64,000 bases of DNA from the IMG/VR virus record IMGVR_UViG_3300027749_000101, positions 1 to 64,000 of that record; one strand, written 5' to 3'. This DNA comes from a virus. The first letter of the stretch is position 1; the number at the start of each line of letters is the position of its first letter. Shown here in pieces: positions 1 through 64,000 of this stretch. Made by a program: the position numbers and the translations under genes. The notes below the pieces were generated by a model that saw nothing but the letters and a program-made list of their open reading frames with translations, was not told the DNA's origin and made no database searches.

Positions 1-8
1 TCCGATCT
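1..8. other. Illumina adapter remnant at contig end
   Basis: The first eight bases, TCCGATCT, are identical to the last eight bases of the standard Illumina adapter (…CTTCCGATCT). They sit exactly at the end of the sequence, so this is most likely untrimmed adapter and not phage DNA. It also creates a false stop codon: the TAG ending the first leftward gene is one T of phage sequence plus AG of the reversed adapter. Confidence 0.85.
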
Positions 9-807
9 AAGTGTATATGTCAATTGCCATGCCTTTTGTGCTGTCTAGCAAACGGTCGATATCGACGTCTGTACCTAGGTTACTGTTGATAGCCAAGCGT
101 GTAGTACTCTTGCCTGTATTCTCTTTAAACCAGTCAATGAGTTTCCAAGTGTGCCCAGACATGAGGGGCTCGCCACCGGTGATTCTGAGCTCTTGGAGAG
201 TGCGATGTAGATCCGACTCCCACCACTTAAAAAATGCATCAATGTATGGATTGCTTTCTCCATACTGATATAATTGCGCACTATCATGGGTGTGAGTAAA
301 ATGGTTGCGGCCATCGGATACCAATTGGGTATATGGTCCATGTCGTTTGATATCGCGTACCCAACTACTGCTAAAAGCTGGATTACAATAACTGCAAGCA
401 AACTGACAAGTACGGTCAAAAGCGATCTCAAGTGTACGGAGGTTGACGTCTTCAGTATATGGCGTATTTCTAGCTTCATTCAGGGCCTCTATGGGATATA
501 TCTTTGATTTGTACACACGGTCACTCACAGCATCGCGACCCATGTCTTCAATTTTCCAACAGTACTCGCAGCCAGGGGGACGCTCCCCGTTGATCATCTT
601 GCGACGATCTTCTTTCTTTTGATCGGTATTGTGCAGCAGCCTAGAGTTGATACTGACTTTATCTTTGTCGATCAAATGGGCTGGCGGGTGATGACAACTT
701 GTGGTCTGTCCACTTCCTAACCAAATGGTCGCGTTGTACCATTTCGCTGCACAAAAACTGTCTGAGAGAGGGTCTAGTACTGTGTGTTTGAAATCTAAAT
801 CATTCAT
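7..807 (-). CDS. radical SAM protein, twitch type, truncated by contig end
   Basis: Radical SAM enzymes cleave S-adenosylmethionine with a [4Fe-4S] cluster to start radical chemistry. The cluster motif CX3CX2C is at C134, C138 and C141 (CQFACSYC), and a GGEP motif follows near residue 213. An N-terminal CEYC pair (C80/C83) after a conserved LHNT…KK segment matches the neighbouring 465-residue protein at 1847-3244, so the two are paralogues. The reading frame stops after 266 residues, just where the paralogue goes on for about 200 more. The stop lies in adapter sequence (bases 1-8), so the gene is cut, not naturally short. It is the last gene of a leftward operon and its ATG overlaps the preceding stop (ATGA). 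The substrate is unknown. Confidence 0.85.
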   Translation of the reverse strand: MNDLDFKHTVLDPLSDSFCAAKWYNATIWLGSGQTTSCHHPPAHLIDKDKVSINSRLLHNTDQKKEDRRKMINGERPPGCEYCWKIEDMGRDAVSDRVYKSKIYPIEALNEARNTPYTEDVNLRTLEIAFDRTCQFACSYCNPAFSSSWVRDIKRHGPYTQLVSDGRNHFTHTHDSAQLYQYGESNPYIDAFFKWWESDLHRTLQELRITGGEPLMSGHTWKLIDWFKENTGKSTTRLAINSNLGTDVDIDRLLDSTKGMAIDIYT

Positions 808-1847
808 GTGTTTGGGTTGATAAATTGGAAGAATCTTGCGGGCAATTCTTCCATGTGCTGTTGAGCAAACTCTTGAAGATGCTGTTGATTGTATTTACAA
901 ATGGGTTCTGCGGCTTGGATAAAAGCCCCAAGGTCTTGACTGCACAAGTCCTGAATAGTGCTAACCACACGATCCATGCGATCTTGATTGTTATCTAGCT
1001 GATCAAATGTTTCATCTATTAGACTGTGAAAAGTTTGAAATCCAAGGTCACGCAGGTCGCGATAGAACCCGTAATTGGCCACTGCAACAAATGGATGCCC
1101 AATGGCAAGTGGTTTACACATTTTTTCTGAAAACAAACTCCAAGGATAGTTATAAACAGTTTCTGTAACAACTGAAAAATAAGTGTCAATATATGGTTCA
1201 GCTTTTATATAAATTTCTCCCCATTCGTTATTGAACAGTTGAGCTTTTACATACCCTGTTTCTACAGCAGTGTTGTGATATCTGTCAACTTCGTAATAGG
1301 GAGGCAACAGTCGAATTGGTTTTAAATGATCATCAAGATTGGTCCATAAGGCTCGATCAAGCAAGCCCAATTGCTCTAGTTGATTTAGTATAGCATATCT
1401 ATGCGGGCGACCGCGACCATTCAGGCACAAAAAAGAATAGGGTTTTGCAGTTTTAGAAAAGATTTCAGGTGTGCGCTTGCAAGCTTCTTTATTTTCTTCA
1501 TATCTAAAAGGTTGTGTTAGAAAATGTTCAAACAGCATGCAATTGTATTCGGGAGGCATGCGCCCACCACCTATCAGTTGAACTTGACCTCCGAGCACTA
1601 GATCTTCAATGCCATATTTTCTAAGATGCCATAGCAAGGTTTCTGAACCTTCTGCAGGATTGGCAAATATAATTTGGCATTGCTCGCACATGCTTCTCAC
1701 GCGATCGCCATTGAGCCGCAGTTGCTCGCGGCCTATCAAATAAGTGGCGCCTAGTACTACAGGAAGTGTTTCAAATTCATAATACAATTCGTTAGCGTAA
1801 GGATGCAAGAATTCAGTAAGTTCGGTACAAGCGTCAAGATAAAACAT
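804..1847 (-). CDS. glycosyltransferase-like protein (VTET..SEK..KP family)
   Basis: About 347 residues. The best-conserved part, near residues 225-275, reads VTET, then SEKMCKP, then a GF-x-TF segment. The same pattern recurs in the proteins at 60004-60888 and 60920-61960, so the window holds three paralogues. The (S/T)EK..KP block followed by a hydrophobic strand resembles the C-terminal donor-binding part of GT-B enzymes such as GT10 fucosyltransferases. That assignment is inference from pattern only. The start at ATG 1847 is preferred because it forms a TAATG overlap with the upstream radical SAM gene; a TTG five codons earlier is also open. The stop overlaps the next gene by ATGA. It lies between two radical SAM genes in a translationally coupled operon, which suggests a shared substrate. 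Confidence 0.6.
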   Translation of the reverse strand: MFYLDACTELTEFLHPYANELYYEFETLPVVLGATYLIGREQLRLNGDRVRSMCEQCQIIFANPAEGSETLLWHLRKYGIEDLVLGGQVQLIGGGRMPPEYNCMLFEHFLTQPFRYEENKEACKRTPEIFSKTAKPYSFLCLNGRGRPHRYAILNQLEQLGLLDRALWTNLDDHLKPIRLLPPYYEVDRYHNTAVETGYVKAQLFNNEWGEIYIKAEPYIDTYFSVVTETVYNYPWSLFSEKMCKPLAIGHPFVAVANYGFYRDLRDLGFQTFHSLIDETFDQLDNNQDRMDRVVSTIQDLCSQDLGAFIQAAEPICKYNQQHLQEFAQQHMEELPARFFQFINPNT

Positions 1848-3244
1848 TAACGGTGACTCCAATATTCACATTCCGCCCACCAGGCACGCATTTCAGGAAA
1901 AGTCTTTTGAAAGTCTGTACCTCTGCGGCGATCGTGTTCCGAAAAGAATCTATAAAAGTCTGCCTTCGCTGCGGAATGATCTTGACCCTGGCCTGCTCGC
2001 ATCCATGCAATGTCTCTGTCCAGTCTAGCAATTTCGTAGTCTTTGAATCCGTGGAATGGATCTTCTGGTGTTTCAGACTGACGTATCATCCATGCCCACA
2101 AGTGTTCCAGCCGGTCGGCATAGGCTTCAGGTAGGATTTGCAGGCTCTGCCAAGCAGGTTCGCGCAGCACAGGTGTATCAAACCACACACGCTGATAGGT
2201 CTTAGAGTATGTGTTGCGCAGGCCTAATATGCCAGCAAACAGATTTTCCAAACTGGTTACTGATAAGTTGTTCATTGTGACAATAAACGTTAGACTGTTA
2301 TAGCTAGGAACTTCTGTTAGGAATTGATTTACTCGATCCCATAGTAAATTGAAGTCAAGTCCGTGCCGCATGTATTCTGCTTGAGAGCCCCAGCCGTCTA
2401 GACTCACATACTGCATGAAATGTTCTATGCGGCCATCGCATAACTGCTTGACATAGCCCAGATACTTCTGCCATGACTTCTCATCTACAGAGAAGTTTGA
2501 TGTAACATTTAAATGCAGTTTGGCACTGGGATTGGCCAACACATGATCAAACACTCTATATGTGTTTTTGTCTAACAGCGGTTCGCCGCCGGTCATGCGA
2601 AAGTGTATGAGTTCTGGATACAGTGTGGGCCACCACTCCCAGAATGCGTCTACATAAGGGTTATGCTCTCTAGCCGGAAGTACCCGGCGGTCTCCACTAA
2701 AATGCCCAGGATCATTGTGAACACGAGCAGTAGGGTAGCCGCCCGATCGGTCCACTTCCTGTTGCCAGCTGCTAGAGAATTGCGGACTGCAATAACTGCA
2801 CATGAGATTACACACATTATTAAAATTGACCTCAACGTAGCTAGGGATAATATCATTTTCTTCTCCTGTTGAATTGCGTATTTGTTCAAAGTCCACAGCG
2901 GCCCAAGGCTCGCCTGAACGATAGTGTCTATCACTTAACTTACCTTCGTTTTCCATATTCCAGCAATACTGACACTCTAGAGGCTTTTCGTTCCGCAACA
3001 TCATCACACGTTGCGCTTTCTTGTGCGGTGTGTTGTGCAATGATCCTGGATCAGCAGCTAGATTCTCCACGGGTATCTTGTGCAGTGGCGGATGATAACA
3101 TGAGTTGTTGAGTCCAGTAGGCAAGTGCAAGCTGACCTGTTTCCATTTGGCCAAGCACAGTGCAGGGCCTAAATCTTGTTTCATTTGTTCAGCAGAGTTT
3201 AAGAATTTACTCTTGTTATCTACTGTCTCGTCGCCTTTGTTCAT
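1847..3244 (-). CDS. radical SAM protein, twitch-domain type
   Basis: A 465-residue radical SAM protein with the cluster motif CX3CX2C at C145, C149 and C152 (CNLMCSYC), followed by the FSSSW segment shared with its paralogue at 7-807 and by a GGEPLLD motif. Upstream are a C-x-H-P-P segment (near 49-53) and a CQYCW motif at C91/C94, also shared with the paralogue. These extra cysteines may bind an auxiliary cluster or zinc. Known relatives in phage genomes are annotated only as twitch-domain radical SAM proteins of unknown substrate. ATGA overlap with the gene before it and TAATG with the gene after it show translational coupling. Family call is firm, function open. Confidence 0.88.
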   Translation of the reverse strand: MNKGDETVDNKSKFLNSAEQMKQDLGPALCLAKWKQVSLHLPTGLNNSCYHPPLHKIPVENLAADPGSLHNTPHKKAQRVMMLRNEKPLECQYCWNMENEGKLSDRHYRSGEPWAAVDFEQIRNSTGEENDIIPSYVEVNFNNVCNLMCSYCSPQFSSSWQQEVDRSGGYPTARVHNDPGHFSGDRRVLPAREHNPYVDAFWEWWPTLYPELIHFRMTGGEPLLDKNTYRVFDHVLANPSAKLHLNVTSNFSVDEKSWQKYLGYVKQLCDGRIEHFMQYVSLDGWGSQAEYMRHGLDFNLLWDRVNQFLTEVPSYNSLTFIVTMNNLSVTSLENLFAGILGLRNTYSKTYQRVWFDTPVLREPAWQSLQILPEAYADRLEHLWAWMIRQSETPEDPFHGFKDYEIARLDRDIAWMRAGQGQDHSAAKADFYRFFSEHDRRRGTDFQKTFPEMRAWWAECEYWSHR

Positions 3245-3792
3245 AATTTTTGCAGTTGTTGTGTATAAAGATCATCAATGGGTGCCTCAGCACCATAAGT
3301 TTCATAGCAATCCCATGCAAAATCAAACCAGGAATTTTTAATTTCCAGTTCTTTGCGCATGACTTCGCCAAATTTAGTAGCGTCTGTGGCAATGTCAATC
3401 AATTGATCACATTCCCAATCTTGTGTTTTATAATAGTCATGATGCCACACAATCATATCAAACATATGAGATACTTGTTGTTGTTGACTGCATGGTTGCC
3501 AATGGTATTTCATTTCTACTTCCCATTCCCTACAAAGACTTGGTTTTAAATCAAATTTTATTTTTCTTATTTCATGCCCTGGCCATAATCGCTTGATATT
3601 TGCAGTGTTTAATGTGTGAGTTATTTGTATCGTGCTTGTATCAAACAATCGAATTGCAACAGTAGTGTCTACAGCATATCGCGTGGGCATGAGATCATTG
3701 TGCATGTGAACTCCACGTTTTTCAAAAAAACGATTTTGCAAAAACAATTTGTAACGATGGCCGCCGCTACCTGGATAAAATCCCACAATCAT
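3241..3792 (-). CDS. hypothetical protein with N-terminal YPGSGGH motif
   Basis: 183 residues, no recognised family. It begins with a hydrophobic strand followed by YPGSGGHRY. A similar opening (YPSGGFGH) starts the otherwise different protein at 42184-42990, which may point to a related nucleotide-type fold. The rest is rich in Trp, His and Asp, with no signal peptide or membrane segment. Both ends overlap neighbours by four bases (ATGA), placing it between the sulfotransferase-like gene and the radical SAM gene in one operon. A role in the same modification pathway is inferred from position only. Confidence 0.6.
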   Translation of the reverse strand: MIVGFYPGSGGHRYKLFLQNRFFEKRGVHMHNDLMPTRYAVDTTVAIRLFDTSTIQITHTLNTANIKRLWPGHEIRKIKFDLKPSLCREWEVEMKYHWQPCSQQQQVSHMFDMIVWHHDYYKTQDWECDQLIDIATDATKFGEVMRKELEIKNSWFDFAWDCYETYGAEAPIDDLYTQQLQKL

Positions 3793-4880
3793 AAGTTGCC
3801 TTTAAGATCACTGTTTAACAGTTTTTGTTGAGAAATATCTGTGTAAGACAGTCTATTACCTTGCCCGTGAGTCCATGTTTTGTGCTCTAACTGCGCAATT
3901 TCATTCATTGCAGTTGGCGTGTAGGTCAACGCATATTGACTGGGATTTTGTTGCGCCCAATGATTGTAGTATTCCAAACATGCCGGCGCATTGGCAATCA
4001 GTTGTGTTTTTTGTTGTAACGTGTGCAGCTTGATTGGCACACCACTTACCAGTATTCCTTGATCCTGCAGATCCTGAATGGCCACTCTGCATTTGGTATA
4101 CAAGTCAATGTTGGCGGCCATGAACTCAGTTTCTTCTGTGCTGAACTCGTGATCAAATGCCACCAGGCTCAGTAGATAGTGCATGCGATTCCAATTTGGC
4201 CAGCTAATATCCCAGCGGTCAGCCCAAGTCAACTGTGGTAAAAAATTTTGAAAAGGCCTTAGATTTAAAATAAACTTTTCTATGCTGGGAATGTCTCGTT
4301 CGTATTCAAAGTAACTGTTTACTTGAAAATGATTGTCTACCCATTCCCAATATTCTCGATACTGGTTTAGATATTTTTCAACCATTTCGGCCTGAACAGT
4401 TACAGGATTTTTCAATATGTTGTTATAAGTTTTATACTTTTCTTCAAACGAATAAACATTTAGTTTTTTAGATTCTACTGCAATGCACCAACTGATTGCA
4501 TGTTCAAATAAATTGTTTCGTCGAGCTGCAATGATGTAGAAGTTCTCATTGAGATATTTGTAAAATGCCAGTTGATCATTTGTGCTGTCGCGACGGTTCT
4601 TTAAATGATAATGTGCCAAACGACTTACAATGTCATGCCCGCATGTGTCAATCATTCCAGTTATGGTTTGCAAAGTTTGATGGTAGCCCCATCCATCTTC
4701 TTTTTTGCCCAGGACTGATTGTTTGAATGTTTCGTTAGGGTAACTTACCAAGCCGTTGGTTAATTCATGCAGATTGATTGTTAGTGGATTATAGTTTTCA
4801 TTGATGTTTGCATAAATTGTGATCAATCTTTGCAATAATGTTGACCCTACACGATCCGGAGTAAGTATTAGAACATTCAT
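3789..4880 (-). CDS. sulfotransferase-like protein
   Basis: 363 residues. The N-terminus, a hydrophobic strand followed by DRVGSTLLQRL (residues about 9-19), resembles the 5'-phosphosulfate-binding loop of sulfotransferases (usually R-x-G-S/T-x-x-L). Those enzymes move sulfate from PAPS to a hydroxyl or amine. Further in, YIIAARRNN could correspond to the 3'-phosphate-binding R..S region, but this is weaker. No membrane segment is seen. It is the first gene of a five-gene leftward operon with ATGA couplings and has a late-promoter-like CATAAATA seven bases before its ATG, which hints at late expression. It diverges from the SGNH gene with only 12 bases between the start codons. Another P-loop-type transferase remains possible. 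Confidence 0.55.
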   Translation of the reverse strand: MNVLILTPDRVGSTLLQRLITIYANINENYNPLTINLHELTNGLVSYPNETFKQSVLGKKEDGWGYHQTLQTITGMIDTCGHDIVSRLAHYHLKNRRDSTNDQLAFYKYLNENFYIIAARRNNLFEHAISWCIAVESKKLNVYSFEEKYKTYNNILKNPVTVQAEMVEKYLNQYREYWEWVDNHFQVNSYFEYERDIPSIEKFILNLRPFQNFLPQLTWADRWDISWPNWNRMHYLLSLVAFDHEFSTEETEFMAANIDLYTKCRVAIQDLQDQGILVSGVPIKLHTLQQKTQLIANAPACLEYYNHWAQQNPSQYALTYTPTAMNEIAQLEHKTWTHGQGNRLSYTDISQQKLLNSDLKGNL

Positions 4881-4887
4881 TAAAAAA

Positions 4888-4895
4888 TATTTATG
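4888..4895 (-). promoter_or_regulatory. late-promoter-like octamer CATAAATA
   Basis: The minus strand reads CATAAATA (T4 late consensus TATAAATA), ending seven bases before the ATG of the sulfotransferase-like gene. No Shine-Dalgarno lies at normal distance. By T4 geometry transcription would start at or next to the start codon. The octamer overlaps the ATG of the divergent SGNH gene. Confidence 0.4.
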
Positions 4896-5603
4896 TACCT
4901 AGATTTTGTTGCTCAAAAGATAAACATTCCATTCTATGCCAATCTACAAGCCAACACACTGGGAATGGACAGTCAAGAACACTGTGTTGACCCAAAATTG
5001 TTTGACACCAGTGCTCCTGTAACTTACTGTTTTAACGAAGTGGGATATCGCACTCACAGCATTGATAAATTTGATCCTAACGCAATTCTAGTGTTGGGCG
5101 ACAGTTTTACACTTGGCCTAGGTGTTAACAGTATTGATCGGTTTTCAAACTTAATAGAACAGCAAACAGGTCACCAAGTTCTTAACTTCAGTTTGAATGG
5201 CGCTAGCAATGATTGGATTTCACGCAAACTGCAACAACTGTTGATCCTATTTCAACCTAAGGCCGTCATAGTGCATTATACATTCAATCATCGCAGAGAA
5301 CGACCTAATTTGGATTGGATGGATGATGAACGCACTGAATGCGAACCATTTTATTCAAGTCAGGAAAATTTTGATAACTGGACTGCAAACTTTAATCGCA
5401 TTTGTGCTTTAACAAAAGATATTAAACTTGTCCACAGCTTTATACCATTTTGGCATGATAAATCTGTTGACTACACTAGATTTGGCAACAATGTATTAGC
5501 TCCTTGTCCTCAACTGGATTGTGCTCGTGATGGGTTTCATTATGGGCCACTTACACATCAACTGTTGGCTGACAAAATTACCAACCTTCTTGCTTGCGAA
5601 TAA
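4893..5603 (+). CDS. SGNH/GDSL-type hydrolase
   Basis: 236 residues with the SGNH hydrolase blocks in order: GDSFTLG with nucleophile S71 (block I), NGASND with N106 (block III) and DGFH with D213 and H216 (block V). The block II glycine is not obvious. Such enzymes hydrolyse or transfer acyl esters, for example O-acetyl groups on glycans. The region before the nucleophile (NTLGM…EHC and FNE-x-GYR) looks like that of SGNH proteins I know from aquatic phages. No signal peptide is seen. No good ribosome-binding site precedes the ATG; only 12 AT-rich bases separate it from the divergent gene. Its 3' end overlaps the convergent glycosyltransferase gene by 26 bases. The sugar-modifying neighbours suggest a glycan ester as substrate. 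Confidence 0.8.
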   Translation: MYLDFVAQKINIPFYANLQANTLGMDSQEHCVDPKLFDTSAPVTYCFNEVGYRTHSIDKFDPNAILVLGDSFTLGLGVNSIDRFSNLIEQQTGHQVLNFSLNGASNDWISRKLQQLLILFQPKAVIVHYTFNHRRERPNLDWMDDERTECEPFYSSQENFDNWTANFNRICALTKDIKLVHSFIPFWHDKSVDYTRFGNNVLAPCPQLDCARDGFHYGPLTHQLLADKITNLLACE

Positions 5604-6510
5604 CATCAATCTCGCGTGTCATTATGCCTTGGTTGTGCCAGTTAGATCTGTAGTGCTTCTTGAAAAATTCACTTTGTTCTGCTTCCAACACAATCATAGG
5701 TAGGCCTAGCTGTGTGTACAAGTCTTCTGCCAAGCGTCCGGCCAGCAGCCTAGGCTCTGACGTTTCGACTGTTTGCCACAGTTCAGCCAGTGCTTCAAAG
5801 TTCTGCACTAGAGTGTGGTCCCAGGCAGTAAGCATGGTCATGTATGTGCCTTGGCGTGCGCCGGCTATGGCCCAGTATCCGTGTTCAGCATCAGCACCCA
5901 CATTGTGCCAAATGGTTAGATGATCCAAGTTGCGTTGATGCACACGGTCTTGAAACTCTGCTGTGGTGGGTTTGCGGCCACGGTCCAAGCACATTTTGAC
6001 ACCTTCGCGGAAGCCTGCACGCCAAGCATGGAATGGGGATTGATTGGGGTATGTGGTTGAGTAGCAGTCATACATGGGCCAGTACAAGGGATCAAAACAA
6101 AATTCTACTTGTGTTTCTGCTGTGCCGTCTGTGGCTTCGTGTGTGCGCATGTTCTGCACAAAGCTCTTGGTCCATGAACTCAAGCCACCATTGCCGTACA
6201 TCAGTCCATTGACATGATTACGAGCCCGCCACCGGAACACAGCACTCTCATATTCTTTGCCAGGAAAAACAAGTGTTTGATTAAAGAACGCCGGATCGGG
6301 GAGATTGTCGCCATCGATGAGAATGAATCTATCCGTACTACTCGCGTGGGCTGCCGCTTTGTGAGCCGCATCGCTCCCCAGAATACCGTCCACCCTTCGT
6401 GCCCAAGGAACCATATTCCTAATCTTAATCCAAAACTCTTCTCGTTGTGGTTCATCATATGTTAAGTATATGCAGTCCAAGTCTGCTATGTCAATTTGAT
6501 TCAAGGCCAT
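5578..6510 (-). CDS. GT-A-type glycosyltransferase-like protein
   Basis: 310 residues. An acidic DGD motif (D66-G-D68, in LIDGDN) after a hydrophobic strand is typical of the metal/nucleotide-sugar site of GT-A glycosyltransferases, which move a sugar from a nucleotide sugar to an acceptor. The N-terminal LDCIYLTYDEP is placed like the first strand of such folds. No membrane segment. It is the last gene of a leftward cluster that holds two more GT-A-like proteins, and overlaps the preceding small gene by 20 bases and the convergent SGNH gene by 26. Acceptor and donor cannot be told. Confidence 0.65.
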   Translation of the reverse strand: MALNQIDIADLDCIYLTYDEPQREEFWIKIRNMVPWARRVDGILGSDAAHKAAAHASSTDRFILIDGDNLPDPAFFNQTLVFPGKEYESAVFRWRARNHVNGLMYGNGGLSSWTKSFVQNMRTHEATDGTAETQVEFCFDPLYWPMYDCYSTTYPNQSPFHAWRAGFREGVKMCLDRGRKPTTAEFQDRVHQRNLDHLTIWHNVGADAEHGYWAIAGARQGTYMTMLTAWDHTLVQNFEALAELWQTVETSEPRLLAGRLAEDLYTQLGLPMIVLEAEQSEFFKKHYRSNWHNQGIMTREIDVIRKQEGW

Positions 6511-6826
6511 ATGTTTGTTTGCTCCATGGTGTTCCGTTTTGTGTAACTACAACTGCAACATTTTGCGGGTGGCACTGTGTGCCTATTGTACCGGGCACAA
6601 GTTTGTCCGATGTGCGAGTAGTAATGTATTTGAGCTGACCATTCACCACACGCACGTTGGCAGGGGCTAGGCCAAATATTTCAGCATCAATGTCAATGTA
6701 ATTACCTGGCAGATGTTCCATGCTATAACAAACAGGTTGGCCTTGTTCGTTGTAGTACAGTCTCCAAAATACCGGCTCAGGCTCGGGTGCAGAATGTAAA
6801 ATATCCCAAAACTCTTCAGGTGTCAC
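6491..6826 (-). CDS. conserved phage hypothetical protein
   Basis: 111 residues, acidic N-terminus, with EPVFWRLYY, then a SMEHLPGNYIDID segment, and later KLVPGTIG. I recognise this pattern from small proteins of T4-like phages of aquatic bacteria, but no function is known to me. It is wedged between two glycosyltransferase genes, overlapping each (20 bases downstream, 11 upstream), so it is co-translated with them. An accessory role to those enzymes is only a positional inference. Confidence 0.65.
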   Translation of the reverse strand: MTPEEFWDILHSAPEPEPVFWRLYYNEQGQPVCYSMEHLPGNYIDIDAEIFGLAPANVRVVNGQLKYITTRTSDKLVPGTIGTQCHPQNVAVVVTQNGTPWSKQTYGLESN

Positions 6827-7592
6827 GGTGCCAGTCCTTTACATGATAGTGAAACGCACCCCATTGTGCAATAGTTTGTATACGCATGGGATCCATTTCC
6901 CATATCAGTTCGTTGGTCCAGTTTTGAGTACGTGTGCCAGCATGTGCTTGTTTCATATGCACAATCCGTGGATATGTGGCAAATGGCATGGTCACAAGTT
7001 CTCTACCAATGATTTCTGCTGCCAGGGCATACACAAGATCAGTACTGGGCACATCTTCAGGAAACCGGATCAGCTTGCGAAACTCTGCCCAGTTGGAAAA
7101 TATATCACGCACCAACACAAAGAAGTCTCGTGCTGTTTCGCTTAGTCGCCAATAGGTTATGGCATTGTACACATCAGGCAAGCGGTTGGCGTCAAACACT
7201 TTTCTGTAGTGTCTAGCCGAGCTAACTTCATTGCGCCAGTTTCTACAACCTGTACTGATCACAACATCTCTGTGTCTAAACATGGTCCACCAATGATCAA
7301 TTGAGCTGGCAATCATCATGTCTGCTTCTAGCTTGATGGTTTCTCTGTAGGGAGATTGGAAAAACACCTGCCAATCGTTTGCATATAGATTATCACGGTT
7401 TACATTGTCAATAACATGATAGTGATTGTATATGGGATCGTTGGCATGGGTGTTGTCCGTGATCAAACAAACACTGGCGTGAGGATTATACTGCTTGATT
7501 GTTTTTGTGAGTGTTCTAGCACAGTCCAAGTAGTCAACTTGAGGTGTGTTCAAGGCCATGATCACATAGCCTTGTTCTTCGATGGGTTTCAA
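6816..7592 (-). CDS. GT-A-type glycosyltransferase-like protein
   Basis: 258 residues. It shares the opening pattern (hydrophobic strand, then a YLDCA segment) with the 281-residue protein upstream (YLDMA), so the two look like paralogues. The DxD position is E89-A-D91 (KLEADMM), a variant of the LDAD seen in the paralogue. The ATG used lies 59 bases inside the upstream gene; an internal Met at residue 12 would cut into the conserved first strand, so the longer start is preferred. It probably transfers a sugar from a nucleotide-sugar donor; donor and acceptor are unknown. Confidence 0.65.
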   Translation of the reverse strand: MKPIEEQGYVIMALNTPQVDYLDCARTLTKTIKQYNPHASVCLITDNTHANDPIYNHYHVIDNVNRDNLYANDWQVFFQSPYRETIKLEADMMIASSIDHWWTMFRHRDVVISTGCRNWRNEVSSARHYRKVFDANRLPDVYNAITYWRLSETARDFFVLVRDIFSNWAEFRKLIRFPEDVPSTDLVYALAAEIIGRELVTMPFATYPRIVHMKQAHAGTRTQNWTNELIWEMDPMRIQTIAQWGAFHYHVKDWHRDT

Positions 7593-8379
7593 CTATTGCT
7601 CCTAAATCTCGTTTGCCCATGGCATGAAAGTCCAGTCCAACAATTGAGACTGTTTTACATTTGCCTTGTGCGTCTTCATACTCAATGTTCCAGAACGTGT
7701 CATTATCAAGCGTTAGTTTGCTTTCAGGTACCACGCTGGGCATGCCCCAAGGTATGGCATCCACCTTTAGTGTTTGCCCACTCACAATACCCAATGCTAT
7801 GCTGAGTGCATAGTCATTTCTGTATGTAGGCTGTGTGATGTGATAGAGATCTCGGTAGTGTGTCCAATTCTCGCGAATCATCTGCATGGCATCAAATATG
7901 TACTGTGAAGTGTTTGATCTGCGAAACATCATCACAGTAGCCCAGTACATGGGAAATTGGTATGTACCAAAAGTGTTTAAAAATTCTTCCTCAGGTCTAG
8001 CAAGATTGAAAGCTGATCTAAAGCACATGAAATCTTGTGGGCTGTCTAGTACCACTTTTAGATCTTCGCTGTTGACCACAAAGTCAGCATCTAGCACCAG
8101 CGTTTGATCCCAAGGCGATAAGTTATATGCGTCAACTCTGTTGCTGTTGTGCCAGGTCACATGTTGTTTCAAGTCACCAAACCAGCGCGAGTTCTCGCCC
8201 AGTGGGTCAGCATAGATCACATGATCAAACACAGTTTCATCCCGGGCTGCAGGATTGTTTGTGACAACTGCAACAGGAATATTCAAGAAGTGTCGGACTC
8301 GTTCGGCACACCAAGTTGCCATGTCTAAATAGCGTGTGTGTTCGGTGTCAAACGCAAAAATCAGTGCGCCAGTAGTCAT
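7534..8379 (-). CDS. GT-A-type glycosyltransferase-like protein
   Basis: 281 residues with a clear LVLDADFVV segment, D97-A-D99 matching the DxD metal site of GT-A glycosyltransferases. Before it comes an N-terminal strand and the YLDMA motif shared with the next gene. Later aromatic motifs (FPMYWATVMMF) may line the acceptor side. Second gene of the leftward cluster; the ATG overlaps the stop of the 102-residue gene (ATGA), and the 3' end overlaps the next gene by 59 bases, an unusually long overlap. No signal peptide or membrane segment. Confidence 0.7.
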   Translation of the reverse strand: MTTGALIFAFDTEHTRYLDMATWCAERVRHFLNIPVAVVTNNPAARDETVFDHVIYADPLGENSRWFGDLKQHVTWHNSNRVDAYNLSPWDQTLVLDADFVVNSEDLKVVLDSPQDFMCFRSAFNLARPEEEFLNTFGTYQFPMYWATVMMFRRSNTSQYIFDAMQMIRENWTHYRDLYHITQPTYRNDYALSIALGIVSGQTLKVDAIPWGMPSVVPESKLTLDNDTFWNIEYEDAQGKCKTVSIVGLDFHAMGKRDLGAIVETHRRTRLCDHGLEHTSS

Positions 8380-8684
8380 CGTTTAGTACTGAGTTCGTTA
8401 TGTTCTACCAGCCAGGCATTCATTTGCTCTTGCCAACGCTCGTGTGATTTAGCAAACATTTCAATAACATTTACTTGTACAGGAGTTTCATACAAGTCTA
8501 GCAACACAACATCCTTGTCTTGTGCACAGGACAACAAGGTGCATTGCAGTTCTGGTCCAGCACGCCACATGCCGCCGGCATGGGTAAATATCATTTTTGC
8601 TTCGTATTTCTCTCGAAGTATGCGTTTGGCAGCCACGTGATCAAAGCGAGCACGGCTGTGCGAAATCAAATCGTCAGTGTTCAT
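8376..8684 (-). CDS. conserved phage hypothetical protein, first gene of glycosyltransferase cluster
   Basis: 102 residues. Features: RFDHVAAKRIL near the N-terminus, a THAGGMWRAGPEL segment, VVLLDLYETPV, and the C-terminal RWQEQMNAWLVEHNE. I recognise this combination from small proteins of marine and freshwater T4-like phages; its function is not known to me. It opens the leftward glycosyltransferase cluster and is preceded by a sigma70-type promoter at 8691-8719. There is no clear ribosome-binding site. Confidence 0.7.
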   Translation of the reverse strand: MNTDDLISHSRARFDHVAAKRILREKYEAKMIFTHAGGMWRAGPELQCTLLSCAQDKDVVLLDLYETPVQVNVIEMFAKSHERWQEQMNAWLVEHNELSTKR

Positions 8685-8690
8685 GTTGCT

Positions 8691-8719
8691 ATTGTACAGG
8701 AAGTACAGAGAAAAGTAAA
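8691..8719 (-). promoter_or_regulatory. sigma70-type promoter of glycosyltransferase cluster
   Basis: On the minus strand TTTACT (8714-8719) and TACAAT (8691-8696) are 17 bases apart, like host sigma70 -35 and -10 boxes. The same TACAAT hexamer serves the gp55 promoter at 40231-40236. The -35 box overlaps the terminator hairpin at 8717-8737. Confidence 0.5.
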
Positions 8720-8737
8720 GGGCCTTGCGGCCTTTTT
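8717..8737 (-). terminator. intrinsic terminator of tail-fibre transcripts
   Basis: On the minus strand a stem of AAAAGGCC paired with GGCCCTTT (one wobble) closes a GCAA loop (GNRA type) and runs into CTTTACTTTT. It starts just past the stop codon of the 331-residue structural gene, so it would end transcription of the whole tail block. Confidence 0.7.
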
Positions 8738-8739
8738 GG

Positions 8740-9735
8740 TTAAGCTACAGAGCTTGCTACTGTGGGTGTGCCCCACGTATTGGATAGATAAGTTGTGGCT
8801 GGCGGAACAAATCTGCAAAGCACCACTGGTGCTGTGCCGTATGCCGAGAATGGGCTTGTGGTATCTGTACCGCCAGAAATTTGAGTATTTTGTCCTGCAC
8901 CAGTTCTAGCTGTACTGACCCATGTCGTTACAAATGTTATTGCAGTTGATCCAGCATTGACCGCGGCTGTGATACGCACATAGTCACCGGTGTAGACTGA
9001 TAAGTCATCATTCAATTGGAATATGGTTGTGGCAGCAGCACCCGCAGTTAATGCATACCAGCCTGTGGCAGTGGATAGTGTGGTTTGAGTGCCACCTGTG
9101 CCACCTGTTCTTGTGGTTCCTGTGTATGCTGTACCAGCTAGAGTTTTGGATCCAGCAATACCAGTCAAACTGATTGTGCCTACTTTGCCAATAAATGTGT
9201 TCCAGTCTGCATCACTATCAGTTCCAGTTGATGATTTGTTCATGGTTATGTAAATTCTGCCGCCGGCATTGAAAAAATATCTAGCACTATTGGCATCAGC
9301 AAATGTCACAGTATCTGTAAAAGTAATAGTCCAAGTAGCATTACCTGTACCAGTGGTTGTGGTCTTGGCTGCCGAACCAGTCCAAGTGGTACTTGTGCTG
9401 CCAACCGCAGCGGCGTTGGCGCGGTTGTTATAGCAGTTGGTAAGATCAGTGTTGACAGCTGCCAACACACTGATGGTTTGGCCTGCTGTAGGAGCTGACC
9501 TAGCAGTAATGGTTGTGTTGGTTTGACTGCCCATGCTGGCTAGAGTGTTAACTAAACTGGCCCAGTTAGTTGCAGTCACGGTGCCACCAGTACTTACAGT
9601 AGTAAGAGCGGCTTGCCCCCAGCCGCTATCTGTTGATCCAGTGCTCCATGTTGCATTAACGTTAGCACCAGCCGTGGTACTTACAAAACCGTTGTAATCT
9701 GTTGCTTGAATTAATCCACCACTTGAATATGTCAT
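8740..9735 (-). CDS. Thr/Ala/Gly-rich virion structural protein, probably tail fibre
   Basis: 331 residues, low in charge and very rich in Thr, Ala, Ser and Gly, the usual composition of beta-rich phage fibre proteins. Segments such as RIYITMNKSSTGTDSDADWNTF and the closing VPPATTYLSNTWG look like those of structural proteins of T4-like aquatic phages. No enzymatic motif. Last gene of the tail block, 13 bases behind the 596-residue fibre gene, with AAGG before its ATG and a terminator right after the stop. Receptor binding is possible but not shown. Confidence 0.6.
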   Translation of the reverse strand: MTYSSGGLIQATDYNGFVSTTAGANVNATWSTGSTDSGWGQAALTTVSTGGTVTATNWASLVNTLASMGSQTNTTITARSAPTAGQTISVLAAVNTDLTNCYNNRANAAAVGSTSTTWTGSAAKTTTTGTGNATWTITFTDTVTFADANSARYFFNAGGRIYITMNKSSTGTDSDADWNTFIGKVGTISLTGIAGSKTLAGTAYTGTTRTGGTGGTQTTLSTATGWYALTAGAAATTIFQLNDDLSVYTGDYVRITAAVNAGSTAITFVTTWVSTARTGAGQNTQISGGTDTTSPFSAYGTAPVVLCRFVPPATTYLSNTWGTPTVASSVA

Positions 9736-9748
9736 TACCTTGTCCTAA

Positions 9749-11539
9749 TTACTTGATGGTTACAATTGCTTCTATTGTACCTGGTTCAAGTGATGGTTTG
9801 TCAACCAGTGCTCGTCCAATTACGTTAAAGGCTGTGGCTTCGCCTGGTTTAGCAGCCCTTGCTACTCCATCACCTGCAGATACCAGTCTGTCACCTTTGC
9901 GTACCACTCCAACTACTTGCACTGGTACACGGCCAGTCATTGCAACTGGTGGATGCGTGTTGTCTTCTCCAGCGCCACCATTCATTAGATAGGCTGCATT
10001 AGTACTTATAACGCCAAACACATTTTCACTTAAATCTTGCTTGGATCTAGTAATTTCAGCTGTACCGCCTAGTTCAACCACTGTACCCGGTGCCAGTTCT
10101 TCATCGGCTGCAAAGCGTTCTGCAACGTCAGCATACAAGGCTGTGGTAGCTGTGGCAAACAAGCGGTTGAAATAGCTACTAGCTGAACCAATATTTCCCA
10201 CTGCATTTGTGCCAGTCTTGTCAATACTGGGGGTGCTCAATCCAGTAACAACTGCACCAGTAGTAGCAAGCACCATTACATTGGCAGTACCAGCAACGGT
10301 GAAGTTAATATTACCACCTGATGAGCCAATGTTACCTTCTGTACTACCATTTACAATTTTTGTAATTGAATTTCCAACAGCATTGCTGATACCAGTGAGA
10401 TTGGTGCCATCACCAAAAAAGTATCCTGCGGTAATATTGCCTACACCAGAAATTCTTCCAGATCCAAACAGCACATTGCCGCCGGTGATATTACCGGTGC
10501 CACTCACAATACCTGATCCAAACAGTACATTACCACCGGTGATGTTACCAGTGCCAGAAACTATACCAGTTCCAAATAGCACATTACCGGCTGAAATATT
10601 GCCTGTTGCGCTGACCAAGCCGGCAGTTCTTAAATTGCCAGCTTGAACGTTTCCAGTCACTGTAGCAAGGCCATTAGTAATAAAGTTGGCACCTGTTACG
10701 TTGCCGCCTGCTGACGCTATTCCGCCGGTTAAAAGGTTACCACCGGTTATATTTCCAGTGGTGCTAACTGATCCGCCAGCAGGTGGAATCACATTGCCTA
10801 CAAAGTTGGCAGCAGTAACGTTACCAGTGGCGCTGACCAATCCATTAACAAAAACGCCTGTGCTGGCAACTGTTTCAATCACACTACCACTAACTGCTAG
10901 TGTGACGTTGCCTGGATTGCTGATATTGCCGCTGTTGTTACCACTGTTCCAGACTGTAAAACCTTTGTAAATTTTAGGGAATGCTGTGGCATAAGCAACA
11001 CTATTACCAGCTGGTGCAAAATCAGCAACACTGCTGATAATTCCAACCAAGTCACCGGCTGCGAACAATCCTGTAACAACATAACCTGTTGATCCATCAG
11101 CAATGGTAAGTGGCACTGCACCCGATGTGCCTTGAACACTAGAATATGCTGGCCCAACTACAATAAATGTGCTGGGGGGTACTGAGCAAACTTTTAGCTG
11201 CTGGTTTGTGGTGTCAAACCATAAATCTCCTTGCACAGCAGGACTGGGTGCTGATGATGATGCGGTAGCACCTCCAACCACGGTCCAACCCACGCCCGAA
11301 TAAACTTTTAAAAGTGTGTTGGTGCTATCCCACCATAATTGTCCTGTGAGTGGAGCAGGGGGTGCTGTAGCGTTGGCACTATTTTCTAACATACGAATAA
11401 AATTGTCATCTAAAAACTGGCCGTATCCAGCATAGTTTTTACCAACCAACGTTAATGTTGGTGCGAGCACAGTGTTTGTGGTACCATCTGCAATGGTAGC
11501 AAACACTGTGCCGTTTGTTAGAGCAATTGTATATGCCAT
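9749..11539 (-). CDS. tail fibre protein with triplicated 18-residue unit
   Basis: 596 residues. The N-terminal part (to about 120) has LTGQLWWDSTN and QGDLWFDTTNQQLKV, repeats common in phage fibre proteins. The middle is built of short TGNVTAANF/TGNITGGN repeats, including three near-identical units of NVLFGSGIVSGTGNITGG (DNA about 10425-10600). The last 140 residues begin with YADVAERFAADEELAPGTVV and contain HPPVAMTGRVPVQ, a C-terminal module known from many fibre proteins of aquatic myoviruses. A perfect TATAAATA late promoter lies 29 bases before the ATG and AAGG supplies the ribosome site, so this gene can be transcribed late on its own. Likely host recognition. Confidence 0.75.
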   Translation of the reverse strand: MAYTIALTNGTVFATIADGTTNTVLAPTLTLVGKNYAGYGQFLDDNFIRMLENSANATAPPAPLTGQLWWDSTNTLLKVYSGVGWTVVGGATASSSAPSPAVQGDLWFDTTNQQLKVCSVPPSTFIVVGPAYSSVQGTSGAVPLTIADGSTGYVVTGLFAAGDLVGIISSVADFAPAGNSVAYATAFPKIYKGFTVWNSGNNSGNISNPGNVTLAVSGSVIETVASTGVFVNGLVSATGNVTAANFVGNVIPPAGGSVSTTGNITGGNLLTGGIASAGGNVTGANFITNGLATVTGNVQAGNLRTAGLVSATGNISAGNVLFGTGIVSGTGNITGGNVLFGSGIVSGTGNITGGNVLFGSGRISGVGNITAGYFFGDGTNLTGISNAVGNSITKIVNGSTEGNIGSSGGNINFTVAGTANVMVLATTGAVVTGLSTPSIDKTGTNAVGNIGSASSYFNRLFATATTALYADVAERFAADEELAPGTVVELGGTAEITRSKQDLSENVFGVISTNAAYLMNGGAGEDNTHPPVAMTGRVPVQVVGVVRKGDRLVSAGDGVARAAKPGEATAFNVIGRALVDKPSLEPGTIEAIVTIK

Positions 11540-11568
11540 GTTGGTTGCCTTATTCCTATATTTTGCTA

Positions 11569-11576
11569 TATTTATA
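11569..11576 (-). promoter_or_regulatory. T4-type late promoter TATAAATA
   Basis: Exact T4 late octamer on the minus strand, 29 bases before the ATG of the 596-residue fibre gene and overlapping the stop codon of the gene before it. Spacing leaves room for a start site, leader and AAGG ribosome site. Confidence 0.65.
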
Positions 11577-12195
11577 CAGCATTTATGTTGCTCAGCGTCT
11601 GTATGCGCAGGGTGTAATCAATTTGAATCTGGCGGTTCAAGCTCTTTTGTACTGGATGGAAAATCACATGAGTGATCAATCGCAGATTGGTTGAGCTGCC
11701 ATTCCAGGACTTCAATCCCAGTTCGTCAAATACATATTCACCGTTGAAATTGGTAGAATTATCAAACGCTTGTTGTGTGGGCGGTTCGCCATAATCTAAT
11801 AAACAAGTCACAAGAATATCTGTATAAACAGTGCCTGCTGTATGAATCACAGACATGTAGTTGGTGTTAGGGTCGCTATCAGCTGCTGAATTATCATCAA
11901 CTACTTTGGCATAAGTTTCATTATAAAGTCCAGCATTTTGTCCCACTGTGTTTGGGGGCAAATACGTGATTACGCCTGTGGGGTCTACTGAACTGCCACC
12001 ATTGCCAAATGCCATTGAATAGATAATTCCCAATCTAGATCCGTTTGAGTCCAATCTATTGCTTAAACTTTGAGCCATTGCAATTGATATATTTTCATAG
12101 TGAATTGCATTTTTCTTGTCTACTAGCACTTCACCTGTGTTGGGATCATGTATCTTTACAAATCCTTGAATCTGAGCTAGTCCAGGAGTAATCAT
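11572..12195 (-). CDS. virion structural protein (baseplate/fibre region), unknown role
   Basis: 207 residues. The N-terminal IQGFVKIHDPNTGEVLVDK looks like a beta-rich domain and shares the pattern V-(K/R)-I-x-D-P-x-T-x-E-V with the 52-residue protein just upstream. The middle contains FGNGGSSVDPTG and the C-terminus ends in alternating polar/hydrophobic strands. No catalytic motif. It is coupled to the upstream small gene by an ATGA overlap and lies between the giant structural gene and the fibre gene, so a tail-tip or fibre-attachment role is plausible. Assignment rests on context. Confidence 0.6.
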   Translation of the reverse strand: MITPGLAQIQGFVKIHDPNTGEVLVDKKNAIHYENISIAMAQSLSNRLDSNGSRLGIIYSMAFGNGGSSVDPTGVITYLPPNTVGQNAGLYNETYAKVVDDNSAADSDPNTNYMSVIHTAGTVYTDILVTCLLDYGEPPTQQAFDNSTNFNGEYVFDELGLKSWNGSSTNLRLITHVIFHPVQKSLNRQIQIDYTLRIQTLSNINAV

Positions 12196-12350
12196 GCTCT
12201 GCCCTCCAAGTAAACTTCGCGTGTTTTTGGGTCAAAAATACGCACATGAGCTTCAACGGAAAACGATCCTTGCTCGTTAGGGCGCTTGGGCTGAGGTTGT
12301 TTTTTCTCAGAATTTGCAGTTACTGGCTGTTTTGGCATAGTAGTTGACAT
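12192..12350 (-). CDS. small 52-residue protein in tail cluster
   Basis: A short gene filling the gap between the giant structural gene and the 207-residue gene. It encodes 52 residues: a basic, Pro/Gln/Lys-rich first half (MSTTMPKQPV…) and then VEAHVRIFDPKTREVYLEGRA. The second half matches the start of the next protein in pattern (V-R-I-x-D-P-x-T-x-E-V). Its TGA overlaps the next ATG (ATGA), strong support for a real gene. The octamer GGTAAATA lies seven bases before its ATG, and AAGG is 14 bases away. Confidence 0.65.
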   Translation of the reverse strand: MSTTMPKQPVTANSEKKQPQPKRPNEQGSFSVEAHVRIFDPKTREVYLEGRA

Positions 12351-12357
12351 GATCTTT

Positions 12358-12365
12358 TATTTACC
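12358..12365 (-). promoter_or_regulatory. late-promoter-like octamer GGTAAATA
   Basis: The minus strand reads GGTAAATA, seven bases before the ATG of the 52-residue gene and between it and the stop of the giant gene. Same octamer and same seven-base gap as before gp20 (53978-53985). It may equally be chance in AT-rich spacer. Confidence 0.35.
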
Positions 12366-12368
12366 TTG

Positions 12369-15300
12369 TTATAATCCACGTAAAAACCTTGCGGCAGTTG
12401 TTTCGGTCAGTTGCAGAGGTCGACCATTGCTGGGAGTGTTGACACCTGGCGCATACCATGTTACCCCTCTATGCTGTAGAATAACCACTTCAACACCTGC
12501 ACCTGGTGCCGACAAATCATTGGCAGTGAGGAATTGCACAGCCAATGGATCATAATCAGTTTGTTGATAGTAGTTGCTGGCCAAACTTGTGCCTGCTACA
12601 CCTGTGCCTGACCCAATGCCTGTAGCTGTGAATACCACACCCGGTAATGGATAAACATCGCTTGCTAATCCAATAGTATGCCAGTTGGTGTTGCCAACAC
12701 TTGCAATAGTATAAGTTTGGCCAACTACAAACTGTCCAGCATAATAGCCTACTCTAGCGCGATTGCCGCCCACATAAACTTCAATACTGTTGATTTCAAA
12801 CGAACTGTCAGCTAAATCAAACTGAATGGTCGGGGCATAGAATATTGTAGTAGACCCATCACCAACAGCAGTATCACTCACAATGTAGTTTTGAAACTGT
12901 TGCGGTTGTCTATTGCCGATGCCCATGTCATACACTTGAGCAGCAACTGCGTGCGTGGTTGCAGCAGTGCCGGCAGTGCCACGTTGTAGGCCACTAATTG
13001 AATTTGTGCCAAGATCTCTCACACGGTATAAGATACGCTCACCATCAATTGTGACCACACCAAAAATACCAGCGCTCAAGTTTGGTTGGCTGAGTGCCAA
13101 AGCACTTGTGACATATATGATGTCCGCAGTTGCAGAAACTTCTTGAGCCACTGTGGTTGTAGTGGCCGGGGTAATGCGGAATGTAGTTTGCACTTCCCGC
13201 ATGTCTTGGAACAATCTAAATGCCATTGCAGCAGGCACAATGCTTTGAGTAAATTCATTTACCGCCAGAACTTGTGTTGGGCCAATAGTACCACTACCCA
13301 ATATCAAATATTGTCCTTGAACTGCATAATCTACTCCAGGGTACAGTCTCTCGCCATCTAACGTTGCCCACAATCTGTTGGCCGATAATCCTTCCCGGCC
13401 CAAATCAAAGTTATTGGCAGGGATAGAAATACCAAGACTAAAATCAAAACTTCCGGCAGTGTTGTTGAAATTGCTGGTGGAAAGAGCTCTTGTTGTAATA
13501 GTTCCTGTTGCGGTACCATTTCCTTGAACAGCAGTTCCTGTTCCTATACCAGTTCCTGTTGCATTTGCAGTAAATGTTGTATTAAAAGTATTACTTGCTG
13601 CTCCTAATAACGTCCAGTCGGTAGTGCCCAGGTACTTGATTGTATATGATCTTCCAGACACTAATCCGCTGGCAGCAACTGTGCCACTTCCGGTTGCAAC
13701 AAATACAGTTCCTGGATTATTGTTGGCAGCTCCTAAAGCAACAAAGTTAGTGTTTCCAGCAGTTAAAATAGTGTAACTATTGCCTACTATAAATTGTCCA
13801 GATGGGTATTCTCCAGTATAAGTGCTGGTATCGTCTACAAATAATGGATCATAATTAATAGTATCATACGGCTCAACAAGTGTGAGACCAGTAGTGACTG
13901 GACCCACAAACACCAAAGTCAATGGATCTTGCTGTGATGTATCGTTCCAACTGGTAATTGCAATTTGATCACCTAGATTTAATAACGGTGTTATTAACAA
14001 TCGATTAGGTGATCCTAACACAACTGTGTATTGTGCAATAAGGTTAACTGATATTAAAATTTGTGCACCATCTGCTGGCGGAGTAAAGAACACAACCTGA
14101 CGGCCCGGAGTGTTGCTACCATTCCAATTGGTGACATAATAGTTGCCAATTGTGCTACCAAAATTTTGCACTTGTAAAACATTGTTTACCCAAACTTGAA
14201 TATTGTTAAATGCATTAATAGATGATTGCGGATAGTTACCACGTTGCGGCAATCCAAAGCTGCTACTAGTCCCGTCACCAGTCCATTCAATACCTTCTGG
14301 TGGTTGTAGGCGTCTGCCATTGATAGTGACCACTAGGTTGGCCACATTGGTACCTTGCATACTGTTTTCAAGGTTAATGCTGCTGGTCAATGTGTCAGAC
14401 TGAGTGGCAGTATGATACTGTGTTACGGCTGTGCTCCAACTGTGTTGAGGATTTTCAAATCCCATGGCAGTAATAGAAATGCCATCACCTGCACTATATG
14501 GTGCATCATTGCCAATGAATCGATTCCAATTAATGCTAGTGGTTCCAACAGAGATGTCTGGATTTGATGTACAAACCCATCTTGTTGCAGCATTGGTTGT
14601 GCCTGCTGTGACCAAGGTGATTGCACTGGGTATTTCTGCAGGAGCATCAAAATCAATTGCTCTGGTCAATATCCAATACACTGAATTGTTACCAACTCTG
14701 GTAACAGTATAGATGCCATTGAATGCTGCGCTTTGCGTGGTATTATTAACATACGTACCTGTTTCATTTTTAACAAGTACGCGGTCACCAACGGATAACG
14801 TAGCGCCATCAATGGTCAGTGCAGAATAGTCATCGTATGCATTGTAACCTGTTAACGTTGCGCCAACACCGTTAGATCCGTTGTTGTATACATAACCAAA
14901 CGATCCAAACAAAGATGTTGTGGTTGCATACTTTACATTGGCCATTGGATATGGGAATGTAACTGTAGATTGTAATTTTGGAACAAATTCTACCCAGAAT
15001 AGTGGATTATCTATTGCAGTTCCAACTGGCACTGTTTGCAGTGCTCGATAATACAAAGTATTGTTTTTAACTACAGTTTGGGCAGCATAAGAATTTTCGT
15101 AAGTCCAAGGCACACTGACCGCATACGACGTCCAGGTTGCACCAGATACATTTACACCGTTTACAAACAATACCAATTCATATATTTCACTGGCATTTAC
15201 AGGAATTATTACAGAATTTCCTGTGTCAGATCCACCGTAGTTACCGCGGAACAACTGATTGCCTCCGCCCATTTCATAAGCAGTAATACTAATTATGTCA

Positions 15301-18300
15301 CCAGTGTTAATACCGCCACCAGAAACTGCTGTTATTGTCTGCGCCTGCCAATCCACAACATAGTCTATATCTGGTGTGAGATCACTATTTGTATTTTCAT
15401 TAGACACTTCAATGTTTACAGGATATTGTACCAAATCCCCCCAGTATAGTGAACGATTGTCATACACATAATTATATGTGCCTATACCAAATCCATGGCC
15501 TTGTCCAGTCCAGTCTGCACCTGGTCGAGTGTAAACGCGGAAATCTAGTGTGTCATATTCTGATCCATTCACTAACTCTTCTGGTGCATGTCCTTCGTAA
15601 GGTCCAATGAATTCTCCACCGTCAACATTGATATCTGTAGGACGTACGCCAAGGTACTGATCAGTAAAACTGCTGGCGTAGGTGGCATCTATCAGTTCTG
15701 GCACATCTGCTACCATGGTACCAGTAGCAGTGGTCAAAGTGAATGGTAACCCGTCAGGTGCCAGAGTAATTGTAAAATGTGTGGTACTGACAATACTGCA
15801 AATGTAATAAACTGTGCCAGCCACAATACCACCAAACACAGTTCCATAGAATCTGATTGGGTCATTCACTGTCAGTCGAGCTGTTTGCACACATGAGATT
15901 TCATTGGTTGTGGCATTGGTAGCTGTACACACTAATGTAGGACTTGCTGGTGAACTACCCAAGAAATAATCACCCCAAACTTGCACACCTGGATAGCTGG
16001 TGCCATCAACCAGCAGATTTAGATCTAATCCAAGTTCGTTGACTCCTGGAACATAAAATCCCATGGTACGGTTGACACCACCCAATGTAGCTGCATCTAT
16101 CACTATCCAATCTTCAAGATTAAATGTCGGTCCGACCACGGCGCTGCTGCCGTCTGCGCTGCTGGCTTGCCATACACGATCATCATAACGAACCAGTGTG
16201 CCATTTTCGTATGTGCCATTTTCACTCCAGGTCAGCACAGATGTTTGGTACTGATAACGGTCATATTTGAGCACTGTACGGAAACTGCGCACGAGTCCAT
16301 TGGCCATTTGAGGATACGCAAAAGCGCCAGTTCCGTTGCCACCATCAAATACTATGCTTGGTGTTACACGATAGCCTGAGCCTCCATTGATTAACGTTAT
16401 AGATACAATATTACCCAATGAGTTGAGAACTGCCACAGCTTCTGCCCCAGACCCAGTATCTCCTTCTGCAGGCACAATTAACACTGTGGGTGCAATAGTA
16501 TATCCTGTGCCTTGATTGGTTACTGTGATTGAATCTACATGTAACAGATAATTGTCAAACCATTGACTATATGGCCAAGTTGGCCACAAAGTGCTATTAG
16601 GTGCAGTATCACTAAGTGTGTTGAACTGCTGAGTGGTAGCATGTTGGTACGGCAATAGAATTGGACTTACAAACTGTGGCAAAGTTAGATTGGTATCGTA
16701 ATAAGCTGGCACATCAAAGTCCGTCAAGCTGCCTTGATAGCTGTCAGCACCATCATAAGTCAGATTGAATTCACGAACTTGTACATGATAGGGCTTAACT
16801 TCTTGAATGTAATCGCTCACAAAGTCTTGATTGTCACGAATGTAATTCTGATACGGTAACAAATTTCTAACTTTGTGTTGTACATCAATCAAGCTGGTTT
16901 TAATTAACCATTCTGGTGCTAACAATTCGCTAAGGATAAAATTAAACATTAGTGTGAGTGACCGATTTCTTTCAATCTTCAATTCATCAATGAATAATTC
17001 TTCATTTATAGCTTGTATAATCTTGCGAGTTTCGATCACTGGCTCTTGATCATAATATTGTGCATCAAACACCTCTACGTCAAATCCAAATCTGCCTAAC
17101 GCATAATCGTAAATTACCGCAGAAATTTCAATAGTACCGTCCTCAAGACCCACACGGTCCCACCCAGTATCAGTGCGCAGGTAAATTTCAAATTTACCTT
17201 GTGCATTGGCAGTTACCTTAACGCTAGAACCAATAGCTACTGAGAGTGTGCTCAAACTGGCATAATTTGGTACTTCTGCCACAATAGTTGAGCTGGAATT
17301 GTATCCTGGCTGGTACCAGTTTACATAACTCCAGTATTGACGTGTATCGTAATTTTGCACGCGAGTCAATACTATTTCTCTTACTGCTGGATCATTGGTA
17401 ACTTGTACTTCATTAATGGTCCATAATCCACGATTCAAACTGTTGGTAACCACAAGATATTTGTAACCCAATGGTACAGCATAGATATCTTGGAATCCCA
17501 ATATTTCAAGGTTGGCCACACGCAAGTTCCAATCACCACTGTTTGCACTTGGCTCTGGCTCTGCACTGTTTAATAATACAAAACTTCTAATTTCTGTTAT
17601 GGGGTATAATGCAAACACATCATTGGCACGTTGGATATAATTTTTTAATGCCAAGAAGCGGTCCACAAACATGCTCTGACGTGGTCGAAACTGCACGCCA
17701 TACCGTTGAGCATAATTAAGATTTGGATCTGGAACTTTGTTTCCAAATGTGTCCACTCCGCAGAAACTATCTTGCAGTTTACGATACAAATTACCACTCA
17801 AAAAAGAATCAGCTTGCCCCTGTGCAATTAACTCGTATTCAGTGTGTACATTGGCATTTGTTATGGACTGATCAAACTCCACACTGATAATAGTGTCTGA
17901 TGCCACAATGTATTCGAGTGCATTATAGATTGCAATGGTGCTAGAATTAATTGGCGCAATATAACTGATTCCGCTGGCTCTAGGCTCTTGAATGTAAGAA
18001 GCAACTGTGGCCACACTTAGAGTTTTGCCCAACTGTGATGCAGTTTCTGTTATTCCACGAATCCAATAGTAATATTCAGTAACAAATGTTCCAGACTGAT
18101 TTAACCTAGTGCTTACAACATAACTGATAGTGCTGTACGGAGTACCAACTCCATTGTAATTTGCAGGAGGCACTGAGCTGGATATCCATTGATACACATC
18201 AACTCTACTGCCCGGGAACACCTGTCCCCAGCGACGACTAGCATAAGTTGGATTGTCTTGATTGGGATCAATAAATCTAACTGTGCTGATATCCCACCAA

Positions 18301-21300
18301 ACTTCACCAAGATGTGTGGTAGCCCATGTGTCACCACGATTGTTGATTGGACCAACATTATAAGCAGCAGGATCAACAGCACTGATGTAGTCAATATTTT
18401 CTTGCGCGGCGCCCAATACTTTTCCTTGTAGTGGATCAAAGAAATCAAAAAAGTGACTCTTGGCAGAGGTAATTCTGTCATACATGTACACACTAGATAA
18501 CAATCGTATGTCAACAACTGGTGGTTGAATGGCAATTGGTTCCCAGGCCAGGCGTCTTGTGGGATTTTCAAAAATATACGCTGCGCCAAATTCACTAAAC
18601 GTGCTATCTTCAAAGTCTTCACCAGGTGCTGTGGCAACAAGTACTCCAGAATTGTAACTTACTGCATAGCCAAATTGATCCAAGTATGATACTGCATTGG
18701 TTTCAACCTGTTGTCCAAATATAAATTTACCTGGGTTTGCCACGCTGAGACTGTTGCTAGGCAGATAGTCATAAGTGTAAACCACACCAGACTGCACCAC
18801 TGGGCTGAAGAATGTGGTAGAATTGCCATCAAATGTAGTACCTGCTACTTCTGTTACTATGTTGTAATCAAATACCATTGGCAAGTACAAACTGCCCCTA
18901 GGTGATCCAACCACAAGATTCAGCGCAGTGTCATTTACAGCTACCGAGTAACCAAATTGCGAAAACTCCAGTGGTCGTGGACTGGCAATAGTTTGGGTAT
19001 ATACAAACGTGGCAAATCCAAGTGCAGAAAACACTGTGCCGACTGAGCCTGGCGCAACTTGTAATTTATTACCTTCTGGTGCGGCATCTGTATTGGTGAC
19101 AAAAATCGTCAAGTAGCCGGTTGAAGAAACCACTGCTGTGGCATTAGGAGCACCTGAGTTGGTTCCTGCTTCGCCGCCATTGATGGCAGCAGCAAGTCCT
19201 GCGATGTTGTTGTTTGGGCTGGCTGGAACTGCAATGTCAACATTGTTTACTCGTAATGTCTGTCCAGCAGTCAAACTAGGATTGGCGATAGTAGAAGTAA
19301 TTGTGCCATAGCTTCTTGCTTTATTCACACTGCGTTCAACCACGCCACCTTTCCAAACAATGCTAGAATCTTGTGGCGCGCCCACGTACAGGCTACAGTT
19401 ATATGGACACAAGTCTAAACTTTGACCATAGTTTGTGTATTCAGCCACGGTGTTTTCTGTGATCAATTGTTGTTGAACAAACTGATTGATTTCAATTTCA
19501 ATCACGTCGCCCACATACAACTCTTTGTTGATGGTAATGTTGTTACCGCTTACTGAGAATGTGTTATCAGCACCAACAATGCTGTCTGTTTGATTGGTCA
19601 AAAATACATTGTTGACCAGCACGCTGACTGGAGCAGTAACTGTACCTAGCACAGTGTATGTGTTAGAGCTGTCATCCTGACGAATGAATTTTTGCACGTT
19701 TCTGTCAATTATATACACCGAGCCAGCTTCAAGCAGTCCATTTACTGTGGCACTAGAACAACCAATTATAACTTGACGTCCGTCAGTGCTGCACTGCACA
19801 CTATTGCCAAATCTCGCACCGGCCACAACTGCCACAGTTGGAGTAATAGTTCCAGCAAGCTCATAATAAAACTGAGATGTCACTACAATAGATGCACCAG
19901 CACTTGGAACATTATAAAATGTTATTGTGGTACCAGCGTATGTGTAATCAATATTTGGACGTTGTAACACATTGTCAACAGTAACTGAGAACGAGTAAAT
20001 GTTATTTGATCTAGCTGTAAACAGCCATTGCGATAGTGCATATGAGGCACCACTTGCAGTGAATGTTTTGACGTATTTTCTTGAAATTGCAACCACATCA
20101 CCAGCAGCTGGAGGTGTTGCAAATGTCACTGTGCTGTAACTGCCATTCACAGTGTATTCTGAAATCGTACGAGATGCAACTGTTTGTGAGATATTTATAG
20201 TGTAAGTACCAGCACCACCAGACCCAGATCCAAACGCAACAATATACGTTCCAGCAGCCACACCTGTACCAGTAATATAAGAGCCAACTACCAGGGCACC
20301 TGATGCTACACTGGAGACTGTCAGTTGATACCCGCTGATTGATCCAGTTGTTACTGCCAACACACGAAGATTATTTGTTACAACCAGTTGATTTAAATTG
20401 TTTATCTGTACAGTATTGCTAATGTCAGCGGTATTGCTGGTGCCATTTGCAATGTATTGTAAAACCTGGTCTTCCCATTGTACTTGACCGTATGCATAAA
20501 CTCTGTTGAGTCCAGGAGCACCAACATACAACCAGCGTTCGTCAAGACTCATGGCCACACTATAACCAAATTCTCCAGCACCCGGAGTAGTTGTTGTTGT
20601 TGTGCCTGGTAATGTCAACAATTGTGACTGATACCAAGGACTGGTATTGGCAGCTCCAGCCGAAGGATCGCGCCATAGCACCACAGCATATCCGTTGTTA
20701 GCTGGATACCCGGCTGCTGCCGGGCCAAGGCTTGCGCTTGCACCGCCAATAGCAAATGTTTGATTACCAGCATCCACAGCATTGCCATATCCACGTAGTC
20801 CTGTGGTAGTTAATGTGAGAACAGTGTCTTGCCCGGCAATAGGACTGATTGGTACATATTGGTCGCCTGCATTTCTTACATATAGATAGATACCACCTTT
20901 GGCAGTACCTGAACCAAATCCATAGCGCGGACTACCAACAAATAATGCAGATCGGTTTGTGGCTTGTGCTACCGATGCACCATACTGTTCTGTGGCATCA
21001 AGTAATACTGGAGCCAATATTGCTCGGTCAGTGAACGGATTTTGTTTTTGTAATACTTCCCATAAGCCACTACCATTGTCATCCACCCAAACTTTTGCAC
21101 CTGGTAAAAATTGTTGAGCATATGGCAAATTCAATACATCACTGGCTTGTGCCACTCGCATGGTTTTCAAAGTAAAACCAATGCCAACTCCATCAACCAC
21201 TGTGCGATCACCCACAAGATCCAGTGCAATGTTTACTGTGGTTAAGTTTGGCACACTTAATACTGTATAAACTCCATTGACTTCTGCGTCAAAAAATCGT

Positions 21301-24300
21301 ATGATCAATCGGTCACCAGTTGTCAATCCATGTTGGCCACTGAATATGACTCTGCTGGTACCATTGAGATTGTCACAAACGTGTTGAATCTGCCCTGGCA
21401 CAGCTTCTGCTCGATAAATTCCCCAATCGTAATTGTTTACTTTTGCAACCCAAAAAGTTGTTCCAACTATGATAGAATTAATATTGGCATTAATACTTGC
21501 AGGATCGTCTAGATTGAATACTGTGATATCAGCATCATCGATGTTGACGTATCCTGCACTAGGCAAAGAAATATCTGTTGGTAGTGTAGTTGTAGTTGGC
21601 AACAGTGCGGTGGTAGTTAATGGAAAACTACTTTTCCACACATCTCCAAGAAAAATTTGTTGGTCAGCAGTGCTCGGCTCATTTGGCACCACAACTTGCA
21701 CCAAACTGGGATTGCTTGACAGCAACGCACGATTTAGCCGTAAATCAAAGAAACTGCGATTGGCATTGGCTCCATATACTCCATTTTGAATCGCCCAATT
21801 TTCATAAACTTGGTATTCAGCAACTTCTTTGTTGAATTTGGCTTGGCCAAATAAATCAACACTGTTTTTAGTTCCCTTGGTTCTTAGGAATTCTCGGTAG
21901 ATGTTGAGCTGACTGACATCGTCAAGATTTAATGCAGCCATGTATTGTCTTGGTCTAAAACCAATCAGTCCATAACTTAACAAATCATTGTCTTGAATCA
22001 AGTTTGCTGAATTAATGTCATAGCTGTTGCTGAGTTGATCAGCTTTGTTTGCTAGGTTGGCCAACAATCCCTGTTCAATAAATGTGTAATCGCTTTGATT
22101 CCAATCATTATAATTGAACTTGGTGCTGGGTTGCACAATTGTGGCTGCACTCCAGTATGCACCTTTGTGAGTTACTATTTCGCCCTTGGCATAGGTTTTT
22201 AATCCAGTCCAAGCAGGGATGTTATTTTGATTTAGGATAAAGCCCTGTGCATTTACACTTCCATCCCACTCTGTGGTAGTGGTTCCAGAAATATACAGTC
22301 GACTTTGTCTAGCACCTGTGATAGGTTCAAAGATCAAGTCACCAAATAAACTGGCGTTATCCAACACAATCATGCTTTCAAAGCTGGTGTAACGCATGTC
22401 AATGAAACTTAGACTTTGATTGTTCAAGGGTTGAACAGTAAAGTTGTTATCAACTCTAACAATGTTGAGATCTCGTACAGGAAAGTCTCTACGATTTTGA
22501 TCTAAAATAACATGTTCAGCCGTTTGAGATGTAATTGTATCTACCACCGCTTGTTCTTTAAAAACTGACAATCCAATGGCCAAAGGATTTAAATTTATTA
22601 GGGAGCCGTTGCCCCACCCTTGTTGGCTCCAGTATATGAACTCATAAACCATTTGTGACCAAGTCATCAAATAACCATTGGTTTGATTGGTAAATTGGAA
22701 GCCTTGTGATTCTAGGAATTTTCCGTAGCTTAACAAGAAGTTGGCCACAGCTGATTCAGTTGTGAATACAAATCCATAGGGAATCTGAGCAATAGTGTCT
22801 GTGTAGTTGGCAGGCACTTTGATAGTTTTACCGGCCACACTGTATGTTTCAAATTGCCCAACTGGGATACTTGTAAATGTATTGAAGAATGGTCTTGCAG
22901 TGCTGTAACCAAACACAGCCCATCCACCATCCGTCACTTGAATCACAACTGAACTGTAGATCAGTCTGTCAAATGGTTGATTTTTGTACACCAACAGTTG
23001 ATAACTTTCTGGCGGAATCTGCAGGGAAGTGTTGGTGGATTTGGGACTGGATTTTTCAGTATAAATTTTCAAGTACTGTTTGTCTGAGAATGACGCCATT
23101 CTGTAGCACAGCCGCACATCTAGATTTTGCAGATCTTTTTCTAGCGCCACAGTACTATTGGTACCTGTTATGCGATTGTAATCCACAATCCAGTTTATGT
23201 AACTGGCTTTGCTTGTGCCATCACCATACACTTGCACGCCAGTGGCATCCAGTCTGTAACGATTGTTGTAAAGATACTGATCAAATTCTGTACTGTACTT
23301 GTACAAGTCTCTGTCAGCAAACAGCGCAAAGAATTTTGCTGGTCGAGTCAATGCCAGCAAGCGCATGGCAGCAAATGGATAGTCGCTTGAATTCCACCAC
23401 GAAGCTTCTACTGGCCCTCCGTCGCCGGGTGCCCAACTTTTCTGGAATGTTTGTGTGTTGTAATTACCTACCACTGATTCTAATGGTGCTAGTAATATAC
23501 CAGCAGAGTCAGTTGGGAGCACAGATGTCAGTTTGGGTCTAGCATAAGCTGATAATATGTATGCTCCCACTGGATCTCTCACAAGACCAAGTTCTAAATC
23601 GTCCCACAAGTTCATGTTGTCAGACGTGTACGGTCCGGAACCGTAGGTTATGTCCCACCAGTCTGGTTTGACGGTGAAGCCAATCATTTCCCATGGAGTC
23701 AATTCTGGCTGCTGAGTGTCGTAAAAATAACGATAGATACCACGCCAAGCACCCAATAAGTTACTGCCATTGAGTACATTGGTTGAAGTGCTATAGTTAT
23801 AGGTAAATGGATTGCTGGCATTGTAATTTTGTGTGGTGTAATCCAACTTGTTCCATCCAACATAACTTAAAAAGTTTGTTTCTAAAATGCTGTTGATTTC
23901 AGCAGAACTATAACCAGTGTTTCTAAACTGCCCTGGCAACACATCAACAATGTCAAGCGGCACAGGATTGCCATCCAGTTTGATGTTGTTGTAAATTCTA
24001 GTTTCAAATTCTAACAGCACTTCGTCACGTATGTCACCAAAGATAGGAGTTTGACTGCCATCATGTCCCAGTATGACCAATTGCTCACCTGAACTAGTTT
24101 TCACTGGCTCAATAACTGGACGCCACACAGGATACAATCCCATCTTGCTAGGAGTGTTAGGCACGTAGGTACCATAAGTGGCACTGTATTCTTGAATGGT
24201 AATAGTGTCGCCAATGACCAATTCAATTAGAATGTCAATACGCGGACCATTGGTGGCCACTGTATATTCTAAATCTCTGGTCAAAATTCTATCATTCACA

Positions 24301-27300
24301 TACACATTCATGCCAAGGTAATTGGCCGATGTGTAATTGTAAACTTGCACCGTGTCAAAAACCTGACTGGTAGTGTAACTTACTGTATATGTTGATGTAG
24401 TGAATACTGGAGTGGCCGGCAGCATGTCACTCCAATAGAATGGATTGCTTGCTGTGCGGCCTAGTGTGATTTCAGCTATCACCAAATCAAGAACTTGCGA
24501 TGCAGTTTGATACTGTATGGTTTGTCTGGTCACAGCTTCCAGCATTTGATTTTTGTACTTTTGGTATTCTCTGCTGTTGTATTCCAGCGCACCAAAAATG
24601 TTGTACTGCTGAGACCGCATGAAGTATCCAGCAAGAGTCAGTGGCGAGCTTTGTTGTAAAATCACTTGTCCGTAAGGTATAATGTCACCAAGGTCTCTAG
24701 TGTTATTTGCACCATTTATCGAGCCAGAAAATGTGGTTAAATTTTGACAGATGCTGTTGTAGTGAGTGCGCAATGTGCCCAATGTAAAATTTGGGCTGTC
24801 AGCATTAAGTGCATTGTTATTGAGATTTAAAGGGACTTGATAAAACGCCACCTGGCTCACTTGGTCGCTGAGTACTTCAACTTCAATTACATCCCCTACC
24901 ACATGTACAGTGCTGAATGTAATGGTTGTAGTATTAGCAGTGATTGCAACTGTGTATGTGCCTGGATCTTGAAATATTGATCCCACAAATACTTTTACAC
25001 TGGGCACAGTAGTTACTGCGTTTGATTGCACAGCAACATCCAGTTGCAACGGTTGCAAATTATACACAAATTTAAACTGCTGGCGCATCAACGTTGGTAC
25101 TGCCGCAGTTTGCCAGCCAATCAATCTTTCATATGCAGTTCTTGACGCATACTCATAAACAAATCCCAAACTGATTGGTGCTGTGGTGCTGGTATTGTTG
25201 ATCACATACACAAATGTATCAGAATACAAATTGTTATCAAACACAATATCACCAACGTTGGTCAAATTGAGATACTTGAGCGCCAACTGCAACACTGGGT
25301 CCGCAGTGCCTGTACCAGTTGCGTAACTAAACAATTTTGTACCCACAAATGTGGAACTTGGATATGTTATACGGTCAGCCAAACTTATACCATTGGCATC
25401 ATATATGTCAAACAATGGCGCTTGTTGCACTGAGGTTTTTTGCTGTGCTTCTAACCAGTTTGTCCCATCATACCAATAGGTAATACCAACTTGTGATTCA
25501 CTCAAACATGTGACAGTTTGATCAACAAATATTTCACCGTCTGTTGCTTCAACCAAATTTATAATTGGCTGCGCAATCAGTGGTGGCACAGTATCTGGCG
25601 TAACAAAATTCACCACATACAGTTTTCTGCGCACAGCAAGATCGGCATCTGCTGCAAATATCACACGACTGCCATTGACAAATGTATAACCGTTAACCGA
25701 GTACCCAGTGCTGCCTTCAACATTGCTGAACGCATCAGTTTCAGTGAAGTCAATTGTATCTACTGGTTGTTTGGCTTCTGTCCCCATGTTATACAATCTA
25801 ATACCACCACGGAATTGTATAATTGGTCGCTTGCCTTTAAAATTGTTGTCTATTGTGACTGGAGTATCGTTGTATACACCTGTGGCATTGAGTACATCAA
25901 TGTGGAACCAACAATTGCTACGACTCCATGCATTCAAATCAGGACTGTCGCGATTGATTGTGAGATAATCAATATCGTGATTGTATTGTTCTGGGGTGAT
26001 ATAATTTGCTACAGGCAATAGTTCAATTGCTGTGCCAACACCGCTTACATAATACTGTGGATTTTGACTGGTGGTAGCAGTCATGGTTCCATTTGCAGAA
26101 GTCAATGTCACTGCTGGACCATTTATAGTTACACTTACTTTAAATTGGCTACTGCTAAACACAGTGTGAACATAGTAGGTAACGCCAGTGGTCACTCCAC
26201 CAAATGTATTGCCAGTGAAAACAATCTGTTGCCCTACAGTCATTCCCACTGTGGATTCAGTTGTGATAAGGTTGATACCAGCCGCAGTGTTTATACAAAC
26301 AAATGCATTGGATCTAGTGGCATAGCTGGCAGGTGATACGTCACCTAGAAACTGAACCTTCAATCCGTTAGTAAACGTCACACCATTTGGACTGGTGTAG
26401 TTTTTCTTGCCCAGTATATCCTGAATGTATAATGTACTGATGCTGGCTTGTTCAATCAATCGTATGGTGCCAAAAATTTCAGGGTCAGTACCATCTTGGT
26501 AATACAAAGTATCTAGCTTGGCTGTAAGCTGAGGCATCTCAACAATGTATCCAGATTGATTTTTGTACCATTGTGTGCTAGAATATTCAGTACCATAACG
26601 TATGGTCCATCTTTCTAAGTTGGCTATGTTTAGAATGCTGCCCAATGATAGATAGGTATAAGCACCAACAACAACATAACTTATACGCCATACGCTGTAG
26701 TAATTGGTGGCAGGATTGCCTGCGCTGTTGGCAAACACTAATGTTCTTGTGTTGAGGTCAGTAATGCCATCAATGCCACCATAGGTAGCTATGAATTGAT
26801 CCAATCTTGCACCGTCAATGTTTTCAAAAAACAAATCAGTAACAAGATCAACAGCTCCAATACTGGTAAGACCGTAGAAAAAATCTTGTGCTGTTTTTTG
26901 TGGCACATTAAAATTAATTACACCAAGATCAATGCCATTGTCTGTAACACCATAAATGGATCTGGAAGAGATGTTTGGCGTTGTGGGGGTTCTTCCATTG
27001 ACTCCTGGAGCAGTTTGAATCCAAAATCCTGGACCATCCCCAGGTTCAGCATTGACTATACTGATAGTTCCACGCATGAGACTTTGATTCTCACACGAGT
27101 AATACAGTGTGTCTGGTGCGTCTTGTGGCACAGTAAACGTCACTGTACCTGTGATTGATCCATTGCGAGAGACACCTGAATTGTACTGATCACCTGTGCC
27201 TGTGGTCGGAGCAGTTTTGATCCAGAATGGAAAATCGCCTTGCACAAACAAATTAAATGTATATGTGTTGCCCCGAATCAAGGTGATGGTGGCATTGGGT

Positions 27301-27944
27301 TCGTTGTCAATATTGAAACTGGTAACGTTGGTACGTGTTACTCGATAGTTGACTGTTTCTTTATTGTTTTGTGCTACCTGGAATGTGTAGTTTCCGCCTC
27401 GCACCAAATTCAATGTAGGATTGTTTCCGGTCACGCCCGAAAATGTATAAACACCATTTTCTCTGTTTACAATAAAATTTTGACTCAGCGCAGCTCCTGG
27501 CGATTGCACAGTGACTACATCAGGACCGTTTGGAACCCAATAGTACTGGCTGAAGTTTACAAATGTGTCAAAGTCAATGAAAGGATCAAGACAATAGTAG
27601 TCGCTGGTGTACAATCGGCTAGGTTGTGTTGATGGGCTACCTTGATACACCAACGTATCAGTTATACCTGGATAGGTAATGGCATCTACTATTTTGCTAT
27701 TGTCAGTGGGACTGATGCTGATAACTCCAGGTTCAAGCTGGTAGTCAGCACGAGTTTTTGTTGGCTCGATCACATACTTGTCATTGGGATTTACACCAGG
27801 GCCAACAGTACGGCCAATATAACCTTGAGTCTTTTTAAACTTTGGTTCTTGAATCAGCTGATCCAATGTAGCAGCCAGAAACTGCTTGTTGGCGTCAGTC
27901 TGAAAAATCTCAGGAAGAAAATCTACACTGCGTACTCGTGCCAT
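12369..27944 (-). CDS. giant virion structural protein, about 5190 residues
   Basis: One uninterrupted gene of 15.6 kb; predicted mass about 0.56 MDa. The N-terminus (FLPEIFQT, then a DQL segment, then [11 protein letters not shown]) resembles the start of long structural proteins behind gp6 in aquatic T4-like phages. Approximate regions: 175-300 cupredoxin-like strands ending in [12 protein letters not shown]; 2330-3140 six FG-GAP-like repeats (FGYSVA…LYVGAPG); 3810-3875 two GxGY-x-x-x-P repeats; 4375-4410 a [18 protein letters not shown] module; 4710-5090 three copies of a G-x-(S/T)-Y-T-I…G-x-T-(D/N) module. The ATG at 27944 shares its A with the gp6 stop (TGATG); a TTG one codon earlier is open. 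It occupies the place where T4 has gp7. A baseplate or fibre role is inferred. Confidence 0.8.
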
Positions 27945-30900
27945 CAAATTACTCCGCTACCTGGTGCAGTACGCAAGTTGGTACTGGTCAATGCATCAAT
28001 TACAATAATGTTGTCAATGGTAGCGCCGTTAACAAATATTTCATTGGGTTCTGCTCTTACTTCGTACATGTCGCCAAAGTATTTTTGTGTGTCTAGTGGC
28101 ACTAGTACCACCGAACTAATTATGGTTCCAAGATATCTGTGCAAGTATGCTGCCAGTTCTGAAAAATAGAATGTGTCTCCAAAATTCCATTTATCAATAC
28201 TGAAGTATTCATTCATAGCTGCCAACACAGAACTTTGGATTTCACTCACACTGGCTGTGGAATTTTGCGCACGGATAACTTTGATTGTGGCTTGTAATGT
28301 TTTGGCTGCTTTGGGACCAAACAGTGGTTTGAACACTACAGAATTTAACACAATGTTGTCGCTGATCATTTTGTATTCATTTAGACCTTGATACTGTGTA
28401 CTAAGTTCATCAATGGTTGGCATATCAGGTTCAGACACTGTGCCAGTGGTATCTGTAATCCAATTCTGATAGGCAGTATAATATGATTGCGTAACCACGT
28501 ACAAGTCAATGATGTTGGTAGTACCTGGATCGATTCTGTTGGTAAGTGGTGAGTTGTGGCGATATTGGAAAAACAACGCCTGGCGACCTGTTCTAGCAAT
28601 CCATTCACCTTGGGCTGCAGGTGTTATAACTCTCACACCTGCGGTATTAATTGTCAATGTATAGAACAATTCATCACTGTAAGCATAAAAAACCTGACCG
28701 GGAGAATATTGAAATTTTATCAATTCAAGACTATCATATGTGGGGTAATCTGAATTTACTACACCTGGTTCTACCAGCAAATATCTTTGCAGATTGTCAA
28801 AGTCAACAGTGCGTTGCAAAAACACCAATTTGAGGTTAGGAGTAACTGTTGGGGCAACAATCTCATCAAAAAAGTCTGGATTGTCTGGCACACCATCGCT
28901 GTCACTATCTCTATAGCTGATCAATACTTGAAAGTCATCAACATATCCGTCTGACTCTACTGGTTGGCCAATAATTGTGGTATAGATATCGCCAGGCAAG
29001 GGTGACGAGCTGTCGGGTTTGGTGTTTACTGCCAACACATTGATAAAATCTCTAATTGTAGTACCTGTGCGACTGTCATAAATCTTTTGATTGCCATAAA
29101 AGAAAAATCTTGTTTGCAACACCGATCCAAAGTAATAGGCAAGTCCACGGAATGTAATGGTGTACCGATTGTTCACTACTACAAACTGCACCAACCAACT
29201 GGCATCTAAATTGTTTCCTGATGTGTTGCCTGCATAAGTTTGACTCCAAGTTGCATCAGCATTTAGATTGGTGCTTGTAATCAAATACCAAGTGCCAGCG
29301 GTGCCAGTAATAGAACCAGTATTGTCATATCCAAGACCAAAATTTCTATACAACACAATTTGTTGTGTCATTTGTTCTCTTAGAGACAATACTAAATCGG
29401 TCAAAAATACAGGGATAATAGTGTCAACAACTGCACCAGTGGGCACAAAATTATTGAGTGCCACTGGACCCTCGCCACTGGTTAAATTACCAGTGCCGTT
29501 GTTGCTGCCATCGCCCACTATAGCAATGGGGCTTGCCCAAATTTCCAAATGATCTTCTGGTCTAGTTGGTAGTCCTTGTTTTAATCTATTGTTTGCATCA
29601 AAATAATACGGCTGACCATTAATCACTGGAGGAATAAATCTAATCAAACTTTTTTGCACCACATACTTGAACGCAGTGCTGCTAAATGTGGGACCAACCA
29701 AAATTGGTGCGCCTAATGCATTTACAAAATATCCTGTGGTTTCGTTGGCTATTGTTGTGCTTTGATTCCAAGTGCTTAGTGCTGTTTCGCCAGTGTTTAC
29801 AGTTATTCTCGGAAAGTTAGCATAGTAAAATTGATTGAAGGTGGCACCAACAATAGCAGGCTGCACTTGATTGATAATAAGATCAGAAATTTCATTGCGA
29901 TTGATCCAACTGAACAGAATGGTAGGAAGAATATTATTTTTCCAAATTCCTCCATCGCTGGAAAATGTATTGGTGGATGAGTACTTGCCTGTGTTGTCCA
30001 CAAGATCAAGATATCGACTGGTACCAATTGAAGCACGATTCAATGCCTTGCTCTTGATGATTGAATTGTAAAGAGTAAACGGGAACAAGTTATAATCTTC
30101 GCCGTTGACCATGCGATTCTGTGTGTAGTATCTAGCAGGAGCACGTTGTTTGATAGCATCGATGCTTTCACGACTTTGAGCATTGCTAACAGGCTGTGTA
30201 ATACCACAGGTGAATGTGATGGTTTGCAAATTGCCATTGCGATCAACATAGCTGATTGGCAGCACCACATTTTGCATTTCGGCAGGATTGATAATGTATT
30301 GCAAGCCGTTTGAAGCACGAACATACGCACGGAAAATGCCCACTGGAATCTCTGAAAACACTCCATCACCAAATACCATGGTGATCTGATCATTGGTTCT
30401 GCTGGTTACAGAAAAAATTGGTCTTAGCATTGCAGTTTGTTCTGCAGCCGCTGAATAAATGTTTTCAGTATAAGTCCACTCTCGATTGATACTGCCCACA
30501 TTGTCCAACTGGAACAACCAACGGTCTTCGTTGTTGACGCCATCAATGTTTATGTTTACTGTGCGATTGGCAATGCGTTCGGCCAAATTGAAGTCTTGGT
30601 TTTGCAAGGTGCCTTGTTTGAAAAAGAAAAAGAAACCGTTATTGGCCGATTGGTAACCTAGCTGGTCATTGCGATACAACACATTGAATGTGGCATTGGG
30701 TCTGGGACTGGGTTCATAAATATAGTCTCGGCCGGCTGTGGTCGAAGTGGTGGCTTCAAACGGCATGTTCACACCATCCACTGTGGCAGTGTAAGGAATC
30801 ACCGGCAAGAATCCAGGCACTAGATTGATACCATATTCACTGGTATCTACGCCCAAAATGGTTTGACGGTTTGACGGACGGCCAATTTTTTGGCTGCTGA

Positions 30901-31393
30901 CCAGTGATGAGTTAACAATAGCATTCCATTGTTCTAACCAGTCAAAGTTTGTGGGATCAGCCCAATTAACTGTGACATTGGCCAGATTCACACCGTTATA
31001 ATCCACAACATTTTCTGTTGTGGTCACGCTAAATGCTTTGAGCAAGCCCTGTGCGGCTGTGTTGCGTTTGGCTGTATAGCTCACAAGATTGGCCAGACGT
31101 GTGACTGAATCTCTGCGTTCTGCTGTGTCTAAATAGTTTTCTCTTGTGTTTAAATCTGTACGGAATGCCAATGCTTGGCCCATGAACGCAATCACATCCA
31201 GCAAGGCAATGTATTCAGATGACTCAATGTAGTCATTGAATGTTTCTGGATAGTACAAACGCAGATAATCAGTAAAACTCTTACGTAGAGTTTCAAAGTC
31301 GTAGCTTTGGAAGTCTGCTTCGCGATAAGTTTGATAGATCTGTTTCCAATCTTCTACACCAAATATCGCAGTTTGTCTAGTGGTTTTTGCCAT
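27944..31393 (-). CDS. 6: baseplate wedge protein gp6
   Basis: 1149 residues, against about 660 for T4 gp6. The N-terminal part has the features of gp6-like wedge proteins: [18 protein letters not shown], a [20 protein letters not shown] segment and [17 protein letters not shown] later [13 protein letters not shown] is typical of the gp6/gpJ baseplate family. gp6 forms the ring that joins wedges around the hub. Placement right after gp25 agrees with T4-like gene order. The extra length lies in the C-terminal half. Preceded by a CATAAATA late octamer 29 bases upstream; the stop is coupled to the giant gene (TGATG). Confidence 0.9.
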
Positions 31394-31422
31394 TGTGTCT
31401 GGGCCTTGTATTCTTTATCTGT

Positions 31423-31430
31423 TATTTATG
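31423..31430 (-). promoter_or_regulatory. late promoter CATAAATA before gp6
   Basis: CATAAATA on the minus strand, 29 bases before the gp6 ATG. Thirteen bases separate TAAATAA from an upstream CGCCG that starts a CGCCGTTTTT element; the same element and spacing occur before the 733-residue gene at 40169-40190. Confidence 0.55.
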
Positions 31431-31449
31431 TAGATAAAAAACGGCGTAG

Positions 31450-31824
31450 TTATACGTAACTGGCTGCACGGCTGACTTGATTGAAGAACACATTCAGTAT
31501 TTCGGCATTAACGCCGCCTACAGTTTGTATCTGCAATTCAATCAACATGCCATTTTCTTGAGGATATACATTGATGTTGCTGATGAATACTCTAGGATCA
31601 CCACCAGCCACTCGTTGCACTTCATTGATAATACCTTGTTGAACTGCCTCAACTTGATTTTCAAACAAGTAACTCCATAATATGGTACCATATCCAGGAC
31701 GTCCAGGCAATTGACCTTGGCGAATATTAAATGCATTCAATAGATCACGTTTGATCAATTCAAAATCTACAAGTGTAAATTTTTTGTATTGATTCTGTGT
31801 GTTAAAGCCAACAAAGGTAGTCAT
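31450..31824 (-). CDS. 25: baseplate wedge protein gp25
   Basis: 124 residues, close to T4 gp25 (about 132). The gp25-like features are LVDFELIKRDLLNAFNIRQGQ, PGRPGYGTILW and a C-terminal strand region (ISNINVYPQENGMLIELQI). gp25 is the small wedge component that nucleates sheath assembly on the baseplate and is conserved in contractile injection systems. It directly precedes gp6, as in T4-like phages. GATAAATA lies five bases before its ATG and overlaps the stop of the gene before. Confidence 0.92.
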   Translation of the reverse strand: MTTFVGFNTQNQYKKFTLVDFELIKRDLLNAFNIRQGQLPGRPGYGTILWSYLFENQVEAVQQGIINEVQRVAGGDPRVFISNINVYPQENGMLIELQIQTVGGVNAEILNVFFNQVSRAASYV

Positions 31825-31829
31825 AATAA

Positions 31830-31837
31830 TATTTATC
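31830..31837 (-). promoter_or_regulatory. late-promoter-like octamer GATAAATA before gp25
   Basis: GATAAATA on the minus strand, only five bases before the gp25 ATG; its TAA is the stop codon of the 467-residue gene. If active with T4 geometry it would give a leaderless gp25 message. Confidence 0.35.
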
Positions 31838-33236
31838 CGCCCATATTCTGGTTATTATTAGGAGACGGATCAGGTCTTGGATAGCCTATTGCAGTCAAAC
31901 TTGGAAGACCACGGCGCAGTCTTTCTGCATTGATATTGTCCCATACTACTTGGTCACTACCAGTGTAAATTAACTTGTCGTCGGGAGTCTTAGAATACAA
32001 ACTGCTTGCAAAATTTGCTGGCAAAATACTAGGTACTTTGTCATTGCCCACAATTCGCTTGGCGGCAGCGTCAAGCGTGTCTGTGTTCACAGTATCAACA
32101 GCAGCCACAGGCGTGTATTCTTGAAGCATTGAAGGATCTATTTTGGTTTGAGTTAGATTTACAGCAAATGCACCATTTACGGCAGCGGCATCAAATTTAG
32201 ATTTGACATCAGCCGGAAGCCCTGGAGTGTTTTTTGCCCAATTTAGTGTGTCGGGCACACTCTTGGCAGCATTGGTAGCCAGGCCACTCAGTGCTTGAGG
32301 TGTTAGTTTGTCTGTGGGCACACCCAGTGATTTTAAGTCTGCCACTCCGGAAGTCATCAAGCCTTGCTGAATTTTGTTTTGCAATCCTTCATTGCCCAAC
32401 AAGCCATCAAGACTTTTTACACCATCTCTGCCGGTCCATACTGTGGGACTTTTTAACACGCTGGTAAGATCACTGTTGCCTTGTGCCAAGAATGTGGCAG
32501 CAGTTCCTGGTTTGACCAGTCCCCATCGTTCAAGCTGGCTGGCATCAAGTCCAAATTTGCCTGCGCCTGCTGCGTTGCTGATTGTGTCTGCGTTCTGGCC
32601 CACCAACTTGCTGGCTTGCGCCAGCGTTCCAGTTACGTCAGGTAAATTCATACTGCCAAGCGCAGCCAGTGCAGGTCCTTGTTTGGCAAAGTCTGCTGCA
32701 TTGATTCCCTCAGTAGGAGTTCCTTTGATCAGGCCAGATATTGTACCAACTGCGGTGCTGGCCAGGCTGCCCACTCTTGATGCAGCACCGGTCAATGCAC
32801 CCGATATAGCTGATGACGAAGGCAATGAAAATCCAGTGCTAGCACCTGACAATGCTGCGCTGATAGACGCAGTAGCACCACTAGCACCAGTGGTCAATGA
32901 ATTAAATGCAGCCGCACCACCTTGCAGTGCGCTGGCTACTTGTGTACCTGCACCTTGGCCAAGTGTGCCTATGCTGGCTGTGAGACTGTTTAAATTTGTT
33001 CCAGCAGGTAACCTACTAGATAATGATGCTAATCCTTGTGTTAATTGACTTTGTGCAGAGGCCAAGCCGGCAGCAGCTTGTGTAGCAGGACTTAATACAT
33101 CACCAACTCTGAATCCTGTGAGTCCACCGCTGGCTGTTTGTTGATCAAACACTGCCTTGGCTTGTTCAAATGTAGCACCGGTAGGTGCGTTGATTTCAAA
33201 CTTTTGCCCGTTGAATTCAAAATTAAATGTACTCAT
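31833..33236 (-). CDS. Ala/Gly/Ser-rich structural protein of baseplate cluster
   Basis: 467 residues. A short N-terminal domain (FNFEFNGQKFEINAPTGATFEQAKAVFDQQ) resembles the small leading domain seen in some phage baseplate proteins. Then follows about 150 residues of Ala/Gly/Ser/Leu-rich helical sequence, and a more complex C-terminal half ending in an Asn/Pro-rich tail. No enzymatic motif. The ATG overlaps the gp5 stop (ATGA) and the gene ends next to gp25, so it belongs to the baseplate operon. The role cannot be assigned; a long helical hub or spike accessory protein is one option. Confidence 0.6.
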   Translation of the reverse strand: MSTFNFEFNGQKFEINAPTGATFEQAKAVFDQQTASGGLTGFRVGDVLSPATQAAAGLASAQSQLTQGLASLSSRLPAGTNLNSLTASIGTLGQGAGTQVASALQGGAAAFNSLTTGASGATASISAALSGASTGFSLPSSSAISGALTGAASRVGSLASTAVGTISGLIKGTPTEGINAADFAKQGPALAALGSMNLPDVTGTLAQASKLVGQNADTISNAAGAGKFGLDASQLERWGLVKPGTAATFLAQGNSDLTSVLKSPTVWTGRDGVKSLDGLLGNEGLQNKIQQGLMTSGVADLKSLGVPTDKLTPQALSGLATNAAKSVPDTLNWAKNTPGLPADVKSKFDAAAVNGAFAVNLTQTKIDPSMLQEYTPVAAVDTVNTDTLDAAAKRIVGNDKVPSILPANFASSLYSKTPDDKLIYTGSDQVVWDNINAERLRRGLPSLTAIGYPRPDPSPNNNQNMGG

Positions 33237-34747
33237 GCTTTTCTCGTAAATTCAAATCCAGCTGGCACCGGCACAGCGCCTGGGTTAGGTGGCGGCTGTC
33301 CTGCTTCTAATGGAATTTCAATGTCTACACCTTTATTGTGGTAAGGATATGGTTCGTGTGTGGGCGCTCGAGTAACAATACTTTCAAGACCGTCTGTTTC
33401 AACTGCCCAACCGGTGGCACTACTGAACGTAGTGTCGTCTAATTTGGTCACAGTCAAGTTGTTAGGAGCAGATACCGCACTGGCAGCAGGACCGTTGAGA
33501 TCAATACCGCCAGCTTCAAATACCAATGCGCTGCCTCCTGCCCAACTGCCAGTGGCACTTTGTAAAGCCAAACTGCCATCTGCTTTTATGCCAATATAAC
33601 TTTTGCTATACAGTTTTAAATTTTCTTGTGTTATCACAGTAAAATCTGCACCAGCTTGCAACGTAATATCTTCTACAGCTTTGGCTTTGATACTGCCGCC
33701 AGCATACATGTTGATGTCTCTATCAGCATGTAAATTAATATCACCGCGTGTGCGCAAGTTGATACTGTTTGTGGCATACACATCTAGTGTGCCTTGAGCG
33801 CCAAGTTCAAACCAAGCTAGGCCGTTAGCATGAGTGATGTAGAAAAAGTCTCCGCTATCACTCATTGTAATTTGATGTCCAGCTGTGGTTCTAAATCGTA
33901 TCAATCTAGTATTGCCGTCAGTGTCGCCATCGTCCATCACAATACTGTGTCCGCCCACACGACCAATTACGTTAAGGTCCTGCGGTTTTAGTTCTCCAGC
34001 TTGAACTTTTTTCTGTATTTCTCCAAACTTCATGCCACCTTGATACACCGCAGGGCCAGGTGTGCTAACACCAAACACAGCACTGGGACTTTCTCTTTGG
34101 CTTGAACTTGATATGGGTCCGCGTTGAGGATCATTTATCAAGCCTTGACGGAACATGGCTTCCGCTACCACACTCTGCACAGGCTTGGGTGCATCAAAAA
34201 ATCTAGCGTTTTCTTCAAGTGCAAGATTGTTGGTGTTGATTTCAACCACTGGCAATTGTGATGCTAATCGAAAGTATGCCGCTTGATTTGCATTTTGTGC
34301 TATGACTTGAGTGGCAACTGGCGCAGCACCAATGGCAGGAACCATGTGTCCAATGCTTTGATCCGGTGCTGTACCAATGTAAAACCCTTGACTGCGATCT
34401 CCATTCACAAACACACACAACACTGTTATGCCTACATCTGGTGGGGTAAACCACATGCCGTAACTGTTGGAGTTGCCGTCTATGTAGGATCCAACACCAG
34501 TCTTGGCAGGATTGTGTGGAGTTGATCCAAAGAACTGTGGCATGTAGCTGACTGTGATCCATTTTGATGGTTCATTTTCACCACCATTAGAAAATGCATC
34601 AATGTAAACTTGTATGCGACCCGAACGTATTGAATCTGTTGTGTTTTTTACAATGCCGTAGAATGGGCCAAACTCCGCAGGCACACCGCCACGATCAAAC
34701 TTGTAGTTTGTGGGACGACCTCTACTGCGTTGTACATCTGTTGCCAT
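33233..34747 (-). CDS. 5: baseplate hub/spike protein gp5, no lysozyme domain
   Basis: 504 residues. The N-terminal 130 residues form a gp5/VgrG-type OB-fold region (FYGIVKNTTDSIRSGRIQVYI, then MWFTPPDVGITVLCVFVNGD). The C-terminal half shows the repeating strands of a VgrG/gp5-like beta-helix (INLRTRGDINLHADRDINMY, then SIKAKAVEDITLQAGA). T4 gp5 (about 575 residues) carries a lysozyme between these parts; here the linker of about 130 residues has no lysozyme motif. The protein should form the trimeric membrane-piercing spike. AAGGAT provides the ribosome site. Cell-wall cleavage may instead come from the peptidase in the tape-measure protein. Confidence 0.85.
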   Translation of the reverse strand: MATDVQRSRGRPTNYKFDRGGVPAEFGPFYGIVKNTTDSIRSGRIQVYIDAFSNGGENEPSKWITVSYMPQFFGSTPHNPAKTGVGSYIDGNSNSYGMWFTPPDVGITVLCVFVNGDRSQGFYIGTAPDQSIGHMVPAIGAAPVATQVIAQNANQAAYFRLASQLPVVEINTNNLALEENARFFDAPKPVQSVVAEAMFRQGLINDPQRGPISSSSQRESPSAVFGVSTPGPAVYQGGMKFGEIQKKVQAGELKPQDLNVIGRVGGHSIVMDDGDTDGNTRLIRFRTTAGHQITMSDSGDFFYITHANGLAWFELGAQGTLDVYATNSINLRTRGDINLHADRDINMYAGGSIKAKAVEDITLQAGADFTVITQENLKLYSKSYIGIKADGSLALQSATGSWAGGSALVFEAGGIDLNGPAASAVSAPNNLTVTKLDDTTFSSATGWAVETDGLESIVTRAPTHEPYPYHNKGVDIEIPLEAGQPPPNPGAVPVPAGFEFTRKA

Positions 34748-34756
34748 GTGTTATCC

Positions 34757-37645
34757 TTAAAAGTCTCTTACCATGTCTTGTGGTACACTTGGAGAATTGC
34801 CAAGGCCATCTGCTGTGATTCTGCCAGACAGCGTGCCAGGTGGCACAAACGGATCTCCTACATCTAACGGTTGTCCTGAGCCGGATGTTGGCGGCTGTGG
34901 TGGTGGTGCAGGAACCACTGTGTCTTTTGGTCCTGGTGGCGCTGAATTTATTACATTTGGAGTGCCACTACCTGGTCCAACACTTACTGCTGGTACAGCT
35001 AGTGCTGTGGGCCTGCCACTGGCCCCAGCTTCAGCTGCTGATGCATTTGAGTGACTGGGGTTGTCTGCGGTTGTTGCATTATCTATTCTTCTCACATCAG
35101 CTTGAGTCGCAGGTGGCGGTGCCGTGGCTGCTTTGTTAGAAGTATTGGGTTTCATAAAGAAATACAACTTGCCTTGAAGATTTTGATAAAACCCGCCATT
35201 ACGAAATTCACTAGTACACTGCATGGCAGTATACACACGACTTTGCACTGGTTGACGCGAACTTGATTTAGCATAAGGGTCAGCTAGACCAGTATTAAGA
35301 TCATAATCTTGTGGGCGTTGCCAAGCTATTTCAAACATGACTTCTCTAGCATCAAAATTAATTGTTCCATCAGGCAAGAATGCATTGAAGTCAAATTCTT
35401 TTGCGCTAACTCCACCAGCAAAACTGCCTTGCTGTATCCAAGCAGGATCGCCTACAATTTTGACGTTGCAGTTGGCCAATCCCACAGGATCATACAAGCT
35501 CTCAGCCATATTGGCCTGCGGTTCGTTTTGTTTGCCATTGTCACCGGCACTGTTTTCCGTACTGGCAGTTTGAAAAGCCAAAAATGGTTGATCTCTCACG
35601 CTGCTGGTAAAGGCCTTGCGTTGCTGAAATCCAAGATTACCTTTGGTTTGATCTCCACTGATGGTTAGATTGTAGAGATTGTTCATGGTTTCTTTATATT
35701 CAATTACCGAAGTATTTTTACCAGTAAACCAATAGTTATATTGTTTATGCAACCCATGGAATGTGTTCACAGGATAATAACTACTATTGAAATTTAGAGG
35801 AGTGTATGTGTTGATTATAAACGTTATCTTGTGTGCAAAATCATTGCGTTTGTTATCGTAATCTAATTGCACTGCCTGGAACGTGATGTTAAACCACGCA
35901 ACATCTTTTTTGTTGGCAGCATTTTTAACTTGTAGCGCATCATTTTCGTCAAAAAACAAAACGTTTTGGTCAGTAACAAATGTGCTGTTTCGTATAGCAA
36001 GCTCAATAGCTTGAACCAATTGCATGCCAGCAGTGATAGAATAATTTCTGCTTTTGATGTCTTTGTAAATTTTTTCCATGTCAGCTGATTCTGGATTGGT
36101 ATTAGCAGGCTGTACCATCCCAGTCTGGCTTGCGTTTGTTTTTTTCCCTGGAGGAATTAATCTAGCATTTTTAATTGCATTTCCGCCGCCGCCAGGTCCT
36201 GGATTGGCAAATATAATTTCATACTGATCTGCTTTTTCATACACACCTTCTCTGACCAAATCTTGTTGAAATTGATTCATTGCACCCATAAGTCCCTGAG
36301 TGATGCTGCTCTTTTTTGTTTTAGGAGCTGCATCAGCTTTTGGTGGTGGTGCTGTGGATGGAGTAATTGGTATACCAAGTTCGTCAACAGGCGGATAAAC
36401 TCTTTCCTCGCCAAATTCTCCTTGTAATACAGGATTGACAAAAGTAGTATTTGAGCCTGGGGCTGCGGCCGCTGCTTGAGATGTAGAATATCGTACATCT
36501 TGACCGAGTAAATCTTCAATAGTGGTTGCAGTCAATTCAATGTTGTAAGGTATGGTTCCTCTGCGAGTTCCAGCGCCGGACCCTTCGCCTGGTGAAAGTC
36601 CTTGAAAACTGTATGTGACCAGTTTGTTTTCTATAGTCCAATCACATTGGGTAATTTTAAATGGTATAAACTTTTCAATCACTGAATTGGGGTCTGATTT
36701 GTTGCCGCCAATTTTTTGAACCAAATTGCCTTGCTCATCGTAACCATAAAATCGTATCACCATGAGATAAACTACAGATGCATAATTGATACCATTTTTT
36801 TGTCCGCTGGCTGGCATGAAGTCTTGCACTGCTTCATACAGACGATCCAACAAAGTAATACCGTTATTTTCTACCACAGTAAATCTGATGCCTTTAGATG
36901 CATGCGGTGCTCTAGTGCCACCTCCTGTAAGAAAATTTTCAATAGTAATACTGTCAATATAAAAATCCAAAGGAAATGCAGGATTACGTCCAGCATCAGC
37001 ATCAGTCGCACCAGGTATTGATGCAGTAGTGCTAGTGGCTCCATTGCTTTCAGAAAATGTTTGTGCCGTAGGACTTAACGCTCCTTTAAAGCCACCTGAG
37101 TTTTGCGGTGCGCCGCCACTTTGCACCAGCAACATATAACCGTTTACTGTTTTTTTCTTACTGTATACCAGTTGCTTGTACTGCGCAGGAGTCATGAGAT
37201 ACCAACTGGCTCGATAGGTATAGCTGGAAAAACGATCTAATACGTTGTCTTGAGGAATTATTTTTTGATTGCTGCCATCTGTTGAAATAACTCCAGTTTG
37301 TATTCGAGCAGCCCCCTCTCCATCACTTACATATCCGCCAATGTTAGGTGATCCAGCATCATCATTTGGTGCAATAGTGTCACCCATGGCAGTGCCATCA
37401 TCATACTGTCCAACACCAGCACTGGTAGGAGCATAGATATTTTCACTTTCATACAACTCACCTGTTTCAGGATTGCGGCGTATGGTACCCACAGCACCTG
37501 TTTCGTCGGGCAATGGTATGCCTATGTTGTATCCATCAGCATTGCTTGTGCTTTGTGTTTGTATGAATGATCGTGTGGGAGCATTGGTGCCTTGATCACC
37601 ATCACCAGCATTGGTGGTAGGAGGAGTTTCTGGAAGGGTAGCCAT
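34757..37645 (-). CDS. large virion structural protein between gp53 and gp5
   Basis: 962 residues. The N-terminal 130 residues are disordered-looking (Asp/Gly/Thr-rich). A folded middle region starts at about 130 (FSSYTYRASWYLMTPAQYKQLVY) and includes DFYIDSITIENFLTGGG and YLMVIRFYGYD. The C-terminal 120 residues are Pro/Ala/Gly-rich. No catalytic motif. Position in the tail operon suggests a hub or tail-tip component (T4 has gp27 as the partner of gp5), but sequence alone does not prove this. Confidence 0.6.
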   Translation of the reverse strand: MATLPETPPTTNAGDGDQGTNAPTRSFIQTQSTSNADGYNIGIPLPDETGAVGTIRRNPETGELYESENIYAPTSAGVGQYDDGTAMGDTIAPNDDAGSPNIGGYVSDGEGAARIQTGVISTDGSNQKIIPQDNVLDRFSSYTYRASWYLMTPAQYKQLVYSKKKTVNGYMLLVQSGGAPQNSGGFKGALSPTAQTFSESNGATSTTASIPGATDADAGRNPAFPLDFYIDSITIENFLTGGGTRAPHASKGIRFTVVENNGITLLDRLYEAVQDFMPASGQKNGINYASVVYLMVIRFYGYDEQGNLVQKIGGNKSDPNSVIEKFIPFKITQCDWTIENKLVTYSFQGLSPGEGSGAGTRRGTIPYNIELTATTIEDLLGQDVRYSTSQAAAAAPGSNTTFVNPVLQGEFGEERVYPPVDELGIPITPSTAPPPKADAAPKTKKSSITQGLMGAMNQFQQDLVREGVYEKADQYEIIFANPGPGGGGNAIKNARLIPPGKKTNASQTGMVQPANTNPESADMEKIYKDIKSRNYSITAGMQLVQAIELAIRNSTFVTDQNVLFFDENDALQVKNAANKKDVAWFNITFQAVQLDYDNKRNDFAHKITFIINTYTPLNFNSSYYPVNTFHGLHKQYNYWFTGKNTSVIEYKETMNNLYNLTISGDQTKGNLGFQQRKAFTSSVRDQPFLAFQTASTENSAGDNGKQNEPQANMAESLYDPVGLANCNVKIVGDPAWIQQGSFAGGVSAKEFDFNAFLPDGTINFDAREVMFEIAWQRPQDYDLNTGLADPYAKSSSRQPVQSRVYTAMQCTSEFRNGGFYQNLQGKLYFFMKPNTSNKAATAPPPATQADVRRIDNATTADNPSHSNASAAEAGASGRPTALAVPAVSVGPGSGTPNVINSAPPGPKDTVVPAPPPQPPTSGSGQPLDVGDPFVPPGTLSGRITADGLGNSPSVPQDMVRDF

Positions 37646-37648
37646 AGA

Positions 37649-37951
37649 TTAGAACCCCAGGGTTGATCGCAATGTGGTAATCTTTGGAAGATATATTCTA
37701 GTGTCTGCTTTGAAGTCCAGGGGCGGCGCAGTGAGTGTGTTGGGATTGCGTTGATAAAACACCCACCACAAGCCAGCATCGCTATACAAGTCGTATGCCA
37801 GCAAGTCTGGACGATACTGATAGGTGACATTTATGATCCACAGCTTGTCGTCACTTTCTTTAGGAATGGGTCTGTTGACCATGACATCCAAATAAAACTG
37901 ATTGTAGCCAGTTTGAAAGTATGGGCTGGTACTGGTATAAGTTGCAGCCAT
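37649..37951 (-). CDS. 53: baseplate wedge protein gp53
   Basis: 100 residues. The diagnostic features of gp53-like wedge proteins are YQYRPDLLAYDLYSDAGLWW followed by VFYQRNPN and a final DFKADTRIYLP. T4 gp53 is about twice as long (196), but short versions are usual in aquatic T4-like phages. gp53 joins gp6, gp7 and gp25 in the wedge and carries a LysM-like fold. The ATG overlaps the stop of the 733-residue gene by one base, and the next gene follows after three bases. Confidence 0.85.
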   Translation of the reverse strand: MAATYTSTSPYFQTGYNQFYLDVMVNRPIPKESDDKLWIINVTYQYRPDLLAYDLYSDAGLWWVFYQRNPNTLTAPPLDFKADTRIYLPKITTLRSTLGF

Positions 37952-40152
37952 TACCAGAATCCTCCACCTGCCAATAGCTGACCATTGGCAAACGATTTCA
38001 AACTAAATTGTTTGCTGACTTGATTGCGTGTTTGCATGGGCAATAGTGTGATTGAAATTTCCATCTTGGTCGGAACGTAGGTGCTGTTGATAGCATTTTG
38101 ATTGGTGACATTTTGTACTACTTGCCCTGGGACAGGGCGATTGACCAACCCACCAATGTTTAATCCTGCATTGCTCAATCTATCCATGATGGCCACAACT
38201 GTGCCTAAAGTACCACCTATAGAAGGACCAGATGATTGATTTCTGCGATTTTCCATGTTCAACCCAATATTATTAAATCCATTAGCACGTATGTAATCTA
38301 CATCAGTAGGCAAACTATATCCAAAGTTTGAAACCACACAAGGACTTTCGTTAAACTGATATTTTCCAAATCCACTGAGGTATACCAGTGGGGGCGGTGT
38401 GCCGGCCTGTGCATCTTGGCCATAAAACATTTTTGTCACTGATTTAAAAAAGTGTATTACTGCCAGCAAATATGCAGCTTCGTAAGTGTCCTGTGCAGTA
38501 AATGTACCTTTAATGGTGACGTTTTCCACTGAGCTATTTTGATAAAAATATCCACGATAGTTAGAGTGTGTTAAATCGTAAGGGTTATACTTGGCTTGAT
38601 AACTGGTATCAATACTAGGTGTGTAAGGAAATATCACACCGTCAGTGGCAGCCAGCGGCGCAAGTATTCCTGGACCGCCATTGGTTTCGCTTACTTTGTA
38701 GAGATAATCAGCATTTGGTGCCAATCTCAGTCGCACACGCCAGTCAGCCGCAGCTGGAGTATTTTGACGTGTTTGTAGTGTGCTTTGATTTTGTGCAGTG
38801 TTTATCAAGCCACGAGTGACACCTGCGCCGGCATTTGCACCCTCTGAGTTCTGTGGTTCTGGCGCACTGAATTCACTTTCATTTAAAGCAGACAACGAAA
38901 CTGGAGCAGGTGATGTAGTCGGTGGCGGCGTAAAGAGATCGGCAACACCATTTGTGTTGTCAACTGGCAGAGGAGTGGCTGACTCGGCAGCTATTTGCAA
39001 ATCAGCGGCTTCTCGTGCTCTGTCAGCAGCTTCGAGGGCCGCATCACCTGAATTGGCTAGATCTACTTCAGCAGCACGATCCAGTCTGGTATTAAAGGCA
39101 GCATCTGCATTTGCTTGTGCAATCTGTTCAGCATCACTTACATAGCCAGTATCTAAAGGAGATACCGGATTGGCCGATTCAGATGCTATACGCAAGTCAA
39201 TAACTTCTTGAGCAGCTTGAGCAGCAGCCAGTGCTTCATCACCATCGGCCGGCAACGGACTGGTGGCAGTTGCACGTATTGGGTTTGGTGTTGTTCCAAG
39301 TTGAATTTCAGTTTGTCGATTCACTACTGGATCTGGGCCGCCAGGTGTTGCTACCGGATTGTTCACTGCGGTTGTACCAGTGGTTACAGTTTGTGTGGTA
39401 GTGGTAGTGTTTGGTGTTGTTATAATTGTCGGCGGAGTAGAAGCATAGGCTGCAAACTTTTGACTTTCTAATGCATTTTGTTGATCTGTAAGTGCTTGTA
39501 GTTTTGCATCACGTGCTTCTTCTTGTTCAATCGAATTGAGTGGTAAGCCCTGCTTTTCTCGGATATAGTTGCTGGGATTGTCTTTTTCAAACTGATCAAT
39601 TTCAGCTTGCTTTGCTGCGGCTGCCGCAGCAAATTGTTGACTTTGTGCTGTAGGAACTCTTGCCCCAGCAATAATTGTAGTGGATCCGCCACCACTCACA
39701 GTTTCGGTACTGGTTGTGGTATAGTTGATTGGTGTTACACTGCTGACTGGCGCACTGGCTTTTTGCGGATAAGGCACTTGTTTAATGGTATCATTTTCAA
39801 AGTCTGGACTTGGGTCGTATTTCTGAAAGTTCGGATCGCCTTGAGGGACAAAAGTGCCATTGACTAATGCGCCCATTTGGCCGTTTGACCCGACTGCATA
39901 ATTGCCGGCCTCGGCGTCAGTTATTCCTGCTGCCTCTCTAGCCTGCTGCTGTCTTTCTTCTCTTTGGGTTGCCTTTAGCGCCGTATATTGTGCATAGCCG
40001 TAACGGCCTTCCGGAATACCGGCTGCTGCCTTTTCTGCTGATACTCGGGCAGATTGTTGAGCTAGGGTTTCGCCTACAGGTTGGCCTGGATTGTTTTGCA
40101 ACCATTGGTTATATGCTTGTGCTTTATGTGGATCGTAACCTTGAGTGGCCAT
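37951..40152 (-). CDS. tail/baseplate structural protein, 733 residues
   Basis: The first 480 residues are low-complexity, Ala/Gln/Glu/Thr/Pro-rich and probably extended or helical, including two AADRAREAADLQIA-type repeats. The C-terminal 245 residues are folded: WRVRLRLAPNADYLYKV, TFTAQDTYEAAYLLAVIHFFKS and PLVYLSGFGKYQF. This C-terminal part looks like conserved tail proteins of T4-like aquatic phages, perhaps at the tube/baseplate junction, but I cannot name a T4 counterpart with confidence. First gene of the leftward tail operon, preceded by a GGTAAATA octamer 17 bases upstream. Confidence 0.65.
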   Translation of the reverse strand: MATQGYDPHKAQAYNQWLQNNPGQPVGETLAQQSARVSAEKAAAGIPEGRYGYAQYTALKATQREERQQQAREAAGITDAEAGNYAVGSNGQMGALVNGTFVPQGDPNFQKYDPSPDFENDTIKQVPYPQKASAPVSSVTPINYTTTSTETVSGGGSTTIIAGARVPTAQSQQFAAAAAAKQAEIDQFEKDNPSNYIREKQGLPLNSIEQEEARDAKLQALTDQQNALESQKFAAYASTPPTIITTPNTTTTTQTVTTGTTAVNNPVATPGGPDPVVNRQTEIQLGTTPNPIRATATSPLPADGDEALAAAQAAQEVIDLRIASESANPVSPLDTGYVSDAEQIAQANADAAFNTRLDRAAEVDLANSGDAALEAADRAREAADLQIAAESATPLPVDNTNGVADLFTPPPTTSPAPVSLSALNESEFSAPEPQNSEGANAGAGVTRGLINTAQNQSTLQTRQNTPAAADWRVRLRLAPNADYLYKVSETNGGPGILAPLAATDGVIFPYTPSIDTSYQAKYNPYDLTHSNYRGYFYQNSSVENVTIKGTFTAQDTYEAAYLLAVIHFFKSVTKMFYGQDAQAGTPPPLVYLSGFGKYQFNESPCVVSNFGYSLPTDVDYIRANGFNNIGLNMENRRNQSSGPSIGGTLGTVVAIMDRLSNAGLNIGGLVNRPVPGQVVQNVTNQNAINSTYVPTKMEISITLLPMQTRNQVSKQFSLKSFANGQLLAGGGFW

Positions 40153-40168
40153 GTCTGTTTCCTATAGC

Positions 40169-40177
40169 TTATTTACC
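40169..40177 (-). promoter_or_regulatory. late-promoter-like GGTAAATAA before tail operon
   Basis: GGTAAATAA on the minus strand lies 16-17 bases before the ATG of the 733-residue gene. Thirteen bases separate the CGCCG of an upstream CGCCGTTTTT element from TAAATAA, identical to the arrangement before gp6. The region is shared with the divergent gp55 promoter. Confidence 0.5.
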
Positions 40178-40208
40178 GCTGACAAAAACGGCGCAGTTTA
40201 ACAAGAGG

Positions 40209-40236
40209 TTGACAATTGTTGTAAATATGCTACAAT
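40209..40236 (+). promoter_or_regulatory. sigma70-type early promoter of gp55 operon
   Basis: TTGACA (40209-40214) is a perfect -35 box, 16 bases before TACAAT (40231-40236). AAGGAGA (40243-40249) then serves as ribosome site for the ATG at 40262. A host-type promoter for a late sigma factor fits early or middle expression before the late switch. Confidence 0.75.
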
Positions 40237-40261
40237 CCTAACAAGGAGACTTTGTCATACT

Positions 40262-41158
40262 ATGACCTTATTACCAAAAGCGGCACCTCGTGTCAATTAT
40301 CTAAACAACCGTGATATTTTGAAAGAAATTCACTTCAGCAAGAACACCTATTGCTGGTATCGAGATTCTGTACTGGATCACCAATTTGATTTGATACTGC
40401 CCAGTCTAGACAAAATCAATCAACGCACAGTGGTGGAAGCAAGAAAAAATCGTGCTGATCGTATCAAACGCGAAACAGGAGAAGTGACTGACCAAAAGAA
40501 AATCCCCAATACTGATCTAGTGTTCCGCATCACTTGCTGGGATCATATTCCTAAAGCACCTAAAAAAATTACCAAAGCCGAAGCCAAGCGCAAAAAGCTA
40601 GAGGATATTTTTGAATTAGACGATGTAGCAGAAGATCCATTGGCAGATATCGTAGATGTGCCAGTACTGGATCTAAATCATGTGCGTGTGAACTTTCCTC
40701 CGTTTGAACAGTATAGGCTAGACGAGGACAAAAAGCCTTTCATTGTGGGCCGTAGCCACTGGAAGGGCGATTTAGTCACAGGAGAGTTTTCCAAAGATCA
40801 CGGCACCATGACCAAAAAACTTGCACTGATGTTTATGAAACTGTGCGAACGCTATGCCACACGTTCTAACTGGCGTGGCTACACTTACAACGAGGAAATG
40901 CGTGGACAAGCTCTTTTACAACTTTCTCAAATTGGTCTTCAATTTGACGAATCTAAATCGCAAAACCCCTTTGCTTACTATACTGCTGCTATCACTAATA
41001 GCTTTACACGGATTCTTAACATCGAAAAGAAAAATCAGAATATCAGAGATGACATCCTGGAGATGAACGGCCTGAACCCATCATGGACTAGACAGAACTC
41101 CGGCAAAGCTGGCATGGCTGCCATGTCCGGTCCGGTTGTATCTAGCTTGGATGAGTAG
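40262..41158 (+). CDS. 55: late transcription sigma factor gp55-like, with N-terminal extension
   Basis: 298 residues. The part from about 185 on matches gp55-type late sigma factors: LALMFMKLCERYATRSNWRG, then YTYNEEMRGQAL, then SQNPFAYYTAAITNSFTRIL and a basic end. gp55 guides host RNA polymerase to TATAAATA promoters together with gp33 and the clamp gp45. T4 gp55 has only about 185 residues; here about 170 residues precede the sigma part, including a Lys-rich stretch (ITKAEAKRKKLED) and an Asp-rich stretch. The extension has no recognised domain. Clear AAGGAGA and a strong sigma70-type promoter lie upstream. It heads the operon with gp47 and gp46. Confidence 0.85.
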   Translation: MTLLPKAAPRVNYLNNRDILKEIHFSKNTYCWYRDSVLDHQFDLILPSLDKINQRTVVEARKNRADRIKRETGEVTDQKKIPNTDLVFRITCWDHIPKAPKKITKAEAKRKKLEDIFELDDVAEDPLADIVDVPVLDLNHVRVNFPPFEQYRLDEDKKPFIVGRSHWKGDLVTGEFSKDHGTMTKKLALMFMKLCERYATRSNWRGYTYNEEMRGQALLQLSQIGLQFDESKSQNPFAYYTAAITNSFTRILNIEKKNQNIRDDILEMNGLNPSWTRQNSGKAGMAAMSGPVVSSLDE

Positions 41159-41170
41159 TATACTAGCAGG

Positions 41171-42187
41171 ATGACTAATCTATTTCGCAAAGCCGCAATC
41201 TTCACTGACATACACTTTGGACTCAAATCCAATTCAACCTTGCACAATGAAGATTGTTTGGCTTTTGTAAAATGGGCCACAGCCAAGGCCAAGGCGGAAG
41301 GTTGCGAAACTGCCATGTTCCTGGGCGACTGGCACAACAATCGAGCCAGTCTTAACATTGTTACACTCAACTACAGCCTTCGATCACTGGAGCACCTGAA
41401 TGCTAATTTTGAACATGTGTATTTTATTCCTGGTAATCACGATTTGTATTATCGGGATAAACGTGATATACAGAGCGTGGAATGGGCACGACATCTCCCG
41501 AATGTTACTATATGTAACGATTGGTTCCATAGTGGTGATGTTGTTATTGCCCCTTGGCTGTGCGGTGACGATCACAAGAGAATACCCAAACTAAACGGCA
41601 AGTACATGTTTGGGCACTTTGAACTGCCGGGCTACTTGATGAACGCCATGGTAGAGATGCCGGATCATGGCGAAGTGCGTAGAGAAGACTTTGAAAATTT
41701 TGAACATGTATTCACCGGACACTTCCACAAACGACAGACTAAGAAAAATATTACCTATATCGGTAATGCGTTCCCTCACAATTATGCAGATGCTGGTGAC
41801 GACGAAAGAGGACTTACTATACTGGAATGGGGAGCAGCGCCTGCGTTTCATGCTTGGCCTGCTCAACCGACGTATAGAGTATACGGTCTCGCCAACCTTA
41901 TTGATAACGCTCCAACTCTTCTTAAGCCCAAGATGCATGTGCGTGTTGGACTAGACATTGAGATTTCATACGAAGAAGCCAACTTCATCAAAGAAACTTT
42001 TGTAAAAGATTACGACTTACGTGAGATGAGTTTGATTCCAAACAAGAATTCAGATGTGGACACAGACATGGCGCCAGGCGAAATCAAATTTGAGTCAGTA
42101 GATCAAATTGTTACAGACCAACTCACAAATATTGAGTCAGAATTTTACGACAATAAGCTACTATTGAAGATTTATCAGAACCTATGA
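41171..42187 (+). CDS. 47: recombination endonuclease subunit gp47 (SbcD/Mre11 family)
   Basis: 338 residues, the same as T4 gp47 (about 339). The metallophosphatase motifs are present: D13-I-H15 (FTDIHFG), G52-D53-W-H55 with N56, G88-N89-H90-D91 and later a GHFHKRQ block. gp47 is the nuclease of the gp46/gp47 complex, which resects DNA ends for recombination-dependent replication, the T4 equivalent of Mre11/Rad50. Twelve bases separate it from gp55. Its stop overlaps the next ATG (ATGA), so the two inserted genes before gp46 are translationally coupled to it. Confidence 0.95.
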   Translation: MTNLFRKAAIFTDIHFGLKSNSTLHNEDCLAFVKWATAKAKAEGCETAMFLGDWHNNRASLNIVTLNYSLRSLEHLNANFEHVYFIPGNHDLYYRDKRDIQSVEWARHLPNVTICNDWFHSGDVVIAPWLCGDDHKRIPKLNGKYMFGHFELPGYLMNAMVEMPDHGEVRREDFENFEHVFTGHFHKRQTKKNITYIGNAFPHNYADAGDDERGLTILEWGAAPAFHAWPAQPTYRVYGLANLIDNAPTLLKPKMHVRVGLDIEISYEEANFIKETFVKDYDLREMSLIPNKNSDVDTDMAPGEIKFESVDQIVTDQLTNIESEFYDNKLLLKIYQNL

Positions 42188-42990
42188 TCTATTGTGTTTG
42201 GTATCCCAGTGGTGGATTTGGGCACTTTATCAATGCGGTATTAACCTTGCATGGTGATAATTTTGTAAGACCATCAAAGTCTTTAGAATTTTCCAAAAAC
42301 GGCAATAGCCATAATCTTGATTTGGTTGTTCCCAAGTACTTGTACGAATGCTGGCCAGGCGGAATTGAGTTCCTCAATGGTAAAAATTATTGTGTGCTAG
42401 TAGACAACGGGATCAACAACGAGTCAACTCAGTTTAAATCTATATTTCCCAATTCAATTGTTATCAAAATTTGTTATACAGATCGTACTTGGCCTATTGT
42501 TGCTCGAACTATGATTGATAAAGCCATGGAAAGCAGTCTTGAAGAACAATTGTCAACTGATGTTTGGAACACAGATGCTCCTTGGGCACGGCGTGAAAAG
42601 TATTTTTTGTTTTTGCGTGATCATGAATTTAGGCATGCATGGAAATCTCAAGAAGATAGTGCAATATACATAGACGAGTTATACAATGACTATGATGAGT
42701 TTTTTTACACCGTAAATTCTATTGTAAAACTAAACTGGTGCAAAGATTTATGGTCCGAATGGCGCACTGCAAATGCCACGTACATTGATCCAATCAAAGA
42801 TGCAAAAAGTGTTTTGAACTATGTAAAAATGCAATGTTCATCTGACTTGACACATGTTACAGACATATGGACTCAGGCTGTGATTTACTATTACATTTGG
42901 CTGGAGTTTGGCATTGAAGTTCCTCACAACGATTTTGCTGACTTTTTTACTAATACCGATCAAATTATAAAGCTAACATGCGAGTATTAA
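42184..42990 (+). CDS. hypothetical protein inserted between gp47 and gp46
   Basis: 268 residues, no recognised family. It opens with a hydrophobic strand and WYPSGGFGHFINAVLTLHG, a glycine-rich turn at a position typical of nucleotide-binding folds. The protein at 3241-3792 begins similarly (YPGSGGH). A conserved-looking DAPWARREKYFLF segment follows. No signal or membrane segment. It is coupled by ATGA to gp47 and overlaps the next gene by 13 bases. A phosphate- or nucleotide-binding role, perhaps sulfotransferase- or kinase-like, is a guess. Confidence 0.6.
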   Translation: MIYCVWYPSGGFGHFINAVLTLHGDNFVRPSKSLEFSKNGNSHNLDLVVPKYLYECWPGGIEFLNGKNYCVLVDNGINNESTQFKSIFPNSIVIKICYTDRTWPIVARTMIDKAMESSLEEQLSTDVWNTDAPWARREKYFLFLRDHEFRHAWKSQEDSAIYIDELYNDYDEFFYTVNSIVKLNWCKDLWSEWRTANATYIDPIKDAKSVLNYVKMQCSSDLTHVTDIWTQAVIYYYIWLEFGIEVPHNDFADFFTNTDQIIKLTCEY

Positions 42991-43721
42991 CATTATCAGA
43001 CGGGTTTGGCGATCCTTACCCTCCAAATTCTTGGTATCTAAAATATTACAAGTGGCCAGAAATAATTGGTCTGATGACCAAAGACACAACAATCAACAAT
43101 CGAAGTAGATATGGTGCCGGTAATGAATTTATGATCAACATGCTAAAACATCACATTGATCAAACAGATATGGTATTAGTGCAATGGTCAATACCAAGAA
43201 GATTAGATTTGATATTGACAGATCAGAATGTAAAATTTTGGGAACCTGCAATAGCCAGTGATACTGCTTATCATGACAATATTGTAAATTGCGGCCAAGA
43301 TCGTTTTTGGATCAGTAGTGCATCCGTTATAAAACCTGTGAGAGACTATCACGAACACTATGTATCAATGAGACAGCATCAATTAAGGTCGCAAATTTAC
43401 ATAGACTATGCTAAACTGTTGCTTGATAAACACAAGATACCTTATCAATTTATGTTGGTGTATGATAGTAATTATCTTGATGTTGATGCCAATTGGATTT
43501 GGCATCAACCAAAAAAAGGATTAGATTCGTTTAGACATCAGAGCAAGTATAAAGATTTGGATTTAAAATTTGTGCAACCTATACCATTGGTTGCATTTGA
43601 TTTTGTCAAACAGTATATAATGCCTACAGTTGATCTTCACTGGCGTGGTGATCACGAAATTGATGCAGTTGAAAACATGCTATACAGACATTATCAAGAA
43701 GCCGTAAAAAATAAACCATGA
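42978..43721 (+). CDS. SGNH-hydrolase-like protein (divergent), between gp47 and gp46
   Basis: 247 residues. The layout is that of SGNH proteins: a first strand ending in LSDGFGD (where GDS is expected), GAGNEF near residue 55 (block III-like) and a C-terminal DLHWRGDHEID near 217-227 (block V-like D-x-H). The nucleophile serine would precede the aspartate (L-S-D) rather than follow it, so activity is doubtful and the call is inference. It overlaps the previous gene by 13 bases and gp46 by ATGA. Together with the 268-residue gene it splits the gp47/gp46 pair. Confidence 0.45.
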   Translation: MRVLTLSDGFGDPYPPNSWYLKYYKWPEIIGLMTKDTTINNRSRYGAGNEFMINMLKHHIDQTDMVLVQWSIPRRLDLILTDQNVKFWEPAIASDTAYHDNIVNCGQDRFWISSASVIKPVRDYHEHYVSMRQHQLRSQIYIDYAKLLLDKHKIPYQFMLVYDSNYLDVDANWIWHQPKKGLDSFRHQSKYKDLDLKFVQPIPLVAFDFVKQYIMPTVDLHWRGDHEIDAVENMLYRHYQEAVKNKP

Positions 43722-45481
43722 TCCAAATTCGTAATCTCACTGTTAAAAACTTTATGAGTGTAGGCGCAGCCACACAGGCTATTGACTTTGACCGTAATGA
43801 CCTTACACTGGTGCTGGGGGAGAACTTGGACTTAGGCGGTGATGGATCAAGAAACGGCACAGGCAAGACCACAATTATCAATGCGCTGAGTTATGCCTTG
43901 TACGGTCAAGCATTATCAAACATACGCAAAGACAACCTAGTAAACAAGACCAATGCCAAACACATGTTGGTCAGCCTAGATTTTCACATCAACGGCACAG
44001 ACTATAAAATTGAGCGAGGACGCAAGCCCAATGTGCTCCGGTTCTATGTGAACAACGAACACAAGGCCGCAGAAGATGAGGCACAAGGGGATTCGAGAGA
44101 GACACAAGACGCCATAGAGCGTATTATCGGCATGAGCCATGACATGTTCAAACATGTGCTGGCGCTGAATACCTACACAGAACCGTTCCTAAGTTTGAAA
44201 GCCAACGACCAACGCACTATCATTGAACAGTTGTTGGGCATTACTCTGTTGAGCGAACGTGCTGACCGTATCAAAGAACTCAACCGGCAGACCAAAGATG
44301 CCATCCAGTCTGAAGAGTTCAGAATTCGTGCCGTACAAGAAGCCAACAAGCGTATTGAAGAACAAATACAGAGTTTGGAAAAGCGCCGGACCATGTGGCT
44401 GAAAAAGCAACAGGAAGATTGTGCAGGGTTTGCGCGGGCCATTGGCGATCTCGAACACATTGATATTGATGCCGAGGTGCAAGCACATAGAGACTTGGAA
44501 GCATTTCATATCAAGAAGAAAACCATAGACGAAGCCAACCGGTACATTCGTCAAATTGCCGCAGATGATGCTAAACAACAAAAACTGTTGGACAAACTCA
44601 AGACAGAGATTGCAGCCTTAGACGATCACAAGTGTCACTCATGTGGCCAGGACTTGCATGACAACAAACAAGATGAACTCAAGCAGGCCAAAGAAGAACT
44701 TTTACGTGATACTGCATTGCAATTGCTGGCCAATAACACTCAAACTCAAGAACATCAAGACACACTGGTCAGTTTTGGAGAATTGGGGATTGCGCCTACT
44801 GTGTTTTATGACACGCTAGAAGATGCCCTGAACCATCGCAACACTCTCAGCACACTTCGGACCAGTTTGGACACACGACAAACAGAATCAGATCCTTACA
44901 CAGAACAAATCGCAGACATGCAGGGACAGGCCCTGCAGGTTGTAAGTTATGATCACTTGAACGAACTCACTAGAGTGCAAGACCATCAAGACTTCTTGCT
45001 CAAACTACTGACCTCAAAAGATTCGTTTGTGCGCAAGAAAATCATTGACCAGAACTTGAGCTATCTCAATAGCCGGCTCACACACTACTTGGATCGTATT
45101 GGACTGCCACACACGGTGAAGTTCATGAACGACTTGAGTGTGAGTATCGAAGAACTAGGCCGTGAGCTGGACTTTGACAATTTGAGTCGCGGTGAACGCA
45201 ATCGACTGATCCTTAGCATGAGTTGGGCATTTCGTGATGTATGGGAAAGTTTATACTCACCCATCAACTTGTTGTTTATTGACGAGATGATTGACAACGG
45301 CTTGGACACACAAGGTGTTGAGAATGCATTAGGTTTGTTGAAGAAGATGAGTCGTGAACGCCACAAGTCAATCTGGTTGGTCAGTCACAGAGATGAACTC
45401 ACAAGTAGGGTAGAAAACATTCTCAAGGTCATCAAAGAAAACGGCTTTACCAGCTACAACACGGATGTAGAAATTGCGTAA
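43718..45481 (+). CDS. 46: recombination endonuclease subunit gp46 (SbcC/Rad50 family ATPase)
   Basis: 587 residues (T4 gp46 about 560). Walker A is at 43-51 (GSRNGTGKT), within a GENLDLGGDG context slightly longer than usual. Two long charged coiled-coil stretches flank a zinc-hook CHSC (C306, C309). The ABC signature is LSRGERNRL near 489-497 and Walker B is LLFIDE near 522. gp46 uses ATP to drive the nuclease gp47 on DNA ends. It is coupled by ATGA to the gene before; its end overlaps the first radical SAM gene by eight bases. Confidence 0.95.
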   Translation: MIQIRNLTVKNFMSVGAATQAIDFDRNDLTLVLGENLDLGGDGSRNGTGKTTIINALSYALYGQALSNIRKDNLVNKTNAKHMLVSLDFHINGTDYKIERGRKPNVLRFYVNNEHKAAEDEAQGDSRETQDAIERIIGMSHDMFKHVLALNTYTEPFLSLKANDQRTIIEQLLGITLLSERADRIKELNRQTKDAIQSEEFRIRAVQEANKRIEEQIQSLEKRRTMWLKKQQEDCAGFARAIGDLEHIDIDAEVQAHRDLEAFHIKKKTIDEANRYIRQIAADDAKQQKLLDKLKTEIAALDDHKCHSCGQDLHDNKQDELKQAKEELLRDTALQLLANNTQTQEHQDTLVSFGELGIAPTVFYDTLEDALNHRNTLSTLRTSLDTRQTESDPYTEQIADMQGQALQVVSYDHLNELTRVQDHQDFLLKLLTSKDSFVRKKIIDQNLSYLNSRLTHYLDRIGLPHTVKFMNDLSVSIEELGRELDFDNLSRGERNRLILSMSWAFRDVWESLYSPINLLFIDEMIDNGLDTQGVENALGLLKKMSRERHKSIWLVSHRDELTSRVENILKVIKENGFTSYNTDVEIA

Positions 45482-46325
45482 GATCAAAGTATTACACCTT
45501 GAACCTACTGATGTGTGTCAGGCCGCATGCCCGGCATGTGCTAGAGAAACTGACCCAAAGTTCCGCAAGGATCAAAAACATAACTTGACCATTGGGCACA
45601 TACAACGACATTTCAGTGATCGCAGGATCAAAAGTCTAGACAAAGTGTTCATGTGCGGCAACTATGGCGATCCAGCAGCAGGTGCTTACACTGGCGACAT
45701 TTATAAATGGGTTAGGCAGCTGAACCCTACCGTCACACTTGGTATGAATACCAACGGTGCTATACAAAACACTTTCTGGTGGCATGAAATTGGACGCTTG
45801 TTTAATCAGCCCCGGGACTATGTGGTGTTCAGTATTGATGGCTTGGAAGATACTAACAGTGTGTATAGAAAAGGTGTAAACTGGATCAAACTCATGCAGA
45901 ATGCACAGGCATTTATCGAAGCAGGTGGTTCGGCACACTGGGATATGTTGATCTATCAACACAACGAACATCAAGTTGATAAGTGCGAGCAGCTGGCTCG
46001 AAACATGGGATTCCGTTGGTTCCGTGCCAAAGTCAGCAAACGACCACTCATTGGCAGACTGGAGTGGCCACGCAACTATCAGGCACAATCTTTTGACGGT
46101 GCAATCAAGTGTCATGCTCAACAAGAAAAAAGTGCTTATATAGATGCTAGAGGTAATCTCAGTCCTTGTTGCTGGATAGGTGCCACACAAACAGATTTTG
46201 TTCGCAGTGACTCAGTTGTGGACTTTTACAAAAAGAAACATGGCATTTGTGTCGAAACATGCTCAACAGATCAATCACAAACAGCATTTTCAAATCAATG
46301 GCGTAAAGAGATAGAGTTATGTTAG
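45474..46325 (+). CDS. radical SAM/SPASM protein
   Basis: 283 residues. The radical SAM cluster motif is C15-X3-C19-X2-C22 (CQAACPAC), unusually near the N-terminus. A SPASM-type C-terminal half has C-H-A-Q, then YIDARGNLSPCCWIG, then CVETC, which could hold auxiliary clusters. SPASM proteins often modify peptides or proteins (anSME, PqqE), but the target here is unknown. The gene starts eight bases inside gp46 and ends seven bases inside the next, similar gene. So it is co-translated with the recombination genes, although a functional link is not evident. Confidence 0.85.
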   Translation: MRKIKVLHLEPTDVCQAACPACARETDPKFRKDQKHNLTIGHIQRHFSDRRIKSLDKVFMCGNYGDPAAGAYTGDIYKWVRQLNPTVTLGMNTNGAIQNTFWWHEIGRLFNQPRDYVVFSIDGLEDTNSVYRKGVNWIKLMQNAQAFIEAGGSAHWDMLIYQHNEHQVDKCEQLARNMGFRWFRAKVSKRPLIGRLEWPRNYQAQSFDGAIKCHAQQEKSAYIDARGNLSPCCWIGATQTDFVRSDSVVDFYKKKHGICVETCSTDQSQTAFSNQWRKEIELC

Positions 46326-47329
46326 CAACTTGGCATTTTCACATTGAGATATCCAGCAAGTGTACCTTGCGATGTCCTCGGTGCGCCCGCCAAGAAGTGC
46401 CCGATAGTCTTGTTAACACTGAACTAGATTTAAAATTTTTCAAACGCAACTTCACTCCAGAGTTTGTGCGAGCCAATGTAGAGAAGATTACATTCTGTGG
46501 CGACGACGGTGATCCAATCTATGCACATGATTTGGTACATGTGATTAGCTATCTCAAAAGTATACGACCTGTGGAGATTGTGATTGTCACCAACGGCTCG
46601 CACAAGAAGTTGACCTGGTGGACTCAGTTGGGCACTTTGTTGGACCATAACGACAGTGTGCATTTCAGCATAGACGGCTATGACAATGCCAGCAACAATC
46701 AGTATCGCGTGAACAGTGATTACGACAGCATTATTGATGGACTACAAACATTGCGCAGAATGAGTGCCTGTCAGATCGTGTGGGCCGCTATTGCATTCAA
46801 GTTCAACGAACATCATATTGATACAATGAAAAAACATGCTCAACAACTTGGTGTAGATAGATTTCAGTTGACCAAGAGCACAAAATTTGGTAGTGTGTAT
46901 CCATCTTACGGTGTAAACGATCCACTTGAACCCAGCGTAAAATTTGTAAGCAGTAGCCACAGATTTGAACGCGAAGTTACACCTTTTTCAGAAACAGGCG
47001 AATGGACCGCAATTCCTCTTACAAATTTAAAACTATTCAATCAAACCAAAAGTCGCAACGGCGTAATTCCGTTATGCGAGATAGGCAACAAAGGATTGTA
47101 CATTGATGCTCGTGGCAGGTTATTTCCCTGCTGTTGGGTGGCCAATAGATACAATCACAACTCAGACTGGCAACAACTAGCAAACACATTTGATCTAAAC
47201 ATAAAAACACTAACAAACGTATTGGCAGATAACTTTTGGATTGAACAGTTCCAAACTTTTAAGTGGCAAGAATGTCAAACCAAATGCTCTAGTGCATTGG
47301 TTGACAAAAAATACGCTACTTCTTGGTAA
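46319..47329 (+). CDS. radical SAM/SPASM protein
   Basis: 336 residues, paralogous to the gene before it. The cluster motif is C15-X3-C19-X2-C22 (CTLRCPRC), followed by FCGDDGDP and FSIDGYDN, which match FMCGNYGDP and FSIDGLED in the partner. The SPASM part has LCEIGNKGLYIDARGRLFPCCW and a late C-x3-C. The tandem pair might act in succession on one substrate or form a heterodimer. Seven-base overlap with the partner; the next gene starts 34 bases later. Confidence 0.85.
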   Translation: MLATWHFHIEISSKCTLRCPRCARQEVPDSLVNTELDLKFFKRNFTPEFVRANVEKITFCGDDGDPIYAHDLVHVISYLKSIRPVEIVIVTNGSHKKLTWWTQLGTLLDHNDSVHFSIDGYDNASNNQYRVNSDYDSIIDGLQTLRRMSACQIVWAAIAFKFNEHHIDTMKKHAQQLGVDRFQLTKSTKFGSVYPSYGVNDPLEPSVKFVSSSHRFEREVTPFSETGEWTAIPLTNLKLFNQTKSRNGVIPLCEIGNKGLYIDARGRLFPCCWVANRYNHNSDWQQLANTFDLNIKTLTNVLADNFWIEQFQTFKWQECQTKCSSALVDKKYATSW

Positions 47330-47363
47330 AAGGACTAACTATAGCACATAATCAAAATCACAC

Positions 47364-47792
47364 ATGACATGGCTTTATCAAGATACCCCAATTGAGACAC
47401 TGCCCGAAGAATGTGTAGGTTTTGTTTATCTAATCACAAATAATCTATCTGGACGCAAGTACATAGGCAAGAAACTCGCAAAATTTTCAAAAACAACATA
47501 CAAAATAGTCAAACAAAAGAACGGCACAAAGAAGCGGAAGAAGATACGCTCAAAGATCGACTCAGATTGGAGAGAGTACTACGGGTCAAGCCCAGAATTA
47601 ACCGCAGACGTAATCACCCTAGGCACCGAAAACTTTACCAGAGAAATACTTTACTATTGTAAATCAAAATCAGAATGTTCGTACATTGAAGCAAGAGAAC
47701 AGTTCACAAGAAAAGTATTAGAATCAACAGATTATTATAACGGCCATATTCAAGTTCGTGTGCATGGCTCACACATCATAAACAAACTTTAA
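47364..47792 (+). CDS. GIY-YIG family endonuclease (Seg-like)
   Basis: 142 residues. The GIY-YIG core appears as FVYLI (20-24) and KYIGKK (32-37), with a basic segment (KKRKKIRSKI), then WREYYGSS and a late E-A-R-E-Q-F. These fit small phage GIY-YIG nucleases, which cut DNA and often mobilise themselves or act in recombination. A catalytic arginine probably lies in the KKR/IRSK region and the glutamate in the EAREQF helix. The gene ends directly before the structured gene-free region 47793-48186, a setting reminiscent of homing endonucleases beside RNA elements. Confidence 0.75.
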   Translation: MTWLYQDTPIETLPEECVGFVYLITNNLSGRKYIGKKLAKFSKTTYKIVKQKNGTKKRKKIRSKIDSDWREYYGSSPELTADVITLGTENFTREILYYCKSKSECSYIEAREQFTRKVLESTDYYNGHIQVRVHGSHIINKL

Positions 47793-48164
47793 TCACGACT
47801 CTGTGCTGAGTGTTTGACTCAGCCCCATTGAGGAACGGTGCGATACCCGGTCCAGACTTGGGCGTCAAAGGCAACTGTTAACTTAAGGCAGCAAATGGTT
47901 TGGGCTCTGTGAAAAAGCAACCCATGCTCGTAGGACTTGGATCTATTTCGGGTTACTAGGGTTCCGTTGATATGTGAAGCTAGAGTAGGGGGTACCGGTC
48001 AACCGCCTCCGTGTTGGAAACAACAATCTCTTTAGAATAGATGACTGGGCTACTCGGATGATGCTCTCTCATGTTCACCGTGCATACGGTGAATTATGAC
48101 CAGTTAATCTGGATGATACTAAGTCAAGAAAACAGTTCGTTGTTGAGCGATAGCGAAAAACAAC
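47793..48164 (+). ncRNA. candidate structured RNA in gene-free region
   Basis: About 370 bases without a credible gene, and less AT-rich than ordinary spacers here. Perfect hairpins: 47805-47823 (GCTGAGT/ACTCAGC, loop GTTTG); 48012-48025 (TGTTG, GAAA tetraloop, CAACA); 48074-48093 (TTCACCGT/ACGGTGAA, loop GCAT); 48100-48112 (CCAG/CTGG); and 48139-48164 (GTTGTT/AACAAC). A terminator follows at once. No tRNA, tmRNA, RNase P or known riboswitch pattern was recognised. It may be the end of the gp55-gp46 transcript or a separate RNA. Strand is inferred from the terminator and the preceding gene, but the terminator works both ways. Confidence 0.5.
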
Positions 48165-48186
48165 AGACTTGCGTAGCAAGTCTTTT
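48165..48186 (+). terminator. bidirectional intrinsic terminator
   Basis: Eight-base-pair stem AGACTTGC/GCAAGTCT with a GTA loop, followed by TTTT on the plus strand and by GTTGTTTTT on the minus strand. It separates the rightward gp55-gp46 unit from the leftward hub operon, overlapping the stop codon of the latter's last gene. Confidence 0.8.
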
Positions 48187-48529
48187 AATCATCTAAGTTA
48201 GTATCTGGCCAATCTCTAAACAGTGCATGTTGAATTGTACCTGAAACAAACTGATTGAATGACTTGTGTTTGTCTTCCAGTTCGCCTTTGAGTGGTGCTA
48301 CTCGACGGAATGCTGAGTCCATTTGCCCCATGTCCCGGAACTCCATGAGTATCATCCATTCAGGCATGTCTGCGATTGAACGGAATCCCATCTTGCATCT
48401 AGTGATTCTGTATGACTCCATCTTGCCTTCTGAGATCAAATGATCAAAGAAACTTTTCATTCCATTCACCCAGTCAAGGTCAGTGATGTCGCCTTCTTTG
48501 TCTGCCCAAATTGTATATAAGTCTGCCAT
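48185..48529 (-). CDS. DUF6614-like small protein (ferredoxin-like fold)
   Basis: 114 residues. The pattern, ITDLDWVNGMKSFFDHLISE, then YRITRCKMGF, then WMILMEFRDMGQMDSAFRRV and a final ALFRDWPD, agrees with what I remember of DUF6614 proteins of marine bacteria. Those look like dimeric alpha/beta-barrel (ABM-type) proteins of unknown function. No search could be run, so the family name is tentative. Last gene of the leftward operon, two bases behind the GNAT-like gene. Confidence 0.55.
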   Translation of the reverse strand: MADLYTIWADKEGDITDLDWVNGMKSFFDHLISEGKMESYRITRCKMGFRSIADMPEWMILMEFRDMGQMDSAFRRVAPLKGELEDKHKSFNQFVSGTIQHALFRDWPDTNLDD

Positions 48530-48531
48530 GT

Positions 48532-48966
48532 TTACTCCAGTGGTCCTAGTATTTCAAATCCCGCCATGCTAGATTTGTATAAGTGTGCTTGCTCAAGGTA
48601 CAGGTATTGGAATCCTCGTTCCTTGTAGATAGCACACTCTGCTTTCATTGTTTCAATGCCCAAGCGTAGCTTTGGATTGTTGTAGTTCCATGCAAACTGA
48701 TCGCATAGTGCATTGTGGTTATCGTAGCGTTTGATTAAACTAAACGCCACTAATTTATCTCGGTCGTAGTAACCAATAACATCAGTCATTGAATCTGTGT
48801 AACGACTGTCAAATATAGGCATTACACTTGCAAAATGTTTGTATTTGCAGTAGTCCCTGTAGATTGTGTTTAGTTGCTTGATATCAGGTTCAAACAAGTA
48901 CTCCCACTTCACAGTTGGCGTATAGTTTGTTTTTGCTAGATCAATTCTGGCAAACTGATAGCTCAT
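48532..48966 (-). CDS. conserved phage protein, GNAT-like
   Basis: 144 residues. The arrangement WEYLFEP, then a TDVIGYYDRDKLVAFSLI strand pair, QFAWNYNNPKLRLGI, and FQYLYLEQAHLYKSSMAGFEILGP is that of a GNAT-like acyltransferase fold, here close to phage proteins often labelled Gcn5-related. No clear acetyl-CoA loop (R/Q-x-x-G-x-G/A) is visible, so it may not be an active acetyltransferase. The ATG overlaps the stop of the preceding gene (ATGA). Confidence 0.6.
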   Translation of the reverse strand: MSYQFARIDLAKTNYTPTVKWEYLFEPDIKQLNTIYRDYCKYKHFASVMPIFDSRYTDSMTDVIGYYDRDKLVAFSLIKRYDNHNALCDQFAWNYNNPKLRLGIETMKAECAIYKERGFQYLYLEQAHLYKSSMAGFEILGPLE

Positions 48967-49463
48967 CTCGGATCCTGTCGATGTTCAAATAAACCAACAA
49001 GATATTCTTCTGGCCAGTTGTGATAGAATCCCTTGTCAGCCATCAGTTTGGCTTTGGCATCAAGGTCGCTTAGGCTTTGCACTAGAGCCAGTGCATATGT
49101 GCCTTGGTTCATGCAAACTCCGTTCACCATTTCCACATCTGAGGGATGATCCTCTAGTGCAAGGAGATTGTTGCGCAACAAATGTTCTTTGTTGGCATTT
49201 TTCAAACTGTCACTGAACAACTCATATGGCCATTCTACTGGATCGTATGCATAGATTACAACTTCCCAGCTGCCCATGCCCCACCGAGCTTGATTTTGCA
49301 AATCAAAGTAAGGATCAACTCCCACTCGAACGTCATAGCTTTTTTTCATTCGTGCTGAGCGTGCATATGGACAGGGTGCCCAACCACCCAGAGCAGGATG
49401 CGGAACTTCCACAAAGTTCACGATCCACTGTTCTATATCTTGAGTGACTGTATCTAAGTCCAT
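48963..49463 (-). CDS. conserved phage hypothetical protein
   Basis: 166 residues. Notable features are VEVPHPALGGWAPCPYARSAR, VVIYAYDPVEWPYELF, LALEDHPSDVEMVNGVCMNQGTY and a C-terminal FEHRQDPR. I recognise this pattern from aquatic T4-like phages, where it stands next to the GNAT-like gene as it does here. The invariant-looking Cys, His and Asp residues could form a catalytic or metal site, but no function is known to me. The start overlaps the stop of the 58-residue gene by one base (TAATG). Confidence 0.65.
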   Translation of the reverse strand: MDLDTVTQDIEQWIVNFVEVPHPALGGWAPCPYARSARMKKSYDVRVGVDPYFDLQNQARWGMGSWEVVIYAYDPVEWPYELFSDSLKNANKEHLLRNNLLALEDHPSDVEMVNGVCMNQGTYALALVQSLSDLDAKAKLMADKGFYHNWPEEYLVGLFEHRQDPR

Positions 49464-49639
49464 TAGAAGAAAGGCAATCCAGATTTTTTAGTTGTTTCCA
49501 TGTTGTCTTTGGCCAGTTCTGAAATCATTGATCTTTCACTACTGCTGAGCAACAACACTTGATCGTAGGTTATACCGCCACGCATGTACCAAGCCAATTT
49601 GAAGCTTTCTTCGCGAATTGACTTGGCCTCCTGCTCCAT
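49463..49639 (-). CDS. small baseplate hub assembly-type protein, 58 residues
   Basis: A short helical protein behind the hub gene: SFKLAWYMRGGITYDQVLLL, then SSSERSMI, and ending in ETTKKSGLPFF. Small proteins of this form follow the gp26-type hub gene in aquatic T4-like phages; T4 has gp51 and gp28 in this neighbourhood, so an assembly factor is plausible. The ATG at 49639 is the only standard start in the frame; the open frame extends upstream past the end of the hub gene, so a non-ATG start (CTG, ATT) is possible. Its stop overlaps the next ATG (TAATG). Confidence 0.6.
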   Translation of the reverse strand: MEQEAKSIREESFKLAWYMRGGITYDQVLLLSSSERSMISELAKDNMETTKKSGLPFF

Positions 49640-49677
49640 ACTTTCGGTTATGTCAGTTATTTGCTCGGAGGTAGCGG

Positions 49678-50520
49678 TCAGGAGGCGTTGTCGAAAAAAG
49701 TCGCTGTATCCAATGTGAACTGCTGTTGATATTCATGCTGGCACTCGGGACACTGCATGTCAATAGGTTTGAAATCATCATTCATGCGTAGTTTGATAGC
49801 ATGATCTCTTATTTGCACATATAGATTTCTATCACAATTCAATAGAAATTCATGAATATGCCCCGGCTCAGTGACCAAGGCTTGCGGAGTCCGTATGCCT
49901 TTGATGCTGTTTTTGATTGCTTTTACTGTGATCTCTGTTATGGCCAGGATGGCTTGATTCATGCGTTTGGATTTTTCTTCGTCAGACATGTCAGCAGTGG
50001 GTAATTGGTTTAGCACTCGCTGTTGTTCAAACTGCAATAAATTCACATCTGTTTGACTTTGATAATTCATTGGATTAAAGAAAATTTCAAGATCACCGTG
50101 ACGCACAGTTTCGGCATAGTCTGACATGCCCAACTGAGCCATAACAGCTTGTAAATCAATATCAAATTCATGTGTTTCGTTACAGGCCGGACAATCGGAC
50201 GTCAACGGCATGGCTTTGCCAAAACTAGCAATACGTATGGCAGTGAGTATGGCATTTAAATCGCAGTTGGGCATGTGCCAGGCATTTTTAATGTTTGGCA
50301 TACAACTTTGTACCACAGTCACAACTGCGGCTCCATTGAATAGCGCATCTGGAGTGCGATAAGATATTTCGTCCATGGCAGTCATGGGCAACACTGGCAG
50401 TTCACGATTGACTGGAATATCTATGCTGCCTTCTGGCCAAAACTGGCCATCGCTGGGCAGTCGAATGTAGATAGCAGGTTGTCGGAAGAAAGCCTTTAGT
50501 GGGTTCGCATTTTGGGTCAT
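49678..50520 (-). CDS. 26: T4-type baseplate hub protein (gp26-like) with zinc motif
   Basis: 280 residues. The N-terminal LKAFFRQPAIYIRLPSDGQFW and the central LPVLPMTAMDEISYRTPDALFNG are typical of T4 baseplate (gp26/gp51-type) hub proteins. Two CxxC pairs, C110/C113 and C257/C260, probably bind one zinc ion. T4 gp26 is shorter (about 208). The protein should act in building the central hub from which tail tube and tape measure extend. It diverges from the tape-measure gene, with a late octamer for the latter in the 42-base gap. Confidence 0.75.
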   Translation of the reverse strand: MTQNANPLKAFFRQPAIYIRLPSDGQFWPEGSIDIPVNRELPVLPMTAMDEISYRTPDALFNGAAVVTVVQSCMPNIKNAWHMPNCDLNAILTAIRIASFGKAMPLTSDCPACNETHEFDIDLQAVMAQLGMSDYAETVRHGDLEIFFNPMNYQSQTDVNLLQFEQQRVLNQLPTADMSDEEKSKRMNQAILAITEITVKAIKNSIKGIRTPQALVTEPGHIHEFLLNCDRNLYVQIRDHAIKLRMNDDFKPIDMQCPECQHEYQQQFTLDTATFFDNAS

Positions 50521-50529
50521 ATTTGTACC

Positions 50530-50537
50530 TATAAATA
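50530..50537 (+). promoter_or_regulatory. T4-type late promoter TATAAATA
   Basis: Exact TATAAATA, 25 bases before the ATG of the tape-measure gene at 50563. ATAGGTG at 50549-50555 supplies a ribosome site. The spacing is normal for a late promoter with a leader. Confidence 0.65.
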
Positions 50538-50562
50538 TACTTCTACTTATAGGTGATTGACC

Positions 50563-53500
50563 ATGGCCATGACAGAAGAAGAATTAGCAAGAATGAGTGC
50601 TCAAATTGAGCTGACTACCGAAGCCTTGTCAAAATTTACTGGAGCCATGTATGGCGCAACTCCAGAACAACTTGCGGCGTCCAAAGCAGACAAAGACGCT
50701 GCAAAAGCTGCGGCTCAATTTCAAGCCAGACTGGATACAGCCACTGCTGCTGTTGGTGCACTAGCAGGTGTTTTTGTAAACTACAATAAAGAAGTTTACA
50801 AAAGTGGTAATGCTAATAAAGCTGCGGCTGCTTCTATTGAAAGCATGGGCGAAGCAGCCAAGTATGCAGGTGCATTTTTAGCACTGTTAGTGCCTGGCGG
50901 GCCGTTGGTCAAAGCAGCCGTTGCCGGATTGGGACTGTTAGCCAGTGAGTTGATCAAGTCTGGCAAGTTGATTGCTGAACAAACTGACGAGATATACAAA
51001 GCCTATCAGGACATGGCCAAAGCAGGTGCTGCTGGCGCTGGTGGAATGCAGGATGTGTTTGACAGCTTGCAAAAAGTGGGCATGGGCACAGAAAAATTTG
51101 GCGCCTATATCAAACTGGTCAACGAAAATGCCAACGATCTTGCAGTATTTGGAGGTTCGGTAAACAAAGGTCGCAAGATCTTTGAAAACACCATGTCATC
51201 GTTGAGTACAGAACAACGAGTTCAAATGGAACAAATGGGCCTGGATAGAGAAGCTCAAGCCACAGCCACAATGGCTTACATCAAACAACAACGCTTGTTG
51301 ACTCAAGGCACCAAATCTCAAATGGATACCAGCAGTGCTGCTGTGATGAAATACATTCAAGAAACGGACACACTCACACGTCTTACCGGTCTCAACAGAC
51401 AAGAACAAGAAAAACTTCATGACGATGCCATGCGTAACGAGGCATACAATGCTACCATGCAAGAAATACGTGAGACACAAGGCGAAGAAGGTGTGCGTCG
51501 AGTGCAAGAAGCTGCGGCCATGGCTCAGAAAGCTGGTCCAGAAACATTCAAACAATTCCAAGCCAGCTTGTCGGGTTTTGTGGGATCTAGCAATGAAGCA
51601 CAGCAGGCGTTTATGGCCACTGGTGGGAAAATAGCCGAAGTGACAGATGCATTGCGCAGTGGACAGGTAAAGAACACCAAAGAAACTGCTGTTGCCATGA
51701 ATGGCTTGTTCAAGGCATATGGTGAAACTGCTCAACAGTTTAGAGGACAAGCCAAGATGATGAACTACGGTCCAACTTTTGGCAGTTACTACGAAGCAGT
51801 CAAAGCCGGATCAATGAGTCTTGAATCTTTGGCAGAAGTTGTTGCACAAGTTGACAATGCTGAAGAAGAACGCAGAAAACAACTAGCTGATCCTAAGACC
51901 AAAGCAATGGCAGAAGCCATGAATGCCACTGTTGATCAACAACTCAAACTACAACGTGGAGTAAACATGGGCATGGATGCTTACATCACAGGATTGGGTA
52001 AAGTGACCAATGCTAATGCAACAGCACTTGATATACTAGGCAACGCCGCTAGATCAGCCGCCGAAGCATTGGGATTAATTGGTGGTGGTAAAAAAGTTCA
52101 ACAATCAGCAGCAGTTCAAGATGCCACAAAAGCCACTGCTGCCACAAGAGACACAGCTAAACCTTTACAAGACCGTGTTGATGCACTGAACAAACAAATA
52201 GACGAAGATGAAAAAACCCTCAAAGAAGCCAAGCGTGCTGGTAAGAGTGTGGCAGAAATGGCGGCCCTTGAAGAAAAAATTAAAAAAACTAAAGACGAAG
52301 AACTTATTGCAGCAAAAGAGTTAGATGCTCAAGATCAAATAATCAAGCAAGCACAAAATAAGGAAACAGCGATTCGAAAAACACAAGTGGCCGAACAAGG
52401 CAAGATGAATCGTCTTGAACGAGCAATTAATCAAGAAAAAGAGCAACTGGCCGAACTCAACGAAGCAAAGTACAATCTTGAAAAATATTTAGCACAGTCA
52501 GGAACTGATGCAAAAACACTTGCAGCTGGTCGCAAGCGAGTGGCATCATTACAAGAGTCTATTGACAAAAAACAAAAATCACTGACAGAACAACAATCAG
52601 AATTAACTAATCTACAGAAAAAACTTGCGCCACCAGGTGCCGCGCCTGCGGCGGCACCGGCAGGAGGAGCACCGGCAGGAGGAGCACCTGCAGCAGCACC
52701 AGCAGCACCGGCAGGAGGAGCACCTGCAGCAGCACCAGCAGCACCGGCAGGAGGAGCACCGGCAGGAGGAGCACCACCAGCACCGGCAGGAGGAGCACCT
52801 GCAACTCGAGGAGCAATGCCACCTGCTCAAGGTCGTAAAGAAGTAAGTTTAGAAGAACTACAAGCAAAAAAACAAAGACTAGTAAGGGCTGGACCAAGAA
52901 CCAAAAATCAACAATCAATTGAGTCTCACGAAGAAGAACTGAAAACATTAGACATGGCTATTGCTGAAAAGTCCAAACAAGTAAAAGATATTAAAGATTA
53001 CTTGCAGTTTGGTGGAGAAAGCGGTAGCGAGACTTCTTTCAAAGGTCTCTCTCCAGACTTGCAACAAGGTATTCTTACAGCAGCCAAACAATATAAGGAA
53101 TCAACTGGAAAACCGCTGACCATAAACAGTGCCGCTAGAACTCCGGAGAAACAAAAAGAACTTTATGATAAATGGGTTGCTGGCGGGAAAAAAGGAATGC
53201 CAGTGGCTCCTCCGGGCTCTAGTTTGCATGAACAAGGTAAAGCTGTTGATATTCAAGAAGGCATATCTTCGTCAGTTGCTATAGCAGCATTGAATTCCCA
53301 AGGGCTATTTCAAACTGTACCTAACGATCCAGTACATTTTCAACCAAAAGCATTTGGTGATGGCGGCGTTGTAAACAAACCAACACTTGCGCAGATTGGT
53401 GAAAAAGGTCCAGAGGCAGTGATTCCGCTCAAAGGTGGGCAAGTTCCAGTACATATAAACAGTGATAGTATGAGCGCCCTAGGTGGCGGTGGCTGGAGCG

Positions 53501-53976
53501 AGCTTCAAGGCTACAACATGGGTGCAATCACTACCGACATAGCGGTACTACAAAAAATTGCTGGCAAGTTGGGAGCATATGACAAATCAACCGAGATGAT
53601 CACTGATCCAAAACTCTGGAAAGAAATCTTACAGTCGGGCATGTTGATGAACTATGATGTAGGCGCAGCTAGAATTGGAACCAAAGGGCTGTCTGAGATA
53701 GCAGGTTCAGAAGCTGTGGCTGATGCACTTGCTGGTCGAATCAAAGAACTGATTGACACCAAGAAAGACAGTGGCGAAGCAATTGCTCAAACTAGAACTG
53801 AATTTGCGGACATGATGAAAACATTCTATACAGATTTCTTTGCCAAGATGCAGGAGGAAATGCGAAAAGAAAGTCCATTGGATTCAGAGATGCTGGCTGT
53901 ACTAAAAGACATTAGCAAAACAAACGCTGCCGCAGCAGGATCTAGCGAAAAGATGTTGCGTTACTCACAAAACTAA
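50563..53976 (+). CDS. tape-measure protein with embedded M15 peptidase domain
   Basis: 1137 residues from the ATG at 50563 (a TTG two codons earlier is open but misplaced relative to AGGTG). Order: helical N-terminal 75 residues; hydrophobic segment near 95-125 (YAGAFLALLVPGG…GLGLLASELI); long helices to 690; an Ala/Pro/Gly repeat at 693-748; then an M15/VanY-type peptidase with S-A-R-T-P near 856, H889 and D896 (SLHEQGKAVDI) and H925 (VHF). It is followed by GDGGVVNKPTLAQIGEKGPEAVIPL-type sequence, the usual tape-measure end motif. The protein sets tail length and is ejected during infection; the peptidase would cut peptidoglycan. gp5 lacks a lysozyme, so this may be the cell-wall opener. 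Confidence 0.82.
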   Translation: MAMTEEELARMSAQIELTTEALSKFTGAMYGATPEQLAASKADKDAAKAAAQFQARLDTATAAVGALAGVFVNYNKEVYKSGNANKAAAASIESMGEAAKYAGAFLALLVPGGPLVKAAVAGLGLLASELIKSGKLIAEQTDEIYKAYQDMAKAGAAGAGGMQDVFDSLQKVGMGTEKFGAYIKLVNENANDLAVFGGSVNKGRKIFENTMSSLSTEQRVQMEQMGLDREAQATATMAYIKQQRLLTQGTKSQMDTSSAAVMKYIQETDTLTRLTGLNRQEQEKLHDDAMRNEAYNATMQEIRETQGEEGVRRVQEAAAMAQKAGPETFKQFQASLSGFVGSSNEAQQAFMATGGKIAEVTDALRSGQVKNTKETAVAMNGLFKAYGETAQQFRGQAKMMNYGPTFGSYYEAVKAGSMSLESLAEVVAQVDNAEEERRKQLADPKTKAMAEAMNATVDQQLKLQRGVNMGMDAYITGLGKVTNANATALDILGNAARSAAEALGLIGGGKKVQQSAAVQDATKATAATRDTAKPLQDRVDALNKQIDEDEKTLKEAKRAGKSVAEMAALEEKIKKTKDEELIAAKELDAQDQIIKQAQNKETAIRKTQVAEQGKMNRLERAINQEKEQLAELNEAKYNLEKYLAQSGTDAKTLAAGRKRVASLQESIDKKQKSLTEQQSELTNLQKKLAPPGAAPAAAPAGGAPAGGAPAAAPAAPAGGAPAAAPAAPAGGAPAGGAPPAPAGGAPATRGAMPPAQGRKEVSLEELQAKKQRLVRAGPRTKNQQSIESHEEELKTLDMAIAEKSKQVKDIKDYLQFGGESGSETSFKGLSPDLQQGILTAAKQYKESTGKPLTINSAARTPEKQKELYDKWVAGGKKGMPVAPPGSSLHEQGKAVDIQEGISSSVAIAALNSQGLFQTVPNDPVHFQPKAFGDGGVVNKPTLAQIGEKGPEAVIPLKGGQVPVHINSDSMSALGGGGWSELQGYNMGAITTDIAVLQKIAGKLGAYDKSTEMITDPKLWKEILQSGMLMNYDVGAARIGTKGLSEIAGSEAVADALAGRIKELIDTKKDSGEAIAQTRTEFADMMKTFYTDFFAKMQEEMRKESPLDSEMLAVLKDISKTNAAAAGSSEKMLRYSQN
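52640..52806 (+). repeat. Ala/Pro/Gly-coding tandem repeats in tape-measure gene
   Basis: Degenerate repeats of GCACCGGCAGGAGGA and GCACCTGCAGCA units, coding for APAGGAPAG/APAAP. GC-rich against the surroundings and likely to vary in copy number. Encodes a flexible linker before the peptidase domain. Confidence 0.8.
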
Positions 53977-53977
53977 C

Positions 53978-53985
53978 GGTAAATA
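53978..53985 (+). promoter_or_regulatory. late-promoter-like octamer GGTAAATA before gp20
   Basis: GGTAAATA lies seven bases before the gp20 ATG, just after the tape-measure stop. No Shine-Dalgarno stands at normal distance. Would give a leaderless gp20 message if used with T4 geometry. Confidence 0.4.
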
Positions 53986-53992
53986 AACAATC

Positions 53993-55762
53993 ATGGCAGA
54001 ACAAAACAAACCCGGCTGGAAAAAATATTTTAAGGTAGCAGACACCACTGGAGTGATGAGTCCAATTTCGGGTACCAATCAGTTTGGGTTTCCGGGATAC
54101 GGCAAGAACGATGGCGGTACAGGCAACACCAATGAATTTGGATTCCGCAACTATGCCAGCAGACTGCCCGAAGTTTACTCTGGCCACCCCAACAGAATTG
54201 AGCGTTACAACCAATATGAGAACATGGACATGGACTCAGAAATCAACGCCTGCTTGGATATCATTGCAGAGTTCTCCACACAGCTAAACGAACAAAACGG
54301 CACGCCGTTTGACATTGACTATCAAGACAAACCCACCGACCACGAAATCGAAATCATCCGCAAGCAGATGAAGCAGTGGGTCAAGCTGAACAAACTGGAC
54401 CAGCGCATATTCAAGCTGTTCCGCAACACCATCAAGTACGGCGATCAAATCTTTGTGCGTGATCCAGAAACATTTGAAATGATGTGGGTGGACATGAGCA
54501 AGTTGGCCCGTGTGATTGTGAACGAGTCAGAAGGCAAGCGTCCTGAACAGTATGTGATCCGTGACATCAATCCCAACTTCCAAAACATGACTGTGGCAGC
54601 AAAAACCACCACAGACTACATGACCAACCCAGTTACAGGATCAATCTCTGGCAGCTCTAACTATACCATGCCCAACGGCGGCACAGGTGGTGGTGTGGGT
54701 AATTCAAGATTCATGACAGCCATGAACGAAGTTTGTTTAGATGCCAAGCACGTGGTGCATATGAGCTTGAACGAAGGCCTGGACACATTCTGGCCGTTTG
54801 GCAAAAGCATACTAGAAAACATCTACATGGTGTTCAAACAAAAGCAACTGCTGGAAGATGCCATCTTGATCTATCGTGTACAACGTGCGCCAGAGCGCAG
54901 AATCTTCAAGATTGACGTGGGCAACATGCCATCGCACTTGGCCATGCAGTTTGTGGAACGAGTGAAAAATGAAATGCACCAGCGCAGAATTCCCACTGTA
55001 ACTGGCGGCGGCAACAACATGATGGACAGCAGTTATAACCCGCTATCCATCAACGAAGATTACTTCTTTCCACAAGGACAAGACGGGCGTGGCTCATCAG
55101 TTGAAGTGCTACCTGGCGGTCAGAACCTGGGCGAAATTGACGATTTAAAGTATTTCAACAACAAAATGGCCCGTGGTTTGCGTGTGCCATCCAGCTATTT
55201 GCCCACTGGTCCAGACGACTCAGATCGTGTGACCAGTGACGGAAAAGTCGGCACAGCCCTTATACAAGAGTATAGATTCAACCAGTATTGTGAGCGTTTG
55301 CAAGCACTAATTGTGCAAAAGTTGGACGATGAATTCAAGATGTTCTTGAAGTGGCGCGGGTTTAATATCGACTCTAGCTTGTTCAACATCAAGTTCAATG
55401 CACCACAAAACTTTGCAAGTTATCGTCAAAGCGAACTGGACAACACCAGGATCACAGCGTTTTCACAGCTGGAACAGTTACCTTACATGAGCAAGCGTTT
55501 TATGCTAGAACGTTTCTTGGGCTTGACTGAAGATGAAATTCAACAGAACGAAGAAATGTGGCGTGAAGAACACGATGACGTTGATGCACCCCCTGTGGCC
55601 GGCAGCGACTTGCGAGCTGTGGGTGTAACACCAAGCGGCATGGAAGCTGACATTGCTACTGGTGAAGAAATGGCTGGTATGGATCAACCAGGCGCAGAAG
55701 GAATGGCAGGTCCGGGTGCAGCACCTCCGGCAGCTGGACCGGGTGCACCAGGAACGTTATAA
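53993..55762 (+). CDS. 20: portal vertex protein gp20
   Basis: 589 residues (T4 about 524). Portal features: LPEVYSGHPNRIERYNQYENMDMDSEINACLDI near the N-terminus, then IKYGDQIFVRD, RAPERRIFKIDVGNMP, DYFFPQGQDGRGSSVEVLPGGQN and YLPTGPDDSDRV. The last 60 residues are Gly/Ala/Pro/Met-rich and probably disordered. The portal forms the dodecameric ring through which DNA enters the head and starts prohead assembly. It stands first in the head block 20-21-22-23, as in T4. Its stop lies inside a TATAAATAAC sequence. Confidence 0.96.
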   Translation: MAEQNKPGWKKYFKVADTTGVMSPISGTNQFGFPGYGKNDGGTGNTNEFGFRNYASRLPEVYSGHPNRIERYNQYENMDMDSEINACLDIIAEFSTQLNEQNGTPFDIDYQDKPTDHEIEIIRKQMKQWVKLNKLDQRIFKLFRNTIKYGDQIFVRDPETFEMMWVDMSKLARVIVNESEGKRPEQYVIRDINPNFQNMTVAAKTTTDYMTNPVTGSISGSSNYTMPNGGTGGGVGNSRFMTAMNEVCLDAKHVVHMSLNEGLDTFWPFGKSILENIYMVFKQKQLLEDAILIYRVQRAPERRIFKIDVGNMPSHLAMQFVERVKNEMHQRRIPTVTGGGNNMMDSSYNPLSINEDYFFPQGQDGRGSSVEVLPGGQNLGEIDDLKYFNNKMARGLRVPSSYLPTGPDDSDRVTSDGKVGTALIQEYRFNQYCERLQALIVQKLDDEFKMFLKWRGFNIDSSLFNIKFNAPQNFASYRQSELDNTRITAFSQLEQLPYMSKRFMLERFLGLTEDEIQQNEEMWREEHDDVDAPPVAGSDLRAVGVTPSGMEADIATGEEMAGMDQPGAEGMAGPGAAPPAAGPGAPGTL

Positions 55763-55765
55763 ATA
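55758..55765 (+). promoter_or_regulatory. late octamer TATAAATA at end of gp20
   Basis: Exact TATAAATA whose TAA is the gp20 stop; five bases lie between it and the next ATG. If active it would start transcription at or just inside the 72-residue gene and serve the downstream head genes. Confidence 0.4.
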
Positions 55766-55770
55766 ACAAC

Positions 55771-55989
55771 ATGCTACTGACAGAAATCTATAATCAACAG
55801 CCTCAAGCCTATCAAGACTTGAGTCAAGACAACAGTCAACTGCAACTCAGCGACTTGCGTAAGACTCGCTTGACCTTGCGTCAGCTAAACAAACTGCGCA
55901 AAATGAATGACATTCGTTCTGTAGAATTCAAAGACAAACTCAAATTGATACGCAAACAGTATCAACCTCCAGCACAACCTATAGCCTGA
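55771..55989 (+). CDS. small basic protein between gp20 and prohead core genes
   Basis: 72 residues: a Gln-rich start, then DLRKTRLTLRQLNKLRKMNDIRS and KDKLKLIRKQY, a basic amphipathic helical protein. Similar short proteins (…RLTLR.LN.LR…) follow the portal gene in aquatic T4-like phages. T4 has gp67 and gp68 between gp20 and gp21, so a prohead-core role is possible but not shown. The ATG is eight bases behind the gp20 stop and has no standard ribosome site. Confidence 0.65.
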   Translation: MLLTEIYNQQPQAYQDLSQDNSQLQLSDLRKTRLTLRQLNKLRKMNDIRSVEFKDKLKLIRKQYQPPAQPIA

Positions 55990-56042
55990 TCAGTCGGCGA
56001 GAAAAAACAGCCGTTTTGAGGGTTAAACACTATAGTTTTTGA

Positions 56043-56061
56043 CTGTTATATTAAATAACAG
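56043..56061 (+). promoter_or_regulatory. inverted repeat with TTAAATAA, possible promoter of prohead core operon
   Basis: CTGTTAT and ATAACAG form a perfect seven-base inverted repeat around ATTAA. Within it TTAAATAA resembles the late octamer, about 30 bases before the ATG at 56091, with TAGGAG as ribosome site. It lies in a 101-base gene-free gap (55990-56090), the only sizeable gap of the head block. Confidence 0.35.
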
Positions 56062-56090
56062 CACACTTTACCTATAGGAGTTTACCCAAT

Positions 56091-56960
56091 ATGAACCGTT
56101 TCGAACAATTAATCGAATACGTCATTAATGACGAAGAACAAAAAGCCCGCGAACTTTTCCATGACATCGTTGTGGAAAAAAGCCGTAAGATCTATGAAAA
56201 CTTAATGGCCGAAGAAGCCGAAGAAGACCTAGACGAAGCAGCTGAAGAAGAGCTCGACGAAGCTGAAGAAGACCTTGACGAAGGCATGATGGGCGGAGAC
56301 GCTAGTGATGACCTAATTGACAATGTCGAAACAGAAGAAGAAATGAGCATGGAAGGCGAAGATGACGCCGATGCTGAATTTGACGACGAAGCTGAAGAAG
56401 CCGGCGACGACTTAACTGGTGATTTAGAAGCTGATCACGATGAGTTTGGCGGCAGCGAAGGCGGCAGCGGTGACGCTGCTACTAAAGACGACATCATGAA
56501 TTTAGAAGACAAACTGGACCAGTTGATGGCCGAGTTTGAAGCTGCTATGGGCGGTGACGAAATGGGCATGGGCGACGGCGACGGGTTTGGTCCTGAAGAA
56601 GGCGGCGACGCTATTGAAATGGACGACACCGGCGAAATGGAACCAGGCATGATGGAAGCCATCAGCTTGAAAGCAGCCCCAAAGCCAGTTACAGCTGAAC
56701 AAGGTAACGGCAAAGCAGGTCCTGTAGCATTTAACTCAGGTGCAGCTGGTATGGCCAGCAAGCCAGTACACACTGGTGCTAGCCAAGGTGGTCATCATGA
56801 CACATCTGCTTATCGCAACACAACAAAAGACTTGATTGGCAAAGTAGGTAATACACCTGCTCAATCCACACAAGATCTCAAGCCTGCTACCAAGCCACAT
56901 TTGGGCCAAGCATCAGGCGTGAACAACAAGAGCCCACTGCCAAGCGGTCGTAAGGGTTAA
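56091..56960 (+). CDS. acidic prohead core protein (gp67/gp68-like)
   Basis: 289 residues. The N-terminal 40 residues (MNRFEQLIEYVINDEEQKAR…) resemble prohead core proteins of T4-like phages. Residues about 40-190 are extremely acidic (Glu/Asp/Ala/Gly, with repeated EEAEEDLDEA), and the last 90 are Gly/Ala/Ser/Lys-rich. Acidic core proteins fill the prohead scaffold and are degraded by gp21 before DNA packaging. It lies directly before gp21, where T4 has 67 and 68. Which of the two it corresponds to is unclear. Confidence 0.65.
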   Translation: MNRFEQLIEYVINDEEQKARELFHDIVVEKSRKIYENLMAEEAEEDLDEAAEEELDEAEEDLDEGMMGGDASDDLIDNVETEEEMSMEGEDDADAEFDDEAEEAGDDLTGDLEADHDEFGGSEGGSGDAATKDDIMNLEDKLDQLMAEFEAAMGGDEMGMGDGDGFGPEEGGDAIEMDDTGEMEPGMMEAISLKAAPKPVTAEQGNGKAGPVAFNSGAAGMASKPVHTGASQGGHHDTSAYRNTTKDLIGKVGNTPAQSTQDLKPATKPHLGQASGVNNKSPLPSGRKG

Positions 56961-56964
56961 TTAG

Positions 56965-57603
56965 ATGTCATCTAGATACCTAAGAGAAGATCTTACTTTT
57001 AGCCAAGCCAACATCCAAGTTTTGGAAGAAGCTGATATTGGCGGCAAGAAGCACCTCTATCTCAAAGGCATTTGCATTGAAGGCGACAAGAAAAATGCAA
57101 ATGAGCGTATCTATCCTCGACACGAAATTATCAAGGCAGTAGAAACCATCAACGAACAGATCCGTAACGGTAACTCCGTTTTAGGTGAAGTGGACCATCC
57201 AGATGATCTCAAGATTAACTTGGATCGTGTGTGCCACACAGTTGACGGCATGTGGATGGACGGACATGCAGGTTGCGGTAAGTTGAAAATTCTGCCAACC
57301 CCGATGGGTGAATTGATAAAGACTCTGTTGACATCTGGCGTGAAGCTGGGTGTTAGCAGTCGTGGATCAGGTAATGTTGATGACAGAACCGGACATGTAA
57401 GTGACTTTGAAATCGTCACTATAGATGTGGTTGCCCAACCCAGTGCTCCTAATGCGTATCCTACAGCAATCTATGAAGGCCTCATGAATATGAAGCACGG
57501 TCATAAGATCTTAGAGATGGCTAGAGAGTCTGGTCAGGACGACAAAGTAAAGAAGTATCTCGCAAGTGAGGTTAAACGCCTCATTCGAGAACTTAAAATC
57601 TAA
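56965..57603 (+). CDS. 21: prohead core maturation protease gp21
   Basis: 212 residues, the same length as T4 gp21. Herpesvirus-assemblin-like serine protease signature: GEVDHP with H78 and LGVSSRGSG with S131/S132 as likely nucleophile. It cleaves core and shell proteins after glutamate in (L/I)-x-E sites during head maturation. AAGGG precedes the ATG and the stop is 12 bases before gp22. Confidence 0.95.
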   Translation: MSSRYLREDLTFSQANIQVLEEADIGGKKHLYLKGICIEGDKKNANERIYPRHEIIKAVETINEQIRNGNSVLGEVDHPDDLKINLDRVCHTVDGMWMDGHAGCGKLKILPTPMGELIKTLLTSGVKLGVSSRGSGNVDDRTGHVSDFEIVTIDVVAQPSAPNAYPTAIYEGLMNMKHGHKILEMARESGQDDKVKKYLASEVKRLIRELKI

Positions 57604-57615
57604 GGAGAATGAGGC

Positions 57616-58710
57616 ATGTTTGATGCTATTAAACCATTGCTAGATAGCGGATTAATCAACGAAGATGTCAGTAAGGAACTCAACGAAGCTTGGGAATCTA
57701 AACTGACAGAAGCTCGTGAATTGGTTCGTGCTGAACTTCGTGAGGAGTTTGCACAACGCTATGAGCACGACAAGTCAGTGATGGTAGAAGCCCTAGATAA
57801 GATGGTAACAGAAGGTCTCGCAGGAGAACTGGCCAACATTGCAGCTGAAAAGCGCAATTTGGCCGAAGACCGTGTGAAGTTTCAACACAAGATGAAAGAG
57901 TCAGCCACTAAGTTTAACAGCTTTATGGTTACAAAACTTTCTGAAGAAATTTCCGAACTGCGTAAAGACCGTAAGATGCACGCCGAAGGTGTCAATAAAC
58001 TTGAAAACTTCGTTGTGCAGGCTCTAGCTAAAGAAATTACAGAGTTCGCTAAAGACAAACGTGATGTTGTAGAAACAAAAGTTCGTTTAGTACGCGAAGC
58101 TCGTAGTCAGCTAGAAGGACTCAAGTCACGATTCATCAAAGAATCTGCACAAAAAATGAGTTCTGCTGTTAGCCGTCACTTGAAGGCTGAACTGAACCAA
58201 TTGCAAGAAGACATCCAGGTTGCTCGCGAGAACAATTTTGGTCGTCGTATCTTCGAAGCGTATGCTACTGAATTTGGCGCTACTCACTTGAATGAGAAAG
58301 CGGAAGTTCGTAAGTTGCATGACAAAATTGCGCACAAGGATAAGAAATTGTCCGAGGCAATTCGTCTCACCGAGAAAGCCAAAGTCTTGGTTGAGAACAA
58401 AGAACGCGAACTGCGTATGATCAAAGAGTCCAATGAGCGTCAAAGCACAATGGATGAATTGCTGCGTCCCTTGAATAAGGAAAAGCAAGAAGTCATGCGT
58501 AATTTGCTCGAAAGTGTCCAAACTACCCGTTTGAAAAATGCTTTTGAAAAGTATCTACCAGCAGTGTTGGAAGACCGATCAGCTAAAGCCCGCAAGGTGA
58601 TTGCTGAGCAGGTGTCCGCAGTTACCGGTGATAAGACAGCTCCACAAAAGTCAGAGTCTGATGAAGATCGCAGCAATGTGATTGACCTCAAGAGACTGGC
58701 TGGACTGTAA
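57616..58710 (+). CDS. 22: prohead scaffold protein gp22
   Basis: 364 residues (T4 about 269), almost entirely charged alpha-helix rich in Glu, Lys, Arg and Ala, predicted coiled coil. The start (FDAIKPLLDSGLINEDVSKEL) and the end (NVIDLKRLAGL) match gp22-type scaffolds. It builds the inner core around which gp23 assembles and is then cut by gp21. AAGGAGA precedes the ATG. Its position between gp21 and gp23 confirms the call. Confidence 0.92.
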   Translation: MFDAIKPLLDSGLINEDVSKELNEAWESKLTEARELVRAELREEFAQRYEHDKSVMVEALDKMVTEGLAGELANIAAEKRNLAEDRVKFQHKMKESATKFNSFMVTKLSEEISELRKDRKMHAEGVNKLENFVVQALAKEITEFAKDKRDVVETKVRLVREARSQLEGLKSRFIKESAQKMSSAVSRHLKAELNQLQEDIQVARENNFGRRIFEAYATEFGATHLNEKAEVRKLHDKIAHKDKKLSEAIRLTEKAKVLVENKERELRMIKESNERQSTMDELLRPLNKEKQEVMRNLLESVQTTRLKNAFEKYLPAVLEDRSAKARKVIAEQVSAVTGDKTAPQKSESDEDRSNVIDLKRLAGL

Positions 58711-58734
58711 TAAAAACAATTTTAGGAGACTTAA

Positions 58735-59931
58735 ATGTCAATGGAATTACTTGAAAGTCGCTGGGGCGAGACCAAAGAAGCTCTGCTTGAAGGTCTAAAC
58801 GGAACCAAGCGCAATTCGATGAGTGTTATCCTGGAAAACACCAAGCGTTACTTGAAAGAGAACGCAAGTGCTGGTAGCACCGCTTCTGGCAACATTGCCA
58901 CACTTAACCGTGTGATTCTGCCAGTTATCCGCCGTGTGATGCCAACTGTTATTGCTAACGAGTTGGTTGGTGTTCAGCCAATGACCGGCCCTGTTGGTCA
59001 GATCCACACTCTGCGTGTGCGTTATGCACAAAGTTTGACTGATACTTCTGCTGCTGCAACTTCTGTTACAGCTGGCCAAGAAGCATTGTCACCCTTTACA
59101 ATCGCAACTGCCTACTCTACAGTTCCTCAAGGTACTACTAGCACCAATGCTTACACTGGTGCCAATACAGCTACCATGGAAGGTACTGGCGGTAAACAAA
59201 TCAGCGTTCAAATCTTGAAACAAGCTGTTGAAGCCAAGACCCGCAAGCTGCAGGCTCGCTGGACTTTTGAATCTGCACAAGACGCACAAGCCATGCATGG
59301 TATTGACGTTGAAGCAGAAATCATGGCTGCTCTGGCTCAAGAGATTACCGCTGAGATTGACCAAGAGATTCTACTGAGCTTGCGCTCATTGGCTTCTACT
59401 GAGTTCACATACAACCAAGCTACCGTTTCAGGTACAGCTACATTCGTTGGTGACGAACACGCCGCATTGGCTGTTTTGATCAACCGTGTTGCTAACTTGA
59501 TCGCCCAACGTACACGTCGTGGCGCTGGTAACTACGCTGTTGTTTCTTCAGCTGCATTGACAGTGTTGCAAAGTGCAACAACTTCAGCTTTTGCTCGTAC
59601 CACAGAAGGCACCTTCGAAGCACCTACAAACACCAAGTTTGTTGGTACCCTGAACGGTTCTATGCGTGTGTTCGTTGACAGCTATGCTGCTGACACCACA
59701 CCAGTTCTAGTTGGCTACAAAGGCTCTTCAGAAGCTGACGCTCCTGCATTCTACTGCCCATACATTCCTTTGATGAGCAGTGGTGTTGTGTTGGATCCAA
59801 CAACCTTTGAACCAGTGGTGTCATTCATGACACGTTATGGTTACATTGAGTTGACCAACACTGCAAGTTCGTTTGGTAACGCCGGCGACTATGTTGGAGA
59901 AATTGCAGTATCTAACTTGTCATTCTCCTAA
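58735..59931 (+). CDS. 23: major capsid protein gp23
   Basis: 398 residues, clearly shorter than T4 gp23 (521). gp23-type features include LNRVILPVIRRVMPTVIANELVGVQPMTGPVG, LEAKTRKLQARWTFE-like helix sequence (VEAKTRKLQARWTFESAQD), HGIDVEAEIMAALAQEI and a C-terminal TRYGYIELTN. Possible gp21 cleavage sites of the L-x-E type lie after E19 and E42. The strong ribosome site TTTAGGAGA and an intrinsic terminator right after the gene fit very high expression. Codon use is smoother and more GC-rich than in the flanking accessory genes. Confidence 0.96.
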   Translation: MSMELLESRWGETKEALLEGLNGTKRNSMSVILENTKRYLKENASAGSTASGNIATLNRVILPVIRRVMPTVIANELVGVQPMTGPVGQIHTLRVRYAQSLTDTSAAATSVTAGQEALSPFTIATAYSTVPQGTTSTNAYTGANTATMEGTGGKQISVQILKQAVEAKTRKLQARWTFESAQDAQAMHGIDVEAEIMAALAQEITAEIDQEILLSLRSLASTEFTYNQATVSGTATFVGDEHAALAVLINRVANLIAQRTRRGAGNYAVVSSAALTVLQSATTSAFARTTEGTFEAPTNTKFVGTLNGSMRVFVDSYAADTTPVLVGYKGSSEADAPAFYCPYIPLMSSGVVLDPTTFEPVVSFMTRYGYIELTNTASSFGNAGDYVGEIAVSNLSFS

Positions 59932-59964
59932 TCAGAGAAACAACCCAGGGATGGGAAGGCAAAG

Positions 59965-59986
59965 AACCTGCTTCGGCAGGTTTTTT
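59965..59986 (+). terminator. intrinsic terminator after gp23
   Basis: AACCTGC/GCAGGTT stem with a TTCG tetraloop and a run of six T, starting 33 bases after the gp23 stop. Closes the head operon and separates it from the accessory genes beyond. Confidence 0.92.
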
Positions 59987-60003
59987 GTTGGCTATATAGT
60001 TTG

Positions 60004-60888
60004 ATGATTCATTATCTCAATCCAGATATTCACTACACTCCACGAACCTATCTCAATCAATGGTTCAAAGAAGATGTGGTGCTAATCACAGACAACGATT
60101 ACGATGTGTCAGCTACCGATCAATTATTAAATCAATGGCCAATACAGCAACGAATAACTGATTTCACACATAATGCAATGTCAGATCACAAGGTAACGAT
60201 ACCTTCAAGATTGGTATTGTCAGCAGACTACACCAACTGGTATACACCAAAAACAAATTTTGTGTTTTTTCCTCTTTACATGTGGGCATTTGGTTTGCGA
60301 AATCAATTGTGGTTTGATGCAAAGTTTGATGCAACCAGTGATAAAACCAAAACCATAATGTGTTTGAACAATAATCAACCACCTCATAGAATTTGGTTGT
60401 ACGAAGAATTTAAAAAATTACAAATTATTGATCAAATGGTATACACTTGGAAAGGTGAAAGAACATTAACAGACGATAATTTTGGTGCTTATAGAATTGG
60501 AGTCAATCATCCAGTTTATAGTGAGTGTGCTGTAAATTTGGTTACAGAAACAGAAATGACCACTTGCTCATTGAGTGAAAAAAGTTGTAAACCATTCATG
60601 GCACTTCAAATTCCAGTGATTGTTGGCCCGCCTGGCTGCAACAAATTTTTACAAGATATAGGATTTGACATGTTCTCAGATCTAGTGCCTTGGCATACAT
60701 GGGACACTGATCTATCAATTCGATCAAGATTACACAAGATATCACAGTTTGTTAACCAATGGATTCAGCAAGGAACAATACTGTCTAATTACTATCAAGT
60801 GCTACCTAGAGTAGAATACAACAAGCAATATTTTCACAGTGAAACATTGAGAAGTCGTATCATGTGTCAGATGTCACAACTTGCTTGA
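60004..60888 (+). CDS. glycosyltransferase-like protein (VTET..SEK..KP family)
   Basis: 294 residues from ATG 60004 (a TTG one codon earlier is open). The conserved block near 180-230 reads VTETEM, SEKSCKPFMALQIPVIVG, then GFDMFSDLVPW, shared with the next gene and with the one at 804-1847. A segment MCLNNNQPPHRIW (about 118-130) is also matched by the next protein (MSLNNRPIWHRIW). The layout resembles a GT-B C-terminal domain, as in GT10, but this is pattern only. No ribosome site is obvious. AT-rich compared with gp23 before it, which suggests a separately acquired segment. Confidence 0.6.
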   Translation: MIHYLNPDIHYTPRTYLNQWFKEDVVLITDNDYDVSATDQLLNQWPIQQRITDFTHNAMSDHKVTIPSRLVLSADYTNWYTPKTNFVFFPLYMWAFGLRNQLWFDAKFDATSDKTKTIMCLNNNQPPHRIWLYEEFKKLQIIDQMVYTWKGERTLTDDNFGAYRIGVNHPVYSECAVNLVTETEMTTCSLSEKSCKPFMALQIPVIVGPPGCNKFLQDIGFDMFSDLVPWHTWDTDLSIRSRLHKISQFVNQWIQQGTILSNYYQVLPRVEYNKQYFHSETLRSRIMCQMSQLA

Positions 60889-60919
60889 GCAAATTTTTTG
60901 TTGACTAAGTATGTAAATA

Positions 60920-61960
60920 ATGGATCCTATATTTGTAACAGAAAAAATTGATACAACCAACAGCAGAGCTTACCTTTGGCCGCTGATTCCAAAAGATTCA
61001 GTAGTAATCACTCAGAATATCATATACACTATCAATGATATACCCAATCTAAAAGCACATTTGCCCGATGTAGGAGATCAACCAATTTACTATGATTTAT
61101 CTTACAGTCCTGAAGTATTAGATACTGAACACATAACTGGTATTTTTGATAAGTTGAAAGAAATTGCCCCACTCAAAATTATAGTCAACGAATACAAAAA
61201 ATTTTACAATCCACACAAAGATTTTATATTTTTTCCACTGGTTTTTTATTCATACTCATATGGTGCTTATCAGATTCCGATAAATCGTGTTGACTTGCCA
61301 AAGTTTGAGAAAAAAATAAAACCATTTATGAGTCTAAACAATCGTCCAATATGGCACAGAATTTGGTTGTTTACTGAATTGGCCAGCAACAATTTGCTTG
61401 ACAAATTTGACTACTCATTTGTATGGAATCCAAAAGTAAATTGTCCCGGCATGGAACACCAACTTGATCTGCTGCCTGATCAAAAACGTATACAAGCAGA
61501 ATCCATGCTGGATTTACTTCCCATTAGATTTGAACATGAAAAACACAAAGACTTCAATGCAGATCAATACACCAGTCTTAAAATCCACAATGAATGCGCT
61601 GTAAACATTGTAACTGAAAGTTGTCCAAATTTGGGTTTTTTAACTGAAAAAATATGCAAGCCATTGGTGTGTTATCAAATTCCCATACTGTTAAGTCATG
61701 CCGGTGCCACACAATTTTGTCAGGATGCAGGATTTGATATGTTTGAGGACATCATACCTTGGCGCACGTGGGATCAAATTGAAGACGAACAAGAACGATG
61801 CATGGTTGCTTGCAAGTTTATTGTGGAGTATATCAAACATGGTGATGCGTTGGCAGACTGGAACCGTTGTCAAGATAGAGTGATTGCCAATCGTGAACGC
61901 TTGGTCAGTGATGACTTTAAAAAATTTTGCACTGCACAATTCTATTTAGGCACACCATGA
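60920..61960 (+). CDS. glycosyltransferase-like protein (VTES..TEK..KP family)
   Basis: 346 residues, paralogue of the gene before it: MSLNNRPIWHRIW near 136, VTESCPNLGFLTEKICKPLVCYQIPILLS near 230-258, then GFDMFEDIIPWRTWD. The (F)LTEKICKP block is the best match to GT10-type donor-binding sequence among the three paralogues. Thirty-one bases separate it from the preceding gene; TGTAAATA abuts the ATG. Its end overlaps the radical SAM gene by ATGA, just as its counterpart at the left end is coupled to radical SAM genes. Confidence 0.62.
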   Translation: MDPIFVTEKIDTTNSRAYLWPLIPKDSVVITQNIIYTINDIPNLKAHLPDVGDQPIYYDLSYSPEVLDTEHITGIFDKLKEIAPLKIIVNEYKKFYNPHKDFIFFPLVFYSYSYGAYQIPINRVDLPKFEKKIKPFMSLNNRPIWHRIWLFTELASNNLLDKFDYSFVWNPKVNCPGMEHQLDLLPDQKRIQAESMLDLLPIRFEHEKHKDFNADQYTSLKIHNECAVNIVTESCPNLGFLTEKICKPLVCYQIPILLSHAGATQFCQDAGFDMFEDIIPWRTWDQIEDEQERCMVACKFIVEYIKHGDALADWNRCQDRVIANRERLVSDDFKKFCTAQFYLGTP

Positions 61961-62655
61961 AAATATCAGAATCTAATACCTGCCCAGGGGCAGCAACTTT
62001 TCATCCTGGATCAATTTGCAATCTTGCCTGTGTGACATGTGGTCCTGAGGCCAGCACAAGATGGCAAAAAGAACTTGGTATTCCAATTGTTCCTGGCAAC
62101 CCTCGTGACATTGATCCAGAGACTATCATGAGAGCCAAACAAATGACTGGAGTGGTAATTTGTGGCGGCGAACCAATACTGAATCACAGTTCAGAAGTTA
62201 TACTAGAACATCTAAATGTTGATCAAAATATAAGAATTCACTTCAATGGAACAGTAATGCCCAAACAAAGTTTCTTGGACAAATCTGCCAGATTTCAATA
62301 CATTCAATATTGTTTCAGTATTGATGGAGTAGGTGAAAGATTTGAATACTTGCGCTGGCCTGCCAAATGGAATCAAGTGGTTGATAACATTTTGTGGTTG
62401 GTTAGTGCTGCACCTGACAATGTGGGGTTTGCTGTCAATATCACAGTTTCGCAATTGAACAAACCATATTATACCGAAGTGATTGATTGGATTGATCAAA
62501 CTATACCCCAAAACAAGCAAGGCACGAAAACAGTTGTAACTTTCAATCAAGCTGGTGATAATTTGCTGTCGCTAGATTACTTAGAGAGCATTGATAAAAA
62601 AAGAAATTTAGACTGGAGAGTATTGTTTCCAAAAGCAACAGAATATATTTTATGA
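61957..62655 (+). CDS. radical SAM protein, short form
   Basis: 232 residues from ATG 61957, chosen because it makes an ATGA overlap with the gene before; a longer frame starting at 61927 would overlap more. The cluster motif C21-X3-C25-X2-C28 (CNLACVTC) is preceded by FHPGS and followed by GPEASTRW. CGGEPIL and FSIDGVGERFEYLRWP complete the radical SAM core. No SPASM-type C-terminal cysteines are visible and the protein is about half the length of the left-end paralogues. Coupled to the desaturase gene by four bases. Substrate unknown. Confidence 0.85.
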   Translation: MKISESNTCPGAATFHPGSICNLACVTCGPEASTRWQKELGIPIVPGNPRDIDPETIMRAKQMTGVVICGGEPILNHSSEVILEHLNVDQNIRIHFNGTVMPKQSFLDKSARFQYIQYCFSIDGVGERFEYLRWPAKWNQVVDNILWLVSAAPDNVGFAVNITVSQLNKPYYTEVIDWIDQTIPQNKQGTKTVVTFNQAGDNLLSLDYLESIDKKRNLDWRVLFPKATEYIL

Positions 62656-63509
62656 AAATATTCCGACATTCCATTCAAGATGCATTTTTGGTAGTGCAAG
62701 CTCTAACTACTGTAATTGTGGCGTTGGCGTTTGCTATCATTGACCCAGACTATGTTTGGTGGCTGGTGTTTCTGCCTGTGCATGTGATGTTGATGCTGTG
62801 TTGCAACAACACATCATTGCATCATCATAGCCATTGGGAAACATTCCATAGTAAAACACTAAATCGTGTGTATGAGTGCATGTTGTCAGTTGCCGGAGCA
62901 ACACCTGTGCAAGTTTATAGAAATGCTCATTTGATTCATCACAAGTTTGTAAACGATCCTCCTGTGAGCAAAGATACAATCAGTGTGTTAGCTAAAGGAA
63001 CTAAAGGGCAAGCAGAAAACGCATGGAAATTTTGTCTAGGGTGGAGTGTAAAAACTAACTTTTTATATAGTTGGATAACTGGCCGGGTAAAATCAATGCC
63101 CTTGGTCAAACATGCACACTGGCAGAGAGAAGCAGTAGCATTGGCAGCTTTTACATTGCTTTTGTTGTTGCTGAATTTTGAATACGGACTTTGGTGGTTC
63201 TGTGTGGTGTGCCCAGTCATGCAGTTTTTGAATGCTGCCTGGCACTATGGAGAACACTGGGGCGCACATGATCGCAGAGGTGATACCACACAAGACTCTG
63301 TGGGCGTTTACAACTGGTGGTACAACACTTTTTGTTTCAATTCTGGACTGCATCAAGAGCATCATCACAAGCCTGGTGTGCACTGGACTCGATTACCGTC
63401 AATAACACCATTGTTGCCCACCAATAGAGTCATGGCCACGGGCATGCATGTTTTTAATGTACCTTGGTCACAAGATTTTAAAAAGTTAGTTAAACTTTCA
63501 TCCAACTGA
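62652..63509 (+). CDS. membrane fatty-acid desaturase/hydroxylase-like protein
   Basis: 285 residues with the three histidine boxes of membrane di-iron desaturases: HHHSH (57-61), H93-LI-HH97 and H234-QE-HH238. Hydrophobic segments lie at about 12-30, 36-52 and 155-190. Such enzymes insert a double bond or hydroxyl group into acyl chains with O2 and an electron donor; they act in the inner membrane. The ATG overlaps the radical SAM stop (ATGA), linking both enzymes. Acting on host lipids, or on an acyl chain of a glycolipid, are both possible. Carotenoid hydroxylases/ketolases share the boxes and cannot be excluded. Confidence 0.82.
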   Translation: MKIFRHSIQDAFLVVQALTTVIVALAFAIIDPDYVWWLVFLPVHVMLMLCCNNTSLHHHSHWETFHSKTLNRVYECMLSVAGATPVQVYRNAHLIHHKFVNDPPVSKDTISVLAKGTKGQAENAWKFCLGWSVKTNFLYSWITGRVKSMPLVKHAHWQREAVALAAFTLLLLLLNFEYGLWWFCVVCPVMQFLNAAWHYGEHWGAHDRRGDTTQDSVGVYNWWYNTFCFNSGLHQEHHHKPGVHWTRLPSITPLLPTNRVMATGMHVFNVPWSQDFKKLVKLSSN

Positions 63510-64000
63510 GATATTGAGCTATTTTCTTTGTGACAGATGCCCAGTCATCCTGTATAGGTTGTCTAAAAAGTCGTGCAGTAGAATACCAAGGTGAGTCATC
63601 ACGATTCAGCAAGTAACGCCAATCTGTTCCAAACCAGTTGAGCATGATCCAAGTGGGTCTACCCAGTGCGCCTGACAGATGTGACACAGCAGTGTCAACT
63701 CCAATCACCACATCCATGGCCATGACTAGTGCCGCAGTGTCGGCAAAACTTTGTATTGAGCCCGGAAATCTACTCACACCAGCTGCGGCCAATTCAGATT
63801 CTTCAGCTTCACTGGCATCAATCTGCAAGTTAACCCACTCATATTGAGGATTGGCTTTGATCAACTCTAACATCACAGGGAACGGCATGCCTTTATGCTC
63901 GTTCAGCCAGTTGTCTTTTCTACCACTCCAGCAGAATCCCACTCGCATGCGATTCTTTGGACCCAGGCGTTGCAACCACTCTTGTTGTTTGTCCATGTCA
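63490..64000 (-). CDS. GT9-like glycosyltransferase domain protein, 5' end beyond window
   Basis: At least 168 residues, open to the window edge without a stop, so the gene probably continues and the first Met seen (63996) need not be the start. Features: VGFCWSGRKDNW, FADTAALVMAMDVVIGVDTAVSHLSGALGRPTW and DWRYLLNRDDSPWY with RLFRQ. These are typical of the GT9/heptosyltransferase-like C-terminal domain that often follows TPR repeats in aquatic bacteria and their phages. It would transfer a sugar to a glycan or protein. It converges on the desaturase gene with a 20-base overlap. Confidence 0.78.
   Translation of the reverse strand, partial: DMDKQQEWLQRLGPKNRMRVGFCWSGRKDNWLNEHKGMPFPVMLELIKANPQYEWVNLQIDASEAEESELAAAGVSRFPGSIQSFADTAALVMAMDVVIGVDTAVSHLSGALGRPTWIMLNWFGTDWRYLLNRDDSPWYSTARLFRQPIQDDWASVTKKIAQYLSWMKV

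Follow-up and report, generated by a model that had tools for sequence, protein, structure and literature searches.

What role could a protein of more than five thousand residues play when it is encoded directly behind a baseplate wedge gene, at the place where T4 has gene 7 and P2 has gene I? We addressed this question for a window of 64,000 nucleotides (positions 1 to 64,000 of the IMG/VR virus record IMGVR_UViG_3300027749_000101). The gene lies at window:12369-27944 on the minus strand, as do all features of the structural cluster described below, with its start ATG at 27944-27942 and its stop TAA at 12371-12369. It encodes 5,191 amino acids without an internal stop, with a calculated mass of 566,316 Da (566 kDa) and a pI of 4.5; in 200 mononucleotide shuffles of this 15.6 kb of DNA the longest stop-free run never exceeded 210 codons. 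This start codon and the TGA stop of the gp6-like ORF at 27944-31393 overlap (TGATG). A preliminary description of this DNA had proposed both the uninterrupted 15.6 kb gene and its coupling to gp6, and each was recovered here. To our knowledge, giant proteins of this kind are among the largest virus proteins known.

The same gene was found in another IMG/VR contig (L006/G001, 147,553 bp), within 16,001 bases that are 100% identical and include it entirely. Among the nearest 80 loci there are 44 closed homologous frames, spanning 3,731-5,337 aa, and that of the window is not the longest. A more distant set comprises 37 closed frames (3,549-4,802 aa) and two frames that leave their loci still open after at least 5,728 and at least 5,843 aa. 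When the window gene was compared with four relatives that are ~86-89% identical, dN/dS per 500 codons ranged from 0.02 to 0.18, apart from a single value of 0.27 in the short last segment. The entire giant frame is under purifying selection.

Profile searches placed the protein in a family that is already known. Its three thirds match PHROG 10938 'virion structural protein' (E=6e-142, 2e-53 and 3e-63), which PHROG lists under 'head and packaging', and tblastn detected homologues in >100 phage records, including PA5oct and its relatives, Atu_ph07, Phosso, SCTP-2, RaK2/K64-1, 121Q, CBB, GAP32 and others. Six named homologues (RaK2 ORF070, CBB_236, 121Q 582, PA5oct gp355, Atu_ph07 gp180 and SCTP-2 140) are ~20-36% identical to the window protein over long stretches of the core, and all are encoded in the baseplate cluster. 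Five of the six directly follow gp6 (PA5oct, 3,857 aa; Atu_ph07, 4,449; RaK2, 3,326; CBB, 3,340; 121Q, 3,323), while the SCTP-2 homologue (3,807 aa) neighbours a 9.3 kb unannotated gene. With 5,191 residues against 3.3-4.4 thousand, the window protein exceeds these homologues in length, its C-terminal module set is different, and it carries FG-GAP repeats that the PA5oct and RaK2 homologues largely lack. A conserved-peptide scan of IMG/VR confirmed at least 595 related loci. Queries with the PA5oct and SCTP-2 cores yielded no new loci in IMG/VR. Judged by sequence similarity, the giant protein belongs to a widespread and mostly unstudied family in large T4-like phages, with members of 3,500 to 5,800+ residues. 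The singularity implied at the outset has therefore to be given up, since the family is standard in phages of the RaK2, PA5oct and Atu_ph07 types and occurs in hundreds of environmental contigs. Such giants abound in environmental phage collections, beside the central wedge gene of the injection apparatus, but their annotation goes no further than 'virion structural protein', and our literature search found no publication that names or localises the giant protein.

Two homologues, and probably a third, have been detected in virions. PA5oct gp355 is marked ESI-MS/MS in its record, and CBB_236 was identified in CBB virions by 21 unique peptides (7.7% coverage; PMC5259590). The phAPEC6 protein gp245, with a predicted mass of 382 kDa, was found in virions with 17 peptides and is listed beside the baseplate wedge protein gp244 (PMC7247149). 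It is probably a homologue of the giant, because phage 121Q, described as the same species (PMC7247149), has its homologue beside gp6. Virion presence is known for these homologues, the window protein being known here from its gene. The giant is thus a real and striking gene, and a member of an already-known, widespread family with several sequenced, virion-detected relatives.

The gene order supports the earlier placement in the gp7 slot. On the minus strand a gp53-like baseplate wedge subunit (37649..37951, phrog_7145) is followed by a structural gene, a gp5-like hub subunit/tail lysozyme (33233..34747, phrog_13211), an unknown gene, a gp25-like baseplate wedge subunit (31450..31824, phrog_43), the gp6 baseplate wedge homologue (27944..31393; phrog_10646, E=1e-273; phrog_219, E=6e-24) and the giant. 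Directly downstream comes a conserved 207-aa protein (11572..12195, phrog_11259), with a similar ORF in relatives, and then another virion structural protein. Immediately upstream of the giant, a long ORF is present in 129/129 related loci, most with a 1-base overlap, and an aligned subset of these ORFs matched T4-like gp6 with 97.8% probability. This gp6 control worked with alignments and failed with single sequences, so single-sequence negatives were left uncounted throughout. The window gp6 has 1,149 aa, compared with 660 aa in T4, and its alignment to T4-like gp6 is limited to the first ~450 residues, which indicates that the wedge neighbour is likewise enlarged.

By blast and MAFFT comparison, the giant protein consists of a conserved core at residues 1-146, 631-2177 and 3125-3750, with other modules between and after these parts. 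The N-terminal segment (residues 1-146, 27507..27944) could be aligned in 25 diverse members, has the consensus LPxxFQTxxNxKFLxATxDQL ... GYIGR ... YQLEP and is a putative docking element. Core I (631-2177, 21414..26054) is common to PA5oct, Atu_ph07, SCTP-2 and RaK2, and includes a KGT-motif domain (1958-2084, 21693..22073) that is present in 89/90 giants; core II spans residues 3125-3750 (16695..18572). AlphaFold2 models were weak (mean pLDDT 58-62), with confidence low in the N-terminal segment and pLDDT below 50 for residues 1-140 and the KGT region. A PDB fold search with the core I model gave module-level matches only, and a viral search yielded mostly proteins of the family itself. Likewise, searches of Pfam, NCBIfam and PDB with the N-terminal and KGT alignments yielded only chance or module-level matches.

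The interleaved modules were more readily recognised. Residues 175-366 (26847..27422) form three cupredoxin-fold (YHYH-type) repeats, identified by a repeat HMM, by a match to the C-terminus of phrog_677/gp9 and by Foldseek (rusticyanin, probability 1.00). The clearest of these repeats keeps the Cys and Met of the type-1 copper motif and has lost the histidines, so that copper binding appears unlikely from its residues; a P-SSM2 tail-fibre protein retains HPFYIKT...CQYHSAM, and for this cyanophage fibre copper binding would be possible. An optional module at 549-623 (26076..26300), present in 14/39 giants, has a second copy at 4005-4079 (15708-15932). CBM5/12 (chitin-binding type 3)-like modules lie at 1911-1948 (22101..22214; Foldseek probability 1.00 to chitin-binding domains) and at 3905-3946 (16107-16232). 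FG-GAP repeats with at least six blade-like units occupy residues 2320-3126 (18567..20987; Pfam PF14312, E=5e-11, and a repeat HMM). Further towards the C-terminus lie a GxGY repeat module (3805-3876, 16317..16532) common to cyanophage giants and neck/lysozyme proteins, a C-terminal stretch of variable length (4154-4906, 13227..15485) that is missing in one relative (L052), and a C-terminal domain (4930-5007, 12924..13157) that is present in 37/39 giants and resembles one located close to the start of the cyanophage giants. Fibre-type beta domains are also interleaved. Repeat HMMs and Foldseek therefore agree with the mosaic of fibre- and adhesin-type modules that had been described at first.

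How far does the protein itself resemble gp7? The slot is the same, the gene directly following gp6 as in T4 and P2. However, T4 gp7, P2 gpI and XM1 gp17 have 176-1,167 aa in the proteins compared, against 5,191 aa, and none matches the giant directly. No slice gave a direct match to T4-like gp7 (hhalign probabilities <1% throughout), no direct profile match to P2 gpI was obtained, and PDB profile searches returned no solved baseplate protein. The proposal that residues 1-600 resemble T4 gp7 or gp10 was rejected, as neither hhalign, PDB profiles nor Foldseek produced such a match and the fold of residues 150-366 is cupredoxin-like; the N-terminal region of T4 gp7 was not found in the giant. 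Compared with the gp7/gpI core bundle, the N-terminal segment gave no signal above column shuffles either. As possible elements of a helix-turn-helix bundle with two gp6 copies, helices are predicted there at residues 6-9 and 17-31, with pLDDT <50.

The sole gp7-like signal came from the KGT domain, by way of the giant proteins of marine cyanophages. In this domain KG is invariant and reads KGT in most members; 35/35 members with the domain match PHROG 10938. Aligned to the cyanophage giants, the domain scores best precisely at their own gp7-like KGT site, with 37.7, whereas none of 293 column shuffles exceeded 24.2, at an hhalign probability of 10-24%; elsewhere in the giant, comparable scores were confined to slices with a plausibly shared fibre or repeat module. 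The cyanophage site in turn matches T4 gp7 724-756 with a score of 68.3, compared with at most 25.7 in 40 column shuffles, and a probability of 87.6%. This second match is centred on a KG[TI] motif that also occurs in P2 gpI. The two alignments are suggestive of a KGT-motif segment possibly shared with T4 gp7 and P2 gpI. Because the KGT domain reaches a probability of only 24% and a direct link to T4 gp7 or gpI was not found, we file the giant under PHROG 10938 and treat a gp7-like way of working as hypothetical.

The cyanophage proteins occupy the same slot. Behind gp6, marine cyanophages encode giants of 3,891 to 6,376 aa, of which some bear the annotation 'baseplate wedge initiator/subunit'. 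Two of them, in Syn33 (L097:11720-30850; 6,376 aa) and S-ShM2 (L183:15995-34591; 6,198 aa), exceed the window protein. The Kyanoviridae giants (Syn33_092, S-ShM2_093, P-TIM68 gp086 of 4,307 aa, and those of ACG-2014f and S-8S53) have in common with it the gene slot, the giant size and mobile modules (GxGY, fibre type, C-terminal domain), and 4/5 of those examined carry the KGT motif. In contrast, there is no overall sequence homology, and the N-terminus and core differ.

Taken together, these results suggest that the giant is probably one very long baseplate-region subunit at the T4 gp7/P2 gpI position, combining docking with built-in host-contact domains. The N-terminus, core I with its KGT-motif domain and core II would build it into the wedge beside gp6, while the cupredoxin, CBM5/12, FG-GAP and fibre-type domains interleaved with them would form a permanent, outward-reaching arm or skirt, serving surface (glycan) contact or fibre docking. 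By analogy with (gp6)2-gp7, six copies per virion would be expected. In phage XM1 the gp7 orthologue (242 aa) uses an N-terminal helical core-bundle motif to join two copies of the gp6-like gp16, and its remaining parts hold tail spikes (PMC10457771); the TssF/TssG complex of the type VI secretion system has the same 2:1 stoichiometry as XM1 (PMC6300606). A giant that fills the wedge position and brings its own host-contact or fibre-docking parts is the most economical reading. A broader evolutionary version, which we consider doubtful, is that a gp7-type wedge core was expanded by domain insertion into a single-chain baseplate arm with functions that T4 distributes over gp7, gp8, gp9, gp10 and gp11, the same expansion having arisen both in RaK2/Atu_ph07-type jumbo phages and in marine cyanophages. 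Should the gp7-slot reading prove true, these proteins would represent a 5 to 20 fold enlargement, by host-contact domains, of an established contractile-tail component, and culturable relatives such as PA5oct or Atu_ph07 make it testable.

It is also conceivable, though we regard it as unlikely, that the giant, as a virion protein, belongs to the outside of the tail (a whisker, decoration or peripheral tail fibre) and is linked to the baseplate cluster genetically only, gp7 having been lost or replaced. The predominance of fibre- and adhesin-type modules and the absence of a direct gp7 profile match would fit such a protein, as would the tail whiskers of CBB, whose composition is unassigned (PMC5259590). 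Against it stands the order gp25-gp6-giant, conserved across RaK2, Atu_ph07 and environmental phages, together with the long upstream ORF at 129/129 loci; moreover, the window ORFs that were scanned included no other recognisable gp7-like gene. For MIJ3, a phage of the PA5oct type, a spiky baseplate and fibres are described, tail whiskers going unmentioned in that portion of the account (PMC6892783).

The wedge-position reading has the giant expressed as a single chain. Alternatively, one gene could yield several mature virion proteins, either by processing of its product or by expression from internal starts, a possibility to which we assign a distinctly low probability. Peptide coverage of the homologues is low (7.6-7.7%; PMC5259590, PMC7247149) and compatible with pieces, and one relative (L076:3072-14267), the shortest of the 44 closed frames, has an in-frame stop within the homologous stretch, past which homology goes on in the same frame; mutation or sequencing error could account for this stop. 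Every other closed locus has a single ORF, constraint runs through all segments, and phAPEC6 gp245 is listed at 382 kDa, although this is a predicted mass (PMC7247149). Finally, a misassembly joining genes, which had been named as a refutation, or a fusion artefact or chance ORF, was looked for and is excluded by the identical copy in a separate contig, the dozens of contigs with homologous ORFs comparable in length and dN/dS well below 1 throughout, and no support for it was found.

Two further features of the window were observed around the structural genes. Three separate genes with radical-SAM domains flank the structural cluster (window:7-807, 1847-3244 and 46319-47329), and a 1,139-aa protein with an endolysin-like stretch is encoded directly upstream of the portal gene (window:50557-53976).
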